From the NCBI GenBank assembly GCA_015295985.1, contig DVDX01000014.1, positions 62,001 to 126,000 of the forward strand: a DNA stretch of 64,000 bases, read 5' to 3'. Source of the stretch: Synechococcus sp. M44_DOE_062 (lineage in GTDB: Bacteria > Cyanobacteriota > Cyanobacteriia > Thermostichales > Thermostichaceae). Shown here piece after piece: positions 1 through 64,000 of this stretch. Below the pieces are notes generated by a model, which was given only the letters and a program-made list of their open reading frames with translations, did no database searches and was not told the DNA's origin. The position numbers and the translations under genes are program-made. Positions within the stretch are counted from its first letter, which is position 1, and each line of letters opens with the position of its first letter.

Positions 1-2919
<2,919 letters not shown>

Positions 2920-3013
2920 TGCCGTTTTCCTCCTGGCTTGCTGCCCTAGCTCCTGAACCCAAAGGGAAGGGAGGCCCCACTCTCCTTCGCAGGTTGAATG
3001 GGATCCCTGTCAC

Positions 3014-3040
3014 GTTCACGTCAGCGGCGCGGAGTGCTCT
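3014..3040. repeat. 27-bp dispersed repeat copy (rpoB-rpoC1 spacer)
   Basis: A copy of a short family with consensus near TTCGCGCCAGCGGNACGGAG followed by NNCTTT. Here it reads TTCACGTCAGCGGCGCGGAG and lies just after the rpoB stop. Other copies in the window are at 3101, 36479, 46489, 55413, 56090, 56623 and 57319. Confidence 0.6.
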
Positions 3041-3046
3041 CAACAA

Positions 3047-6000
3047 TCAAAAGTCCTCTTCCTCTTCTCCGTCCTCATCTTCCTCACGGCTGCGGCTGGC
3101 ATTCGCGCCAGCAGTGCGCAGCCCTCTGGCAAAGGCCGCCCCAAAGGATGGGGAGAGATCCTCAGACGTAACCGATTCATAAGTGGGTCGAGAGGGAGTA
3201 TGACGGTTGGAGGTATCAGCCATCAGATCCACTTCCACATCGTGGGTTTGCCCTTCGCTGTCCACCTCCACCTTGTGTACCGACACATCTAGGCAGAGGG
3301 ACTGCAGCTCCCGTACCAGCACCTTGAAGGACTCGGGCGTGCCGGGTCGAGGGATAGGCTTGCCCTTGACGATGGCGTTGAGAGCCTCGTTGCGCCCCAC
3401 CATGTCGTCGGACTTGACGGTGAGCAGCTCCTGCAGGATGTAGGCCGCCCCAAACGCCTCCAAAGCCCACACCTCCATCTCCCCAAAGCGCTGGCCACCC
3501 TGCTGCGCCTTGCCCCCCAGCGGTTGCTGGGTCACCAGGGAATAGGGGCCAGTGGAGCGGGCGTGGATCTTGTCGTCCACCAAATGCACCAGCTTCAACA
3601 TGTAGGCGCGGCCCACCGTAACAGGCTGGTCGAAGGGCTCCCCGGTGCGACCATCAAACACCTGGATTTTGCCGCAGTACTTGCCTTCCGGGTTGAAGAT
3701 CCAGTCCTTGCCGGTCTTCTCTCGGGCTTCCCTCAGCTTGGCCTCCACCGTCAGACGGGAGGCTTCCAAGCCGTGCATTTCATCAAAGGGCATCAGCTTG
3801 AAGCGCACCCCCAAATGCTCTGCTGCCCAGCCCAGCAGGCACTCATATACTTGGCCCACGTTCATGCGAGAGGGCACCCCCAAGGGGTTGAGCACCACAT
3901 CCACTGGTGTGCCGTCCGCTAGGTAGGGCATGTCCTCAATTGGCAAGATGCGGGAGATGATACCTTTGTTGCCGTGACGGCCCGCGATCTTGTCCCCCAC
4001 CTGGATTTTGCGCTTGAGGGCGATGTAGACCCGCACCACCATGTTGGCACCCGGAGGCAGCTCATCCCCCTGTTCGCGGGTAAAGATGCGCACATCCACC
4101 ACCCGACCGCGCTCGCCGTTGGGCACCCGCAGGGAGTTGTCCCGCACATCCCGAGCTTTTTCCCCAAAAATGGCTCGCAACAGCCGCTCTTCTGGGGGTT
4201 GATCCGACTCCCCTTTGGGGGTGACTTTGCCCACCAAAATATCGCCGGCTTCCACCCAAGCCCCAATGCGCACAATGCCGTTTTCATCCAGGTCGCGCAG
4301 GGCATCTTCCCCCACGTTGGGGATTTCGCGGGTGATCTCCTCAGGACCTAGCTTGGTTTGCCGGGCCTCGATCTCGTACTTCTCGATGTGTACCGAGGTG
4401 AAGACATCGTCGTAGACCAGCCGCTCGCTGATCAAGATGGCATCTTCGTAGTTGTAGCCCTCCCAGGGCATGTAGGCCACCAACACGTTTTGGCCCAAGG
4501 CCAGCTCGCCCCCTTCCGTGGCCGGGCCATCCGCCAGCACTTGGCCAGCCACCACCCGATCCCCCGTATAGACAAGGGGGCGCTGGTTGAGACAGGTATC
4601 TTGGTTGGAGCGCTGATACTTCTGCAGGCGGTAGACAATGGGATCGCCACCGTCATCTGGCCGAACCACGATTTCGTCGGCGGAAACGTAGGTTACCACG
4701 CCATTGGTGCGCGACACCACCACCATACCGGAGTCTCGTGCCGCCTGTGCCTCCAAGCCCGTGCCCACGTAAGGCCGATCCGGCTTAAGCAGAGGCACCG
4801 CCTGCCGCTGCATGTTGGCTCCCATCAGGGCGCGGTTGGCGTCGTCATGCTCCAGGAAGGGGATCAAGGAGGTGGCCACAGAGATGACCTGTACCGGTGC
4901 CACCTGGACGTAGTGGACTTCTGTAGGGTGAGCAGTGGTGAACTCTTGGCGGTAGCGCACCGGCACCAAGTCGGCAGTGATGCGGCCCTCGGCATCCACC
5001 GGCACATCCCCAGGGGCTACGCGGTACTCGTCCTCCTCATCGGCAGTGAGGTAGACCATGCCCAAATCTTTGCGCACCACACCATTCTCGACGCGATAAT
5101 AGGGGCTCTCGATAAAGCCGTACTGGTTGACGCGGGCGTGGGTGGCCAGGGATCCAATCAGCCCGGCGTTGGGGCCTTCTGGGGTTTCGATGGGGCAGAT
5201 GCGCCCGTAGTGGCTGGGGTGGATATCCCGCACGGCAAAGCCGGCCCGTTCCCGACTCAGGCCGCCGGGGCCCAAGGCAGATAGCCGCCGCTTGTGGGTC
5301 AGCTCCGCCAGAGGATTGGTCTGATCCATGAACTGGGAGAGCTGGCTGGAGCCGAAGAACTCTTTAATAGCCGCCACCAAGGGTTTGGGGTTGACCAAAG
5401 AGGCCGGGGTGAGGTTTTCCGACTCGGAGACCGTCATCCGTTCTCGGATGATCCGCTCCAGGCGATTGAGGCCCACCCGCACCTGGTTTTGCAGCAGCTC
5501 ACCCACAGAACGCACGCGGCGATTGCCCAGGTGGTCGATGTCGTCCACATGGCCGATGTCGTACTCCAAGTTGATCAGGTAGTCGATGACGGCCAAGATG
5601 TCGGGGACGGTAAGCACCCGCACATTTTCCGCTACGTTGAGGTTTAACTTTTTGTTCAGCTTGTAGCGCCCTACCCGGCCCAGATCGTAGCGTTTGGGGT
5701 CGAAGAAGCGGGATTCCAGCAACTGCTGGCCACCCGATACGGTGGGAGGTTCGCCGGGCCGCAACTTGCGGTACAGCTCCATCAGGGCCTCTTCTTCGCT
5801 GTAGGGCCCCTCTTTCTCCATGGTCTTCTGGAAGAATTCGGGGTGGCGCAGGTTGTCATAAATCTCGGAGTCGCTCAGGCCCAGGGCTTTCAGCAAAACT
5901 GCCGCCGAGAGCTTGCGGGTTTTGTCGATGCGCACCCAAACCAGGCCGTTTTTGTCGGTCTCGAACTTCAGCCAGGCACCACGGTTGGGGATTAGGCTGG

Positions 6001-6472
6001 CGCTGTAGGTACGACGCCCGTTTTTGTCCAGCTCCGACTTGTAATAGACGCCGGGGCTGCGCACAATTTGGTTGACGATCACCCGCTCAGCGCCGTTGAT
6101 GATGAAGGTGCCGCGATCCGTCATCAAGGGCAATTCGCCAATGAAGACGTCCATGTCTTTGATCTCGCCGGTCTCTTTGTTGATTAGGCGCGTAGGCACT
6201 CGGATTTGCGCCTGGTAAGTGGCATCTCGCCGCTTGGCCTCCTCGGGGTCATAGCGGGGGCGGTTGATCTTGTACCCTTTGGAGGGATCCCCAGGGCGAT
6301 ATTCAGGCAGGAAATGCAGTTCCAGCTTGCCGGTGTAATCGACAATGGGGGAAAAGCTGAGAAGCTCCTCTTCAAACCCTTCTCGCAAAAACCACAAGAA
6401 ACTCTCCCGCTGAATCTCTACCAGGTCAGGAAAGGTAGGAGCGGCAGGGGATTGCACTGCTAATTGTGTCAT
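3047..6472 (-). CDS. rpoB: RNA polymerase beta subunit (RpoB)
   Basis: Catalytic beta subunit of RNA polymerase, 1141 residues from the ATG at 6472 (product begins [20 protein letters not shown]). The open frame extends 38 codons further upstream, but that stretch does not resemble RpoB and I exclude it. The RHGNKG active-site motif lies near residue 830, and the rifampicin region is recognisable ([20 protein letters not shown]). The C-terminus ends in an acidic tail ([13 protein letters not shown]) after a low-complexity stretch; a copy of the 27-bp dispersed repeat overlaps the codons for AGANAS. First gene of the rpoB-rpoC1-rpoC2 operon and divergent from the heme oxygenase gene. Confidence 0.97.
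3101..3127. repeat. 27-bp dispersed repeat copy inside rpoB
   Basis: Reads ATTCGCGCCAGCAGTGCGCA on the plus strand, a diverged copy of the family described at 3014. It lies within the last codons of rpoB, upstream of the acidic tail. Confidence 0.5.
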
Positions 6473-7003
6473 GCGTTGCTCGGGAGGGGTCGCGCTGCAG
6501 TCAGGCCTTTCATTATAGAAACCTCGCCAACGATCGTCAACGAACGTTACAAAGGCGGAGGGGCCATCCGGATCCCTTGGGGGCACGCCTGGAAAATCTC
6601 GGCAAAACCGCTTGGGATCCCCTTTTGGCTGCCGGGGCAGGGACGATTCCCACCGTGCCTTAAGGATTGTTCACATCCATTCGCACTCAGGCAGATTATT
6701 CTAATCTCTGACCGTTTTTACGGATCATCCGCTGCTCCAGCTCGGATTTCCGGTCGACCGTGGGGATCGGAGGGGTGGTTCTGACAGGCTCAGCCGGTCG
6801 CCAGGGTGGACGCGGCGCCGGTCTTTGTCGCTTTTGAGATGCACGCTGTTGATGCAGGCTAGGGGGCAAGACGCGGAGCCATCAATCATGAGAAAGGATC
6901 GGGAATGGGTTTACAAAGCTTCTCAGGCTGGGGGAACCTCGGGATGGCTTGCGGGTGATCTGCGGGTGATCTAATGTCTAATGTTGTTGGCGAGGAGGGT
7001 TTT
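6473..7003. other. Divergent control region between rpoB and the heme oxygenase gene
   Basis: About 530 bp without a gene I can support; it must hold promoters for both divergent genes, but I see no convincing -35/-10 pair. It contains a perfect interrupted palindrome, AGATTA-ttc-TAATCT, at 6693-6707, which has the form of a dimeric regulator site. Several GGATCC palindromes are also present. Confidence 0.4.
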
Positions 7004-7774
7004 GTGAGTCAAAGTCAGAACAATCAGAATAAAAAAGATCTGCATAGCCGGGACAACAGCCTGTCGGCCCAGTTGCGGGAGGGCACCAAGCAGTCCCACA
7101 CCATGGCCGAGAACATGGCCTTTATCAAGTGTTTCCTGAAGGGAGTGGTGGATAAACGGGCCTACAGCCGCTACGTGGGCAATTTCTACTTTGTCTACAG
7201 CGCTTTGGAAGAAGGCTTTGCCCAACTGCGAGAGCACCCCCTGGTGGGTCGGCTCTACTACCCAGAGCTGTGGCGCAAGGCCAGCCTGGAGAAGGATTTG
7301 GTCTACTTTGTCGGTTCCAATTGGCGCTCTTTGGTCAAGCCCTCCCCTGCCTGCCAGGTCTATGTCAACCGCATTCGAGAAGTGGTGGAGAAAGATCCGC
7401 TTCTGCTAATTGCTCACGCCTACACCCGCTATATCGGCGACCTGTCGGGCGGTCAAATCCTCAAAAACATTGCCCGCCGGGCCATGGGCTTGCCGCCTGG
7501 GGAAGGAACGGCCTTCTACGATTTCGAGCAGATCCCTCATGAGGGCAAATTCAAGCAGCGCTACCGCGCCCAGATGGATGCATTGGGGCTGGATCAAGCC
7601 ACCATCGACCGCATTGTGGCGGAAGCCAATTATGCTTTCAAGCTAAACATGGACTTGTTTAGAGAGTTGGAGGGCAATTGGCTGTTGTCGATGGCCCGCT
7701 TGGCCTGGAACTCTCTGCTCAGCCAGTTTCAACGCAAGCCCGCCCGTTCTGAGGCAGCCGCTCCCAGCTCCTGA
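7004..7774 (+). CDS. ho1: Heme oxygenase (biliverdin-producing)
   Basis: Ferredoxin-dependent heme oxygenase that opens heme to biliverdin, the first step to phycobilins. The product has the proximal histidine segment (LREGTKQSHTMAENMAF) and the distal-helix signature YIGDLSGGQILKN. I choose the GTG at 7004 because GAGGAGGG lies a few bases upstream; this gives 256 residues, close to the usual 240. An in-frame ATG at 6974 would add ten residues but has no ribosome site. Cyanobacteria also use the symbol pbsA. Monocistronic by context, divergent from rpoB. Confidence 0.95.
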   Translation: MSQSQNNQNKKDLHSRDNSLSAQLREGTKQSHTMAENMAFIKCFLKGVVDKRAYSRYVGNFYFVYSALEEGFAQLREHPLVGRLYYPELWRKASLEKDLVYFVGSNWRSLVKPSPACQVYVNRIREVVEKDPLLLIAHAYTRYIGDLSGGQILKNIARRAMGLPPGEGTAFYDFEQIPHEGKFKQRYRAQMDALGLDQATIDRIVAEANYAFKLNMDLFRELEGNWLLSMARLAWNSLLSQFQRKPARSEAAAPSS

Positions 7775-7820
7775 AATCCAGATCCTAGAGGGCAGTGAGG
7801 CGATGGGTTTTGCTGCCTAT

Positions 7821-7862
7821 CTCCCCTCTCCCTCTGGGAGAAGAGCCGGGGGTGAGGGTTAA
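7821..7862. repeat. Intergenic repeat of CCCTCTCCC..GGTGAGGG type
   Basis: Reads CTCCCCTCTCCCTCTGGGAG, then AAGAGCCGGGGGTGAGGG. Related units occur at 46320-46360 and 61525-61568. The CTCCC/GGGAG arms form a short hairpin. It ends at the stop codon of the pentapeptide-repeat gene. Confidence 0.55.
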
Positions 7863-8389
7863 TCACATTCAAGGGTGTCGCGGGTGGCTCGACCGGTTAC
7901 AGGGTTCACGCCGGTGGCCCGTTCGCAGAGGATGGCGAGGGCGTCTTGCCGTATTAACGCATTGGTGAAATCCGCCCCGTCAATTTGGATCCCTTCGACT
8001 CGGGCCAGCCACATCATGCTGTCCTGCAGTTGCGCTTCTCGCAGATCCGCACCCTGTAGGTTGGCCATGTCCAAAGTGGCCCCGCGCAAGTCGGCTCCTC
8101 GCAAGTTGGCTTTGCTTAGATTGGCCCCGAACAAGTTCGCCCCTGCCGCCTTCACATGGCTGAGATCGCTTTGGCGCAGGTTGGCCTTGAGAAACTTCCA
8201 GCCGCTCAGGTCTTGCCCTGCAAAGCTCACCCCCTGCAGATCTCGTTTGGTGTAGTCTTCGGCGTGGGCCGGGGATCCCAGCAGGGCAACCCCCAGGCAC
8301 AGTATCAGCCCGTAAAGCACCATCCCCCGCAGGAAATGGGTCAGCCGAGATAGCCTCGCCAGAACTGAAGTCAGCCAAGCAACAGACAT
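7859..8389 (-). CDS. Exported pentapeptide-repeat protein, probably in the thylakoid lumen
   Basis: 176 residues from the ATG at 8389, chosen for the GGAGGGAGGG ribosome site about 8 nt upstream; an earlier in-frame ATG at 8419 is less likely. A hydrophobic signal segment ([15 protein letters not shown]) ends at a signal-peptidase site (SPAHA-ED). The mature part is a run of A(D/N)LxG-type pentapeptides that would form a right-handed beta-helix. The C-terminus ([20 protein letters not shown]) is a conserved cap with two cysteines that resembles plant lumenal pentapeptide proteins. Export and repeat structure are seen directly; lumenal location is inferred. No molecular function is known to me. 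Confidence 0.85.
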
Positions 8390-8536
8390 TGCGGATCCCT
8401 CCCTCCAGGAAACCTCCATGGCTTGGGAATTGCTCCTGGTTTTATCTTACCGGATGGGGATCCCGCCGGCAGATTGGGCTATCTTAAAGTCTTCTACAGA
8501 CCAGATCCGCGATTGGCGGGGGGGCGACAGGGATCC

Positions 8537-9085
8537 ATGTCTGAGATTGAGGTCTTCGATGCGGAGCAGTTGGCCGGGCTGATCGAGAGTCTGGCGGCGG
8601 CGATCGGCAGGGATCACCCCCACCCCCAGAGGTTGACGCTGATTGGCATTCGCACCCGGGGAGTCCCCTTGGCCTACCGCCTGCGGGATCGGATTGCCAC
8701 TCTACTGGGGATCCCGCCCCAAGTGGGGGAGCTGGACATCACTTTTTTCCGCGACGATTTGAGCGCCGGTGGGTTGCGCACCCCAGATCGCAGCGAGATG
8801 CCGCGTGACCTAACCGGTCAAGAGGTGGTGCTGGTGGATGATGTGATCTTTCGCGGTCGCACCGTCCGAGCGGCTTTGGAGGCCCTAAACCACTTTGGGC
8901 GACCGGAACGGGTGCGATTGGCGGTGTTGATTGACCGGGGTCACCGACAGTTTCCCATCCAGCCCGATTACTGCGGTTGTCAGCTTTCTACAGAACCGGA
9001 GCAAACGGTGAGAGTCCATCTGCGGGAAACCGATGCGGAAGAGCGGGTGCTGTTGATAGACAAAACAGCAAAGATTAAACCCTGA
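8537..9085 (+). CDS. pyrR: PyrR-type pyrimidine regulator / uracil phosphoribosyltransferase
   Basis: 182 residues from the ATG at 8537; 38 upstream in-frame codons lack family similarity. The PRPP-binding loop [21 protein letters not shown]-type motif (DDVIFRGRT) and the preceding strand identify a type I phosphoribosyltransferase, and the full-length pattern is PyrR. In Firmicutes PyrR binds pyr mRNA; in cyanobacteria the RNA-binding role is unproven and it may act only as an uracil phosphoribosyltransferase. No pyrimidine biosynthesis gene is adjacent. Confidence 0.88.
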
Positions 9086-9136
9086 ACCGGCGCTGGGGTG
9101 CGGTATTTTGGGGATGACCTGCTAAAACTTGCCGCC

Positions 9137-10108
9137 ATGCCTCGGTTGCCGGAAACTCGCCGTTACGCTGTTTTGGGTACGGGTGCTTTGGGAGGATTTT
9201 ATGGGGCGAAATTGCAACAGGCGGGCTTTGCGGTGCATTTTTTGCTGCACAGCGACTACGAGCATGTTCGCCAAAACGGCCTCTGGGTGCAGTCCTGCTG
9301 GGGAGACTTCCATTTGCCACAGGTGAATGCCTACGCAGCCGTAGAGGACATGCCCGCTTGCGAAGGGGTGATCGTGGCTTTGAAAGCCACCCAAAATGCG
9401 CTTCTGCCGCACTTGATCCCGCCTGTGTTGGCCGAGAATGGCGTGGTGATCTTGTTGCAAAATGGGCTGGGGGTGGAGCCCGAGATTGCCGAGTGCGTTG
9501 GCCCAGAACGGGTGATGGGGGGGCTCTGTTTCATCAGCTCCAATAAGGTTGGCCCCGGCCACATTCACCATCTGGATTACGGTTCGGTGCTGCTGGCAGA
9601 ATACGGCCCCGGCTATGCCCCCCAAGGGATCACACCCCGCCTTCAACAAGTTCAAGCTGATTTTCAACGGGCAGGGATCCCGACTTCTCTTTCTCCAGAT
9701 TTGATGCTGGCCCGCTGGCAGAAGCTCGTCTGGAACATTCCCTTCAACGGCCTCTCAGTGGTGTTCAATGCCGACACCCAGCAAATGATCCGAGACCCTG
9801 AGGCCCGTGCTTTGGCGGAAACGCTGATGCAGGAGGTGGTCCAGGGAGCTGCGGCCTGTGAGCGTCTGCTTCCGGATTCCCTGATCCAAGAAATGCTCAC
9901 CAACACGGAGAAAATGGCCCCCTACCGCACCAGCATGAAAATCGACTATGAGCGCAAACGCCCTCTGGAACTGCAGGCGATTTTCGGCAACCCCCTGCAG
10001 TACGCACAACAAGCAGGGATCCATCTGCCACGGGTTGAAATGCTCTACCGGCAGTTGCAGGTGTTGGATCGCCTGAATCGAGGGATCCCTGGGGAGCAGC
10101 AGGCTTAA
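9137..10108 (+). CDS. 2-dehydropantoate 2-reductase family protein (PanE/ApbA-like)
   Basis: 323 residues from the ATG at 9137; an ATG at 9098 would add 13. The N-terminus has the NADP-binding fold (YAVLGTGALGGFYGAKL), followed by the family's VALKATQN and LLQNGLG strands and a C-terminal ketopantoate-reductase domain with LVWNIPFNGLS. The family reduces ketopantoate to pantoate for coenzyme A, but has many paralogues of unknown substrate, so I leave the symbol blank. A pathway partner, panC, lies 5 kb downstream. Confidence 0.85.
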   Translation: MPRLPETRRYAVLGTGALGGFYGAKLQQAGFAVHFLLHSDYEHVRQNGLWVQSCWGDFHLPQVNAYAAVEDMPACEGVIVALKATQNALLPHLIPPVLAENGVVILLQNGLGVEPEIAECVGPERVMGGLCFISSNKVGPGHIHHLDYGSVLLAEYGPGYAPQGITPRLQQVQADFQRAGIPTSLSPDLMLARWQKLVWNIPFNGLSVVFNADTQQMIRDPEARALAETLMQEVVQGAAACERLLPDSLIQEMLTNTEKMAPYRTSMKIDYERKRPLELQAIFGNPLQYAQQAGIHLPRVEMLYRQLQVLDRLNRGIPGEQQA

Positions 10109-10208
10109 GTTTTTCAAGATCCGGCGGAGCGATCCTAGGGCTGGAGCAGGCTTTCTTCTTGGCTTGTGGGTAAACTGAGCCGCAGTCGTGTACTGCTGCT
10201 CTGGCTTT

Positions 10209-10757
10209 ATGCCGCTGGGATCCACCCACGATCGCATCACCCTCTGGACGGCCCCCGGCATCACCTTAGCCGCCGGTTTGTTGGGGAACAGCGCCACAGT
10301 TGCTCTGGCCGTGGGATCTGCCTATCTGTTCAGTGGCCTGATGTTTTCTGGAGATCTGGACACCTGTTCTCGACAGTATCAACGCTGGCTGTTCTTGCGC
10401 TGGATTTGGCTGCCCTACCGCAGGTGGATGCGGCATCGCTCTTTTTGGTCTCATGGGCCCATTGTGGGCACCGCCGTGCGGGTGCTGTACTTGAGCCTAT
10501 GGGCAGGCGGAGTTGGCCTGCTGGGGGCTTGGCTGGGATCCCGGTTGGGCTGGTGGATGTGGCAACCCTGGGTGTGGCGCAGCGATCTCTGGCAATTGCT
10601 GCAGGTTCACGCCGAGATGCTGTTTTGGATTGGGATGGGGTTGGAACTGGGATCGGTGAACCACACCCTAAGCGACTGGATGGTCTCCCGCTGGAAGCGC
10701 TGGCGCAAACGCCGTCAGGTTCAATCTCCCGCCAGGCAACTCAGCTATCGCCGCTAG
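10209..10757 (+). CDS. DUF2227 metal-binding membrane protein
   Basis: 182 residues from the ATG at 10209 (MPLGSTHDRITLWTAP); seven codons upstream are not family-like. The conserved histidine and aspartate positions of DUF2227 are visible: THDRITLW at the start, FSGDLDTCSRQY, and HRSFWSHGPIVG. These resemble the metal ligands of membrane-bound hydrolases. Three or four hydrophobic segments follow. The family is common in cyanobacteria; its function is unknown. A C-terminal basic stretch (RWKRWRKRR) is cytoplasmic by the positive-inside rule. Confidence 0.85.
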   Translation: MPLGSTHDRITLWTAPGITLAAGLLGNSATVALAVGSAYLFSGLMFSGDLDTCSRQYQRWLFLRWIWLPYRRWMRHRSFWSHGPIVGTAVRVLYLSLWAGGVGLLGAWLGSRLGWWMWQPWVWRSDLWQLLQVHAEMLFWIGMGLELGSVNHTLSDWMVSRWKRWRKRRQVQSPARQLSYRR

Positions 10758-11250
10758 GGATCCATTGGGCCAAGGGCTGATTCTTCTTTGCCAGCCGCAG
10801 TGGGAATTTGAGTGGCAATGAGGCTACCTACCCCCCACTTCCATTTAAAGGTGTTGCTGTGCCGTGCCCACAACTCTGTGACCTTTGGCCTAGGTACTCT
10901 GCTCAGCTCCCATAGCTTGTGGTCATTTCAATGAAGCTGGGACACTGCACCCACACCCAAAACCTGCAATTCAGGGGTTCAGAAGGCTTTTCTCAGTAAC
11001 CCAGGCGTCTCACTCTAAAATGAAACAACTCTTAATGCAGTTTTTATCTGGAACATTCCCCTTCTGTCGGCTAAATATTGCAATTTAGTCTCAATAGAGC
11101 TATGCTGTTACTCAGTTGAGTGGTGGAGTTATATCCATCAGTCTTCCTCTCTTGTCTTGGATGTGGCAGGGATCCTGCGCTGGCAGAAGCGGCCATCCTG
11201 CGTTAGCGGGGATCCCTTTTTCTCCTCTCCAGGGCTGAGCGAGGCTTTAC

Positions 11251-11269
11251 ACTAATGAAAATCAGTCTT
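11251..11269. promoter_or_regulatory. Possible Fur-box-like site
   Basis: ACTAATGAAAATCAGTCTT matches 13 of 19 positions of the classical enterobacterial Fur consensus (GATAATGATAATCATTATC). Cyanobacterial FurA sites differ somewhat, so this is only a candidate. It lies just upstream of a short open frame and 300 bp upstream of the small-RNA promoter. Confidence 0.25.
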
Positions 11270-11285
11270 AGTTGACAGGAGGTAC

Positions 11286-11441
11286 TTGTTGCTTGCTCGT
11301 GTCGATGTGGGGTGGTGGCAGGGTACGGGAGCAACAGCGGCTAGGGGTTATGGCTTCTGGGGCCAGAAGACAAGACCCAATACAAAGATTGCTACCCTAG
11401 TTTCCTTGGCCAACCTGGCAAAAGATAAGGCAAAAGACTAA
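11286..11441 (+). CDS. Possible 51-residue small protein, unrecognised
   Basis: A TTG-started frame directly after AGGAGGT (11277-11283); the second TTG at 11289 has better spacing. The product would contain GYGFWGQKTRPNTKIATLVS and end in a lysine-rich helix (AKDKAKD). The GF..Q....K.A pattern faintly recalls the Hlip/LHC family, but the motif residues are absent and there is no clear membrane helix. Only the ribosome site and the open frame support it; it may be non-coding. Confidence 0.25.
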   Translation: MLLARVDVGWWQGTGATAARGYGFWGQKTRPNTKIATLVSLANLAKDKAKD

Positions 11442-11535
11442 CTTTTTGGGACTTTTTGGGACAAGCTGTCTGTCCTATGGCTTACTTTGCTGTTCAAAAA
11501 TTCATGTCGAGTTAGAAAGAAATTTTAGAAAAAAG

Positions 11536-11565
11536 TTGAGCTGAGTGGGAAGAATCGGTTAAAAT
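11536..11565 (+). promoter_or_regulatory. Sigma-70-type promoter of the small RNA
   Basis: -35 TTGAGC (11536-11541) and -10 TAAAAT (11560-11565) with an 18-nt spacer, followed by a predicted start near 11572. The -10 region is embedded in an AT-rich stretch, and the pair fits the intrinsic terminator 40 bp downstream. Confidence 0.5.
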
Positions 11566-11571
11566 CTAGCT

Positions 11572-11637
11572 GGCGTTAACGCTAACCGCGACGAAGAGAC
11601 TGGAGGGAGGAAAGCCTAACAGCCTCTCTCCTTTTTT
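11572..11637 (+). ncRNA. Candidate small RNA of about 66 nt
   Basis: Bounded by the promoter at 11536 and the terminator at 11602-11637. The 5-prime part contains the self-complementary GCGTTAACGC (11573-11582), followed by a single-stranded-looking CGACGAAGAGACT and the terminator stem. No ribosome site with a sensible frame lies inside. I do not recognise it as Yfr1 (the Yfr1 core motif is absent), Yfr2, tmRNA or 6S RNA. Its size and the Fur-like site upstream recall the iron-stress RNA IsaR1, but I cannot show homology. Confidence 0.45.
11602..11637 (+). terminator. Intrinsic terminator
   Basis: A nine-pair stem, GGAGGGAGG (11602-11610) with CCTCTCTCC (11623-11631), one G-U pair, a 12-nt loop, then six T residues. 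The T-run exists only on the plus strand, so it does not serve the convergent ankyrin gene. Confidence 0.7.
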
Positions 11638-11741
11638 CTGTAGGCGTTGCTCTTGCTTACAAGCCTTACCTTGTGGGAAGGGAGACAGCTCAAACGCTCT
11701 GTGACTTGAAATATTGATTTGTTCCTATACCAAACTTGATA

Positions 11742-12497
11742 CTAAAGAGTTGCCCCTCGATCTTGTAACCATTGAGCCACCAGCCTGTGCTGGCGTTTTT
11801 GTGCATAGGCCAAAGGGGTATGCCCATCTTCGTTGCGAGGGTTTAGTTCGGCTCCATTTTCCAGCAAAAGCTCCAGGATTTGGATATGTCCTTCCCAAGC
11901 AGCCCAGTGCATCGGTGTTGCCCCAAATCGGTTGCGTGCATTCACATTGGCCCCGTACAAGATCAAAAAGCGAGCAATCCCTAAATCCCCTTGGGTGGCA
12001 GCTTCGTGCAGAGGGGTTCGGCCTGTCTCATCGGTAGCATCCACTGGCGCTCCCTTGGATAAGAGGCGGGCCAGAATGCTTTTTCGACCGGTGGCTGTGG
12101 CCCAGTGGAGAACACGACCGGTATTGGCTCCCTTTTGGATAAGCAGACCGATTGCCTCTACTTGATCGGTTAAAGCAGCCCGCTGCAGAGGGGTATAGCC
12201 ATAGTTATCTGGGAGATTGATATCACTGCCTGCCATTAAAAGACGCTCCACCAGCTTGACTTGACCGCCGGCGGCAGCCAAATGGAGAGGGGTGGCACCT
12301 GTGGGATCCAAGGCATTGGGAGAAGCGCCGTGGGCCAGGAGCAAGTCCAACAGTTCCAAATCGGCAAGGAGGGTTGCTTTATGAAGCAAGGTCATTCCCT
12401 GAGCATCCACAGCATTCACATCTTCCCCTTGCTGCAAATGGGCCAATAGTTGTTTTAGATCTCGATTGGCAAGAGCTTGATGAAGCGCTTCACTCAT
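11742..12497 (-). CDS. Ankyrin-repeat protein
   Basis: 251 residues from the ATG at 12497 (MSEALHQALANRDLKQLLAH). It consists almost wholly of about seven ankyrin repeats of 33 residues with the usual G-TPLH-A--G consensus (for example TGATPLHLAAAGGQVKLVER and FGATPMHWAAWEGHIQILEL). There is no signal peptide or membrane segment, so it is a cytoplasmic protein-binding scaffold; the partner is unknown. One repeat is degenerate (NTGRVLHWATATGRKSI). Not related in layout to the membrane-anchored ankyrin protein at 21742. Confidence 0.9.
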   Translation of the reverse strand: MSEALHQALANRDLKQLLAHLQQGEDVNAVDAQGMTLLHKATLLADLELLDLLLAHGASPNALDPTGATPLHLAAAGGQVKLVERLLMAGSDINLPDNYGYTPLQRAALTDQVEAIGLLIQKGANTGRVLHWATATGRKSILARLLSKGAPVDATDETGRTPLHEAATQGDLGIARFLILYGANVNARNRFGATPMHWAAWEGHIQILELLLENGAELNPRNEDGHTPLAYAQKRQHRLVAQWLQDRGATL

Positions 12498-12736
12498 AGT
12501 GGACAGAAACAAAAAAGCCAAGTTGCAGTGAAGCTGGGTAACAGGAAGGGATCCTCAGTAGGCCGGAATGTGGCTCCAAACAACTTGGGCAAAGTCTAAC
12601 ACTGGATCCCTGTTGCTGAGGGAATCAAGAGAATCGAGCACTTGGGGGATCCCTTGGTCAAGCCGGGGCTACAGGGGTAGACTAGAGCCGGTTTTCGGTC
12701 AAGTCTTTTCCCGCTCCTTTAGTTTCGCCACCGTTT

Positions 12737-13315
12737 ATGGATTACTACGCGATCCTGAACCTATCTCCTGAAGCAGACATGGAAGAGATTAAACAGGCGT
12801 TTCGGCAGTTGGCGCGGCAGTTTCACCCCGATGTGGCAGGGGAGGGATCCCGAGAGCGGTTCCAACAAATCCACCAAGCCTACCAAGTGCTGAGCGACCC
12901 TGAGCAGCGGCGGCGCTACGATGCACAACGTCAATCTCCACCCAGCTCTGCTGCTGCAGGCGAAAGGCGGGTGGTTATCCGCAGTACAGGCCCCTCTTCG
13001 GCGGAGCAGCCCAATCCGGAATTACTCAAAGAGGGGATTGCCCGTGTCAAAGCAGCCTGGCGGCAGCGGAAGTTGCCCACGGCAGTAGCCCAGGCAGAGG
13101 CGCTGCTGAAACGGTTTCCCAACTCCGGCGAGGCCATCCACATCTTGGCGTTGGCCTACCAGCGCTTCGGCAACCATCTGATCTACGAGGGGCGCCATCA
13201 GCAGGCGGAAGCTTACTTGAGAAAAGCTTTGGCCACGGAGCCGCACAACCGAGAATTGGCCTTTGAAATCAAGCGAGATTTGGCCCGTCTGGGCATTGGG
13301 GAGGGATCCGGCTAG
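12737..13315 (+). CDS. J-domain protein with C-terminal TPR-like helices
   Basis: 192 residues. Residues 1-66 form a complete J domain ([10 protein letters not shown], with the HPD tripeptide in [11 protein letters not shown]), so it can stimulate an Hsp70/DnaK ATPase. There is no Gly/Phe region and no zinc domain; instead a linker is followed by two or three TPR-like helix pairs ([20 protein letters not shown], then [20 protein letters not shown]). Such proteins deliver particular clients to DnaK; the client is unknown. Its last 4 nt overlap the 3-prime end of the convergent menE. Confidence 0.9.
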
Positions 13316-14706
13316 CTTGCCTGCGTTGAGATCCCCAACCTCTGAGCTGCCCACTGCTGGAGTTGTTGGCGGTTGACTTTGCCCTGGGGGTTGCGTGGGA
13401 TCCCGGTACACCACAGCCAATGCTTCGGGTGCTTGAAGGGACTCAGTTGGCGGCTTAGGTGTTGCTTCAGGTGCATTTCCAGCTCTTTGGGGAAGGCCGG
13501 GATCCCTGTTCTGGGAACAACCACCGCCACAACCTGCTGCCCCCATTCGGCATCCGGCAGGCCCAACACGCACACCTCTTCCACCCAGCCGCTGGCTCGG
13601 ATCTCCCCTTCTACTTCTGCAGCCATCACCTTTTCCCCGCCGGTCAGGATCAGGTCGTCGGCTCGACCCAGCCAATACAGGTATCCCTGGGGGTCTAGGT
13701 AGCCCAAATCGCCAGGGGTGAAGCCTCGCTGCTGCCATTCGTGCAAGCCATGGGCGATCTGGGGGTAGTAGCCCAGCGCCAGCGACTCTGCCCAGATGTG
13801 AATGAAGCCCACGGAGGGATCCCCTTGTTGGCTGCGGATCTGGAGCGTGGCGTGGGGCAGGGGCCGGCCCAGGCTGTCGTTGCCTTGCCAAAACACTTCC
13901 GGCAACAGCGTACAGACTTGGGAAGCCGTTTCCGTCGTGCCATAGGTGAGGGCCAGGGGGAGGTGAAGCTGCCGGGCCTGTTGCCGCAAGCTGGGCCAGG
14001 TGGGGCCACCGCCAACCAAAATGGCCCGAAATTGGCGCAGGCTCTCCAAAACTCCCGGATGGGCGTTGAGCAACAGCCGTTGTAACTGAGTGGGCACCAG
14101 CGACAGAAAGCTCCCCGGCAAAGGGGGATCCCAAGCCTCGGCCTGCTGTTGCCGTTTCCAATCCCAGATGACCCACTGCCCACCGCTCAGCCAGGAGCGG
14201 ACTGCCTGCATCAAACCGCTGACATGGTACAGGGGCAGAACGCAATAGCTGTGTACAGGCCCGACGGTAAAGTGCTGTTGGTGGGCTTTGGCCGAGGCAC
14301 TGAGGGTCAGCCAAGAGTGCATGGCCCATTTCACTTGGCCGCCGGAGCCCCCCGTGGGGATGCTGATCAACGGCCAATGGGAGCTGGGCACAGCTTCCCG
14401 CAACTCCTGCAGGCGCGGATTCAAGGCAGCGGGATCCCCTTCCAGTCGGCCCTGTCGCCAGCACCAGCCGGATCCCATATCCGCCAAAGCCTGTCTCCAT
14501 TCCCGTTCTCCCCAGTGGGGATTACCCAAGAACAGCGGGATCCCCAAGCGTTGGCAGGTCAAAACCGCCGCCCACACCTGCACTGGATTCGAGTCTGCCA
14601 CCAGCAGGGGAACGGCCTTGTCTGCCAAAGGGCGCAGTTGCTCTTCCAGTTCGGACAGGCGCCCCTTCAAGTCTCCGCCATCCCCGGACAAGGCAATTGA
14701 CCTCAT
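13312..14706 (-). CDS. menE: o-Succinylbenzoate-CoA ligase (MenE), phylloquinone synthesis
   Basis: 464 residues of the acyl-adenylate-forming family. Visible motifs are the phosphate loop [15 protein letters not shown], the adenine motif [10 protein letters not shown], the hinge motif [20 protein letters not shown] and the C-terminal catalytic lysine region ([13 protein letters not shown]). MenE activates o-succinylbenzoate with CoA on the way to phylloquinone, the photosystem I electron carrier. Length and the short N-terminal domain fit cyanobacterial MenE rather than acyl-CoA synthetases. No other men gene is in the window. Confidence 0.88.
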
Positions 14707-14850
14707 GGGTTGTGGGTTGCAACCTCAACGGCTTCGCCGATTCCCTGCATTGTATTCGAGGATGCCCGCTCAATTCCCTTGACAGGAAAGGGTGAGGATG
14801 GGTTTGGGCTTGGCTTATCATGATTTAGGTTTAACTGGGAGGTCTGTGTT

Positions 14851-14964
14851 GTGATCGAGCCAATTTTGTTGGGGATCGTGTTGGGAATGGTGGTGGTCAC
14901 CTTGGCGGGCTTGTTCGTGGCAGCCTACAGGCAGTATCAACGCAGCAACAAGATCGGCCTGTAG
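14851..14964 (+). CDS. petG: Cytochrome b6f complex subunit PetG
   Basis: A 37-residue single-span thylakoid protein, the normal length of PetG. It begins with GTG ([20 protein letters not shown]) and ends [13 protein letters not shown], matching the family throughout. A good ribosome site (GGGAGGT, 14838-14844) precedes the GTG. PetG is needed for assembly and stability of the b6f complex. It lies 57 bp upstream of panC-cmk and may be co-transcribed with it. Confidence 0.95.
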
Positions 14965-15021
14965 GAACAGCCTTTGGGAGGGTTGGAGAAAGCCCATTGA
15001 GGAGAGATAGATTGAGGTGGC

Positions 15022-16656
15022 ATGGCAATGCACTGGCTGCGCACAGTTGCTGCTTTGCGGGAGCAGGTAGCCCATTGGCGGGGATCCACAGTTGGCTTGG
15101 TGCCCACGATGGGATCCCTGCATGAGGGCCATCTCAGCCTAATCCGCCGCTGCCGGCAAGAGTGTGACCACACGGTGGTCAGCATTTTCGTCAATCCACT
15201 GCAGTTTGGCCCCAACGAAGACTGGGATCGCTATCCCCGCGACGAAGAGGGGGATCGGGCCTTGTGCGAGGCAGCAGGTGTAGATGTGGTGTTTGCGCCT
15301 GACCCGGAGGAGATGGGAGCCAATCCGGCAACCGGAAGCGACCGCACCTGGGTCATGCCCCCCGAATCCCTTCTGCAGACCCTCTGCGCCCCCCACCGAC
15401 CTGGCCACTTTCGCGGCGTGGCCACCATTGTGCTGCAACTGCTGAACTTGGTACAGCCGCAGCGGGCCTACTTTGGCCAGAAAGATGCCCAGCAACTGGC
15501 GATCATTCAGCGTTTGGTTCGGGATCTGCAGATACCCACCACGATTGTCCCTTGCCCCACGGTGCGAGAAGCCGATGGCCTTGCCTGTAGCTCCCGCAAC
15601 CGCTACCTTTCTGCTGCTGAACGACAGGTGGCCGCCGGGCTATACCGGGCCTTGCGTCGAGGATATGACCATTGGCGGGCCGGGGATCCCTCAGCAGAAG
15701 GGATCCTTGCCGCTGCCCGTGCTGAGCTGGAGCATACCCCAGAGCTGCAACTGCAATACCTGGAATTGGTGGATCCCCAAACGCTGCAACCGCTGCCGCG
15801 GGTGGAAGACAAGGGCCTGCTGGCCATTGCTGCCTATGTGGGGCAAACTCGCCTGATCGACAACCTGCTCCTTTCCCCGGAGCAAGGGGATCCCTTGCCA
15901 GAGGGATCCCAGCATGCGGCACCGCCCTCTTCCGGCACGACTTCTCCCCCGCGTCGCCCGCTGATTGCCATCGACGGCCCGGCTGGAGCCGGAAAATCCA
16001 CCGTGGCGCGGGCAGTGGCAGCCCAACTGCAACTGCTCTACTTGGATACCGGAGCCATGTATCGGGCCATCACTTGGCTGGCTCTGCAAAGAGGGATCCC
16101 TCTGGACGATGCCGAGCAACTGACCCAACTGGCTGCCCAAACCCAGCTCACCCTGCAAAGTGGTACCTCTTCGACAGAGCCGACTCGCATCTGGGCCGAT
16201 GGTGAAGAGATTACCCAGGCCATTCGCTCTCCAGAGGTGACCCGCTGGGTCTCTCACGTGGCGGCAGTGCCGGGAGTACGCCAAGAGCTGGTGAAGCGGC
16301 AACGCAGCATTGGCCGGGATGGCGGTGCTGTCTTGGAGGGGCGGGACATCGGCACCCACGTCTTTCCCGATGCAGAGCTGAAGGTCTTTTTAACGGCTTC
16401 TGTGGGGGAGCGGGCGCAGCGTCGGCAACACCAACTCCAAGCCCAAGGGCAAATGGTACCCCTTGAAGAGTTGAAAGCGCAAATCGAGCAGCGGGATCGC
16501 CGTGACAGCGAACGGCTCATCTCTCCTTTGCGACCTGCCCCCGATGCCATCCTGATCGACACAGATCACCTGAGCCAATCCGAGGTGGAAGACAAGATTG
16601 TAACCTTGTACCGGCAACTTTTGGAGCGATCCGGCTTGGCTGGTTTTGATCAGTAG
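15022..16656 (+). CDS. panC/cmk: Fused pantothenate synthetase / cytidylate kinase (PanC-Cmk)
   Basis: 544 residues with two enzymes in one chain. Residues 1 to about 285 are pantothenate synthetase (PTMGSLHEGHLSLIRR, FVNPLQFGPNED, YFGQKDAQQL), which joins pantoate and beta-alanine. After a proline/serine linker of about 25 residues, residues 312-544 are cytidylate kinase with a P-loop near residue 320 (IDGPAGAGKSTVARA), the CMP-binding LDTGAMYRAITW and GRDIGTHVFPDAELK. This fusion is a known cyanobacterial feature. The ATG at 15022 follows TTGAGGTGGC. Both domains look catalytically complete. Confidence 0.96.
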   Translation: MAMHWLRTVAALREQVAHWRGSTVGLVPTMGSLHEGHLSLIRRCRQECDHTVVSIFVNPLQFGPNEDWDRYPRDEEGDRALCEAAGVDVVFAPDPEEMGANPATGSDRTWVMPPESLLQTLCAPHRPGHFRGVATIVLQLLNLVQPQRAYFGQKDAQQLAIIQRLVRDLQIPTTIVPCPTVREADGLACSSRNRYLSAAERQVAAGLYRALRRGYDHWRAGDPSAEGILAAARAELEHTPELQLQYLELVDPQTLQPLPRVEDKGLLAIAAYVGQTRLIDNLLLSPEQGDPLPEGSQHAAPPSSGTTSPPRRPLIAIDGPAGAGKSTVARAVAAQLQLLYLDTGAMYRAITWLALQRGIPLDDAEQLTQLAAQTQLTLQSGTSSTEPTRIWADGEEITQAIRSPEVTRWVSHVAAVPGVRQELVKRQRSIGRDGGAVLEGRDIGTHVFPDAELKVFLTASVGERAQRRQHQLQAQGQMVPLEELKAQIEQRDRRDSERLISPLRPAPDAILIDTDHLSQSEVEDKIVTLYRQLLERSGLAGFDQ

Positions 16657-16948
16657 CTTTGAGCAACAGAAAACCTCAAATCAAGGGGACGAATAAGATT
16701 GGCAGGATTTTCGAGGAGCTGGCCGGTTTGAACAGCTTGGGCTTAGTCCTCATTTTTCTCGTTGAGTTCTCATTGCAATGGAGTTAATGGGTGTTGGTGG
16801 ATGCAGATCCTTGGATTGAGTGCTGAACTTTGGCAAAATCACCGAGGTGGTGGGGTGCCGGAGGAGATCCCGCTGATGATGAAAAGAGGCCGACCTGCTT
16901 TTGGCCGATGTCACCTATATTCCGTTCCGTTGTTGCGAACGGAGCACT
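16657..16948. promoter_or_regulatory. Spacer with possible promoter upstream of the CNNM gene
   Basis: About 290 bp without a gene. TTGAGT, 17 nt, TAATGG (around 16763-16791) is a weak promoter candidate for the downstream membrane protein gene. TGCGAACGGAGCAC before the start resembles the end of the 27-bp repeat family but is too short to call. Confidence 0.25.
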
Positions 16949-17983
16949 ATGGTTAATGTCTTTCTCTTGGCCTTTCTGCTGCTTCTCTCAGGAGCTTGCT
17001 CTGGGGCCGAAACGGCCATCACAGCTATGGATAACCTGCGCCTGGAATCCCTGATCGAAGAGCAAGGGGATCCCCAGGGCTTGTATCGACTGGCCCAACA
17101 ACAGCGCTCGCGGCTGATCACCACCCTGTTGCTGGTGAACAACTTTGTCAACATCGGCATTGCCGCCTTGGCCACAACCCTCTCTATTGAACTGTTGGGA
17201 ACCCAGATTGGAGCTTTGGCTGCCACTGTGCCCACTACGATTGTGGTGCTCCTCTTTGGAGAAGTAGCCCCAAAGTCCTTGGCGGTGAGCCATCCGCTGG
17301 GGGTGTTCCGCTGGGTGGTGCGGCCTGTCTATATCCTATCGCTGCTGCTGCGCCCTTTCAGCGATGCTTTTGAGTGGGTTGTCAGCAGGCTCTTCAATCT
17401 GTTGGAATTCTCCCCACTGACGGCCACCGCTTCTCTCAAAGATTTGGAGCTGCTGATCGATGTGTTGGGGCAGCGGGGGCTGCTGGATTGGCAAAAACGG
17501 CGGCTGTTCCGTGGGGCCTTGGCTTTGGACTTACTCCAAGCGCGGGACGTGGCCAAGCCAAGGGTAAAAATGGAGACCATTTCCCACGACAAAACGCTAC
17601 AAGATGTGGTAAAGCTCTGTTTGGAAACGGGCTACTCCCGCATCCCTGTGCAGGGAGAGTCCAAGGATGAGATCGTCGGCATTATCCACCTCAAGCAAGC
17701 CTTGCGCCATCTGGATCAAAAAGGCAATGCCGAAGTGACCCAGGCAATGGCACCCCCTTTTTTTGTGCCGGACACCAAGCGGGTCAGCCTGTTGCTCAAG
17801 GAAATGCTGCGCTCTCGCCAACACCTGGGGATTGTGGTGGATGAGTTTGGCGGCACCACCGGCCTCATCACGCTGGAAGACATTTTGGAGGAGCTGGTGG
17901 GGGATATCTACGACGAGAGCGACCTCTCCCCCCTGCTGCTGCAGCGACAACGACGAGGTGGCTCTTCCGCCTCTTCCGGCTGA
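16949..17983 (+). CDS. CNNM/CorC-type membrane protein with CBS domains
   Basis: 344 residues from the ATG at 16949 (MVNVFLLAFLLLLSGACSGAETA); an in-frame TTG at 16901 would add 16 residues without family similarity. The N-terminal DUF21 membrane domain (about residues 1-170) has the conserved SGxxSGAETA entry and the VAPKSLAV segment. Two CBS motifs follow (VCLETGYSRIPV; LGIVVDEFGGTTGLITLEDI). It lacks the C-terminal CorC/HlyC domain. The family transports or senses magnesium and other divalent ions; often annotated 'hemolysin', which is not supported here. Convergent with the next gene. Confidence 0.88.
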   Translation: MVNVFLLAFLLLLSGACSGAETAITAMDNLRLESLIEEQGDPQGLYRLAQQQRSRLITTLLLVNNFVNIGIAALATTLSIELLGTQIGALAATVPTTIVVLLFGEVAPKSLAVSHPLGVFRWVVRPVYILSLLLRPFSDAFEWVVSRLFNLLEFSPLTATASLKDLELLIDVLGQRGLLDWQKRRLFRGALALDLLQARDVAKPRVKMETISHDKTLQDVVKLCLETGYSRIPVQGESKDEIVGIIHLKQALRHLDQKGNAEVTQAMAPPFFVPDTKRVSLLLKEMLRSRQHLGIVVDEFGGTTGLITLEDILEELVGDIYDESDLSPLLLQRQRRGGSSASSG

Positions 17984-18020
17984 GCACCATGAGCAAGTCG
18001 AGTTATCCACCCTCTAAGTT

Positions 18021-18344
18021 TTAGCTGGCCCTTGAGGGATCCGTCTCCACGACTGTTGGATTCTCGTGCGCATCGCCTTTGGGAGTGAACTCCACAAAGT
18101 CAGCATCGACGGGATAGCGGGCCACAAAAAAAATCCAGAAGCTGTGGATCCCCAATCCCAAAGCCCACCAGCCCAACAGGGGCGCCAGCCACGGCCAATC
18201 CGCCCGGTACAGTTGCTGAAAAAACACCAGCCCAGACCCGCTGCAGAGAAAAACGGCAATGTGGGCGGCATAGGTATAGCGATCATCCAGCTTGCGAAAT
18301 TCGGGATCCCGACGGGTGGGCTTGCGGGGCCAGCGAGGGGGCAT
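18021..18344 (-). CDS. Small 2TM-domain membrane protein
   Basis: 107 residues from MPPRWPRKPTRRDPEFRKL. A basic N-terminus and the conserved LDDRYTYAAHIAVF segment lead into two membrane helices (AVFLCSGSGLVFF; LGWWALGLGIHSFWIFF). This is the cyanobacterial '2TM domain' pattern, in some proteins attached to kinases or regulators. Function unknown. It is 69 bp upstream of nblS on the same strand; co-transcription is possible. Confidence 0.75.
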   Translation of the reverse strand: MPPRWPRKPTRRDPEFRKLDDRYTYAAHIAVFLCSGSGLVFFQQLYRADWPWLAPLLGWWALGLGIHSFWIFFVARYPVDADFVEFTPKGDAHENPTVVETDPSRAS

Positions 18345-18413
18345 GGCAAAACCATTCAGTTAAAACCTTCTCCAGTGTAGAACAGGGATCCCCAAAAGTT
18401 GGGATCGGCATTC

Positions 18414-20504
18414 CTAAGGTTGGTGGGAATGGTAGGGGTACTCCCGCCAAGCGCAACTGGGGGGATCCGTCTCGGCGGGCGGATCCGTGAACTCCAGGGG
18501 CGAGCCCTCTGCATACAGATGCAGATCGAACCAAAAGGTGGATCCCTGTTCCAGTTTGCTCTCCAGGCGGATGCAGGTGTGGTGCTTTTCCAGAATGTTG
18601 CGCACGATGGCCAACCCCAGGCCCGTCCCCTCCAGGGTATGCACGCGGTTCTCCACCCGGAAAAAGCGGTCAAAAATCCGCTCTTGATCCTCTGGGGCAA
18701 TGCCAATGCCCGTATCGGCCACCGCCACCCGCACCGCCTGCGGGGATCCGTCCGCCTGAACCACCAGGTGGGCATGCACCGTCACCAGGCCCCCTGAGGG
18801 AGTGAACTTGAGGGCATTGCCCAGGAGATTGGTCATCACCTGCAAGAGCAGATCGTAGTTGCCCCACACCAAGGGCAGATCGGGATCGACGAATTTGCGC
18901 AACTGGATTCCTTTGTCGCGGGCCTGCAGGTGGTGGGTGCGCAGCGTTTGCTCGATCACCGCCGAGATATCAACGCCCTCGAAGTGGTACTGCTTGCCCG
19001 ATTCCAGACGGGACAAATCCAAAACATCGTTGACCAGGCGGGTGAGGCGGTCGGTTTCGCGGTTGGCAATTTCCAGATAATCCTGCCGCTCGGCGGGGGA
19101 CATCTGCTCGCCGTACTCGTAGAGGGTCTCGATAAAAGACTTGATGCTGAAGAGGGGGGTGCGCAGCTCGTGGCTGATGTTGCTGATGAATTGGGCCTTG
19201 GCTTCGTTGAGCTCTGCCTCGCGGGTGATGTCCTGCACCGTCATCACAATCCCCTTGAGATTTTGCCGACGCGGATCCGACACCGGTGAAAGCAGAATGC
19301 GAATGACGCGCTTGGTGGGGCCGCTGAGGTTGACGCGAACTTCCTCTGCCTCTTGATCCCCGCGGGCAATGTGCATCAGAGGGCGGGCCAGTTGCTGCCG
19401 CAGATCCTCCGGCAACAGCTCCGGCAAGGGTTTGCCCAAAACGGGATCCCCTTCCCAGCCAAACATACGGGAGGCGGCAGGATTGAGCAGCAGCACCCGC
19501 AACTCCGCATCCAGCAAAATGGCAGCATCGACGATGGAGAAGACCAAGGTCTCCAGCTTGGCTTTGGCAGCAGCCAATTCTTCGATGTTTTGTTCTTCGT
19601 AGCTTTGCAGCCGCTCCGCCATCTCGTTAAAGCTGTCGATGAGCTGGGCCAGCTCTCCCCCGAAGGGCAGGTCAATGCGCTGCTTGAAGTTACCTTTGGT
19701 GATCTCCTGGACGCCCTTGACCAGTTCTTTGATGGGGTAGGTGATGGTGAGGGCATTGACCACCGCTCCCAGGATGGCCAAGACCCACACCGCCAGAAAC
19801 ACCCCAATCGAGACCTCCCGCGCCAGTTGGGTGGAGCGCACCAGGGCGGGATTGGGATTGATCCCCAGGCCAAGGGTGCCCAAAAAGCGGCCCTGATGGT
19901 AGATGCCGACAAAAATATCCGTCACCCGCCCGGCAGGGGTGAGGTGGGTGCGCACCAGCGGTTGGCCCTCAGCAGGGGGGCGATTGTCCGGCAATTGCAT
20001 GCGACGGGTGAGGCTGAGGGAGGTTTTCACCTCTTGGTTGGAAAACGGGATCCCGTAGTAGATGTTTCCCTCGGGATCGGCGTAGAGCAGATAGCGGATG
20101 CTGCTGGTGCTCTCAAAGTACTGGCGGGACAGTTGCGCCACTTCCCCAATGCGATCTTCCGCAATCAGGGGGGCGACATTGGCGGCCAAGAGCAACCCCA
20201 GATCTCGGCCAAAGCGGGCTTCGTTGAAGCGAGCATCCTGCTGCACGGTGCTGACGGCCCAGAAGGTGAAACTGCTCACCACCAATGAGACCACCAGCGT
20301 TGCCACAAAGAGCAACTGAGTTTCCAACCGCAGTTTTTGCTTCCATCGCGCCCACCAGCGCCGCAGGGATCCCATGGGGATCCTGGTTGTTGTTGGCTCT
20401 GACATGTCCACAGCACCAGACAACGGCTCGGCAGAAGAAGCCAGCTCAGGAGATTGGACTTCGGCAATGGGCTCGGCTGGCTCGACAGTGCTGACAGGAG
20501 GCAT
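18414..20504 (-). CDS. nblS: Sensor histidine kinase, NblS/Hik33 (DspA) type
   Basis: 696 residues from the ATG at 20504; longer starts (to 20621) add residues I do not recognise. Order of parts: a variable N-terminus of about 80 residues, a first membrane helix (LLFVATLVVSLVVSSFTFWA), a periplasmic sensor region, a second helix (SIGVFLAVWVLAILGAVVNA), HAMP, PAS, HisKA with phosphoacceptor histidine near residue 440 (NISHELRTPLFSIKSFIETL) and HATPase with N, G1 and G2 boxes (NLLGNALKFTP, VADTGIGIA, GTGLGLAIV). SHELRTPLFSIKSFIETLYEYG is the near-universal NblS signature. NblS controls responses to high light, cold and nutrient stress via RpaB; that regulator is not in this window. Confidence 0.9.
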   Translation of the reverse strand: MPPVSTVEPAEPIAEVQSPELASSAEPLSGAVDMSEPTTTRIPMGSLRRWWARWKQKLRLETQLLFVATLVVSLVVSSFTFWAVSTVQQDARFNEARFGRDLGLLLAANVAPLIAEDRIGEVAQLSRQYFESTSSIRYLLYADPEGNIYYGIPFSNQEVKTSLSLTRRMQLPDNRPPAEGQPLVRTHLTPAGRVTDIFVGIYHQGRFLGTLGLGINPNPALVRSTQLAREVSIGVFLAVWVLAILGAVVNALTITYPIKELVKGVQEITKGNFKQRIDLPFGGELAQLIDSFNEMAERLQSYEEQNIEELAAAKAKLETLVFSIVDAAILLDAELRVLLLNPAASRMFGWEGDPVLGKPLPELLPEDLRQQLARPLMHIARGDQEAEEVRVNLSGPTKRVIRILLSPVSDPRRQNLKGIVMTVQDITREAELNEAKAQFISNISHELRTPLFSIKSFIETLYEYGEQMSPAERQDYLEIANRETDRLTRLVNDVLDLSRLESGKQYHFEGVDISAVIEQTLRTHHLQARDKGIQLRKFVDPDLPLVWGNYDLLLQVMTNLLGNALKFTPSGGLVTVHAHLVVQADGSPQAVRVAVADTGIGIAPEDQERIFDRFFRVENRVHTLEGTGLGLAIVRNILEKHHTCIRLESKLEQGSTFWFDLHLYAEGSPLEFTDPPAETDPPSCAWREYPYHSHQP

Positions 20505-20752
20505 GAACCCAACGTGAACAGATATAAGGCAATGATGTCGCCACCATTCTGACATGGGCAGGCGATCCCTTTGTCTCAGCCAAGGCCGGGTGAGAACCGG
20601 TATGGGATCCCGGCTTCGCAACGCAACCTGCTCCAGACGACCTGCAGGGGAATGGTTGCCAATAAGGTATCCCCAAACAAAGCTTGTCAGCGCCCCTAAA
20701 GTTGATAGACTAGAAGACCGTGCTTCACCAGGTCAGAGCGACCGGAGAAACC

Positions 20753-21730
20753 GTGACCAACAGCCCCGTCAGTCAGTTTATTCAACATCATTTTCGCCAC
20801 TTCAACGCAGCCGCGCTGGTGGATGCAGCCAAAGGCTATTGTGCTCACTTGGAGAAGGGCGGCAAGATGATGGTGACCTTGGCTGGTGCCATGAGCACAG
20901 CCGAGCTGGGTCTTTCCCTGGCTGAGATGATCCGGCAGGGTAAGATCCACGCCATCTCCTGCACTGGCGCCAACCTGGAGGAAGATATCTTTAACCTCAT
21001 CGCCCACAACTTCTACGAGCGGGTGCCCCACTACCGCGATCTCAGTCCACAGCAGGAGCAGGAACTGCTGGATCGGCATATGAATCGGGTAACCGATACC
21101 TGCATTCCCGAAGAGGAGGCGATGCGGCGGCTGGAAAAAGCCCTTTTGGAGGAGTGGATCAGTGCCGATCAGGCGGGTGAGCGCTATTTTCCCCATGAGT
21201 TTCTCTACCGGATTCTGCGCAGTGGCCGGCTGGAGCCCTACTACCAGATCCATCCACGGGATTCTTGGGTTTATGCAGCCATGGAGGCCAACTTGCCCAT
21301 CTACGTGCCGGGATGGGAAGACTCCACCACCGGCAACATGTATGCTGCCCACTGCATTACGGGTGAGATCCGCAATGTGCATACTGTCCGCACAGGGATC
21401 GAGTACATGATCCACCTGGCGGATTGGTACCTGCGCACCTCAGCAGAATCCTCCATCGGCTTCTTTCAAATTGGCGGCGGCATTGCCGGGGATTTCCCCA
21501 TCTGTGTAGTGCCCATGCTCCATCAAGACCTGGGCCGCCAGGGCGTACCCATGTGGGGCTATTTCTGCCAGATCAGCGACTCCACCACCAGCTACGGCTC
21601 CTATTCGGGAGCAGTGCCCAATGAGAAGATCACCTGGGGTAAGCTGGCCGTCGATACCCCCAAGTTCGTCATCGAGTCGGACGCCACCATTGTGGCACCT
21701 TTGATCTTTGCCTGGGTGCTGGGGTGGTGA
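20753..21730 (+). CDS. Deoxyhypusine-synthase-like protein, catalytic lysine apparently missing
   Basis: 325 residues from the GTG at 20753, chosen because GGAG precedes it; a GTG at 20720 adds 11. The fold is that of deoxyhypusine synthase: MMVTLAGAMSTAELGLSLAE, SCTGANLEEDIFNLI, GWEDSTTGNM, and the NAD-site region ending NEKITWGKL. In eukaryotic enzymes the active-site lysine follows GGG (GGGVVKHH); here the same place reads GGGIAGDF, so the lysine that holds the aminobutyl group is absent. Bacteria lack eIF5A, so the substrate must differ; a polyamine reaction is the family-based guess. I therefore give no symbol. Confidence 0.85.
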   Translation: MTNSPVSQFIQHHFRHFNAAALVDAAKGYCAHLEKGGKMMVTLAGAMSTAELGLSLAEMIRQGKIHAISCTGANLEEDIFNLIAHNFYERVPHYRDLSPQQEQELLDRHMNRVTDTCIPEEEAMRRLEKALLEEWISADQAGERYFPHEFLYRILRSGRLEPYYQIHPRDSWVYAAMEANLPIYVPGWEDSTTGNMYAAHCITGEIRNVHTVRTGIEYMIHLADWYLRTSAESSIGFFQIGGGIAGDFPICVVPMLHQDLGRQGVPMWGYFCQISDSTTSYGSYSGAVPNEKITWGKLAVDTPKFVIESDATIVAPLIFAWVLGW

Positions 21731-21741
21731 GAGAAGTGGGA

Positions 21742-22311
21742 TCAATCTGTATGCCCGATCGTTGAGGCCGAGCGGGGCCAGCGGGACAAAAGGATCGCAG
21801 CTTCCCAGCGCCGCATGTCCTGGGCAATTTGCAGGGGGGTGAGGCCGTAGCCATCCGGCTCGTCAATCTCGGAGCCATGTTCCAGCAGCAGCCGAACGAC
21901 CTCGGGGTTGCCGGACCAAGCGGCAAAATGCAGGGGAAGGCCACCGGCACCAAAGCGAGCGTTCACCTCGGCCCCTCCCTGGAGCAGGGCTTTTGTAACC
22001 TCAGGGTTGCCCAGGCGAGCGGCTTGATGTAGAGGGCTGGCTCCCCCGTAGTCCGGTCGATTGGGATCCGCCCCAGAATGAAGCAAAAGGCGGGCCTTGA
22101 GGCCACTCTCCACAAAAAACAGGGCTGTTTTGCCCCGCCCATCGACGACGTTGGCATCTTTCCCCAGCCAGAGGGCCAGTTGCAGCCGCAGCGGGTTGGC
22201 TTGGGCCAAGGCTTGTGGGTCTTCTGCCAAGGTGTGGCCGTAGAGGCCCAACCCTCCCACCACCATCAGGGATCCCAGGCCAAGGCCGACTCTCCAGAGT
22301 CTGCACCCCAT
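21742..22311 (-). CDS. Membrane-anchored or exported ankyrin-repeat protein
   Basis: 189 residues. An N-terminal hydrophobic segment (VGLGLGSLMVVGGLGLYGHTLA) acts as a signal anchor or signal peptide, followed by about 30 residues and then four ankyrin repeats (YGGASPLHQAARLGNPEVTK, AGGLPLHFAAWSGNPEVVRL, YGLTPLQIAQDM). The repeats would therefore face the periplasm or lumen. Convergent with the DHS-like gene. No partner is evident. Confidence 0.85.
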   Translation of the reverse strand: MGCRLWRVGLGLGSLMVVGGLGLYGHTLAEDPQALAQANPLRLQLALWLGKDANVVDGRGKTALFFVESGLKARLLLHSGADPNRPDYGGASPLHQAARLGNPEVTKALLQGGAEVNARFGAGGLPLHFAAWSGNPEVVRLLLEHGSEIDEPDGYGLTPLQIAQDMRRWEAAILLSRWPRSASTIGHTD

Positions 22312-22316
22312 GGTCG

Positions 22317-23132
22317 CTATTCCTCAAACGAAAGAATGACCACTCCCCGCGAGGGCAGAGCCTGGGCCGAGAGAATGAGAGGATTGCTGGCAGCAGGTTG
22401 AACGGCTGCGGCAGGAAATAAGCTCAAAAACGCCTGTAAAGTCACCAGCTCGCATTGGGAGTCGGCGGCGGCAGTGCGATACATCGTTGGAATGACCAAC
22501 TTCGGCTGCAGCGCTTCTATCGCCGCCTTGGCCCCGGCAGGATCGTAATGTTTCGGCCCGCCCCCCACCGGCACCAGCAACAGGTCGGGGCGAGAGAGCA
22601 GGATGGACTGTTCCCGCGTGATGGGCAAGGCAGCTCCCCCCAAATGCACGATGTCAATCCCAGCCATGCGCCAGCGCCAACCCACATTCACGCCAAAGCG
22701 AGGGCCACGGGGCATGCGCACTCCCTGCACGCGGATCCCATCGATCAGATAGTCTCCTGGCTGAAACAGCACCCTTGGGTTGCCGGGCACCACGTCCAAA
22801 GCGCCCTCATCCAACAAGCGGCTGCTGAGCAACACCAGATCGGCAGAAACTCGCGGGGCAGGATAGCCAGCCGTACAGCCCGCCGGACGAAACGGGTTCA
22901 CCAGAAACCGTTGGCCTTCCCCCTCGAACAAAACGCAACTGTGGTGCAGCCAAGTCAGTTGCAGCCCCTCCAAGCTCGAGCCGGGGGTAAATTCTATAGG
23001 CCCTGGGGTTGTGGGCGTTTCCGAACCTTGCACGGGAGCTGTCTGAGCGCCCACCTCGTGCCCTCTGGCCAGGTTCACGGCCATCGATCCCAGCAGCCCA
23101 GCACTGGCTTGCAAAAGCTGGCGACGCTTCAT
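22317..23132 (-). CDS. Exported MBL-fold protein with degenerate metal site
   Basis: 271 residues. The N-terminus MKRRQLLQASAGLLGSMAV has a basic start and hydrophobic core of twin-arginine or Sec type, with cleavage likely near VGAQT. The rest resembles UlaG-like metallo-beta-lactamase-fold proteins: LTWLHHSCVLFEGEGQRFLV, later DIVHLGGAALPITREQ and LVIPTMY. The HxHxDH motif that should follow the strand DLVLLSS is missing (LLSSRLLDEGALDVV), so it may not bind two metals and may not be a hydrolase. Its 5-prime end overlaps the 3-prime end of the trpG-like gene by 4 nt, so the two are translationally coupled. Confidence 0.8.
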   Translation of the reverse strand: MKRRQLLQASAGLLGSMAVNLARGHEVGAQTAPVQGSETPTTPGPIEFTPGSSLEGLQLTWLHHSCVLFEGEGQRFLVNPFRPAGCTAGYPAPRVSADLVLLSSRLLDEGALDVVPGNPRVLFQPGDYLIDGIRVQGVRMPRGPRFGVNVGWRWRMAGIDIVHLGGAALPITREQSILLSRPDLLLVPVGGGPKHYDPAGAKAAIEALQPKLVIPTMYRTAAADSQCELVTLQAFLSLFPAAAVQPAASNPLILSAQALPSRGVVILSFEE

Positions 23133-23803
23133 GAATAAAGGATCCCCGATGTAACAACGGCAACAGATTCCTGGGATACTTGCGAAGCATTGGGCTGAGC
23201 AGCAGTTGAGGCTTGGGCGCTGCGCAGGAAGTTGCTCAACAAGCGCTTGCCCTCGGCGGTCAAGATGCTCTCCGGGTGGAACTGCACGCCCTGAACATGG
23301 GGATAACGGCGGTGGCGTACCCCCATGATGATCCCATCGCTGGTTTGGGCCGTCACCTCCAGCTCGTCAGGACACGTAGAAGGCTCGATCACCAAGCTGT
23401 GGTAGCGGGTGGCCGTGAAAGGCTGGCTTAATCCCTCAAACACCCCCACCCCTCGATGGTAAATGAGCGAGGTTTTGCCGTGCATCAGCTCAGGTGCGCG
23501 CACGATCTGACCACCATAGACCTGCCCAATGCACTGGTGCCCCAGACAAACGCCCAAAATCGGCAGCTCTGGCCCCAGCTCTCGAATCAACTCCAGGGAG
23601 ATGCCGGCATCTTCTGGCCGCCCTGGCCCAGGAGAGATAACTACAGCTTGCGGCTGCATGCGGCGCAGGTCGTCAACGGAGAGCTGGTCATTGCGAAAAA
23701 CCTGTAGCTGGGCTCCCAACTCCCCCAGATACTGCACCAGGTTGTAGGTAAAGCTGTCGTAGTTGTCAATGACGACCAGCACTTCAACATCCGGCGACGG
23801 CAC
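23129..23803 (-). CDS. trpG: Anthranilate / aminodeoxychorismate synthase glutamine amidotransferase
   Basis: 224 residues from the GTG at 23803. A class I glutamine amidotransferase: VLVVIDNYDSFTYNLVQYLG at the start, nucleophile cysteine in LGVCLGHQCIGQVYGG, and the histidine-glutamate pair in GVQFHPESILT. It supplies ammonia to the TrpE or PabB subunit for tryptophan or folate; cyanobacteria often have one dual-use protein, and sequence alone does not tell TrpG from PabA. No trpE/pabB is nearby. About 30 extra C-terminal residues run into the coupled MBL-fold gene. Confidence 0.9.
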   Translation of the reverse strand: MPSPDVEVLVVIDNYDSFTYNLVQYLGELGAQLQVFRNDQLSVDDLRRMQPQAVVISPGPGRPEDAGISLELIRELGPELPILGVCLGHQCIGQVYGGQIVRAPELMHGKTSLIYHRGVGVFEGLSQPFTATRYHSLVIEPSTCPDELEVTAQTSDGIIMGVRHRRYPHVQGVQFHPESILTAEGKRLLSNFLRSAQASTAAQPNASQVSQESVAVVTSGILYS

Positions 23804-23977
23804 CTCATTTTAGCACTTGCTCAAGCTGCTGTTCTTGACCCAAAGAAGCAGAGTAGCCAGCGCTTTTTGCAGGGGAGCAGTCGACACCTCAAGAAAGCCT
23901 GTATCCTAGAAGGTACAACGCACAGACAGCGGTGGGTTGGGTGGGTTTCCAGGTTTCCCAATGCTGATTCGGATCCC

Positions 23978-26389
23978 ATGAGTGCGCTTCTCTCCCCGGC
24001 AACCGATTTGCTGGACGAGTTGCGGCAGCTTTTCCCCTTTGAGCTGGACGACTTTCAGATCCGAGCCATTCAGGTTCTGGCGGCTGGGGAATCGGTGGTG
24101 GTTTGCGCTCCCACGGGATCCGGCAAGACCCTGATTGGAGAATATGCCATCTATCGAGCCCTCTCCCAGGGCAAGCGGGTTTTCTATACAACCCCTCTGA
24201 AGGCCCTCTCCAACCAAAAGTTCCGGGATTTTGGCCAGCAATTCGGCCCGGAACGGGTTGGCCTGCTCACCGGCGATATTTCCATCAACCGGGATGCACC
24301 GGTCTTGGTGATGACCACCGAGATCTTCCGCAACATGCTCTACGGCACGCCGATATCCTTGGCGGTACAAAGGTATGCCTACGGCGAACGCGATGACGAC
24401 GGCACAGAATTCTCAGAGGGCGAGGTGGATCCCTTGCGGGATCTGCAGGCAGTGATCTTGGATGAATGCCATTACATGAATGACCAGCAGCGGGGCACCG
24501 TCTGGGAAGAGGCGATCATCTACTGCCCCCCCACGATCCAGCTCATTGCCCTTTCTGCCACCCTGGCCAACAGTGACCAGCTCACCGATTGGATGAACCA
24601 GGTGCATGGCCCCACCCATTTGATTGACTCCAACCATCGCCCTGTACCGCTGCAGTTTCACTTTGCCAATCACAAGGGGTTATTTCCGCTGCTGGAACAA
24701 ACGGAGTCGGGGCAGTGGGTTCGTAATCGCCGCTTGAAAAGCAAACGGCCCAACTCTCACGAGCCCTCCTGGGCAGGGGTGCCGGACATAGCGCAGGTGT
24801 TGGAAAACTTGCGCCAGCGGGACATGCTGCCAGCCATCTACTTCATCTTCAGTCGCAAAGGCTGCGACATGGCTGTGGCCAGCGTAAGGGATCTGGACTT
24901 GGTAGCCAACGAGGAAGAACGGCAGCAGTTGGCTGAGCAGATCGACCGCTTTTGTCGAGAAACGCCGGAAGCTGTCCGCCGAGATCAGTTGGACGCGCTG
25001 TACCGGGGCATTGCCGCTCACCATGCCGGCATGTTGCCGGCTTGGAAGGGGCTGGTGGAGCATCTGTTTCAGCAGGGATTGGTGAAGCTGGTCTTTGCCA
25101 CCGAGACTTTGGCCGCTGGGATCAACATGCCTGCCCGAACCACAGTGATCTCTTCCCTTTCCAAGCGCACCGACACGGGCCACCGCCTCTTGACCGCCTC
25201 TGAGTTCATGCAAATGTCGGGCCGAGCTGGACGGCGGGGCAAGGACATCATCGGCCATGTGGTGACGGTGCAATCTCCCTTTGAGGGAGCCCAAGAAGCT
25301 GCACGGCTGGCCACCTCTGGAGCGGATCCCTTAGTAAGCCAGTTTACCCCCACCTATGGCATGGTGCTAAACCTGCTGCAGAAGCACTCTTTGGAAGCAG
25401 CACGGGATCTGATCAACCGCAGCTTTGGTCAGTATTTGCTCTCGTTGCAAAAGTTGCCCGAGCAACAGGAAATCCAGCACACACGCGCCGAGCTGGAAGA
25501 GATCGATCGTATCTTGGCAAACATTTCCGACGAAGACATTGCCCGCTATGAGAAGATGCAGGCACAACGGCGGGAAGAACGGCGCATTTTGCGCTACTTG
25601 CTCAAACAACAGGAGGCCGAGCCGGATCCCACCTTGCGTCTGTTGGCCTTTCCCCACATCCAAGCCCAAGAGGAAAAAATCCGCGCCCTAGAAACCCAAA
25701 TCCGAGAGAATCCCGCTCACCAAGTGGGGAAAAAGTTGCTGGGTTTGCGGGAAAAACGACAGCGCTTGCGCAAGCGCCTGGAGCACCTGGAGCGGCAAAG
25801 CGATTCCGTACAGGAGTTGCGCTGGCAGCAATTTATGGCCTTGGTGGGGGTGTTGCAGGATTTCGACTGTCTGCAAGGATATCAACCTACCGACAGTGGA
25901 GAGGTGGTGGCTGCGCTGCGGGGGGATAACGAGCTCTGGCTGGCGCTGGCTCTGCTCTCCGGCGAATGTCAGGGCTGTGCTCCCCACCATTTGGCCGGAG
26001 TTGTAGCGGCCTTGGTTTCAGAGTCTCCCCGTTCAGGTACCTACAGCCGGCTGCGCACCTCGGGACTGGTGGAAGATGTGCTGCACGGGTTACGGGGTTT
26101 ACGGCGGCAACTGTTCCGCAGCCAACGCCAACACCAGGTGTTTCATGTGCCGATTGGGTTTGAGCCCAGCTTGGCCGGGATCGTCGAACATTGGGCTCAA
26201 GGGATCCCTTGGGAGACCCTGGAAGCCAGCACCAACCTGGATGCCGGAGACTTGGTGCGCCTGATCCGCCGTACGCTGGATTTGCTTTCTCAGATCCCTT
26301 ATGTCCCCCATCTGCCGGCAGACTTACGGGAAAATGCCCGTCAAGCCCAAAAAATGCTGGATCGCTTCCCGGTGAGCGAGTTGATCTAG
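23978..26389 (+). CDS. Ski2/Mtr4-like DEAD/DEAH-box RNA helicase
   Basis: 803 residues from the ATG at 23978 (MSALLSPATDLLDELRQLFP). Superfamily 2 helicase motifs: Walker A near residue 43 (APTGSGKTLIGEYA), the DECH box near residue 162 (ILDECHYMND), SATLAN, then the C-terminal helicase domain with FATETLAAGINMPARTT and QMSGRAGRRG. A C-terminal rRNA-processing-arch-like and DSHCT-type helical region follows, rich in coiled-coil residues (EIDRILANISDEDIARYEKM). Plants and cyanobacteria share this family (ISE2-like); the likely role is RNA unwinding in processing or decay. Not in an obvious operon. Confidence 0.9.
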   Translation: MSALLSPATDLLDELRQLFPFELDDFQIRAIQVLAAGESVVVCAPTGSGKTLIGEYAIYRALSQGKRVFYTTPLKALSNQKFRDFGQQFGPERVGLLTGDISINRDAPVLVMTTEIFRNMLYGTPISLAVQRYAYGERDDDGTEFSEGEVDPLRDLQAVILDECHYMNDQQRGTVWEEAIIYCPPTIQLIALSATLANSDQLTDWMNQVHGPTHLIDSNHRPVPLQFHFANHKGLFPLLEQTESGQWVRNRRLKSKRPNSHEPSWAGVPDIAQVLENLRQRDMLPAIYFIFSRKGCDMAVASVRDLDLVANEEERQQLAEQIDRFCRETPEAVRRDQLDALYRGIAAHHAGMLPAWKGLVEHLFQQGLVKLVFATETLAAGINMPARTTVISSLSKRTDTGHRLLTASEFMQMSGRAGRRGKDIIGHVVTVQSPFEGAQEAARLATSGADPLVSQFTPTYGMVLNLLQKHSLEAARDLINRSFGQYLLSLQKLPEQQEIQHTRAELEEIDRILANISDEDIARYEKMQAQRREERRILRYLLKQQEAEPDPTLRLLAFPHIQAQEEKIRALETQIRENPAHQVGKKLLGLREKRQRLRKRLEHLERQSDSVQELRWQQFMALVGVLQDFDCLQGYQPTDSGEVVAALRGDNELWLALALLSGECQGCAPHHLAGVVAALVSESPRSGTYSRLRTSGLVEDVLHGLRGLRRQLFRSQRQHQVFHVPIGFEPSLAGIVEHWAQGIPWETLEASTNLDAGDLVRLIRRTLDLLSQIPYVPHLPADLRENARQAQKMLDRFPVSELI

Positions 26390-26429
26390 CCAGCTCAGAC
26401 CGTTTGCTGTTCAGTGAGGTTGTAGCTCT

Positions 26430-26789
26430 ATGACGCCTGCCGGTGAACCCACCCTCAGGGATGTGTTGAGTGTTATTGAAGAGATCCGGCAAGATGTGGA
26501 AGGACTTCGACAGAATGTAGAGGAAATCCGACAAGATGTGGAAGGACTCCGGCAGGATGTCTCCAGAACCAACGAGCGGCTAGAAGCCCTGGCAGCCGAT
26601 CAAGCAAAGCGCTGGACTGAGCAGGAAAGACGTTGGGCTGAGCAGGGGATAGAAAACCGGGTAATCCTAGAACGAATTGACACCTACCAAAAGGCTAGCG
26701 CCCAAGTGGTTAACCTGGCGTTTGCCTTGATTGGGGCTGCTACCGTAGCTCTTGTCGGCATCGTCCTACGGCTGGCCGTTAGCCTATAG
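26430..26789 (+). CDS. Small coiled-coil protein with C-terminal membrane helix
   Basis: 119 residues. Residues 12-45 contain a nearly exact duplication of EEIRQDVEGLRQNV (second copy ends QDV), encoded by an imperfect 42-bp tandem repeat. The coiled coil continues to about residue 85 and a single hydrophobic segment closes the protein (LAFALIGAATVALVGIVLRL), a tail anchor. Such DUF1640/Bdr-like proteins vary in repeat number between strains. Function unknown. Confidence 0.7.
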   Translation: MTPAGEPTLRDVLSVIEEIRQDVEGLRQNVEEIRQDVEGLRQDVSRTNERLEALAADQAKRWTEQERRWAEQGIENRVILERIDTYQKASAQVVNLAFALIGAATVALVGIVLRLAVSL

Positions 26790-27053
26790 TCGGCTGGTTC
26801 AGCAAAAACTTCAGCAGGCTGGATGGCCTTACCCTACCTCTCTGTCCGGCAATTGGTAGGGCTTGTCCTTGGGCTTAGCACCCCTGATCGCCAACTCTGC
26901 CAGAGGCATGTCCCGCCCCGTCTGTTGTGTCCATCATCATGTCCCACTTTGGCGTGGATTGCAGTGGGTTTCCCCGGCCTTTCGTGGACACCCAAAAGCC
27001 CAGAAGCTTTGCTGGGTAAGAGCTTTCTAGACTTTGGAAGATGTTATTGAAGA
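26790..27053. other. Spacer with nested inverted repeats
   Basis: No gene seen. GTGTCCA (26927-26933) pairs with TGGACAC (26995-27001), and inside this CCCACT (26943-26948) pairs with AGTGGG (26963-26968). The structure could be a decayed miniature element or a folded RNA 3-prime of the minus-strand tRNA-Ser. No transposase is nearby. Confidence 0.35.
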
Positions 27054-27138
27054 CGGAGAGAGTGGGATTCGAACCCACGGTGAGTTGCCCCACACAGCAT
27101 TTCCAGTGCTGCGCCTTCGACCACTCGGCCATCTCTCC
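27054..27138 (-). tRNA. tRNA-Ser (GGA)
   Basis: Reads GGAGAGATGGCCGAGTGGTC at its 5-prime end and closes with TCTCTCC plus discriminator G, giving a seven-pair acceptor stem. The anticodon loop contains GGA (CTGGAAA). A long variable arm (TGTGGGGCAACTCACC) is typical of serine tRNAs, and the T-loop GGTTCGAATCC is present. CCA is not encoded. Confidence 0.97.
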
Positions 27139-27210
27139 AGATTGAGAATAGGGGCGACTTTCCAGGGGGAGCCAAAAAGTCAGCTTTGTGATCCTAGCAA
27201 AGGATGGAAG

Positions 27211-27636
27211 CTACAAAGCGGATCCTTTGGGATCCCCAGGCCAAAACATTTGCAGCAGCACTTCCCGGCGAGAGCACCGCCAGTAGTCAATATGGGATCC
27301 GATCAACCCCGTCTCATTGATCTGCATTTCTGTCCAGCCGGGGATGCACAGGCGGGGACGCCAAGGCAAAGCCAAAGAACCCCTTAGGATCCACTCGGTG
27401 CGGATCTGGCTGCCGGTTTGTCGAATATCCTGCAGCTCGAGACGGATATCCTCTATCCAACGCCCTATCCCCTCGATCATGCGGCGATAGCGATCCAAGC
27501 CGCGAAACTCGTTGAGGGGATCCCGGAAGTAAACCTGCGGGTCGTAGATTGCATAGGTCTGATCCCGCGGAAAGCGAGCATAATCTGCCTGCAAGATGGC
27601 CACCAGATCCGGCGAGGCTTGGCAAGGAAGGCTCAT
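27211..27636 (-). CDS. DUF2358 protein (SnoaL-like fold)
   Basis: 141 residues from the ATG at 27636, which overlaps the stop of the upstream MBL-fold gene as ATGA, so the two are translationally coupled. The product shows the DUF2358 pattern: LQADYARFPRDQTYAIYDPQ, YFRDPLNEFRGLDRYRRMI, and a tryptophan-rich beta-sheet half (RTEWILRGSLALPWRPRL, IDYWRCSRREVL). The fold is NTF2/SnoaL-like and the family is shared by cyanobacteria and plastids. Biochemical role unknown. Confidence 0.85.
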   Translation of the reverse strand: MSLPCQASPDLVAILQADYARFPRDQTYAIYDPQVYFRDPLNEFRGLDRYRRMIEGIGRWIEDIRLELQDIRQTGSQIRTEWILRGSLALPWRPRLCIPGWTEMQINETGLIGSHIDYWRCSRREVLLQMFWPGDPKGSAL

Positions 27637-28430
27637 GGCTTGGCTGCAACAGAAAGAGACACCGTTTCTCCGGGGGCGGGGCAACACAACCGGATAGATT
27701 GGGACATGGCGGCATTTAGGGCTGCCAGCTTTTCTCGAAACTCCTGCAGGCTGCCCAAGGGGCGGATCTGGGCGGCAAACCAGCCGTGGTAGTCCACCTC
27801 TCCCATCGCGGTTGGGATCACCTGCTGGGGGCGCAGGGCTGCCACCACCTCTAAAGACCGCTCCGGCCCCATGATCACTTCTCCTAAGAGGGGGAAGATT
27901 TGCCCCACCACTGGGATCAACAGGGTATGGATAGGGCCAAACTCCTGCTGCAGCCGCGGGCGGACATCCGGCTGGGACAGATGCGGCTCGTAGTAAAGCC
28001 GTGTCTGGGAGGACACCTCTTCCAGCAGATAGCCCAGCTCACGGACAGGCCCTAGGGGCGCACCGGGAATGGCCGTGACGCGCAGATCTCCCCACTGAGC
28101 GGACTGCCAGGGATCCAGAGCTTGAACTGTTGCAAATCCCAGACTCTTCACGACTCTGGCCGCAGCCGGCGAAGCCAAAACGGGGATCTGCTTATCCAAG
28201 CGCTGCAGCGTTGGCGGGTGGCAGTGATCCGGCTGGGCTTGGCTGAGGAGGATCCCGTCAATTTTGGGCAGGGTCTCTGGCGTAAAGGGGGGTGGCTGGC
28301 GGTGCTCCAGGCGGATGAACCAGGGGATCCCCAGAAACACCAAAGGATCCACCAGCCACGGATCCAGCAGGAAGGTTTGCTCCTGGGTGTGGATGAGCCA
28401 ACTGTTGAGGTCGATGCGGGTCAGTCTCAT
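27633..28430 (-). CDS. MBL-fold protein, plant/cyanobacterial type
   Basis: 265 residues, no signal peptide. A metallo-beta-lactamase fold is indicated by LTRIDLNSWLIHTQEQTFLL, the central GILLSQAQPDHCHPPTLQRL and IPGAPLGPVRELGYLL. The usual HxHxDH is altered to QxQxDH, with an extra histidine two residues later (DHCH). Related plant and cyanobacterial proteins share SQ..DHCH, so this appears to be a subfamily trait rather than decay. Substrate unknown. Coupled to the DUF2358 gene and 15 bp downstream of tldE. Confidence 0.85.
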   Translation of the reverse strand: MRLTRIDLNSWLIHTQEQTFLLDPWLVDPLVFLGIPWFIRLEHRQPPPFTPETLPKIDGILLSQAQPDHCHPPTLQRLDKQIPVLASPAAARVVKSLGFATVQALDPWQSAQWGDLRVTAIPGAPLGPVRELGYLLEEVSSQTRLYYEPHLSQPDVRPRLQQEFGPIHTLLIPVVGQIFPLLGEVIMGPERSLEVVAALRPQQVIPTAMGEVDYHGWFAAQIRPLGSLQEFREKLAALNAAMSQSIRLCCPAPGETVSLSVAAKP

Positions 28431-28445
28431 GAGTTGGAAGGGAGA

Positions 28446-29792
28446 TTATTGGCCGGTAATGGAGAGATCGGCAACCCAGATGCGGGGACACAGTCCACCC
28501 GGTGTGATTTGGGGCTCGGGCTCGACGTAGAAAATCGACTTCAACAGCTCCAGGAAGTCTCCGGCCACTGTGGCGGCTTCGATGCTGATGCGTTCTCCTT
28601 GGCGCACCCACCACCCTTGAAACGGCAGCGAGAAGGATCCCTGGAGAGGCTTAACGCCGGCATGGAGAGCTTGCAGCTCATCGATCCAAACCACATTTTC
28701 AGCCGTAGCCAAGTCATGGGTGCTCTCCGGCGGTGCCCCGGCAAACACATGGTAGTAGTGGGCGGCAACCGTGACCTTGGCACCGATGTTGGCGTGGCCT
28801 GTGGGCTTGGCTCCCAAGCGCTTGGCTGTACCGGCGCTGTGCAAAAAGTGGGTCAAGACCCCATTGGTGATGAGGGGGACGCGGCGGGTGGGGGTGCCTT
28901 CGCCATCAAAGCTGATGGCTCCCACATTGGTCGGGTGTAGGGCATCATCACACACCGATAGGAGAGGTGAGGCAATGGTCTTACCTAGGGATTCTGGGGT
29001 GGACAGGCTTTGGTTGTCCAAAATGTTTTGGGCATTGAACACATTGGAGAAGGCCCCCAACAAACTCAAAAAGGCTTCCCCGGAAAAGACCACCGTGTAT
29101 TTTCCAGAAGGGATCCGCTCGTACTCCAGATGGCTGATCAATTTCTCAGCAGCTTCCTGTACACAACCCTGGATGTCCAACTCATCCAAGCTGCGGGCCA
29201 CTCGCATGGCTCCGGCACTGCGGGGTTTGCGTCCTTCCTGCTCTGCCTTGCTGTAGAGAAAAACTGAAGCAAGGGTATGCTCCTCTTGTCGTAGGGCTTG
29301 GTGGCTGTTGAGGTAAAAGCGGTTGATTTGCCGCTGCGCTAGGCCGTTGTAGGGCACCCCCTGAATGGCAGGATGGGATCCCAGCAGTGCCTTTTCAGCA
29401 GCCACCAACTGTTCCAACAAGTCGCCAGCCAAAGCCAACGGCCCTTTGTCGTTACAAGGCTGGGCAATGGGCAGAGTGGCTTCTGGGCTGAATTGAGGGG
29501 CGTGTTCCCGCACACCAAAATGGCTGGCTTCAAAGGCCGTTTGTAGGGCCAGTTCCAGCCCCACCTCGTCTACATCGGTGGTAGAGGTCACTCCCACCTG
29601 CCCTTGGTCGTTCCAGGCCCGCACCGTCACGCTGCAGCGGTGGGAAGCCTTGACCTGGCGGGGCTCCCCATGATCCACTTGCACGCTGGTTTCGTCCACT
29701 TGAGCCCCGTAGAGATCAAACTGAGGGATCCCCAACCGCCGGGCACAGCTTTGTGCCTGTTCTGCCAACGCCTCCACTTGCACCATTGCCAC
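28446..29792 (-). CDS. pmbA: TldE/PmbA-like subunit of the TldD/E protease
   Basis: 448 residues. The TldD/PmbA family protein without the zinc motif, which pairs with TldD to make a heterodimeric metallopeptidase that digests unfolded peptides and matures some peptide natural products. Recognisable segments include VRAWNDQGQVGVTSTTDVDE in the N-terminal domain and GHANIGAKVTVAA in the C-terminal domain. The partner tldD is about 1 kb upstream on the same strand, with one unrelated gene between them. Also called tldE. Confidence 0.88.
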   Translation of the reverse strand: MAMVQVEALAEQAQSCARRLGIPQFDLYGAQVDETSVQVDHGEPRQVKASHRCSVTVRAWNDQGQVGVTSTTDVDEVGLELALQTAFEASHFGVREHAPQFSPEATLPIAQPCNDKGPLALAGDLLEQLVAAEKALLGSHPAIQGVPYNGLAQRQINRFYLNSHQALRQEEHTLASVFLYSKAEQEGRKPRSAGAMRVARSLDELDIQGCVQEAAEKLISHLEYERIPSGKYTVVFSGEAFLSLLGAFSNVFNAQNILDNQSLSTPESLGKTIASPLLSVCDDALHPTNVGAISFDGEGTPTRRVPLITNGVLTHFLHSAGTAKRLGAKPTGHANIGAKVTVAAHYYHVFAGAPPESTHDLATAENVVWIDELQALHAGVKPLQGSFSLPFQGWWVRQGERISIEAATVAGDFLELLKSIFYVEPEPQITPGGLCPRIWVADLSITGQ

Positions 29793-29822
29793 TCCCTAAG
29801 TTCCTATTGCCATCCAGTGCCT

Positions 29823-30755
29823 CTACTGACGGGCCAGCCAGGCAGTTAAATCCTCCAAGCTGTTGAAGTCCAACAGAGCTTCCCCCAGCGCCTCCAGTTG
29901 TGACCTTGACAAAGCCCAAATCTTATTCTCAAGGGCTGGGTCAAGGGATCCCAACTTCCGCCTGAGCAGCCGCAAAACCAGCGTTGCTTCTCCGTGTTGT
30001 AGTCCCTGCTGCAATCCCTGTTGTAATCCCTGTTGCAATCCCTGTTGTAATCCTTGCTGTAACCCTTGTTGCAGGCCCAGTTGTAGTCCTTCTTTGCGCC
30101 CTTCTTCCAGCCCCTCTCGCAGAGCTTCTGCCCGCCACTCTTGGTAAATCGCGGATTCTCTCATATCCAAAGACCTCATGATCTGCCGAATCAAACCCCG
30201 ATCCAATGCTAGTCCCGCCAAGACGGCTGTTGCGGCTGCCAATTCCCTTCTCTCACTGGGGTCTGCCAAGCCCTCTAGCTCACTGACCACCTCTCGCAAG
30301 GTTTCTGCTGGATCTTCCACCTGGCTCAGAACCCGAAACGGTAGCAGGGCTTGCCAATCCGCTCCGGTCGTCAAAGGGCATTCCCACAGGCGGACAACAT
30401 CAAACTCATGGCTCAGCCTCTCTAGACGAAAAGAGGTCTGGAAGACTCGCTCCGACCCCGTTTTGCGCAGGTAAATGACCACCTGCCGCACCGATAGGTG
30501 AGGATATCTCCGATAGAGTCGTAGGCGATAGTCGGTCATGCGAAACGGGATCCCCGGATCAGGATCCGTTTGAAATTCCAGGTGCAAAATGCTCTGCTGG
30601 ATCCCTAACAGAATTACAGAATCTGCCCGCACAGGCTCCTCTAACAGTTCCGTGGGCAGCATCTGTACCGGTGGAGCTACTTCCCCCATTAGCCAGCGGG
30701 CAAACTGCTCTGGGAAACGCTCGGCCAGATATTTGCAGACGTTGTCATAGGCCAT
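29823..30755 (-). CDS. Rpn-family PD-(D/E)XK nuclease with QQGL repeats
   Basis: 310 residues. The N-terminal two thirds is the Rpn/transposase-like nuclease family (MAYDNVCKYLAERFPEQFAR; active-site strand LHLEFQTDPD, with the E-x-Q form of PD-(D/E)XK; then YPHLSVRQVVIYL). Around residues 218-255 lie an EGLEEGRKEGL stretch and seven or so tandem QQGL units, then a DUF4351-like helical C-terminus (LRLLRRKLGSLDPALENKI). Family members cut DNA and are linked to recombination; cyanobacterial ones are often multicopy. It sits between tldD and pmbA, 38 and 31 bp from each. Confidence 0.85.
   Translation of the reverse strand: MAYDNVCKYLAERFPEQFARWLMGEVAPPVQMLPTELLEEPVRADSVILLGIQQSILHLEFQTDPDPGIPFRMTDYRLRLYRRYPHLSVRQVVIYLRKTGSERVFQTSFRLERLSHEFDVVRLWECPLTTGADWQALLPFRVLSQVEDPAETLREVVSELEGLADPSERRELAAATAVLAGLALDRGLIRQIMRSLDMRESAIYQEWRAEALREGLEEGRKEGLQLGLQQGLQQGLQQGLQQGLQQGLQQGLQHGEATLVLRLLRRKLGSLDPALENKIWALSRSQLEALGEALLDFNSLEDLTAWLARQ
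29996..30090. repeat. 12-bp tandem repeat within the Rpn-type gene
   Basis: Units of the type TTGTAATCCCTG / TTGCAATCCCTG repeat about seven times in frame and encode QQGL. Perfectly in-frame 12-bp units can change copy number without disrupting the gene. Confidence 0.85.
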
Positions 30756-30791
30756 ATTTCTTGTTTTGTATCGTCAAGGGATCCCTGCCGA

Positions 30792-32252
30792 CTAACGCCC
30801 GCCAACAGTAATGGAATCCACCTTGATGTGGGGTTGCCCCACCGTCACGTAGATGCTGCCGCTGACGGAGCCACAGAACCCGGCTGCCAAGCTGAGGTCT
30901 TTGGAACACATGGAGATTTTGGTCAGGATATCTTTGGCTTCTCCAATCAGAGTGGCTCCTTTGAGGGGCTTGGTGATCTTGCCGTTTTCGATAAGATAGG
31001 CCTCTTCGACAGCAAAGTTAAATTGCCCCGTGGGGCCGACGCTCCCTCCCCCCATGCGCTTGCAATAGATGCCTTTGTCAATAGAAGCAAAAAGATCGTC
31101 CAACTCTGCATCTCCAGGGGCGATGTAGGTGTTGCGCATGCGACTGGCGGGGGCAAAGGTGTAGTTTTGTCGGCGACCGCTGCCGGTACGAGGGTGGCCG
31201 GTGCGCATTGAGCCGGCCCGGTCTGCCAAGAAGTTTTTCAAAATGCCCTTCTCGATTAGCAGGGTGCGCTGGACGGGCATTCCCTCGTCATCCACATCCA
31301 GGCTGCCAAAGGCCCCTTCAGAGAGACCTTCATCCCAGGCGGTGAGGTTTTTGTGGGCAATCTTCTGACCTTTTTTGTCGGCAAAGGGCGTGGTTTTGCG
31401 CTCAATTTGCGTGGTTTCCAACAAGTGGCCGCAGGCTTCGTGGAAGATGACGCCGCCAAAGGCGTTGGACATCACAATCGGGTAGGTGCCGGATTCCACA
31501 TAGTCGGCATAGAGCATCTGGCCAGCAGCTTCTGCCAGTTCCCGGCTGTGGGCCTCCAGATCCCAGCGGCGTAAAAAGTTGGGATCCCCCGTGCCGCCAC
31601 TGCGTTGGCTGACAGAGGCGCGATGGGATCCATCAGCACAGAGCAGCGTAGAGCTCACGGATTGGGTGAGGCGTACATCCCGCACAAAGGTGCCATCGCT
31701 GCAGGCCACCAGGATCTCCTGCCAATCGCGAAAATAGGTAGTGCGGCGGGACTGCACATGGTGGGCTTGTCGACCCAGTTGTTCGTTGGCTTTGAGCAGG
31801 ATCTCCCCCATCTCGGCAATGGAGCTACATTCCTTCAGCCAGCCATCTTTGCGGCGACGCTCGCCGTAGTCCTGCAGCATCTCCAGGTTGACGGCAGAGA
31901 CCAGCGCTGTGGGGCCAGGAGGGGTGAGACCCATTAGCGAAAGGCCCTTCTCCAGAGCAGCCTTGAGACCGGCAAAGGACAGATTGTTGGTGCTGACGTA
32001 GCAGTCGGCCAAGCCGCGAAACACCCGCACACCGGCCCCGGTGGAGAGCCGTGGGGTAATACTGGTGATGGCCTCATCTTCGGCCAGGCAACTGATGGAA
32101 TTGCCTCGTTCCAGAAAAATCTCCACCAAATCAGCGCCAGCAGCCCGCCCCCAACCCAACAGGGCAGAGAGGGGATCCCGCCAATCCTCGTCGAAGCGCT
32201 GTAGGGTGTGGCGATAGTTCAGGTTGGGCAGTTCTTTGGACAAAAGCAGCAT
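30792..32252 (-). CDS. tldD: TldD zinc metallopeptidase subunit
   Basis: 486 residues. The catalytic subunit of TldD/E: the zinc motif HEACGH (HExxxH) is near residue 270 in [19 protein letters not shown]. Other family segments are [15 protein letters not shown] at the start and [18 protein letters not shown] at the end. With PmbA it forms a cage-like peptidase. The ATG at 32252 lies in a 160-bp divergent spacer shared with the uracil-DNA glycosylase gene. First gene of a likely tldD-rpn-pmbA-MBL-DUF2358 transcript. Confidence 0.92.
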
Positions 32253-32412
32253 GGCAGACCCAGGGAGTAGAGGCGAGCTGAGGCCGACGCAAGTTTTGGT
32301 TTCCCCAGTTTAACAAGGTGTGAAGGTTCTCCCCTGCCAACAGGTTGACCTTGAGCTTGACAAGGGCGGGGGAGCAATCGAAGATCGCTGCACAAGGAAA
32401 CCTCGACTTGCA

Positions 32413-33153
32413 ATGGCTGCCAAGAAAAGACCACCGGAGCTTCAGCCCAGCCTGTTTGACGATCCCATCGAGCCGCCAGCCCCGGTAGAGGAGACACTCC
32501 CCCAGTGGGATCAGATCCCCTTATCGGCTCAGGTACCCATCCCCCCCGGCACCTACAGGGATTTGGAGCAACTGAAGCAGCATTGTTTGGTGTGCCAGCG
32601 CTGCGAGTTGGCGGCCAGCCGTACCCATGTGGTGGTGTATCGGGGCAACCCCAAGGCCAGGATTTTAATCATCGGAGAGGGGCCAGGGGAAAACGAAGAC
32701 TTGCAGGGGCTGCCTTTTGTGGGCAAGTCGGGACAATTGCTGGATAAAATCCTGGCTTCGGTGGGGTTGGATCCCGACCAGGATACCTACATCTGCAACG
32801 CCGTGAAATGCCGTCCCCCCAACAACCGGGTGCCCGCCCTTGAGGAAATCGAAGCTTGCCGTCCCTATTTGCTGGAGCAGATTCGCCTGGTGGATCCCTG
32901 GATTATTTTGCTCACGGGGGCCACTTCGGTGCGCTCCCTTTTGGGGGAGAAGCGAGGAATCACCAAGATCCGCGGGGAATGGATCCAGTGGCAGGGGCGC
33001 TGGTGTATGCCCATTTTTCACCCGGCCTATCTGCTGCGCAACCCAGACCGCACCCCCGGCAGCCCCAAGTGGTTGATGTGGCAGGATATTCAGGCGGTGA
33101 AGCAAAAGTATCTGGAACTCAGCGGCACAACACCGCCTCAGCCGGACGTTTGA
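32413..33153 (+). CDS. Family 4 uracil-DNA glycosylase (Fe-S)
   Basis: 246 residues from the ATG at 32413; the open frame extends upstream without similarity. Motif A is GEGPGENEDLQGLPFVGKSG and motif B lies in FHPAYLLRNP. The four cysteines for the 4Fe-4S cluster are present: CLVCQRC near the N-terminus (with spacing C-x2-C), CNAVKC and EACRPY. This type removes uracil from DNA and is common in thermophiles, where cytosine deamination is fast. A proline-rich linker of about 40 residues precedes the domain. Confidence 0.92.
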   Translation: MAAKKRPPELQPSLFDDPIEPPAPVEETLPQWDQIPLSAQVPIPPGTYRDLEQLKQHCLVCQRCELAASRTHVVVYRGNPKARILIIGEGPGENEDLQGLPFVGKSGQLLDKILASVGLDPDQDTYICNAVKCRPPNNRVPALEEIEACRPYLLEQIRLVDPWIILLTGATSVRSLLGEKRGITKIRGEWIQWQGRWCMPIFHPAYLLRNPDRTPGSPKWLMWQDIQAVKQKYLELSGTTPPQPDV

Positions 33154-33210
33154 ACCCATTTTCCCAAACGCCCCTTCCCCCAAAGGAGAGCAAGGGATCC
33201 CTGCCGTGGG

Positions 33211-34059
33211 CTAGCTTTTGGGTTTGAACCCGGTCAGCAGGCCAAAGCGGAGCAAGCCGGTGGCATAAGCCCGACGCATCAGGCCCAGCCCCAGTGCCCC
33301 CCGAAGGGTAACCCAACCGCTGCGTAGCAAAGCCGGGATCCAGCGCCAATCGCGGGCGGAAGCAATCACCTCATCCCAAAAAGGGGCCACTCGCTCCGAC
33401 CAGTCAGCGCTGCGCAACTGCTGAAAGCCCACCTGTTGGGCCAGAGCCTCGTAGCCAGAGAGGCTGATCACATAGGGCAGGCAGTACACCTCGTAGATTT
33501 TCTGCAAAAGCTGCCGATCCTGCCGGCTCAGGGATCCCTCGCGGTGGCACCAGGTTACCACCATCAACTGCCCGCCCGGTTGCAAGACCCGCCAGCATTC
33601 CGCCAGAAACCGCTGCTTGTCCGGCATGTGCTCGCCACTTTCCAAAGACCACACCAAATCGAAGGTGTCGGCTGCAAAGGGCATCTCCAGAGCATCGGCC
33701 ACCTGAAATTGCACCATGCTGCTCAGGCCAGCCTCTTGGGCGCGCTCCCCGGCCCGCTTGGCTTGGACAGGGCTGAGGGTAATGCCCATAACCTGTGCCC
33801 CGAAGCGCCGGGCTAACTCCAAACTGCTCCCCCCAATGCCACAGCCAAGATCGAGAATGTGCTGGGGAGGGCGGGGATCCCCGATTTGGCCCCACCGGAT
33901 AACCCTGTCAATCAAGTCAATCTGAGCTTGGCGGCGATCCTTACGGGTTTGGCCCGGCTCGTAATAGCCATGGTGCATGTGCTCCCCCCACACCCGCTCC
34001 CAAAGACCGGAGGAAGCATCGTAGAAGTGACGAATGCGTTGGTTAAGGGTGGAGGTCAT
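33211..34059 (-). CDS. Methyltransferase of the tocopherol (gamma-TMT / MPBQ-MT) type
   Basis: 282 residues. Class I SAM-dependent methyltransferase: HYDASSGLWERVWGEHMHHG-type N-terminus (FYDASSGLWERVWGEHMHHG), motif I ILDLGCGIGGSSLELA, motif post-I VMGITLSPVQAKRA, then FDLVWSLESGEHMPDK. GEHMHHGYYEPG and SLESGEHMPDK are typical of gamma-tocopherol and sterol-type methyltransferases. A homogentisate phytyltransferase is 6 kb away, which supports tocopherol synthesis in this organism, but which methylation this enzyme performs cannot be read from the sequence. Confidence 0.8.
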   Translation of the reverse strand: MTSTLNQRIRHFYDASSGLWERVWGEHMHHGYYEPGQTRKDRRQAQIDLIDRVIRWGQIGDPRPPQHILDLGCGIGGSSLELARRFGAQVMGITLSPVQAKRAGERAQEAGLSSMVQFQVADALEMPFAADTFDLVWSLESGEHMPDKQRFLAECWRVLQPGGQLMVVTWCHREGSLSRQDRQLLQKIYEVYCLPYVISLSGYEALAQQVGFQQLRSADWSERVAPFWDEVIASARDWRWIPALLRSGWVTLRGALGLGLMRRAYATGLLRFGLLTGFKPKS

Positions 34060-34128
34060 GACAGCAGATCTGGATCCATGGCTTCTTTATTTTGGCTCCT
34101 CTCACCCGGTGCAATCCGGTGACCCGAT

Positions 34129-35844
34129 TTGCCTCTGCCGGGCGGAGCCGTACTAAGCTGGAGAGGGAGGCCCATCAAAACCCCTCTAAGCCAGAACCCA
34201 AACCTCAATCCAACACAGCGGCATCCCTTGGCTACCTCAGAGTTTGCCCTGGAGCAGTTGCTCTTTGCCCCGGCCAAGCCTGACCCCGACGCAGTGCGGG
34301 TAATCTACGCCTTCCCCAACACCTACGCAGTGGGGATCACCAGCTTGGGCTATCAAGTCATCTGGAGTCTGCTGGCCAGCCGCCGGGATGTGGCTGTCTC
34401 CCGCCTCTTTATAGACTTGGCTGAGCCCCTGCCGCGGGAGCCAGAGCTGTTCGGCTTTTCCTTGTCCTGGGAGCTGGACTATGTTCATATCCTGGCTCTG
34501 CTGGAACGACACGGGATCCCCCTGAGATCCGAGGAGCGGGAAGAAGCCCACCCCTTGGTTTTTGGCGGCGGCCCAGTATTGACGGCCAACCCCGAACCCT
34601 TTGCCGAGTTCTTTGACCTGATCTTGCTGGGGGACGGGGAAGGTCTCCTGGAGAAGATGATCGAGGTCTATCGAGAGGTGCGCCAGGGATCCCGGGCTGA
34701 GCAATTGCAGGCGCTGGCCCAGGTGCCAGGGATCTACGTGCCCAGCCTGTATGAACCCCTATACCGCGAGCCCGATGGCCCACTGGAGAAGGTCGTCCCC
34801 AAGGTGGCCGGGCTCCCCAGCTCCATCCGCAAACACACCTTTCGTGGCAACACCCTCTCGGTTTCCACAGTGGTTACCCCCAAAGCCGCCTGGGAGAGCA
34901 TCTACATGGTGGAGGTGGTGCGCAGTTGCCCGGAGATGTGTCGGTTTTGCCTGGCCAGCTATCTCACCCTACCTTTTCGAGTGGCGGATGTGGAGGGGCA
35001 TTTGATCCCAGCGGTGGAGCGAGGACTCCAAGTTACCCAGCGGATTGGGTTGCTGGGGGCTTCCATAACCCAACACCCGCAATTTGAGCAGTTGCTGGAG
35101 CACTTGGCCCAAGATCGCTTTGAGCAGGTGCGTCTCAGTCTGGCCTCAGTGCGCACGGCTACCGTAACCCCACGTCTTGCCCAGGTACTCTCCCGCCGGG
35201 GCAGCCAGTCCATTACGGTGGCCATTGAAAGCGGCTCAGAACAACTGCGCCAGATCATTAACAAGAAGTTAAGCAACCCCGAAATCTTGGCGGCAGCAGC
35301 CCACGCCCAAGCTGGGGGTTTGAAGGGTATTAAGTTCTACGGCATGGTGGGGATCCCGGCGGAAACCCAGGCGGATCTGGAGGCCACAGTAGCCCTTTTC
35401 CAAGAGCTCAAAAAAGCGGCTCCCGGCCTGCGCCTAACCCTAGGGTGCAGCACCTTTGTGCCCAAGGCCCATACCCCTTTTCAGTGGCACGGGGTGGACT
35501 CCAAAGCCGAGAAAAAACTGCAGTTTTTCCAGAAACACCTGCATCCCCTGGGGGTGGAGTTTCGCCCGGAAAGCTATAGCTGGTCGGTGATCCAAGCCCT
35601 CATCTCGCGAGGGGATCGGCGGGTGGGCAAGGTCTTGCAGTTGGCGCGGGACTTTGGCGAATCTTTGGGGAGCTACCGGCGGGCTTTCAAAGAGCTTAAA
35701 GGGCAACTGCCGCCCCTAGACTACTACGTGCACAGCCATTGGGATCCGGGGGATCCCTTGCCTTGGCAACACATCGAAGGGCCCCTCACCCCAGAGCGGC
35801 TTTTGCAACATCGCCAGGAAGCTCTTTCTGTTCGTATCTCTTGA
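34129..35844 (+). CDS. Radical SAM protein with B12-binding-like N-terminal domain
   Basis: 571 residues if the TTG at 34129 is used; later in-frame TTG codons before the first conserved segment (FALEQLLF) are also possible, so the start is uncertain. The N-terminal domain is cobalamin-binding-like (VIYAFPNTYAVGITSLGYQV). The radical SAM cluster motif CxxxCxxC is present near residue 267 (CPEMCRFCLASY). Segments such as KLSNPEILAAAAHA and GMVGIPAETQADLE follow. The family is conserved in cyanobacteria; function unknown. It lacks the long C-terminal DUF2344 domain of related proteins. Confidence 0.88.
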   Translation: MPLPGGAVLSWRGRPIKTPLSQNPNLNPTQRHPLATSEFALEQLLFAPAKPDPDAVRVIYAFPNTYAVGITSLGYQVIWSLLASRRDVAVSRLFIDLAEPLPREPELFGFSLSWELDYVHILALLERHGIPLRSEEREEAHPLVFGGGPVLTANPEPFAEFFDLILLGDGEGLLEKMIEVYREVRQGSRAEQLQALAQVPGIYVPSLYEPLYREPDGPLEKVVPKVAGLPSSIRKHTFRGNTLSVSTVVTPKAAWESIYMVEVVRSCPEMCRFCLASYLTLPFRVADVEGHLIPAVERGLQVTQRIGLLGASITQHPQFEQLLEHLAQDRFEQVRLSLASVRTATVTPRLAQVLSRRGSQSITVAIESGSEQLRQIINKKLSNPEILAAAAHAQAGGLKGIKFYGMVGIPAETQADLEATVALFQELKKAAPGLRLTLGCSTFVPKAHTPFQWHGVDSKAEKKLQFFQKHLHPLGVEFRPESYSWSVIQALISRGDRRVGKVLQLARDFGESLGSYRRAFKELKGQLPPLDYYVHSHWDPGDPLPWQHIEGPLTPERLLQHRQEALSVRIS

Positions 35845-35859
35845 AAATACCGAAAATAC

Positions 35860-36381
35860 CTATTTGGGTTGTTTGCAAGCTGCAATGCTGCTGGCGATGA
35901 CCGCCTCGGTTTCGGCCAAGCCTTTCCAGCCCAAAATCTGGGTTTCTTTCTTTTCCAGGCGCTTGTAGGTGGCGAAAAACTCCGCAATCTCATCCAGGCG
36001 GTGCTGGGCGATGTCTTCCAGCTTGGTCACCGAAGCATAGCGGGGATCCTTGGCAGGCACACACAGCAGCTTCTCATCCGGATCCCCGCCGTCGATCATC
36101 TGCAACATGCCCAAGGGGCGCACCGTGACCACACACCCTGGAAAGGTGGGCTGATCCATGATTACCAAGCCATCCAAGGGATCCCCATCCCCGGCCAGCG
36201 TGTTGGGCACAAAGCCGTAGTCGTAAGGGTACTGCACCGAGGAGTAGAGCACCCGATCCAGCGCCATTGCTCCCATGTCTTTGTCAAACTCATACTTGTT
36301 TTTGCTGCCGCCGGGAATCTCAATCAAGAGGTTGAGCAGGCCAGGCTTGGGTTGGGCAGGGATCCGCGACAGGTCGATCAC
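35860..36381 (-). CDS. ppa: Soluble inorganic pyrophosphatase
   Basis: 173 residues from a GTG at 36381 (product [16 protein letters not shown]). Family I pyrophosphatase: [36 protein letters not shown] with the metal-binding aspartates, and [14 protein letters not shown]. Hydrolyses pyrophosphate to drive biosynthesis. The gene is convergent with the radical SAM gene, 15 bp apart. Confidence 0.96.
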
Positions 36382-36676
36382 AGCAAGTACTCTCGGATTG
36401 GGAGATAGACAGCCAGAGTGTATTTTGACATACTCCTTGCCCCAAAGGACAGAGACTCTTGAGGCTTCGCCGGGAACAGTTCACGTCGGCGGAACGGAAT
36501 CCTCAGCCAGCTTCCATTCTCTCCACCCACGTCTGGCTCAACGCTGGGAGACGCCCCATCCTCGGCAAGAGACTTGGTTTTTGTCTCCTCCTTTCGCTCA
36601 GCATGCTCAGAGCTGTCTTGGAAGGAGAGGATTCCAGATCCGGCTTTTTTGATCGACCTTGATCAGCTTGGACATA
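36382..36676. other. Spacer between ppa and tRNA-Asn, with a repeat copy
   Basis: No gene seen. Holds one copy of the 27-bp dispersed repeat (36479-36505, TTCACGTCGGCGGAACGGAA). The palindromic-looking GAGAC-N9-GTCTC at 36570-36590 is too short for a terminator. Confidence 0.4.
36479..36505. repeat. 27-bp dispersed repeat copy
   Basis: TTCACGTCGGCGGAACGGAA then TCCTCA; member of the family described at 3014. Confidence 0.55.
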
Positions 36677-36748
36677 CTCCCCGGGCAAGATTCGAACTTG
36701 CGACCAATCGGTTAACAGCCGACCGCTCTACCGCTGAGCTACCGAGGA
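36677..36748 (-). tRNA. tRNA-Asn (GTT)
   Basis: Reads TCCTCGGTAGCTCAGCGGTA at the 5-prime end and closes with CCGGGGA plus discriminator G. Anticodon loop CTGTTAA gives GTT. T-loop AGTTCGAATCT is present. CCA is not encoded. Confidence 0.97.
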
Positions 36749-36972
36749 TTAAGCGTTTCTCATCATAGGGGAAGAAAGGACTGCTAGGCAACTGCCGGTG
36801 AGGGGTTCTTGTTTGGCCTTGGGATCCCTGTTCAGTGGAGCGGGCTTGATTTTGGGCAATTGCTCGCCTTTGGCAGGTCTATCTGACCGATCCAGGGGAC
36901 AAACCCTGAAAACGCCCTCGTCAACCGAACGGAAGCCATTACAATGGTTACGGACATTTGCCAGCGCCCCTC

Positions 36973-38163
36973 ATGGACTTCGGAGTCGGATTTCTCTCCA
37001 ACAACGTCATGCTGCCGATCCTGGATTTTTTCTATGGGATCGTGCCTAGCTACGGACTGGCCATCATCTTCCTGACGTTGGTGATCCGCTTTGCCCTCTA
37101 CCCGCTCAATGTGGGATCCATCCGCAACATGCGGCGCATGAAGGTGATTAGCCCGGTGATGCAGCGGCGGATGCGAGAACTCCAGGAGAAATATCGAGAT
37201 GACCCGCAGAAGCTTCGTGAAGCCCAGGCTAAGCTTTACAGCGAGCTAGGGACCAATCCCTTGGGGGGCTGCCTGCCCCTACTCATTCAGATGCCGGTGC
37301 TGTTTGCCCTGTTTGCCACCCTGCGCGGATCCCCCTTTGCGGCGGTAACCTACGATGTCAACTTGCAGATCCTGCCGGCGGAAGTGGCGGCTGAGGTGGT
37401 GCCTGCTCCCTACGTTAGCCCCAGCAAGAACATTTTTGTCACCGACTCTCTTCACAAGCCAGTGGTGCTGGTAGAGCCCAAAGGCACTAAGGTTGCCGTC
37501 GGAGAAGAGGTGCAATTTTTGCTTCAAGGGCCGGGGGGCAAACCTTTTGAGCAACTGGTGGCCGAAGCCGGCGGGGATCCCAGTCTGTTACAGCCCACCT
37601 GGAAGATCACCAAAGGGGAAGATCGTGCCCAGATCAAGCCGGATGGCACCTTACTGGCTCTGCAGCCGGGGGATGTGACGGTGCAGGTGTCCATTCCCGG
37701 TTTGGCCTCTGATACCGGCTTTCTGTTCATCGACAAGTTGGGCCGTGTGGGAGCCTTCGACGAAGATGGCACCATCCACTGGGACATCATCGCCATGATC
37801 GTCATCTTTGGGGTGTCCATTTATCTGAACCAGTACCTGACCAACGTTGGACAGGATATGGGTAAAGAGGATCCCAGCCAAAGCTCCATGGCTCGCATCA
37901 CCCCTGTGCTGTTCTCGGCTATGTTCCTGTTTTTCCCTTTGCCGGCGGGGGTTTTGCTCTACATCCTCGTCTCTAACATCTTCCAAACGGTGCAGACCTT
38001 CCTGCTCTCGCGGGAGCCGTTGCCGGAGAACTTGCAGCAATTGGTGGAAGAAGAGCGTCGTCGGGCTGCCCAGACGATAACGGTAGAGGCCAAGGAAGTG
38101 GAGAAATCGACCAAGCCCAGACCAGCCAAGGAGGGACGCGAATCCTTGCCCTTTGAGCCCTAG
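36973..38163 (+). CDS. yidC: Membrane protein insertase YidC/Oxa1/Alb3
   Basis: 396 residues from the ATG at 36973; a TTG at 36958 is in frame but unlikely. Inserts proteins into the plasma and thylakoid membranes. The product starts MDFGVGFLSNNVMLPILDFF, has the conserved YGLAIIFLTLVIRFALYPL and the cytoplasmic loop MRRMKVISPVMQRRMREL, then QMPVLFALFATL and two late helices. A soluble insert of about 130 residues (VPAPYVSPSKNIFV to GRVGAFDEDG), containing an Ig-like stretch, separates helices 2 and 3. First gene of a yidC-jag-yceD group in which each gene starts 70-90 bp after the previous stop. Confidence 0.95.
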   Translation: MDFGVGFLSNNVMLPILDFFYGIVPSYGLAIIFLTLVIRFALYPLNVGSIRNMRRMKVISPVMQRRMRELQEKYRDDPQKLREAQAKLYSELGTNPLGGCLPLLIQMPVLFALFATLRGSPFAAVTYDVNLQILPAEVAAEVVPAPYVSPSKNIFVTDSLHKPVVLVEPKGTKVAVGEEVQFLLQGPGGKPFEQLVAEAGGDPSLLQPTWKITKGEDRAQIKPDGTLLALQPGDVTVQVSIPGLASDTGFLFIDKLGRVGAFDEDGTIHWDIIAMIVIFGVSIYLNQYLTNVGQDMGKEDPSQSSMARITPVLFSAMFLFFPLPAGVLLYILVSNIFQTVQTFLLSREPLPENLQQLVEEERRRAAQTITVEAKEVEKSTKPRPAKEGRESLPFEP

Positions 38164-38233
38164 GGGATCCTGGCTGTTGGGGTGGACTTGTGGTTGAGTG
38201 TTGATACCTCTTCAAAGTTGGAAGCTGCCCAGG

Positions 38234-38845
38234 ATGAGCCGCCCTAAGTCTTCTACGGGATCTGCTGCTAAGAAATCTGAGGGAACCGTTGCCTCTTCCC
38301 CAAAGAAGTCCACCTTTGCGGCCAATCAAGAGCGAGCCAGGCAGTGGTTACAGGAGGTGCTGGTGGCCATGGGGATCCCGGCAGCGGTGCGGGTGGTGGG
38401 AGAGGTACTGGAAATTGAGGCGGCCTCTTTGACCCCAGCTCAAAAGCAACTGCTGTTGGCAAAAGCCCCTGCCTTACCCTCTCTATCTTCCAGAGATTCT
38501 GCTCAAGAGGAGGATCGCTCCCCTGTGGTGCTGGATGCGTTGCAATACCTAGCCAACACCCTTCTCAACCTGAATCAGCCCGAAGACCAGCAGCAGCCCT
38601 ACATTTTGGATTTGGACGGCTATCGTCAGCGGCGCTTGCAGGAGCTGAAGGTTTTGGTTGCCGCTGCTGTGGAAAAGGTGAGGGCCACGGGCCGGGAATA
38701 CGAGTTTCCCGATCTCTCGGCTGCTGAGCGTCGGCAAATTCATACCCTCTTGAATGACCCTGCCTACGCTGATCTGGAAACCTTCAGCCGTGGCAAAGAG
38801 CCTGACCGGCGCCTGGTCATCCGTCGAGTGTCTTCCCCAGCTTGA
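38234..38845 (+). CDS. jag: KhpB/Jag-type RNA-binding protein (KH and R3H domains)
   Basis: 203 residues from the ATG at 38234. After a basic N-terminus (MSRPKSSTGSAAKKSEG), residues 35-130 form a KH-like domain (WLQEVLVAMGIPAAVRVV; DALQYLANTLLN), and the C-terminal R3H domain ends with IHTLLNDPAYADLETFSRGK. Jag usually follows yidC, as here (70 bp downstream). Family members bind RNA and regulate cell envelope and division; the client RNAs here are unknown. Confidence 0.88.
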   Translation: MSRPKSSTGSAAKKSEGTVASSPKKSTFAANQERARQWLQEVLVAMGIPAAVRVVGEVLEIEAASLTPAQKQLLLAKAPALPSLSSRDSAQEEDRSPVVLDALQYLANTLLNLNQPEDQQQPYILDLDGYRQRRLQELKVLVAAAVEKVRATGREYEFPDLSAAERRQIHTLLNDPAYADLETFSRGKEPDRRLVIRRVSSPA

Positions 38846-38927
38846 GGGGTTTGGACAAGCAACTTGGCTCTCTGGCTACGGTGACGACAGGGATCCCGGC
38901 TATCCAAAACATGCAAAAGGGGGCGCA

Positions 38928-39416
38928 ATGTTAAGGCCAATTCGTCTATCCGATCTGCGGCAGATGCCGGATCAAACCCAAGAATTGCAGTTTAGGCAGT
39001 TTTTTTCGGGCTTTGAGAGCTTGACCCCTGTGGAAGGATCCCTGGAAGTCAGCCATCGGGGCCATTTTCTCGAGGTGAGTGCTGAGGCCCATACCATTGT
39101 TACTCTCACCTGTCACCGCTGCCTCCAGCAGTTTAACCACCGGCTGCACCTGGAAGTTGAGGAGATCATCTTGATTCGGGATCCCGAACCTCTGCCCTTG
39201 GGGCTGGAATTGCAAGACGAAGAAGATCTGCTGGAAAGCCTGCCCCCCAATGGGGAGCTGGATGTCGAAGACTGGATGTACCAACACCTGCATTTGCAGA
39301 TGCCCCGCCAGTTGCCCTGCCGTCCTGATTGTCCGGGCATTGGGGTGGAATCTCCTGCACCGGAGGTGGATCCCCGCTGGGCAGCTCTAGCTTCTCTCCT
39401 GGAAGACTCTCCCTAG
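38928..39416 (+). CDS. YceD/DUF177 protein
   Basis: 162 residues from the ATG at 38928; the frame is open upstream but overlaps jag. DUF177 pattern: FFSGFESLTPVEGSLEVSHR, then TCHRCLQQFNHRL with a C-x2-C pair and a C-terminal CRPDCPGIG pair, so it may bind zinc. In E. coli and plants YceD is needed for 23S rRNA accumulation; the plastid and cyanobacterial type is the same family. It is 82 bp downstream of jag, likely co-transcribed. Confidence 0.85.
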   Translation: MLRPIRLSDLRQMPDQTQELQFRQFFSGFESLTPVEGSLEVSHRGHFLEVSAEAHTIVTLTCHRCLQQFNHRLHLEVEEIILIRDPEPLPLGLELQDEEDLLESLPPNGELDVEDWMYQHLHLQMPRQLPCRPDCPGIGVESPAPEVDPRWAALASLLEDSP

Positions 39417-39424
39417 CTTTTTGA

Positions 39425-40336
39425 ATGTTGCGCCCACAAGTTCTCTGGCGTTTTGCTCGACCCCACACCATCTACGGCACCAGCGCCAGCGTGTTGGGCC
39501 TCTACCTGTTGGCGGGGTTTGTGGCTGCCGGATCCCTGCAACTGGTTCTCTCTGCACTACCCCACCTGGTTTGGGCTTGGGCAGCCTGTTTGGCAGCCAA
39601 TATCTACATCGTCGGCTTGAATCAACTGACGGATGTTGAAATCGACCGCATCAACAAACCCCATTTGCCCTTAGCTGCTGGATCCCTGAGCTGGCGACAG
39701 GGGGTGGGGATCGTTGTGGGTTGTGGAGCGGCGTCCGTCCTACTGGCCATGGCTGGGATCCCTTATCTGCTGCTGACGGTGCTTTTGAGCAATGGGATCG
39801 GCACGGCCTATTCGTTGCCCCCCTTACGGTTGAAGCGTTTTCCGCTGGCGGCCTCGGCTTGCATCTACAGCGTGCGCGGCTTGATCGTCAATTTGGGCCT
39901 TTACAGCCATTTTCAGCAGGTGATGCAGGGAAGGGTCGAGCTTTCTGCTCCGATTGTTTGGCTGACGGGGTTTATGTCGATTTTTGGGTTGGTGATCGCC
40001 CTTTTCAAGGATATTCCCGACATGGAAGGGGATCGCCAGTTTGCCATTGCCACCTTTTCACTGCGCTTTGGGCCAGAGCCGATCTCAAGGTTTTGCATTG
40101 GCATTTTGGCCTTTTGCTATCTGGGATTTATCGGGGTGGGGATCTCCTTTCTCCTTGCAGGCAACGGCCTCTGGCTGTTGGTGGGCCATGTGTTGGGGCT
40201 GGGGATCCTCTTGGGCTATGCTGTTCATCTGGATCTCAGCCGTCGAGAGGCGATTGTTGGATACTATCAACTGATCTGGAAGTTGTTTTACTTGGAGTAT
40301 TTGCTTTATCCTTGGGCCTTTTTCTCTTTTTTCTAG
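39425..40336 (+). CDS. hpt: Homogentisate phytyltransferase (tocopherol synthesis)
   Basis: 303 residues, UbiA prenyltransferase family. The first polyprenyl site is NQLTDVEIDRINKPHLPLAAG (NQxxDxxxD) and the second is KDIPDMEGDRQF (DxxxD). Several hydrophobic spans are visible. RFARPHTIYGTSASVLGLY and the absence of a chlorophyll-synthase signature favour homogentisate phytyltransferase, the committed step to tocopherol, over other UbiA enzymes. Starts 9 bp after the yceD stop and probably shares that transcript. The similarity is family level; the substrate is inferred. Confidence 0.88.
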   Translation: MLRPQVLWRFARPHTIYGTSASVLGLYLLAGFVAAGSLQLVLSALPHLVWAWAACLAANIYIVGLNQLTDVEIDRINKPHLPLAAGSLSWRQGVGIVVGCGAASVLLAMAGIPYLLLTVLLSNGIGTAYSLPPLRLKRFPLAASACIYSVRGLIVNLGLYSHFQQVMQGRVELSAPIVWLTGFMSIFGLVIALFKDIPDMEGDRQFAIATFSLRFGPEPISRFCIGILAFCYLGFIGVGISFLLAGNGLWLLVGHVLGLGILLGYAVHLDLSRREAIVGYYQLIWKLFYLEYLLYPWAFFSFF

Positions 40337-40498
40337 AGCATTTTCCTGGAGCTGTAGTTGCTTCAGGTTAGGGCGAGACGCCGGAGCTATTGAGAAACAC
40401 TGACGCGAAGACGCGACCGACGTTTCGGGTGTGGGCACAGTATCCTAGTTTGAACCAAAATGAGCATAACGATCTCCCAAAACTCAGGCAAGAAAAAC

Positions 40499-41299
40499 CT
40501 AGAGATACCGCGTCATTTGCACTCGGAAGCGACCTTTTTTCGTTTCGGCTACCTCTTCAATTTGCAGCCGACCCCGACCTCGAATGGCAATCCAATCCTG
40601 AGGGCCAACGGTGTAGCTGGCTTGGGTAATGGGCTTCCAATTGACCCGCACTTCCCCCCGTTGGATTTCTTCCACCATCTTGCTGCGGGAGATGCCAAAC
40701 CCGGCTGAGGCTACTGCATCCAAGCGCAAAGAGGCTTCTACGCTGGTGATGGATTTGACACGAGGGGGTTGAATGTTCAACTGACTCAGGGGGATCCGGC
40801 CCACTTTGACGGGCACTGTACGCACCTGAGTTAGGTTTAGGGTGAGGTAGTCCACCATTTCGGGCACAACAATGGCCTGGGCACCTGAGTCCCCCAACAC
40901 GAGGATGTCTCCCACTTTCTCGCGGGCGATGCCGGACGACAACAGGGCTCCCAGAAAATCGCGGTGGGTGGCCGGGTCGAACAGAAAGTTGCCTTGAATC
41001 TGAATGGCGGCCAATGGGATCCCTTCTGGGTCACGCTCTGGATCCCGGACGTCTAGACCCACCTCAGAGCGAGCCAGGGCCAAGCGTTGGCGTTCTGCTT
41101 GAGGGTACCCTCCCCAAGCCCACACTTGCAGTTCGGTCAAGTTGCGCAGCCGAGCTTGCACCTCTGCTATTTCGGGTGGGGAAAGGAAGTCGCTCCAGAC
41201 CACTTGCCAGGTCTTGAGGGCTTGCTCTCCCAAATCCAAGACTCGTGCCAAGGTTTCTCGATACTCTGCCCCTTGCAACAAATCGGCTCTGGGTAGCAT
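40499..41299 (-). CDS. Photosystem II S4-domain protein
   Basis: 266 residues. The N-terminal two thirds is YlmH-like (AWGGYPQAERQRLALARSEV; ILVLGDSGAQAIVVPEMVDY), and residues 190-260 form an S4 RNA-binding domain (SLRLDAVASAGFGISRSKMV, VRVNWKPITQASYTVGPQDW, AIRGRGRLQIEEVAETKKGR). In cyanobacteria this protein was found with photosystem II, but RNA or ribosome binding is the domain's activity. Divergent from tRNA-His by 68 bp. Confidence 0.9.
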   Translation of the reverse strand: MLPRADLLQGAEYRETLARVLDLGEQALKTWQVVWSDFLSPPEIAEVQARLRNLTELQVWAWGGYPQAERQRLALARSEVGLDVRDPERDPEGIPLAAIQIQGNFLFDPATHRDFLGALLSSGIAREKVGDILVLGDSGAQAIVVPEMVDYLTLNLTQVRTVPVKVGRIPLSQLNIQPPRVKSITSVEASLRLDAVASAGFGISRSKMVEEIQRGEVRVNWKPITQASYTVGPQDWIAIRGRGRLQIEEVAETKKGRFRVQMTRYL

Positions 41300-41367
41300 T
41301 TTGGGGTGCTTCGACCTCTGTGGTTCAGTCCTGTTTTTCCCATGCTAAGCTAGATAGCCAGAATCAT

Positions 41368-41441
41368 GGCGGGCGTAGCCAAGCGGTTAAGGCAGAGGAT
41401 TGTGGATCCTCCATTCGTGGGTTCGAGTCCCATCGTCCGCC
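41368..41441 (+). tRNA. tRNA-His (GTG)
   Basis: Begins with the extra G-1 (41368) paired to C73 (41441), then acceptor GCGGGCG/CGTCCGC. The anticodon loop ATTGTGGA contains GTG. T-loop GGTTCGAGTCC is present. The tRNA is followed by an integrase remnant, so its 3-prime end may have served as an attachment site. Confidence 0.95.
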
Positions 41442-41509
41442 CTCAGGCAAAGCAAGCAAAACGCGCTCCAGAAGCGGCTTTAGCGTGACATCCCCAAAAA
41501 CACGATTGA

Positions 41510-41570
41510 GGAAAATCGTGGGAAATCGTGGAAAATCGAGGGAAATTTTTAGGCCAGGTATTAGGCCAGG
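41510..41570. repeat. Short tandem repeats between tRNA-His and the integrase remnant
   Basis: Three diverged units of GAAAATCGTGG (41510-41546) followed by two copies of TTAGGCCAGG (41549-41558 and 41561-41570). Such clusters can be integrase arm sites, but this is a guess. Confidence 0.4.
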
Positions 41571-41580
41571 AAATGCTGGC

Positions 41581-41889
41581 ATGGCCAGGCGACGCTCTAA
41601 GCAGCTATCCGAGGACAACTAGGAACTCCTGAGCCGAGTAGCTCAGGCCAACGGGCGGCTACGGGCTGGGAAAATCGGACTGGTGATCGAGGTTCGGGGA
41701 AACCGGTTCTATTTGAGGGGCACACTGCCGCCCAAGCCTGGCAGTCAGGCGCAACGGCCACACTATCAAAGGCTCGCAACGGGCATTTTGGCTAACCTAG
41801 GAAACCTGCCTTCAGTTGAAGGCCTGGCGCGGCGAGTGGCGGTGGAGAGGGAAGGTCAGTTTTATGGCTCGTATTTCAGGAAAACGTAG
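41581..41889 (+). pseudogene. Tyrosine integrase N-terminus broken by in-frame TAG
   Basis: Starting at ATG 41581 the frame reads MARRRSKQLSEDN, then TAG (41620-41622), then continues without a frameshift through ELLSRVAQANGRLRAGKIGL and EVRGNRFYLRGTLPPKPGS to a final stop at 41887-41889. The pattern N-G-R-L-x-G followed by I-x-x-x-G-N-R-x-x-L-R-G-T-L-P-P-K-P-G-S is the N-terminal arm-binding region of cyanobacterial phage-type integrases. The core-binding and catalytic domains are absent, so the gene is both interrupted and truncated. It lies 140 bp after tRNA-His, in the same direction. Confidence 0.7.
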
Positions 41890-41933
41890 CTAAGCTGAGA
41901 TGACAATCCTCTAGGTCAAACAGAATTGCTCCC

Positions 41934-42338
41934 TTAGTAGTATTTCTTCATGCGAGTTGGAACAACAACACTTTGAATTTCTACACCACGGATAGACTTT
42001 CCAATGATATCTGACATTACACTTGCTCCTTTTCCTTGAGCGGCGTAAAGTATAAAGCGGCGTACCCTGATTACATTACTTTGTGTAGTTCTCCCGGTAG
42101 CAATAAATCGCTCTAGAATCCCTTTTCTGACCAAAAGACCTATCTTCGTAGGCGGAAACTTTAATTTTTCTTCGTCAGAAGCTTCCCTGATTCCAGTTAT
42201 AGTTGCTATATCTCCTTTGTAAACCCCATCAGTGCCTAGAAAGAAATAGTTGGTGGGAATGGTAGTAGCACTACCGCTGTCACCGCTGGTACCCCAAGTT
42301 CGTTGCACAGTTGCTTTTAGCAGAATTAGCTTAGGCAT
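41934..42338 (-). CDS. Unknown 134-residue protein, orphan pair (downstream member)
   Basis: Product begins MPKLILLKATVQRTWGTSGD and ends KSIRGVEIQSVVVPTRMKKY(Y). It is soluble, basic, and shares the C-terminal pattern GK-xx-RGxEI-x-S-xx-(V/I)PxR with the neighbouring 95-residue product, so the two are likely paralogues. The DNA is visibly more AT-rich than the surrounding genes, suggesting transfer. It follows its partner by 11 bp on the same strand, within the stretch after the integrase remnant. I do not recognise the family; a phage or mobile-island origin is only inferred from position. Confidence 0.65.
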   Translation of the reverse strand: MPKLILLKATVQRTWGTSGDSGSATTIPTNYFFLGTDGVYKGDIATITGIREASDEEKLKFPPTKIGLLVRKGILERFIATGRTTQSNVIRVRRFILYAAQGKGASVMSDIIGKSIRGVEIQSVVVPTRMKKYY

Positions 42339-42349
42339 GGCTACTTCTG

Positions 42350-42637
42350 TTAAGCAGATAGACGAGCTCTGACTGGAATCTTTGCCGATGTAATTTCATT
42401 GCCCCTGTACTTTTTGCCTAGTAGTTGTACTATCGCTTCAGGTACTTTGTCAGCAACACACCATATCATCGCTGTTTTGCTAACGCCGTTTTTCTTATAG
42501 CTGATTCTTAGTCTCATCAGATATCCAGAATCCCAAAGAGATTTAGGCTCAAATGTAGGTTTATTTTCTACATAACCCTCGGTAAATCCGCAAGTAGAGG
42601 CAAAATTGCTTCCGTCGTTTGCATAGTGAGCAGGCAA
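42350..42637 (-). CDS. Unknown 95-residue protein, orphan pair (upstream member)
   Basis: Product begins MPAHYANDGSNFASTCGFTE, includes a basic middle (RLRISYKKNGVSKTAMIWCV), and ends GKKYRGNEITSAKIPVRARL. The last 20 residues match the end of the 134-residue product in the positions G-K, R-G-x-E-I, S and P-x-R. AT-rich DNA, same strand, 11 bp before the partner. A promoter-like TTGACA is at 42769-42774 on the minus strand without a clear -10. No function can be assigned. Confidence 0.6.
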   Translation of the reverse strand: MPAHYANDGSNFASTCGFTEGYVENKPTFEPKSLWDSGYLMRLRISYKKNGVSKTAMIWCVADKVPEAIVQLLGKKYRGNEITSAKIPVRARLSA

Positions 42638-42778
42638 GATTATGTTAACTTCTCCTAATCCTAGGAACTTTGGCCTTGAAGGGCCGGTACTTAACTGCTG
42701 TCATGGAGAGCTCCCGTTAATCTGTAATGACGCAGTAACTCCGTAAAGAGAGAGACACCAGCAGGATTTGTCAATAAG
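42638..42778. other. Spacer upstream of the orphan pair
   Basis: Includes the end of the island-like stretch. I looked for a second copy of the tRNA-His 3-prime end here and did not find one, so the far attachment site, if any, is lost or elsewhere. Confidence 0.35.
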
Positions 42779-44851
42779 TTAGCTGCAGCTCAAGACTAAG
42801 GTTCCCACCTCGTCGATGATACCCCTCCAACCCCCTTCTATCACCGCAGTTGCTTCCGGCATCTCGACAATTGCCGGCCCACGCAGTTGGAATCCCACAC
42901 CCATGCGCTGCCGATCGTAGACCGGCACCAGGCACATCTTGCCCCCAAACCAAGCCTCTCGCCGACCCTTGAAGGGATCCCCGGGCAAGGGGTGGGGTGC
43001 AGTCAAAGGCACAGTGGGTAGGGCCTGCACCGCCTGTAGACGCAACTGAATCACCTCCACTGTCTGGGCCGAATCCTGCCATCCGTAGCGTTGCTGGTGG
43101 GCCCGGTGAAATTGTTCTTCCAGGTGGGCAATCGGATCCGACAACCGCACTGGGATCCCCAACTCAAAAGACTGGCCGCGATAGCGCAAGTCCAAGCTGA
43201 AGTGCAGCGCCGGATCCTGTAGATCGGCTTGGGCCTGGCGGATCAGGGGTTCTGCCCATTGAGGCAGCAGGGATCCCCCTGAATCGGACACAAGCTGCTG
43301 CAGAGGTTGGAGGATGGCCCGCCGATAATCTCGCCGCAGATCCGCCAAAGCCATTCCCAGCGCCGAGAGCACCCCACAGGCAGCCGGGATCAAGATCTTG
43401 CGGATGCCCAGCTCTTCCGCCAGGGCACAGGCATGCATTGGGCCTGCCCCGCCAAAGGCCAACAGGGCAAAGTCGGCGGGATCCAAACCCCGCTCCACGC
43501 TGATCACCCGCAAGGCCCGCGACATAGCGACATTGGCCAAGGTGCGAATGCCAACGGCAGTTTCCTGCAAGCTCAAACCCAAGGAATCCGCCAGCGTGGC
43601 CACAGCCTGTTCCGCCAGCTCCCGCCGTAGCCGCACCGAGTCGCCCAGCCGCCCGCCATCCGGCAGGTACCCCAGCCAGAGGTTAGCATCGGTCACCGTT
43701 GGAGCCGTTCCCCCCCGACCGTAGCAGGCTGGCCCAGGGTTGGATCCGGCACTCTCTGGCCCCACCTGGAGCCCACCGCCGGGCAGCAAATGGGCCAGGG
43801 ATCCGCCACCGGCACTGACGGTGTGGATGTCAATTTGGGGCTGTTGCACGGGCAAGCCGCACACCACCGCTGCAGGAGTAACCTGGGGGATCCCATCTTG
43901 GACCAAGGCCACATCCGTGCTGGTTCCCCCCATATCGAAGCTGAGCAAGTGGGGGTAGCCACTCAGCCGACCCAGATAGGCCGCCCCGTAAACTCCGCCT
44001 GCCGGCCCTGAGAGCAAAGCCACCGAAGCATGGGCCGCCGCCTGAGGGATGGAGGTTACCCCGCCGGAAGATTGCATGATCAAGGGTTCGGGGATCCCTC
44101 GCTCCCGACATCCTTGGGCCAAGCGGTGCAGGTAGCCCGCCAGTGCCGGGCTGAGGTAGGCATCGATGGCGGTGGTGCTGAACCGCTCGTATTCCCGGAA
44201 CTCCGGCGCCACCTCGCAGGACAGGGAAAGGTGCAGATGGGGAAAAGCCTGTCGCAAGGCCGTTCCTAGCCGCTGTTCATGCTCCGGGTAGAGAAAAGAA
44301 AACAAAAACCCCACCCCAATAGCGCGGATCCCATCCCGCTGCACCCGTTCCCCCACCTCCTGCACCACCCGCCAGATTTCGGCATCGGTGAGCGGCTCCA
44401 ACACTCCGCCCGCGCTGCAGCGCTCCTTCACCTCCAGGCAATGGTGGCGGGGCACCACCGGCTCCGGTTTGGGCTGCGTTAGGTCATACAGAGAGGGGCG
44501 GTTTTGACGGGCAATGGCCAGCACATCTCGAAAGCCCGCCGTGGTTAGAAACAGGGTGGGGGATCCCTTGCGCTCCAGCAGCGCGTTGGTGGCCACTGTC
44601 ATGCCATGACAGAACAGGTCAACCCAGAGCTCTCCTTGGAGGGCTCCCAGTTTGTCCAGCGCCGCAAAGACTCCCTCCTCAGGGCTGGGGGTAGACAGCA
44701 CCTTCGCCGTCTGAATCTGGCCGTCGCGCAGGAGCACCAGATCGGTAAAGGTGCCCCCCACATCGATCCCCAGGCGGGCCAAGCCTCGGCTTGCTTCCGT
44801 CTGATCCAGATTGGCCGGATCGATGTTGCTACCCAACGCTGACGCGACCAT
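42779..44851 (-). CDS. Hydantoinase A / 5-oxoprolinase A-type ATPase (orphan)
   Basis: 690 residues. HyuA family: the ATPase-like start LARLGIDVGGTFTDLVLL, then CHGMTVATNALLERKG, LLSGPAGGVYGAAYL, SFDMGGTSTDVAL and ALLAFGGAGPMHACALAEEL. The family hydrolyses hydantoins or 5-oxoproline with ATP, together with HyuB. In most genomes hyuB is adjacent or fused; here the next gene is unrelated, so the partner is elsewhere or absent. Substrate not determinable. The C-terminus (AVIEGGWRGIIDEVGTLVLS) is complete. Confidence 0.88.
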   Translation of the reverse strand: MVASALGSNIDPANLDQTEASRGLARLGIDVGGTFTDLVLLRDGQIQTAKVLSTPSPEEGVFAALDKLGALQGELWVDLFCHGMTVATNALLERKGSPTLFLTTAGFRDVLAIARQNRPSLYDLTQPKPEPVVPRHHCLEVKERCSAGGVLEPLTDAEIWRVVQEVGERVQRDGIRAIGVGFLFSFLYPEHEQRLGTALRQAFPHLHLSLSCEVAPEFREYERFSTTAIDAYLSPALAGYLHRLAQGCRERGIPEPLIMQSSGGVTSIPQAAAHASVALLSGPAGGVYGAAYLGRLSGYPHLLSFDMGGTSTDVALVQDGIPQVTPAAVVCGLPVQQPQIDIHTVSAGGGSLAHLLPGGGLQVGPESAGSNPGPACYGRGGTAPTVTDANLWLGYLPDGGRLGDSVRLRRELAEQAVATLADSLGLSLQETAVGIRTLANVAMSRALRVISVERGLDPADFALLAFGGAGPMHACALAEELGIRKILIPAACGVLSALGMALADLRRDYRRAILQPLQQLVSDSGGSLLPQWAEPLIRQAQADLQDPALHFSLDLRYRGQSFELGIPVRLSDPIAHLEEQFHRAHQQRYGWQDSAQTVEVIQLRLQAVQALPTVPLTAPHPLPGDPFKGRREAWFGGKMCLVPVYDRQRMGVGFQLRGPAIVEMPEATAVIEGGWRGIIDEVGTLVLSCS

Positions 44852-45023
44852 GGTTTCTCTCGTGCATTTCCTACTGCCTTCTTCTGGGGCCAGCCCTCGG
44901 TCGGACTATGGCTGTGACGCCTGGCTTCTGGAGACGGCAGAGACGAGCTGACCGGCACCCTTCAGCCTAGCGAGTGTAGCTCAGCAACTTCCGTCCTTCT
45001 GGAGTTTGGAATAGCCATCCCCT
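44852..45023. other. Spacer between the DUF815 gene and hyuA
   Basis: 172 bp with no gene I can support and no obvious terminator. Confidence 0.4.
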
Positions 45024-46280
45024 CTAGATCGGACGTCCATCGCTGTTCTTCACTAGCCCTGCCCGAACGGCATCCAAGAACTGACGGGCGGTGCGACCGG
45101 AAAAGCCGTTTTGCTGTTGCGCCCAGATCAAAGCATGGCGGTGCAGGACATCCCAAGATTGGGTGAAACCCAGCCGCTGCGCCAGGTGTTCTACGGTTGC
45201 CAGGTAATCGCCTTGGGTGAAGGGAGTGAAGGTGAGGGTGAGGCCGAAGCGATCCCGCAGCGACAGCTTTTCCTGTACGGTATCCCAGGCGTGAACTTCT
45301 TGATCTTGGGGATTGGGTCGGTCGCCGAAAAACTCGCGGATGAGATGGCGGCGGTTGCTGGTGGCATAAAGACGCACGTTGAGGGGCGGCGCGACGAGAT
45401 CTCCCTCCAGGAGCACCTTGAGCTGCTTAAACTCGGTTTCCTCTGCCTCAAAGGAGAGATCGTCCACAAACAAGATAAAAGGCAACACCTGCGCCCGCAG
45501 CTCTGCCAAAATCTCCGGCAACTGAATCAAGTCTGTTCGTCGCAGCTCCAATAGGCGCAACCCCTGCGGGCCATAGCGGCGCAACAACGCCTTCACCAGA
45601 GAAGACTTGCCGGTGCCCCGCGCCCCGTAGAGCAACACATGCAAGGCCGGATCTCCCCGCAGCAGCGCTTCGGTGTTGGCCGCCAACTGCCGTTTCTGCC
45701 GTTCGTAGCCGTAAATCTCCTCCCAGTCAGGCAGATCGAGAGCGGGGATCCCCTGCAGCCCTGATGCCCCCCAGCGAAAGGCCCAGTAGCGAGCACAGAT
45801 TCCCACCCCTTCTCGGCGATAGTGGGCGATCAAGTCCTCTAGGCTCAGGCCCCAATCGGCAAAAGGGCGGGGATCCCAGCCGGAGCTGCTCTTGTTTTCA
45901 TCCGGCCAGGGGATCCCTAGGCCCAGCGCCTGCATTTGCTCCGCAATGGTCTCCTGACTATCCGCCAAGGTTTGCAGACAGCGGAGATCGTGGCGGGCCG
46001 CCTGTATCAGAGGTTCTGGGATCCCTTGGGGTCGCAGCGCCGCGCGGGAAAAGGGGTTATCTGCCCAGCCAATCTCCCGGATCAGCCACTCCCGCCAGCT
46101 CAAGCCCTGCCAGGCCAACTGCTCAAACCAGCGCCCGTAGGCTGCCCAGCAAGGCAAGGGATCCCCTGTCATCAACTGCTGGATCAGCTCCTGCCAGGCC
46201 AGGGTTAGCGGGTGGGTGCAGAGTTCCCGAAACACCAGCAGCTTGGCTGCCGCTTCCGTCGCTTCTTCCAAAGGGGTCAT
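45024..46280 (-). CDS. DUF815 AAA-type ATPase
   Basis: 418 residues from the ATG at 46280; an upstream in-frame start at 46361 adds 27 residues without similarity. The C-terminal half is DUF815: Walker A YGARGTGKSSLVKALL, Walker B FILFVDDLSFE, sensor VRLYATSNRRHLIREFF. The N-terminal half (TDGDPL-type helices, about 180 residues) is not recognisable. Family members are cytoplasmic ATPases of unknown role, common in cyanobacteria. Preceded by an IS-like remnant. Confidence 0.88.
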   Translation of the reverse strand: MTPLEEATEAAAKLLVFRELCTHPLTLAWQELIQQLMTGDPLPCWAAYGRWFEQLAWQGLSWREWLIREIGWADNPFSRAALRPQGIPEPLIQAARHDLRCLQTLADSQETIAEQMQALGLGIPWPDENKSSSGWDPRPFADWGLSLEDLIAHYRREGVGICARYWAFRWGASGLQGIPALDLPDWEEIYGYERQKRQLAANTEALLRGDPALHVLLYGARGTGKSSLVKALLRRYGPQGLRLLELRRTDLIQLPEILAELRAQVLPFILFVDDLSFEAEETEFKQLKVLLEGDLVAPPLNVRLYATSNRRHLIREFFGDRPNPQDQEVHAWDTVQEKLSLRDRFGLTLTFTPFTQGDYLATVEHLAQRLGFTQSWDVLHRHALIWAQQQNGFSGRTARQFLDAVRAGLVKNSDGRPI

Positions 46281-46319
46281 GCTTTGAGTTTTGCTCCTTG
46301 TGCTGCTCAGACTCCCATA

Positions 46320-46360
46320 CTCCCTTCTCCGCCTGGGAAAGAGGTTGGCGGTGAGGGTCA
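46320..46360. repeat. Intergenic repeat of CCCTTCTCC..GGTGAGGG type
   Basis: CTCCCTTCTCCGCCTGGGAA then AGAGGTTGGCGGTGAGGG. Related to the units at 7821 and 61525. Confidence 0.5.
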
Positions 46361-46445
46361 CACTGGGTAAAGCTGGAAGCTCCGTACTTTAGTACGGGGA
46401 GGAAAGCTCCTTTGGCAACTTCAGTTGCCTTGGGTTATTGTAATG

Positions 46446-46529
46446 ATGCGGACACCAGAAACGGTTGTTCAAGGCACTGGTAACGGTCGTTCGCGCCAGC
46501 GGCGCGGAGCGCGCTTGGGGGTGTCGTAA
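46446..46529 (+). pseudogene. TnpB (OrfB) C-terminal fragment
   Basis: In the plus frame this reads MRTPETVVQGTGNGRSRQRR then GARLGVS and stops. The E-x-x-x-Q-G-T-G-N-x-R-S-R-x-R-R-G-A-R-L-G-x-S ending is that of cyanobacterial TnpB proteins. No RuvC or zinc domain remains. It contains a copy of the 27-bp repeat (46489-46515). Confidence 0.55.
46489..46515. repeat. 27-bp dispersed repeat copy in the TnpB fragment
   Basis: GTTCGCGCCAGCGGCGCGGA then GCGCGCT. It suggests the repeat family may have spread with, or from, IS605-type ends. Confidence 0.55.
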
Positions 46530-46626
46530 ACCACCCCAGAGGTTAAGCCTACGGCTCGCTTCGCGAACGCGGTTGGCTTGCCAACTGCAGGGCTACTGAA
46601 AGCTCCCTGCTTTAGCTGGGAGTAGT

Positions 46627-46953
46627 TTACCTGGCATTGTCCCGACGGCCCAACTCGTAGAGGCCACCGCCGACGCAAGCGATTAGGCCACAGGAGACAG
46701 CCCAGCTTTTGCCCAAGGAGATCTCCGTCAAAGCCACCACCAAGCCTGCCGCCAGCAGAAAAGGAAGGGCGCTCAGCAAAGAGGCCAAAGCTCCACTGGG
46801 ATCCCACGGCAATTCCTTTTCCCAGCCTTCCTGCAGCTTATGATGCAGCGGCGAAAATCCCCACATTAGTCCCAAGCCCCACAGAGCTGTGGCCGCCCAC
46901 AGAGAGGGGCGAATCATCTCCCAGCTCCCCAGTTCAACCCCAACGGGATGCAC
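46627..46953 (-). CDS. Small membrane protein, unknown
   Basis: 108 residues; an internal ATG at 46917 (MIRPSLWAATALWGLGLMWG) is an alternative start. Three hydrophobic segments (ATALWGLGLMWGF; LLSALPFLLAAGLVVALTEI; WAVSCGLIACVGGGLYEL). The C-terminus GRRDNAR is next to the IS-like remnant, so the original 3-prime end may have been altered. No family recognised. Confidence 0.6.
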   Translation of the reverse strand: MHPVGVELGSWEMIRPSLWAATALWGLGLMWGFSPLHHKLQEGWEKELPWDPSGALASLLSALPFLLAAGLVVALTEISLGKSWAVSCGLIACVGGGLYELGRRDNAR

Positions 46954-46982
46954 CGGTCAACTCCTAACCCTGCCTTTCTAGG

Positions 46983-48866
46983 CTAGCGGGATTGGGCCCA
47001 ATCGGTGGCAGTGATGGTGGTGCCGGGGAATTGAATGGGGTTGCCCAAACTTTGAATTTGGGCCTGGAGAGCCGGCAACAGCCGCAAATCCAACAGCGGT
47101 TCCTCCACGATCTCTGCCGGGATCAGATCCTGCTCCAGGGCAAAGTGGGCCGTGTGACCGGCGGCGGTGCCAATGGCCCATTCCACGGGGTGCACCCGGT
47201 AGGAAGCGCTGGCGATGCGACTGGTGGCGATGTTTTTGTTGCCGGCCAAGAGGTTGTCGATGCGCTGGGGGATCAGAGCCCGCAGGGGAATCTGGTAGGG
47301 GTAGCTGGGCGCTTGCGAGTCTTTGTTGTTGCTGGGGGGAAGCGAAAAATCCGGCAGCAGGCAGTCGTGAAAGTCGATGGGGTACTGGCCCACCCCCACC
47401 GAGTCGTAGAAGATGAAGGGGCGACCCCGATTCAACTCCGATTCCCGTGTGGTGATATCCGACTCGTAGATGGTAAACCCCTGTGGGTAGGCCCCACTGG
47501 GGCGACCAATGATGCGCCGTGACTCACGGATATAGGGATATCTGGAAAGACCGCTGGCGGTTCCCATTGGGCTATTGGCCCCTTGCAAATAGCCATAGCG
47601 CAGGTAATAGTCTCTTTGGAAATGGGGATCCTCCTGCTGCAGCAGAAAATCCGTCCTTCCCGCCACCAACCAGTAGAAAAAGCCCTTGGCATGTTGCTCG
47701 CCCCGCCGCAGGGCTTCCACCCGCAAGCCCCCCATCCAGCCGCCGGGATCCAACTGGCCTGAAGCCTGCAACTGCTCGTGGGTGAGGATGAGATTCTTAT
47801 CCGGCCCTGTGATGCGCCAGTCGTTGCCCCAAGTCCAGTTTTGCATCGACTGATCCCCCACCCGAATGGCCTCTTCCCCAAAGCCAAACACCTGCCCCCG
47901 GATGCGGCGGTAGGTGAAGATCAGCGCAAAGTTGAAGCGGGGGTGTTCGTAGCTGTAGTAAGGGCCGTGCAGGGGATCGTTGTAAAACTCCGGCTTGACC
48001 GGCACCTGCGGCACGGGGAAGCGCTCCATGACAAAGGTGTAGGTGAAGCCCTGGGTACAGTAGGGATCCACGTAGGGCTTGGAGCTGGGTTCCCAGCGGC
48101 TTTGGCCATCGGTTCCCAGGCGGTAGGGCACCCGCGCCAGGGGCAGCAGCTCGCCGGTTTCGGTGGCATCGATCACCACCCAGGGCAGGGTTTTCCCTCG
48201 GCGCTCTGGCGGCGGCTCAAAGCGCAGGATCTCCTTGTCCCAGTTGTCGGTGGGTTCTAGGCGGTAAAAGTCCAGAAAGTAGGTGGAGAGATCCCCCCGC
48301 TGCTCCGGCTCCACGCTGGCGTGTTTGGGGATATTGCGAATGGCCTGCACACTGCGGATCTGATAGCCTTCGATCTCCAAATCCTTCACCACCGTCTCCG
48401 TGAACAGCCGCAACTGCCCCGACTGCAGATAGGGATCCAACATCTCCCGAATCACCTGGTGGCCCACCTGGGGGGAAAAGCAGAGCACGCTCACCCAGCA
48501 TTTGCCTGGATTGGGATCCCCGCCGTATTTTTCCCGCACCCGCCGACGAAACTCGCTGTAGCCTCTGGGGAAGATGTCGTTTTCTCGCTGCAGGGGTCGC
48601 TCGTCCAAAGCGGAGACTCCCTGGGCGCTCACCTGCCCCCCGATCCAATCGGTGATCTCCGTCATGCACACCTGCCGACCCAGTTGCAGCGCGTCATAGG
48701 CTGCCGCCACCCCCCCCAGCCCACCCCCCGCGATGAAAATCTCACAGGGGATCCGGGTTTCCGGCACGGGCGCCGTCGAAGGTTGGGCCAGGCCCGCTCC
48801 CGCTCCGAGGATCCCTGCTCCCAACAGCACACCGCTCCACCCCCGAAGATTGACCTGAAGTTTCAT
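46983..48866 (-). CDS. Exported FAD-dependent oxidoreductase
   Basis: 627 residues from the ATG at 48866. N-terminal signal peptide (LRGWSGVLLGAGILGAGAGL, cleavage likely at LAQ), then the dinucleotide motif EIFIAGGGLGGVAAAYDALQ at residue 43. The family (FAD-dependent oxidoreductase, DUF-type with GGQVSAQGVSALDE) continues with VIDATETGELLPLARVPYRL and a C-terminal NLLAGNKNIATSRIASASYR. The signal lacks a twin arginine, which is unusual because FAD proteins are normally exported folded. Substrate unknown. Divergent from metG. Confidence 0.85.
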   Translation of the reverse strand: MKLQVNLRGWSGVLLGAGILGAGAGLAQPSTAPVPETRIPCEIFIAGGGLGGVAAAYDALQLGRQVCMTEITDWIGGQVSAQGVSALDERPLQRENDIFPRGYSEFRRRVREKYGGDPNPGKCWVSVLCFSPQVGHQVIREMLDPYLQSGQLRLFTETVVKDLEIEGYQIRSVQAIRNIPKHASVEPEQRGDLSTYFLDFYRLEPTDNWDKEILRFEPPPERRGKTLPWVVIDATETGELLPLARVPYRLGTDGQSRWEPSSKPYVDPYCTQGFTYTFVMERFPVPQVPVKPEFYNDPLHGPYYSYEHPRFNFALIFTYRRIRGQVFGFGEEAIRVGDQSMQNWTWGNDWRITGPDKNLILTHEQLQASGQLDPGGWMGGLRVEALRRGEQHAKGFFYWLVAGRTDFLLQQEDPHFQRDYYLRYGYLQGANSPMGTASGLSRYPYIRESRRIIGRPSGAYPQGFTIYESDITTRESELNRGRPFIFYDSVGVGQYPIDFHDCLLPDFSLPPSNNKDSQAPSYPYQIPLRALIPQRIDNLLAGNKNIATSRIASASYRVHPVEWAIGTAAGHTAHFALEQDLIPAEIVEEPLLDLRLLPALQAQIQSLGNPIQFPGTTITATDWAQSR

Positions 48867-48954
48867 CAAATGAACCTCTCCACACCCACGCTACAGCTTG
48901 GCCTTCTGGATTTTCCGGCAACCTCTATCATGGGAGAAAGCCTTGCAGATGCTC

Positions 48955-50511
48955 ATGCCGGATTCCACCTTTGTCATCACCACCCCCATCTACTACGTCA
49001 ACGCTGCTCCCCACATCGGCAGTGCCTACACCACCTTAGCGGCGGATGCCATTGCCCGTTACCATCGCCTGCAGGGCAAGGATGTGCTGATGGTGACGGG
49101 AACCGACGAGCACGGCCAGAAGATCCAGCGCACCGCCGAAGAACGGGGCGTTCCGCCGCAGCAGCACTGTGATGAGTTTTCTGCCGAGTTTGCCAAACTG
49201 TGGCACCTGCTCCACATCCGCCACGACCGCTTCATCCGCACCACGGATCCCCGCCACAAGGCTATTGTGCGGGAGTTTTTTCAGCGGGTCTGGGATCAGG
49301 GAGATATTTTCATTGGCCGGCAGCAGGGTTGGTACTGTGTGGCCTGCGAAGAGTTCAAAGACGAGGCCGAGCTGCTGGAAGGGGGATTTTGTCCCCTGCA
49401 CCCCACCAAGAAGGTGGAATGGAAAGACGAAGAAAACTACTTCTTCCGCCTCTCCCGCTACCAAGAAAAGCTGGAGGCCCTGTATGCGGAGCACCCGGAG
49501 TTTATCCAGCCAGAAAGCCGCCGCAATGAGGTGATCAACTTTGTCAAGCAGGGCCTGCGGGATTTTTCCATTTCTCGCCCCAGCGTCTCCTGGGGGATCC
49601 CCTTCCCGGCGGATCCCGGCCAAACCCTCTATGTTTGGTTTGATGCCCTCATCAACTACATCAGCGCTGCTTTGGCTCCTGACGACGAGCCCACCTTGGC
49701 CAATGCCCTGCGCCGCTACTGGCCTGCGGATGTCCACCTGGTGGGTAAGGACATTGTCCGCTTCCACGCGATTTACTGGCCGGCCATGCTCATGTCGGCA
49801 GGTCTGCCCCTGCCCAAGCAGGTGTTTGGCCACGGCTTTCTCACCAAAGATGGCCTCAAGATGAGCAAAAGTCTGGGGAACACGGTGGATCCCTTTGAGC
49901 TGGTGCGTCAGTACGGCGCCGATGCCGTGCGCTACTACTTTCTGACGGAAATCGAGCTGGGCAAGGATGGCGATTTCAGCGAGGGCCGCTTCATTGACGT
50001 GCTCAACGCCGATCTGGCCAACGATCTGGGCAATTTGCTCAACCGCACCCTCACCATGCTGAAGAAATATCAACCAGACTACCGCATTCCCGCAGTCGAG
50101 ATCCCGGCTGACCACCCTCTCAAAACCTTGGCGGAAACCCTTGCCCCCCTGGTGGCCGCAGCCTACGAAGGGATGGATCCCGGCTCTGCCGCCCGCAAGG
50201 CCCTCAGCTTGGCCCAGGCCAGCAACAAGTATCTGGATGAGCAGGCCCCTTGGACGCTGCACAAACAAGGGCAAAGGGAACGGGTGGCCCAGATCCTCTA
50301 TGCCGTTCTGGAAAGCGTGCGCTGGGTAGCAGTGCTGCTCTCCCCCCTCATTCCCGCTCTCAGCCTCAAGATCCTACAGCAACTGGGGTTCTCCCTCACC
50401 GACATCACGCAACTGCGCTGGGATCCCGATGCCACCTGGGGTCAGCTTCCCCCTGGGCAAGAGCCCCAGCCCCCCACGCCCGTCTTTCAGAGAATCCTGA
50501 GGAGCACCTAA
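48955..50511 (+). CDS. metG: Methionyl-tRNA synthetase
   Basis: 518 residues from the ATG at 48955 (MPDSTFVITTPIYYVNAAPH); ATG at 48949 is close by. The HIGH-like signature is HIGSAYTT and KMSKS is intact near residue 302 (GLKMSKSLGNTVDPFE). The insertion with C-x2-C...C-x-x-H (CVACEEFKDEAELLEGGFC) indicates one zinc knuckle. There is no C-terminal EMAP-like domain, as in many bacteria. The last bases overlap the convergent DUF948 gene by 4 nt. Confidence 0.95.
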   Translation: MPDSTFVITTPIYYVNAAPHIGSAYTTLAADAIARYHRLQGKDVLMVTGTDEHGQKIQRTAEERGVPPQQHCDEFSAEFAKLWHLLHIRHDRFIRTTDPRHKAIVREFFQRVWDQGDIFIGRQQGWYCVACEEFKDEAELLEGGFCPLHPTKKVEWKDEENYFFRLSRYQEKLEALYAEHPEFIQPESRRNEVINFVKQGLRDFSISRPSVSWGIPFPADPGQTLYVWFDALINYISAALAPDDEPTLANALRRYWPADVHLVGKDIVRFHAIYWPAMLMSAGLPLPKQVFGHGFLTKDGLKMSKSLGNTVDPFELVRQYGADAVRYYFLTEIELGKDGDFSEGRFIDVLNADLANDLGNLLNRTLTMLKKYQPDYRIPAVEIPADHPLKTLAETLAPLVAAAYEGMDPGSAARKALSLAQASNKYLDEQAPWTLHKQGQRERVAQILYAVLESVRWVAVLLSPLIPALSLKILQQLGFSLTDITQLRWDPDATWGQLPPGQEPQPPTPVFQRILRST

Positions 50512-51056
50512 GAATTAGCAGGATCCGGTCGGGAAGATTGGGCATTGGGTTGGGATCCCTCTGGTGTGGATCTGTCGGCAAAAGGGCGAACATCTCCCAG
50601 GGGAATGGTTGAGGAAGCAACGGGGAAAGCACGGTTGGACGAGTCGGATGGGCGCAGCCGTGGGTTGTGAATCCCGCCAGCACTGGGGGGCCCTTCGCCG
50701 GACAGCGTCTGCCAGGCCGCCCGTACCCCTGCCCAAAGGCTGCGGATATTGACTTGGGCGCCCTGGGCTTGGGCGCGTGCCCCTTCGATGGAGCGGTTGA
50801 CCTGCTTCACCACCTGCCCGGCCCCTTTCACCCCTTCGTCGAGGCTGTCAGCAACCTCGCTCACTTCCAGGCTGGTCAGGCGCAGGGCTTCCAGCGTGGG
50901 GGGCAATTCCCGCAGCAGGGTATCGAAAAAGCGTTCCACACTTTGGGCAGCTCGACCCAGTTGGATGACGGCGGGCAGCAGGGTCAGGATCACCGCCAAA
51001 ATGCCCACGGCCACCAGACCTACGGAGAGGCCCAGCCAAAATACCGGATCGGTCAT
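50508..51056 (-). CDS. DUF948-like membrane protein
   Basis: 182 residues. One membrane helix at the N-terminus (DPVFWLGLSVGLVAVGILAV) followed by a long alpha-helical region (LRELPPTLEALRLTSLEVSE) and a proline/serine-rich tail. The DUF948 pattern is general stress-type. Its ATG overlaps the stop of the YtxH-like gene (ATGA, 51053-51056), so the pair is translationally coupled. Role unknown; probably envelope stress. Confidence 0.75.
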   Translation of the reverse strand: MTDPVFWLGLSVGLVAVGILAVILTLLPAVIQLGRAAQSVERFFDTLLRELPPTLEALRLTSLEVSEVADSLDEGVKGAGQVVKQVNRSIEGARAQAQGAQVNIRSLWAGVRAAWQTLSGEGPPSAGGIHNPRLRPSDSSNRAFPVASSTIPLGDVRPFADRSTPEGSQPNAQSSRPDPANS

Positions 51057-51424
51057 CGCGCTTCTTCCTGTCGATCTTGGGCTTCTAGGTTCACTTCTTC
51101 CCTAGCCAAGGCGCTGCGGTTTTGGGCTTGGCTCAGTTCTTGTCGCTTTTGCAGCATCGCCTCTTTGCCCACCGCCACCGCCTGTTGCAGTCTCAGCAGG
51201 GCCTCGTCCAGACTTTTTTGGGCAGAGTCAAGCAGCTTTTCCGATTGGTACTGCAGGCTGCTGGTTACATCTTCTGCCACCTCTGGCAGGGCCTCTGCCG
51301 ATTTCTTCAGCAGTCGCCGCGTTTCCCGTCCGCTGCGGGGAGCCAAGAGCAGGCCAATGGCGGTGCCCACAGCCGTTCCCAGCAACAGCCCACCGATAAA
51401 CGCGCCAGTCCGGTTTTCAGCCAT
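51053..51424 (-). CDS. YtxH-like membrane protein
   Basis: 123 residues. GAFIGGLLLGTAVGTAIGLL then LAPRSGRETRRLLKKSAEAL is the YtxH signature, a single glycine-rich membrane helix followed by an amphipathic helix. The rest is coiled coil. Coupled to the DUF948 gene downstream. Related proteins are general-stress proteins; function unknown. Confidence 0.8.
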   Translation of the reverse strand: MAENRTGAFIGGLLLGTAVGTAIGLLLAPRSGRETRRLLKKSAEALPEVAEDVTSSLQYQSEKLLDSAQKSLDEALLRLQQAVAVGKEAMLQKRQELSQAQNRSALAREEVNLEAQDRQEEAR

Positions 51425-51521
51425 GCTTTGCCAGAGTTGAGTTGGATGCGGGTGGCCCCGAAACCAGACTACCTTAAGATCTCCCGGGATCGGTGGGCTT
51501 TCTGTATTCTGTCACCTGCCT

Positions 51522-53972
51522 CTAGAGAATCCGCAGGGGATCCACATCCAGGCTGACGCGGATCCCTTGGGGGGGATGGCCAATGGCGGTGTGGATCTGG
51601 GCAGCCAGCTGCGGGCGATCCCAGCCTTGGTCGGGCAGTTGCTTCAGCAGGATCTGCCAGCGGTAGCGTCCAGCAACCCGCTCCACCTGAGCTGGCCCCG
51701 GCCCCAACACCTCTGCTGGGATCCCCTGTAGGCGTTCGGCCACCCGATGGCAGTAGCGCTCCAGGGCTTCCCAGCGGGTGCTGCTCAAGCGGATCAAAAT
51801 CAAAGCTCGGTGGGGAGGATAGCCCCCCTCTTGCCGTTGTTGCAGTTCTGCCCGCAAGAAGCCCTCGTAATCTTGGGCCAGTACCGCCCTCAAAATTGGG
51901 TGCTCCGGCAGATAGGTCTGGATAATGGCCTGTCCCGGCAGGGATCCCCGGCCTGAGCGCCCCGCCACTTGGGTGAGCAGTTGAAAGCTGCGCTCGCCGG
52001 CGCGATAGTCGGCTTGGTGCAACAGCCCATCGGCGGCCATCACGCCCACCAAGGTCACCTGGGGAATGTCCAGCCCTTTGGTGAGCATTTGCGTGCCCAC
52101 CAACACCTGGGCCTTGCCGCTGCGAAACTGCTCCAACAACTCTCGATGGGATCCCTTGCGGCGGGTGGCGTCGCTGTCGTAGCGCAAAATCGAGAGCTGG
52201 GGCCAATGCTGGTGCAGCACTTCCACCACTTTTTGGGTGCCGGTGCCGAAGTGCTTGAGGTAGGGGGATCCACAGGCGGGGCAGCGCTGCGGATGGGGTT
52301 GGCGGGCGCCGCAGTAGTGGCAGCGCAGTTCTTGCCCGCCGAGATGGGCCAGGTGAAGGGTAAGAGAAACATCACAGTGCTTGCAGGTGAGGACAAACCC
52401 ACAGCTACGGCACAAGACAAAGGTGCTGTGGCCGCGGCGGGGGACGAAGAGAATGGCCTGTTCCCCTCTGTCCAGCGTCTGCTGCAGGGCCTGGTGTAAA
52501 CGGCGGCTGAGGATGCTGCGGTTGCCGGCTTGTAGCTCCTGGCGCATGTCCACCAGCTCCAGTTGGGGCAGGGTGGCTGGGATCCCAACTTGGGGAATGC
52601 GCTGCGGCAGGGCCAGCCGGATCCACCGCTGCGGATCTTGCAGATGGGCGGCATAGGTCTCCACTGCCGGGGTCGCACTGCCCAAGACCAGTGGACAACC
52701 GGCCAGCTCGGCCCGCCACTCGGCCACCTGACGGGCGTGGTAGCAGGGCTGGGGCTGATCCTGCTTGAAGCTGTCGTCGTGCTCTTCGTCCAAAACGATC
52801 AGGCCCAGCTTGGACAAGGGGGCAAACACCGCCGAGCGGGTGCCGATCACCACTTGGGGGGTGGAGGATAGCATCTGCCGCCAGGTGTCGTAGCGCTCAC
52901 CCTCGGAGAGGCCGCTGTGGTAGGCCCACACCTGGGATCCCAGCCGCGCCCGAAACCGATCCATCAGTTGCGGGGTAAGGCCGATCTCAGGCACCAGCAC
53001 CAGCGCCGACTGCCCTTGCTGCAGCACCTGGGCGATCACCTGCAGGTACACCTCTGTTTTCCCAGAACCGGTGACCCCGTGCAGCAAAAACCGCTGGAAC
53101 CGGCCCAAAGCTTGCCGGATTGCCTCTACCGCCTGGGCCTGGGCTGCCGTCAAGGGCTTGGGCGGATCCCGCCATCCCGGCAGGCTGGCATCTCCCAGCC
53201 GCAACAGCGGTCGCTCATAGAGGTGGACACGGCCTTTGCGGGCCAACCCCTGCAAAACGGCTCGGCTCACTCCGGCCAGGCGCTCCCACTCGACAAGCAG
53301 CAGCTCTCCCCCCTTCTGCTTGAGGATCTGCAGCGCCTTCTGCTGAGGGAGGCTCAGCCCCTCTGGGGAGTCGTCGGCCAAACTGGCGGCCAGTTGGGTC
53401 TTCACCCTACCCCCCTGCTGCTCCTGCCAAAAGCTCTCCACCCAACCCTGTCGTTGCAGCTCCCGCAGGGCGACGGCAGCAGTGGGCACCTGCTGGTGCA
53501 GATAGCGCCAAGACAGCTCTCCCCCTTTGGCCTGCAGCATCTGCAGCAGGGTTCGGGCAGCCGGCGAACATTCCTCTGCTTCAGCAGGGAGCCGGAGCAA
53601 GCGGATACGCCGCTGAGAACGGCTGAGCAAGCCAGGAGGCAAAACCGTGCGCACCACCTGGGCCAGAGGGGTGAGATAGTAGTCGGCCACCCGCTGCAAC
53701 AGGGGCCAGAATTCTTTGGGCAGGATCCCTTTGGCCACCACCGCCTCAATCTCCCGCACCGACTGCGGATCTACCCCTGCCGGCAGCTCGGAGCGCCAAC
53801 CCAAGGCCACTGCCCCCGCCATTTGCCGACCAAAGGGTACGCTGAGCAGGTCGCCCGCTTCTGGCGCGGATCCCTCTGGCACCCGATAGGTAAAGCAACC
53901 GCCCAAGTGGGGATGATCCACCCACACTTCCAGCCAGAGGGGAGGAGCAGGTTGCAACACGGGATCCCTCAC
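51522..53972 (-). CDS. priA: Primosomal replication-restart helicase PriA
   Basis: 816 residues from the GTG at 53972, whose bases overlap the stop of the coiled-coil gene (GTGA). N-terminal DNA-binding domain (VWVDHPHLGGCFTYRVPEGS), Walker A GVTGSGKTEVYLQV near residue 300, DEEH box LIVLDEEHDDSFKQDQ, zinc-binding cysteine pairs (CRSCGFVLTCKHCDV; CHYCGARQPHPQRCPACG), and the C-terminal QVAGRSGRGSLPG. PriA reloads the replicative helicase at stalled forks. Confidence 0.96.
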   Translation of the reverse strand: MRDPVLQPAPPLWLEVWVDHPHLGGCFTYRVPEGSAPEAGDLLSVPFGRQMAGAVALGWRSELPAGVDPQSVREIEAVVAKGILPKEFWPLLQRVADYYLTPLAQVVRTVLPPGLLSRSQRRIRLLRLPAEAEECSPAARTLLQMLQAKGGELSWRYLHQQVPTAAVALRELQRQGWVESFWQEQQGGRVKTQLAASLADDSPEGLSLPQQKALQILKQKGGELLLVEWERLAGVSRAVLQGLARKGRVHLYERPLLRLGDASLPGWRDPPKPLTAAQAQAVEAIRQALGRFQRFLLHGVTGSGKTEVYLQVIAQVLQQGQSALVLVPEIGLTPQLMDRFRARLGSQVWAYHSGLSEGERYDTWRQMLSSTPQVVIGTRSAVFAPLSKLGLIVLDEEHDDSFKQDQPQPCYHARQVAEWRAELAGCPLVLGSATPAVETYAAHLQDPQRWIRLALPQRIPQVGIPATLPQLELVDMRQELQAGNRSILSRRLHQALQQTLDRGEQAILFVPRRGHSTFVLCRSCGFVLTCKHCDVSLTLHLAHLGGQELRCHYCGARQPHPQRCPACGSPYLKHFGTGTQKVVEVLHQHWPQLSILRYDSDATRRKGSHRELLEQFRSGKAQVLVGTQMLTKGLDIPQVTLVGVMAADGLLHQADYRAGERSFQLLTQVAGRSGRGSLPGQAIIQTYLPEHPILRAVLAQDYEGFLRAELQQRQEGGYPPHRALILIRLSSTRWEALERYCHRVAERLQGIPAEVLGPGPAQVERVAGRYRWQILLKQLPDQGWDRPQLAAQIHTAIGHPPQGIRVSLDVDPLRIL

Positions 53973-55804
53973 GGACGGGGCAGAAACCTCGGCAGATCAA
54001 CCGCCCGCTTGTTGACTCGAGCCGGTAGAGGTCGGGGCAGGGACTGGACGGTAGGCTTGGGGGCAGGGGCTGGAGACAGAGCCTGGCCCAGGGACTCTGT
54101 TCGCGTGAGTGCGCTGGAAGCGTTGGACTCCACCCCGCCAGCCCGAGGCGGAACCTCCAAGCCTTTGCGTTCCAAAGCCGCCTTCAAGCTCAGTACATGC
54201 ATCTGCTGCTGCTCGTATTTTTCCCGGAGAGAGCGGTTTTCTTCGCAGAGGGCGGCACGCTCCGCCTGCAGAGCTTTGATCTGCTCTGCTTGCTTCTCCA
54301 GTTGTGTGGACAAGACTGCAACTTCTTCTTGCAGATGGAGAAGGGTTGCTTGTGCAGAGCTTAACTGCGACTGCCAGTCAGGTTGGGCGGCCAACTGCTC
54401 CAAGGCAGCTTGCAACTGCTGCTCCAAGGCAGAGAGATGCTGCTGGGCTTGGGCGTACTGTTCCTGTAGATGGCGGTGCTCTTGCTGCCAACGGGTAACT
54501 TCTGCCTGGGCTTGGGAGAGGGCCACTTGCAGCGCTTCGGCCTGAGCTTGCCATTGCTGTTGAAGCTGCTGTTGCTCTAGGGATCCCTGCTGCAGATGCT
54601 CCTGTTGAGCTTGCAAAGCTGCCAGTTGAGCCTGGGCTTCAGCTAGGGCTGCTTCCAGCTCTTGCCGTTGTTCTCGCCAACGCTGCTCGGCCTCGGCTTC
54701 CGTCTCGGCATAGCCCGCCAAGCGGGCCTCGAGGTGTTCCCGTTGCTCCTGCCAGGCTGCCCGTTGGTCGCTGTACAAAGCCCGCAGACTGCTCAGCTCC
54801 GCCTGAGTTTCGGCAATTTGGGTGCGGGCCAGAGAAAGCTCTGCCTTAAAACGCTGCAACATCTCCACCCGTTTTTCTGCCACATCCTGGGCTTCCAGCA
54901 GAGAAGCTTGCAGCTCCTGCTGGCGCTGTTCCCATTGACGGCGCTCCTGAGCGTGGGCCAGGCGTAGCTGCTCAATTTGCTCCTGCAGGGCCTCGATATC
55001 CTGCCGCTGCCGTTCATTTAAGCGTTGCCGAGCGGCAAGCTGAGCTTCCTGCTCCGAGATCTGGAGTTTCTGATCCGCCAGAGTCTGCTGCAACTGCTGC
55101 AAGAGGTGCTCCCGCTCCTGCAGCGCCTTTTCTTGTTCGGCCACCTTCTGGCGCAGAGCGCAACATTCCGCTTCTAGGCCAGCCTCTGCAGAGGGTTGGG
55201 CCTTCCGTTGCAAAAGCTCTATCTGCTGTTGTTGCTGGCAGGACTGCAATTCCGCCTGGGCCAGTTGACTGCGCAGAGCCTGAACCTCGGCCTGCAGCTT
55301 TTCCTGAAGGGCTCGCCGCTCTTGCAGCTCGGCTTCGGCTTTGAGGAGACGGTGCTCCAATTGCTGTTGCTGCCTCAGGGCCAAGTGCCACTCTGTGTTG
55401 GGATCCAGCTCCGTTCGCGCCAGCGGGACGGAGTCCTTGGCTGACCAGCTTGCTTGAGCTTCTGGAGGGATGGGATCCGAGTCACCTGAGGAGGGAGCAC
55501 GCATAGATTGAAGGGGAGATGAAGAAGCTGGAGCGAATGATAAAGTTCCTTGCAGTATAGAGAGATTTTTGGGCAGGTTCAAGCCAGAAGGCTGATCTTG
55601 TAAGCTCTCTTGCTGCTGCGCACGGCACGGAGTGCTGTCAGGCTGTTTTGGCTGCGCTCTTGCTTCTGAGGTTCCCCAATCCCGGGACTGGGCAGAAGGG
55701 TTCGGCTTACTTTTTTGGGGTCGCGGGGCACCAGCCCGCCGGGAAGAGGCTCCCCCTTGCTTAGGTGTGAACTCCGGCCTACTGCTGCTTTGAGAATTTG
55801 CCAC
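53969..55804 (-). CDS. Large coiled-coil protein, unknown
   Basis: 611 residues from a GTG at 55804. An N-terminal low-complexity region of about 130 residues rich in Ser, Pro and Gln is followed by a continuous coiled coil of some 400 residues (for example EQEKALQEREHLLQQLQQTL and AQLAALQAQQEHLQQGSLEQ) and a basic, proline-rich tail (PRPLPARVNKRAVDLPRFLP). No enzymatic domain, membrane helix or signal. It overlaps priA by 4 nt at the stop, so the two are co-translated; a link to DNA maintenance is inferred from that only. A repeat copy at 55413-55438 lies in its coding region. Confidence 0.75.
   Translation of the reverse strand: MANSQSSSRPEFTPKQGGASSRRAGAPRPQKSKPNPSAQSRDWGTSEARAQPKQPDSTPCRAQQQESLQDQPSGLNLPKNLSILQGTLSFAPASSSPLQSMRAPSSGDSDPIPPEAQASWSAKDSVPLARTELDPNTEWHLALRQQQQLEHRLLKAEAELQERRALQEKLQAEVQALRSQLAQAELQSCQQQQQIELLQRKAQPSAEAGLEAECCALRQKVAEQEKALQEREHLLQQLQQTLADQKLQISEQEAQLAARQRLNERQRQDIEALQEQIEQLRLAHAQERRQWEQRQQELQASLLEAQDVAEKRVEMLQRFKAELSLARTQIAETQAELSSLRALYSDQRAAWQEQREHLEARLAGYAETEAEAEQRWREQRQELEAALAEAQAQLAALQAQQEHLQQGSLEQQQLQQQWQAQAEALQVALSQAQAEVTRWQQEHRHLQEQYAQAQQHLSALEQQLQAALEQLAAQPDWQSQLSSAQATLLHLQEEVAVLSTQLEKQAEQIKALQAERAALCEENRSLREKYEQQQMHVLSLKAALERKGLEVPPRAGGVESNASSALTRTESLGQALSPAPAPKPTVQSLPRPLPARVNKRAVDLPRFLPRP
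55413..55438. repeat. 27-bp dispersed repeat copy in the coiled-coil gene
   Basis: GTTCGCGCCAGCGGGACGGA then GTCCTT, in frame within the codons for SVPLARTEL. A second, weaker relative (CACGGCACGGAGTGCTGTC) is at 55617-55641. Confidence 0.6.
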
Positions 55805-56151
55805 AATTGCCCCCTTCTATCACCCACAACACCCAGCATCGCCATCACGTCCAGATGGCTGCACCATTCTAAGTCTAGTTAACTCTAATTAACTCATTCC
55901 CCAAAATTGGGTCTAAAGCTCCGCAGTTTGCCTTGGCAGGCTGGCAGGGCAGGGAGTCTATCAAACTTCTGGGAACTGGGAGAATGGGGCTTGGGCTACT
56001 GCCCTCTGCTGGGCAACTCCTGGGGGCGGTGCGAGTATTCTGAGTATTCTAGGAGCAGTTGAACGTATTGCCCTCTCGCCAGCTCTTCCCCTTCGCGACA
56101 GCGGTGCGGAGCACTTTGTCTGGGATCCCTGCTGCCCTTTCTCCGGAGAAG
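55805..56151. other. Divergent spacer before the RecB-like gene
   Basis: Holds a repeat copy at 56090-56117, doubled GAGTATTCT at 56032-56050 and doubled TTAACTC near 55880. No clear promoter pair is visible to me. Confidence 0.35.
56090..56117. repeat. 27-bp dispersed repeat copy
   Basis: CTTCGCGACAGCGGTGCGGA then GCACTTT; lies upstream of the probable start of the RecB-like gene, or inside its N-terminus if the earlier start is used. Confidence 0.6.
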
Positions 56152-56982
56152 TTGAGTCTTGAGCAGGTCAACCTCTCCGCTTCTTCGCTGGCTCTGCTGG
56201 AACATTGCCCCCGCCTGTTTCGCTATGTGTATCTGGAGCGGTTGATCTGGCCTGCTGCCAATCTTTTTGAGCACGAACTGGAGCAGAGGCGCGGACGGCA
56301 GTTTCACCGTTTGGTGGAATGGTACAGCCGCGGGCGGCAGGTGGAGCCGCGTTTATCTGCCCTGGATGAAGTGGTGCAGCAGTGGTGGCAGGTGTTTTTG
56401 GCCAGTCCCTACGCCCATCCCCGAGGACGGGTGTTGGCAGAATTGCCCCTGTGGCAACGGATGGAGGGCTTTAAGCTGATAGCCCGTTTGGATCGGCTGG
56501 TGATTACCCCCGGATCCCTGCACATCCTAGACTGGAAAACCGAGCGGCAGCGCCCTGGCGACGAACAGTTGGCCCAAGACTGGCAGGTGCGCCTTTACCC
56601 CTTGCTGCTGTGTGGGTTGGCCATTCGCGCCAGCGGTACGGAGCACTTTCAACTGCCTCTGGAAGCTCCCTTTTGCCCAGAGCAGATACAGCTCACCCTC
56701 TGGTATGTGCAGCATCCGCAGCAGCCCTTCCACTTGCACTACAGCGCTGCCGCCTATGAGCAAGACCTGGCCCACCTAAAAGCCACCCTGAGCCACCTGC
56801 GGCAACTGGAGACGCAAGACTTTCCCATGACTCCCCACACCGAACGCTGCGACAGTTGTCTGTTTCGCTCCCGCTGCCATGGGCTGTTGCCGGAAGGGAT
56901 CCCTTCTCAAGACCTCACGGATTGGGTCTGGCCAATGCAGGAGCCCGCAACACCTGAGGATCCCATCCCCGATACCTATTGA
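56152..56982 (+). CDS. RecB/Cas4-like PD-(D/E)XK nuclease with Fe-S cysteines
   Basis: 276 residues from the TTG at 56152, which follows GGAGAAG; an earlier in-frame TTG at 56059 would add 31 residues covering a repeat copy and is less likely. The nuclease core reads LIARLDRLVITPGSLHILDWKTER (aspartate and D-x-K), the C-terminus has CDSCLFRSRCHG, the cysteine cluster of AddB/Cas4-like Fe-S nucleases, and an early cysteine (LLEHCPRLFRY) would complete it. Probably a single-strand nuclease in DNA repair. A copy of the 27-bp repeat is inserted in frame (IRASGTEHF). Divergent from the coiled-coil/priA pair. Confidence 0.82.
   Translation: MSLEQVNLSASSLALLEHCPRLFRYVYLERLIWPAANLFEHELEQRRGRQFHRLVEWYSRGRQVEPRLSALDEVVQQWWQVFLASPYAHPRGRVLAELPLWQRMEGFKLIARLDRLVITPGSLHILDWKTERQRPGDEQLAQDWQVRLYPLLLCGLAIRASGTEHFQLPLEAPFCPEQIQLTLWYVQHPQQPFHLHYSAAAYEQDLAHLKATLSHLRQLETQDFPMTPHTERCDSCLFRSRCHGLLPEGIPSQDLTDWVWPMQEPATPEDPIPDTY
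56623..56649. repeat. 27-bp dispersed repeat copy inside the nuclease gene
   Basis: ATTCGCGCCAGCGGTACGGA then GCACTTT, encoding IRASGTEHF within the RecB-like product. Confidence 0.65.
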
Positions 56983-57006
56983 GGGCAGTGACCTAAGAAT
57001 TGGGTT

Positions 57007-57252
57007 TCAAGCTCCGCCGTTTACGGCGGCTTTCTGTTATGACTTATTTCGAGTTCCGCCAGCTAGGGTATGGCGTAACGTTAGCTCAAGCAAGTATCTG
57101 GGAGTTTATCCCAGTAGTTGGGGTTATGGCATCCCCCACCACTGTTTACGCAAGGGTGGTGTAGCGGGTGCTAAGCACCGCTAACGCGAACAGGAAGTGG
57201 GAATTGTCCTGCAACCTGAGAAAGAATCCTTCGCCTTTAGGCGAGGGAGAAT
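57007..57252 (+). mobile_element. Hairpin-dense IS605-like remnant
   Basis: Five short hairpins in 246 bp: CCGCCG-TTTA-CGGCGG (57014-57029), CTGGGA-GTTTA-TCCCAG (57098-57114), CACCAC/GTGGTG (57137-57161), GGTGC-TAA-GCACC (57167-57179), and TCGCC-TTTA-GGCGA (57231-57244) with the flanks GAATCCT and GGGAGAATGTCAA. The last is a typical right end of an IS200/IS605 element. No transposase is present, so this is a non-autonomous copy or a decayed one; a folded RNA role (as for TnpB guide RNAs) is conceivable. Confidence 0.55.
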
Positions 57253-57475
57253 GTCAACAGAGCAGGGTGGGACAGGATCTGTTTTGGCAGCAACCCATGC
57301 CCACCCTACTGTGGGGCTGTTCGCGACAGCGGGACGGAGTCCTTTGTTCCCGACGTCTTCTATCTTGAAGGCCTGTAGGTAGGGATACCCGGTTGCAGGG
57401 CTGAGCGTGGAACTTGTACCTCTGGTGTAGAGGACAACTGCAATTTTCTCGGAGACTTGCATACTGGGTTAAAGG
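57253..57475. other. Spacer upstream of potA
   Basis: Contains one 27-bp repeat copy (57319-57345). No gene seen. AGACTTGCATACTGGGTTAAAG before the start is not a convincing promoter. Confidence 0.35.
57319..57345. repeat. 27-bp dispersed repeat copy
   Basis: GTTCGCGACAGCGGGACGGA then GTCCTTT. Confidence 0.65.
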
Positions 57476-58627
57476 GTGTTGTCAGCGCTGCCAACTGTGA
57501 TCGCGGGTGTCATCTCCAGCATTTCCACCGTCCGGGATCCCGACTGGGATGTGCAAGTGACGGGCCTCTACAAGCGTTTTGGCGATTTTGTGGCCCTCAA
57601 TGGCATCGAGCTGAACATTCGGCGGGGGGAGTTTTTCGGCCTGCTGGGCCCTTCCGGCTGTGGCAAGACCACCCTGCTGCGCATCCTGGCCGGCCTGGAG
57701 ATGGCCGATGCTGGGGAAGTGGTGATTCGAGGTCGCCCGGTGGGCCACTTGCCCGCGCATCAGCGCAATGTCAACACCGTGTTTCAGAGCTATGCCCTTT
57801 TCCCTTTTATGACGGTGGAGGACAACGTCGCCTTTGGCCTGCGCATGCGGGGTGTGCGGGGGGAAGCTCTGCGCAAGCGGGTAGCCGCTGCTCTGGAATT
57901 GGTGGAGATTGCAGATCTGGCTGGGCGTAAGCCTCGTGAGCTGTCGGGAGGACAACAGCAGCGGGTGGCTTTGGCTCGGGCTCTGGTGAACGAGCCGGAA
58001 GTGCTCTTGTTGGATGAGCCGCTGTCGGCGTTGGATGCCAAGTTGCGCAAGCAGCTTCAGGTGCAGTTGTGCGAGTTGCAGCGCCGCCTAGGCATGACCT
58101 TTATTTTTGTTACCCACGACCAAGAAGAAGCTTTGGTAACCAGCGACCGGGTGGCGGTGATGCGGGCAGGGCGCATTGAGCAAGTGGGCCTTATCGATGA
58201 GGTGTACGAGCGCCCGGCGACGGCCTTTGTAGCTGACTTTTTAGGGGCCAGCAACCTCATCGAGGGGATCGCCTGTGGGACGGACTGTGTGGATACGCCC
58301 CTGGGAAAGCTGAAGGTGTTGGGGATCCCGGCCAGCTCGGGACCAGTGCAATTGGCTATCCGCCCAGAAAAGATTCAGCTCTCCCGCAGCGCCTGGGATC
58401 TGCTGCCCAACCAGGTGCCGGTGTGGGTGGAAAACCTCATCTACACCGGGGCCGAGAACCAATACCTATTGCGGACAAACCAGGGTCAGCAGCTCAAGGC
58501 CACGGCCCTCAACACCGATATTGAGGATACAGGGTTTGAGATTGGCGCAGCGCTGGTGGCCCACCTACCCCCGAAAAGCCTGATCCGCTTGCGACCCGAC
58601 CCCCGTCAGGAGGAGACTGGATGTTGA
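57476..58627 (+). CDS. potA: Spermidine/putrescine-type ABC transporter ATPase (PotA)
   Basis: 383 residues from the GTG at 57476; the following TTG is equally possible, and the conserved domain begins near residue 26. Walker A LLGPSGCGKTTLLRILAG near residue 57, signature LSGGQQQRVALARAL near 155, Walker B LLLDEPLSALD, and H-loop TFIFVTHDQEEA. The C-terminal TOBE region (VQLAIRPEKIQL) fits PotA. Other substrates in this class (iron, thiosulfate, sugars) cannot be excluded without the binding protein. Its stop overlaps the start of potB by 7 nt. Confidence 0.85.
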   Translation: MLSALPTVIAGVISSISTVRDPDWDVQVTGLYKRFGDFVALNGIELNIRRGEFFGLLGPSGCGKTTLLRILAGLEMADAGEVVIRGRPVGHLPAHQRNVNTVFQSYALFPFMTVEDNVAFGLRMRGVRGEALRKRVAAALELVEIADLAGRKPRELSGGQQQRVALARALVNEPEVLLLDEPLSALDAKLRKQLQVQLCELQRRLGMTFIFVTHDQEEALVTSDRVAVMRAGRIEQVGLIDEVYERPATAFVADFLGASNLIEGIACGTDCVDTPLGKLKVLGIPASSGPVQLAIRPEKIQLSRSAWDLLPNQVPVWVENLIYTGAENQYLLRTNQGQQLKATALNTDIEDTGFEIGAALVAHLPPKSLIRLRPDPRQEETGC

Positions 58628-59577
58628 GGCTGCTGTTTCCCACAGGCAAGCGGATCCCTTCTTCTGGCCAAGCCCAGGTGCGGTTTGGGGAGCTGCTCAC
58701 CCCATGGCAGGAGTTGGGGCGCAGCCTGATTTTTGCCGGGCCAGGGGTGCTGTGGGTGATGGTTTTTCTGGTGCTGCCGGGGCTGTTGCTGTTGGTGTAC
58801 AGCTTCCTCAGCCGCGGAGAGTTTGGCCAGGTTCAACTGCCCCTAACCCTGGAGAACTATCTGCGCATTCTCGGCTTTGGCCCCTTGGGATGGACACCCA
58901 TCTACTGGCAGATCTTGGGCCGCAGTCTACTGGTGGCGGGGGTGACCACCTTTTTTTGCGTGCTGCTGGCCTACCCGTTGGCTTTCTTCATTGCCGCCCA
59001 TCCGCCCCGACAACGGGAGCTGTTGCTCACCCTGGTGGTGGTGCCCTTTTGGACGAACCTGGTGATCCGCACTTACGCCTGGATGGTGGTGCTGGCTCCG
59101 GAAGGGTGGCCGGCTCGCTTGGCGGCCTGGCTGGGCTGGATCCCGCCGCAAGCGGCTCTGTATCCCAGTTGGCTGGCAGTTTATCTGGGCATGGTCTATA
59201 CATTTTTGCCCTACATGGTCTTACCTTTGTACACGGCGGTGGAGCGCATCGATTGGCGGTTGGCGGAAGCGGCCCGCGATCTCTACGCCAAGGGTTGGCA
59301 AGTCTTCTGGTGGGTGCTTCTGCCCCAAACCTTGCCCGGGCTGACGGCGGGCCTCATTTTGGTCGGGATCCCGGCTTTCGGCATGTTCGTGGTGCCGGAT
59401 CTGTTGGGGGGCAGCAAAACGCTGTTGATTGGGAATGTGATTCAGTTGCAGTTTGGCTCCAGCCTGGACTACCCTTTCGGGGCGGCCCTCAGCTTTTTGG
59501 TTACCGGCCTCACTCTGGGGTTGATCTACGCCTATAGCCGGTATGTTGGCACCCGCAGCCTAGAAAATCTGGTTTGA
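58621..59577 (+). CDS. potB: ABC transporter permease, PotB type
   Basis: 318 residues. The ATG at 58621 follows GGAGGAGACTGG, and the gene overlaps potA, so expression is coupled. Six hydrophobic segments, beginning FAGPGVLWVMVFLVLPGLLL. The EAA loop that docks the ATPase is EAARDLYAKGWQVFWWVLLP. FWTNLVIRTYAWMVVL is typical of PotB/PotC-class permeases. No second permease (potC) or binding protein (potD) follows within 4 kb, so the full transporter requires genes elsewhere. Confidence 0.85.
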   Translation: MLRLLFPTGKRIPSSGQAQVRFGELLTPWQELGRSLIFAGPGVLWVMVFLVLPGLLLLVYSFLSRGEFGQVQLPLTLENYLRILGFGPLGWTPIYWQILGRSLLVAGVTTFFCVLLAYPLAFFIAAHPPRQRELLLTLVVVPFWTNLVIRTYAWMVVLAPEGWPARLAAWLGWIPPQAALYPSWLAVYLGMVYTFLPYMVLPLYTAVERIDWRLAEAARDLYAKGWQVFWWVLLPQTLPGLTAGLILVGIPAFGMFVVPDLLGGSKTLLIGNVIQLQFGSSLDYPFGAALSFLVTGLTLGLIYAYSRYVGTRSLENLV

Positions 59578-59816
59578 GAAGCTGCTGTGGGCCTTGAGCA
59601 AAGCCGCCAGTTGCTTGCGCATCAGGATCCCGGGCTTATCGGCCAATTCCTGAATTCAGTTCCGTAGCCCGCGCCACACTCTCTATATTGGGATATTGAG
59701 GATCTTGCAGATCCCAGCAAACCCACTCCCAGGGGATCCCGACCTTGTGGGGAAACCTTGGAACCTTTGGTAGGGTGAAGGTACCGGTCTTGCGTTTGAG
59801 TTTCCAGAGGGATCCC
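59578..59816. other. Spacer between potB and the carotene isomerase gene
   Basis: 239 bp, no gene supported. A possible earlier TTG start for the next gene lies at 59745. Confidence 0.35.
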
Positions 59817-61379
59817 TTGACCTCAACTTTGCCTTCTCAGACCCTCTTGCAGTCCAGAGCTTTGCACACCCCTTCCCCTGCCTGGGATGCCATCGTCATC
59901 GGCGCGGGGATCGGGGGATTGGTTGCGGCCAGCCAGTTGGCCGCCAGGGGATACCGCGTGCTGGTGCTGGAGAAATACCTCATTCCAGGGGGCAGCGCCG
60001 GCTACTTTGAGCGTCCGGATCCCTTGGGCAATGGGATCTACCGCTTTGACGTGGGCGCTTCCATGATCTTTGGGTTGGGCACCCAAGGCACCACCAACTT
60101 GCTGACCCGGGCTCTGGCAGCGGTGGGCCAGTCCTTGGAGTCCATTCCCGACCCGGTGCAGATTGCCTACCACCTGCCCAATGGCTTAAATCCACGGGTA
60201 CACCGGGATTACGAGCAGTTTTTACAGGAGTTATCGGGCTATTTTCCTCGGGAAGCCCCCGGCATTCGCCGGTTCTACGACAGCCTGTGGCCCATCTTCA
60301 ACAGCCTCAATGCCATGGAGCTGCTCTCGTTGGAGGAGTGGGGCTATCTGTTTCGGTCTTTTGTGGGCAATCCCCTCGGCTGTCTGACCTTGGCGCGCTA
60401 TTTGCCGGTGAATGTGGGCCAGGTGGCGCGGCGCTGTCTGCGGGATCCAGATTTGCTGCGCTTTGTGGATATGGAGTGCTACTGCTGGTCGGTGGTGCCG
60501 GCGGATCGCACGCCCATCATCAACGCCGGGATGGTGTTTTGTGACCGACACTACGGCGGCATTAACTATCCCAAAGGGGGGGTGGGGCAAATCGCCCAAA
60601 AGTTGGCCCAAGGGCTGGAGGCCCATGGCGGGCAGATCCGCTACAAAGCACCCGTGCGGCGGATCCTAGAAGAAAAAGGTCGGGCGGTGGGTGTAGAACT
60701 GGCCAGCGGGGAAAAGCTCTTTGCCCGCACAATCATCTCCAATGCCACCCGCTGGGACACCTTTGAGCGCCTATGGCCGGGATCCCTGCCCACGGCGGAG
60801 CGGCAGTGGCAAAAACGCTACCAACAATCCCCCAGCTTCTTAAGCTTGCATCTGGGGGTGCGGGCCGAGGCCCTGTCCGGTGAACCCTATTGTCACCACA
60901 TTCTCCTGGAAGATTGGGATCAGATGGAGGCTGAGCAGGGCACCCTTTTTGTCTCCATCCCCACCCTGTTGGATCCCGACCTGGCTCCCCCAGGCCGCCA
61001 CATTGTTCACGCCTTTACTCCCAGTTGGATATCCACCTGGCAAGGGCTGAGCCCCAGCCAGTACCAGACCCAGAAACAGCAAGCCGCTGACCGCCTCATC
61101 TGCCGCCTGGAGGCCCTTTGGCCCCAACTGGGATCCCACATTGAACTGAAGGAGATAGGCACTCCCCGCACCCACCGCCGCTTCTTGAGCCGCAGCAACG
61201 GCACCTATGGGCCCATCCCCAGCCGGGATCCCTGGGGCTTGCTGGGCATGCCTTTCAATCGCACCGCCATCCCCAACCTGTACTGCGTGGGGGATAGCAC
61301 CTTCCCCGGCCAAGGGCTCAATGCCGTTGCCTTCTCCGGCTTTGCCTGCGCCCACCGGGTGGCAGCGGATCTGAGTTAG
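59817..61379 (+). CDS. crtH: Carotenoid cis-trans isomerase (CrtISO/CrtH type)
   Basis: 520 residues from the TTG at 59817, preceded by AGAGG; a TTG at 59745 would add 24. The FAD motif is AIVIGAGIGGLVAASQLAAR near residue 29. Family-typical stretches are EKYLIPGGSAGYFERP, PADRTPIINAGMVFCDRHYG, NYPKGGVGQIAQKLAQGLEA and the C-terminal VGDSTFPGQGLNAVAFSG. CrtISO converts poly-cis lycopene to all-trans. The desaturases (crtP, crtQ) are not here. FAD-dependent desaturase-like relatives cannot be fully excluded but these segments fit CrtISO best. Confidence 0.88.
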   Translation: MTSTLPSQTLLQSRALHTPSPAWDAIVIGAGIGGLVAASQLAARGYRVLVLEKYLIPGGSAGYFERPDPLGNGIYRFDVGASMIFGLGTQGTTNLLTRALAAVGQSLESIPDPVQIAYHLPNGLNPRVHRDYEQFLQELSGYFPREAPGIRRFYDSLWPIFNSLNAMELLSLEEWGYLFRSFVGNPLGCLTLARYLPVNVGQVARRCLRDPDLLRFVDMECYCWSVVPADRTPIINAGMVFCDRHYGGINYPKGGVGQIAQKLAQGLEAHGGQIRYKAPVRRILEEKGRAVGVELASGEKLFARTIISNATRWDTFERLWPGSLPTAERQWQKRYQQSPSFLSLHLGVRAEALSGEPYCHHILLEDWDQMEAEQGTLFVSIPTLLDPDLAPPGRHIVHAFTPSWISTWQGLSPSQYQTQKQQAADRLICRLEALWPQLGSHIELKEIGTPRTHRRFLSRSNGTYGPIPSRDPWGLLGMPFNRTAIPNLYCVGDSTFPGQGLNAVAFSGFACAHRVAADLS

Positions 61380-61524
61380 GCTGCCCTTCTCCTTGCTTAC
61401 CGCTTTGGAAAAGCGAGTTACCCGTTCTCAAAACGCGGACATAGACATCCAAACATCCACAAGACAGAGGCAACCCAACGGGGTCATTCTCGGTAGCAGT
61501 GAAACTGTTGTTCCGTTGATCCCC

Positions 61525-61568
61525 AACTCCCCTCTTCCTCTGGGAAAGGGGCTGAGGGTAGGGGTTGA
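61525..61568. repeat. Intergenic repeat of CCCCTCTTCC..GGGGTTGAG type
   Basis: CTCCCCTCTTCCTCTGGGAA then AGGGGCTGAGGGTAGGGG; diverged member of the family at 7821 and 46320. Confidence 0.45.
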
Positions 61569-61656
61569 GCGGCGTAGGGGGTTTGGGGGACGTTTGTATC
61601 CACTTGAAATGACTATACTGGGCAGGGCTGGAGAATTTCTATCCACCTTGTGGCCG

Positions 61657-63624
61657 ATGTCAGACTCGACACTTACAGACAAACTTCTGACCGGGATCCA
61701 AGCTCAGCAGGCAGGAGATCTGCGGCAAGCAGAAGCCATTTACTGCGAAATCTTGGCAGATTTTCCTGAACAAGCAGACGCCCTTCACCTATTGGGAACA
61801 GTAGCTCAAGCCAGGGGAGACTTGGAATGGGCAGCGGCTCTCATTGCAGAAGCCATTGAGCAAAAGCCTGAAGTGGCCCTGTATCATCACAATTTGGGTG
61901 TCGTCTATGAGTCTTTAGGTCAACTGGAGAAAGCGCTATCCTGTTATCGGCAAAGCCTGAAACTAAATCCACAGGCTGCTGGATCTGCTCTTCAAGCTGG
62001 GAAAATCTTGGTTAACCTGCGACGTAGCGAAGAAGCCATTGCCCTACTCAATCCTCTGGTGGAGAACTTGGATGGACAGACTGGGATCCCTTTGGCAGAG
62101 GTGCATCTTAATCTGGCCATTGCCTACCGAGATCAAGGAGAACACACTGTTGCATTGGATCACCTGGAGAAAGCAATGGCTTTGGATCCTCACTTGGAGC
62201 AAGCTCGTTGGTTTTATCATCTGTATCTGCCAGTAATCTATCAGAGTGAGGAAGAACTTAAATTCTTTCGTGTTCGCTTTATTGAGCACCTGGATTGTCT
62301 TATTGAGGAAACTCCCCTGGAAACGGAGGAGCAATGTCGCAGAGCGCTGTGGGCGTCAGGACTGGGAACCAATCACTACCTACAGTACCAAGGCTACAAC
62401 GACCTGGATTTGCAGAAAAAATATGCCCAGTTCGTTCAACGCATAGTCAACGCCTGTTATCCCCAATGGAGATATCTTCCTCGCCGATCCCAACCAGGGG
62501 AGCCCATCCGAATTGGGTTTGCCTCAGCTTCCCTGCGAGCTTGCTCTTACAGCCGCTTGTCTCTGGGTTGGGTTAAGTACCTGAATGCCAATTGGGCTGA
62601 TGGACAGGCTAACTCTGAGCAAAAGTTTCAAGTTTTCGCCTATCACTTGGATCCCAGAACCGATTTCATGACAGACGGTTATCGTCAATATGTTGACGTG
62701 TTTAGACACATTCCCACCGGCCTTGAGGATGCAGCTCAACAAATCTTGCAGGATCAGTTGGATATTTTGGTGTATTTGGAGATTGGTCTTTCCCCTCTTA
62801 TTCTGCAACTGGCTTCCCTGCGACTAGCACCGACACAGTGCTCCACTTGGGCTCATCCTGTAACTTCTGGGCTTTCTACGATTGACTATTTCCTTTCCAG
62901 CGATTTGATGGAGCCAGAGGACGCTCAAGAACACTACAGCGAAACCTTGGTTCGGCTACCTCGTTTGGGTACTTGCTTTGAAAAGCCAGTCTTGCCTCAG
63001 CAAAAGCGCCATCGTGAGGATTTCGGCTTGCGAAAAGATGCAGTGGTTTACCTAACTTGTCAATACTTGGGTAAATATCTGCCCCAATACGACTATCTTT
63101 TTGCCGCTATTGCCCAACGAGTGCCCAACGCTCAGTTTGTCTTCCTGGCTCTGCCCAATGCTGCCATTGCCCGACAATTTCAGCAACGGCTCAGCCGGAC
63201 TTTCTCTGCTTATGGGTTGGATGCGGAAGACCACTGCCTGATCCTGCCTGGATTAGACCATCAAGACTACTTGGATCTCAACCGCTGTGCCGATCTGATG
63301 TTGGATTCCTACGGCTGGTCAGGTGGGATCACCACCCTAGAAGCCGTTGCGATTGGATTACCTGTAATCACTTGCCCTGGAAAGCTGATGCGGGGCCGGC
63401 ATACCTATGCCATTCTCAAAAGAATGGAGCTGGATAGCTTAATTGCCTCGGATCTGAAAAGCTATGAGGATTTGGCGGTAAAACTGGGATCCGATTCTGA
63501 GTTTCGCCACCATATGACCGAAGAGGTTCGGCAGCGACGCGACCTACTCTTTGAAGATCGAGAATGCGTGGCAGCCCTGGCCCATTTCCTTCTCACCAGG
63601 AAGTCTGACACCGGTAGTGGTTAG
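61657..63624 (+). CDS. TPR protein with SPINDLY/OGT-type glycosyltransferase domain
   Basis: 655 residues from the ATG at 61657 (MSDSTLTDKLLTGIQAQQAG); the frame is open upstream over a repeat and I exclude it. Residues 1-200 are TPR repeats (ADALHLLGTVAQARGDLEWA; LYHHNLGVVYESLGQLEKAL). The C-terminal 400 residues are a GT41-type domain (IRIGFASASLRACSYSRLSL; LDILVYLEIGLSPLILQLAS; LMLDSYGWSGGITTLEAVAI). Such bacterial proteins transfer sugars to proteins; the target is unknown. Confidence 0.85.
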   Translation: MSDSTLTDKLLTGIQAQQAGDLRQAEAIYCEILADFPEQADALHLLGTVAQARGDLEWAAALIAEAIEQKPEVALYHHNLGVVYESLGQLEKALSCYRQSLKLNPQAAGSALQAGKILVNLRRSEEAIALLNPLVENLDGQTGIPLAEVHLNLAIAYRDQGEHTVALDHLEKAMALDPHLEQARWFYHLYLPVIYQSEEELKFFRVRFIEHLDCLIEETPLETEEQCRRALWASGLGTNHYLQYQGYNDLDLQKKYAQFVQRIVNACYPQWRYLPRRSQPGEPIRIGFASASLRACSYSRLSLGWVKYLNANWADGQANSEQKFQVFAYHLDPRTDFMTDGYRQYVDVFRHIPTGLEDAAQQILQDQLDILVYLEIGLSPLILQLASLRLAPTQCSTWAHPVTSGLSTIDYFLSSDLMEPEDAQEHYSETLVRLPRLGTCFEKPVLPQQKRHREDFGLRKDAVVYLTCQYLGKYLPQYDYLFAAIAQRVPNAQFVFLALPNAAIARQFQQRLSRTFSAYGLDAEDHCLILPGLDHQDYLDLNRCADLMLDSYGWSGGITTLEAVAIGLPVITCPGKLMRGRHTYAILKRMELDSLIASDLKSYEDLAVKLGSDSEFRHHMTEEVRQRRDLLFEDRECVAALAHFLLTRKSDTGSG

Positions 63625-63627
63625 CTC

Positions 63628-63856
63628 CCTACAAAAAGGGGTTTGCTCTGGATCCCTTCCTGAGGACAGGATTGGCTCAAGGGCTCCACTATGCCTTTGA
63701 AGATCCCTTTTCGATGCCAGCAGCGAAACAGCTCCCCCAGGCCGGTGCAAGCCCAAACGTGGGAGAAGCCTGTCAGTGATCTGCATTTTGCCGCGAATTG
63801 CTCAAATCATCGTAATCTAGAGGAACATTGATGATCCGGTGTCCGAAGGAGTGCTT
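63628..63856. other. Spacer before the lipoprotein gene
   Basis: About 230 bp with no gene, repeat or clear terminator visible. Confidence 0.4.
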
Positions 63857-64000
63857 ATGCTAGGGCCAGCATCGAATGCTTCTAGAACTCCGCAGGGATC
63901 CCTGCAGAGGCTGTTCTTGGGCCTTTTGGCCTCGGCTGCGGTTTTGGCAGGTTGTGGAGGAAGCGGAGGGAGTACACTACCGCCTCTGGTGAATGTCTGT
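63857..64000 (+). CDS. Lipoprotein, N-terminal part
   Basis: Starts at ATG 63857 with GAAGGAG upstream; 48 codons are inside the window. After a polar start (MLGPASNASRTPQGSLQRLF) comes a hydrophobic stretch LGLLASAAVLAGCGG with a lipobox (LAGC), so it is a lipid-modified exported protein. The cysteine is followed by a glycine/serine linker. The family is not identifiable from this part. Confidence 0.8.
   Translation, partial: MLGPASNASRTPQGSLQRLFLGLLASAAVLAGCGGSGGSTLPPLVNVC

Follow-up and report, generated by a model that had tools for sequence, protein, structure and literature searches.

The question raised by this locus is whether the short segment that separates a tRNA-His gene from a hyuA-type hydantoinase gene is what is left of an integrated element and, if so, to which kind of element it belonged. 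The locus lies in the 64,000-nucleotide stretch of Synechococcus sp. M44_DOE_062 DNA that was analysed here (the window), in a genome of 2.93 Mb. Tyrosine integrases commonly target the 3' ends of tRNAs. The first-pass annotation, which had recognized a tRNA-His, tandem repeats, the N-terminus of such an integrase, and a pair of AT-rich genes, had taken the locus for the relic of an integrated element that kept two genes. Empty sites in related genomes and integrase homology support the integration; of the two retained genes, one (gene B) is probably frameshifted. It is probable that the locus represents a genuine decayed integration, in which an integrative element of the B-A type (named after its tandem gene pair) entered at the 3' end of tRNA-His via its own integrase and was then eroded.

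The tRNA-His gene (GTG anticodon) was located at 41369-41442 on the plus strand. It is the presumed integration target and left attachment side, and its 3' end is single-copy in the genome. On the left it is flanked by a minus-strand gene (40499-41299), named an S4-domain gene in the first-pass annotation, which lies beside tRNA-His also in the same-genus genomes G001, G003, G004, and G005. On the right, the hyuA-type gene occupies 42779-44851 on the minus strand. The inserted segment between tRNA-His and hyuA measures 1,342 bp and is mostly AT-rich. Its tandem repeats consist of four 10-bp A-rich units (GGAAAATCGT, GGGAAATCGT, GGAAAATCGA, and GGGAAATTTT; 41510-41549, plus strand) and a twin TTAGGCCAGG repeat with a period of 12 (41549-41570, plus strand), immediately 5' of the integrase frame (41581-41889, plus strand). 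The AT-rich gene pair corresponds to two minus-strand open reading frames (ORFs), 41934-42338 (gene A) and 42350-42637 (gene B). The stretch 42705-42784, to which no gene was assigned, forms the end of the inserted DNA. Its junction on the right coincides with the stop codon of hyuA, and the ancestral spacer and the right attachment site are missing. The GC content is 41-45 % in the A and B ORFs, 55-59 % in the integrase stump, and approximately 60 % in hyuA. A dispersed intergenic repeat of approximately 75 bp is present at 40396-40470 of the window. Full or partial copies of it number 36 in the window genome and 13 in G004, where one copy sits in the tRNA-His/hyuA spacer; G001, G002, G003, and G005 have none.

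Comparison within the genus revealed sites without the insertion. The distance between tRNA-His and hyuA is 115 bp in G001 and 340 bp in G004. Both genomes are devoid of 41443-42784 and have the S4-domain gene, tRNA-His, and hyuA in collinear order around a short spacer, an outcome that the first-pass annotation had named as support for insertion. The left flank up to 41443 is 94.5 % identical to that of G004 and 84 % to that of G001; for the right flank, where homology to the relatives starts at 42785, the values are 92.7 and 81.4 %, respectively. Both flanks are collinear, and the spacers of G001 and G004 are both unlike the inserted segment. G003 and G005 have the left flank in common with the window and carry a different gene downstream of tRNA-His. 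The window thus contains an insertion at the tRNA 3' end that is absent in relatives. Just 3' of tRNA-His, a mutually similar, integrase-less sequence (GTCAGGGCAAGGGCT...) was observed in G003, G004, and G005; these sequences may have been left behind by other insertions at this tRNA.

The integrase gene adjacent to the tRNA is present as an N-terminal stump only. Its frame ends after approximately 102 codons, the catalytic domain being absent, and it contains an in-frame TAG (41620-41622). The 88 residues after the TAG (41623-41889) match the N-termini of intact integrases of 365-450 amino acids. Matches to the stump were obtained in 62 of the 96 genomes searched. None was found in the same-genus genomes G001-G005; with the genome of the window itself set aside, the best one (E 9.5e-23) is in G007, which belongs to the same family. 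Another match in G007, 54 % identical over 74 amino acids, is an intact frame of 422 amino acids located on the same strand directly after tRNA-His. The 376-amino-acid integrase at a tRNA-Phe in G043 is 40 % identical to the stump over 85 amino acids. Intact homologues match integrase families of PHROGs, and those of Pfam at or slightly below the cut-off, in both cases via their C-terminal parts. These matches bear out the assignment of the frame as a truncated integrase, homologous to intact ones that lie beside tRNAs. In the draft genome of G007, several integrase frames of the same type, some of them truncated, are spread over contigs C119, C143, C146, C232, and C235, which suggests repeated element turnover.

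Several intact tRNA-adjacent integrases show the repeat layout of the window: repeats of approximately 10 bp on the 5' side are followed by a twin TAGGC/TAGTC repeat near the start codon. The twin TAGGC-type pattern was found at 14 of 19 tRNA-adjacent integrase loci and at 4 of 27 other integrase loci (Fisher P 1e-4), a value that is indicative only, as the set holds some near-duplicate loci, counts the window twice, and was scored with a pattern picked after a partial look at it. The frequency of the pattern in shuffled stretches was 2 %. A variant twin, TAGCCAAC, is present at the tRNA-His locus of G007 and was missed by the pattern. The repeats are read as putative integrase binding sites or as an integrase operator, the four A-rich units being candidate arm-type sites. 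As a cis signature, the twin TTAGGC repeat beside an integrase could be of use in locating both intact and decayed integration sites.

Gene A encodes 134 amino acids, is apparently intact, and is the second member of the B-A pair. Gene B (42350-42704, with the conserved part at 42350-42670) encodes 95 amino acids when read from a TTG, in a frame that is open up to 42700. A candidate ATG is present where the start would be expected (42704), but it is not in frame with the conserved part, whose own frame offers only a late TTG start; gene B is therefore probably broken, by a 5' frameshift. The two genes are paralogous (E 4e-6; the score was reached by none of 5,000 shuffles). They had been called unassignable, and comparison with Pfam, PHROGs, and NCBIfam indeed gave nothing above chance. 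Searches of phages, plasmids, and IMG/VR contigs with A and B gave no match either, and nor did a scan of genome contigs with A. Presence of both small genes in all relatives had been considered an argument against transfer; no significant match to A or B was obtained in the 95 other genomes searched, those of the same genus included. Weak single-sequence matches among relatives were dismissed, on inspection, as chance frames.

Profiles, however, assign both genes to the B-A pair of mobile elements. A B homologue with 47 % identity, followed by an A homologue, is present in G373. A profile scan of 218 genomes from the family that includes Nostoc detected B-type genes in 36. Of 377 genomes sampled throughout the phylum, 13 have such genes, and the window genome is the sole representative of its own family among these. 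Profiles from which the window was left out, built on homologues that had first been reached from the window's B, ranked B (E 1.2e-17) and A (E 3.2e-16) at the top among 753 window ORFs, and each profile also found the other gene. The tandem arrangement of B then A on one strand, as present in the window, was seen at 13 of the 16 mapped loci. Most likely, the proteins encoded by A and B would have had a structural or surface role in the element.

Elsewhere, the B-A pair occurs on integrative elements whose hosts are Nostocaceae and related, mostly filamentous cyanobacteria. B-A loci often have a module in common that consists of the protein families fam2, fam15 or fam12, fam3, fam4, B, A, fam21, and fam5 or fam9. 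The fam2 proteins (110-120 amino acids) are often duplicated, fam3 proteins (about 700-930 amino acids) combine collagen repeats with an alanine zipper and give collagen and tail-fibre matches, fam4 proteins count about 300 amino acids, and those of fam5 or fam9 are short and holin-like by eye. A LamG-like protein is sometimes present, and a tyrosine recombinase often lies nearby together with a primase/helicase or ATPase. None of the core module families has an entry in Pfam, NCBIfam, or PHROGs, and profile searches of the PDB with B, A, fam2, and fam4 gave nothing significant. AlphaFold2 models computed from single sequences reached a pLDDT of 49 for B and 34 for A, too poor for a fold search.

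The order at locus L131 of G043 is tRNA-Phe, integrase, fam2, fam22, fam2, fam15, fam3, fam4, B, A, and fam21, with a helicase further on. An integrase of the same type as the stump and the B-A pair, which are adjacent in the window and presumably of joint origin there, are thus parts of one element in G043. A sister element in G025 (L132, about 6081-18732) spans 12.6 kb between two 43-bp direct repeats that correspond to the 3' end of tRNA-Phe, the expected trace of site-specific integration. It contains an integrase, a primase/helicase, fam2, fam3, fam4, and fam21. Within the stretches examined, no tRNA-end repeat was found at the loci of G007, G043, G389, and G475. In G389 (L133), a B-type gene without A lies beside tRNA-Lys. 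At L085 of G475, A and B point towards a tRNA-Phe, after which the twin repeat is present but no integrase, a situation like that in the window, and at L134 fam4 and its neighbours face an integrase. Other B-A members carry different recombinases (fam8, fam37). The 1.3-kb segment of the window holds none of fam2, fam3, and fam4, and fam4 is absent from the window genome as a whole; family membership therefore refers to the genes A and B alone.

No second copy of the tRNA end had been seen nearby, and this holds for the whole window genome even when two mismatches are allowed. The direct repeat at the far border that marks a tRNA-integrated element is thus lacking, as is expected if the right end was deleted, and the locus is for that reason classed as a relic and not as a complete element. 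Since the right attachment site is gone, we infer the borders of the element, the order of its losses, and the joint arrival of the stump with A and B. From the anatomy of the locus, the element would have integrated at the 3' end of tRNA-His through site-specific recombination by its own tyrosine integrase. Intact relatives are small, about 12.6 kb in the single case with both borders, and carry an integrase, a primase/helicase or ATPase, the phage-like module, and often B-A. A deletion that reached as far as the 3' end of gene A would then have taken the catalytic domain of the integrase and all that lay in between, and a stop would have arisen at integrase codon 14. Loss of the far end would have included the right attachment site as well as the former spacer between tRNA and hyuA, and a 5' frameshift apparently arose in gene B.

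Not all observations fit a single element equally well. The repeat of the right attachment site is missing from the window genome. In the window, A and B are on the strand opposite to the integrase, while they share its strand in G043, and the G025 element with its 43-bp repeat has no B-A pair. The stump and A/B could come from separate elements that used a single hot spot: first an older one, of which the attachment arm and the integrase stump remained, and then A and B, brought in later by an unrelated element or by a recombination. The difference in GC content between the two parts fits such a course of events, as does the impression that tRNA-His was targeted repeatedly, given the intact integrase of G007 and the integrase-less sequence of G003, G004, and G005. 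Convergent layouts do occur in the family (L085, L134), yet an inversion in the window is possible. Since the tRNA-Phe element of G043 combines an integrase of this type with B-A, and since the other mapped B loci lie in multi-gene elements, several of them with recombinases, we consider two separate events rather unlikely. That A and B are ordinary vertical genes lost from the sister genomes, next to an integrase-like frame that arose by chance, is extremely improbable. The comparison did include one genome per species only, but none of the 95 relatives yielded a significant match to A or B, the integrase homology is highly significant and is placed as in G007, and the empty sites of G001 and G004 contradict this explanation.

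The relic, in itself an ordinary genomic scar, led to a widespread family of cyanobacterial elements. Members of it occur at tRNA genes, part of the module is found also on circular plasmids, and its phage-like genes include none recognized as serving capsid formation or packaging. Some observations would fit an origin from a tailed prophage that lost its head and tail genes: in G373, the neighbourhood of the B-A pair includes an M15 endolysin as well as tail-assembly-like and LamG-like virion proteins, and fam3 has its collagen and tail-fibre matches. Such an origin is nevertheless very unlikely, as no terminase, portal, or capsid family was detected with Pfam and PHROGs among the selected genes of some elements that were compared, searches of viral contigs with B, fam2, and fam4 gave no relatives, and nor did searches of 50,697 phage records with B and fam4. 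The parent elements may be viruses, satellites, or plasmid-like elements. Tentatively, and as a doubtful possibility, they would form an unrecognized family of small cyanobacterial viruses that integrate, or of phage satellites, with a size of roughly 12-16 kb. Fibre, LamG, lysis, and holin-like genes would be their own, and their coat proteins, for which A/B or fam4 are candidates, would belong to no known family. If this were true, the window would contain the only trace so far of that family in this thermophile-type lineage. In the literature on prophages of Yellowstone Synechococcus, on islands of cyanobacteria, and on elements of Nostoc, the listed titles and abstracts gave no description of the element, which may nevertheless have been described before.

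Among known systems, the islands and prophages that tyrosine integrases insert at tRNAs resemble the window in having an integrase beside the tRNA 3' end, repeats in between, a foreign composition, and empty sites, but the window differs from them in being decayed, with the right attachment site lost and the catalytic domain gone. Two circular plasmids of Nostocales cyanobacterium HT-58-2, pHT582-1 (CP019637.1; L098) and pHT582-2 (CP019638.1; L097), both carry fam3 and fam4, to which pHT582-1 adds fam2, a fam8 recombinase, and fam21, while ParA/ParB are annotated on pHT582-2. Unlike the window, neither plasmid has a recognizable B or A. Their fam3 and fam4 proteins are annotated only as hypothetical proteins. 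Compared with the B-A elements, the window retains only the integrase stump, A, and B, its host belongs to a distant unicellular lineage, and A/B are convergent with the integrase, in contrast to the single-strand arrangement in G043. These elements (L131 in G043, L074 in Nostoc sp. S13, and L077-L089) nonetheless have the same tandem paralogous B and A as the window, combined with a recombinase in several of them and with a neighbouring tRNA in G043 and, for B alone, in G389.
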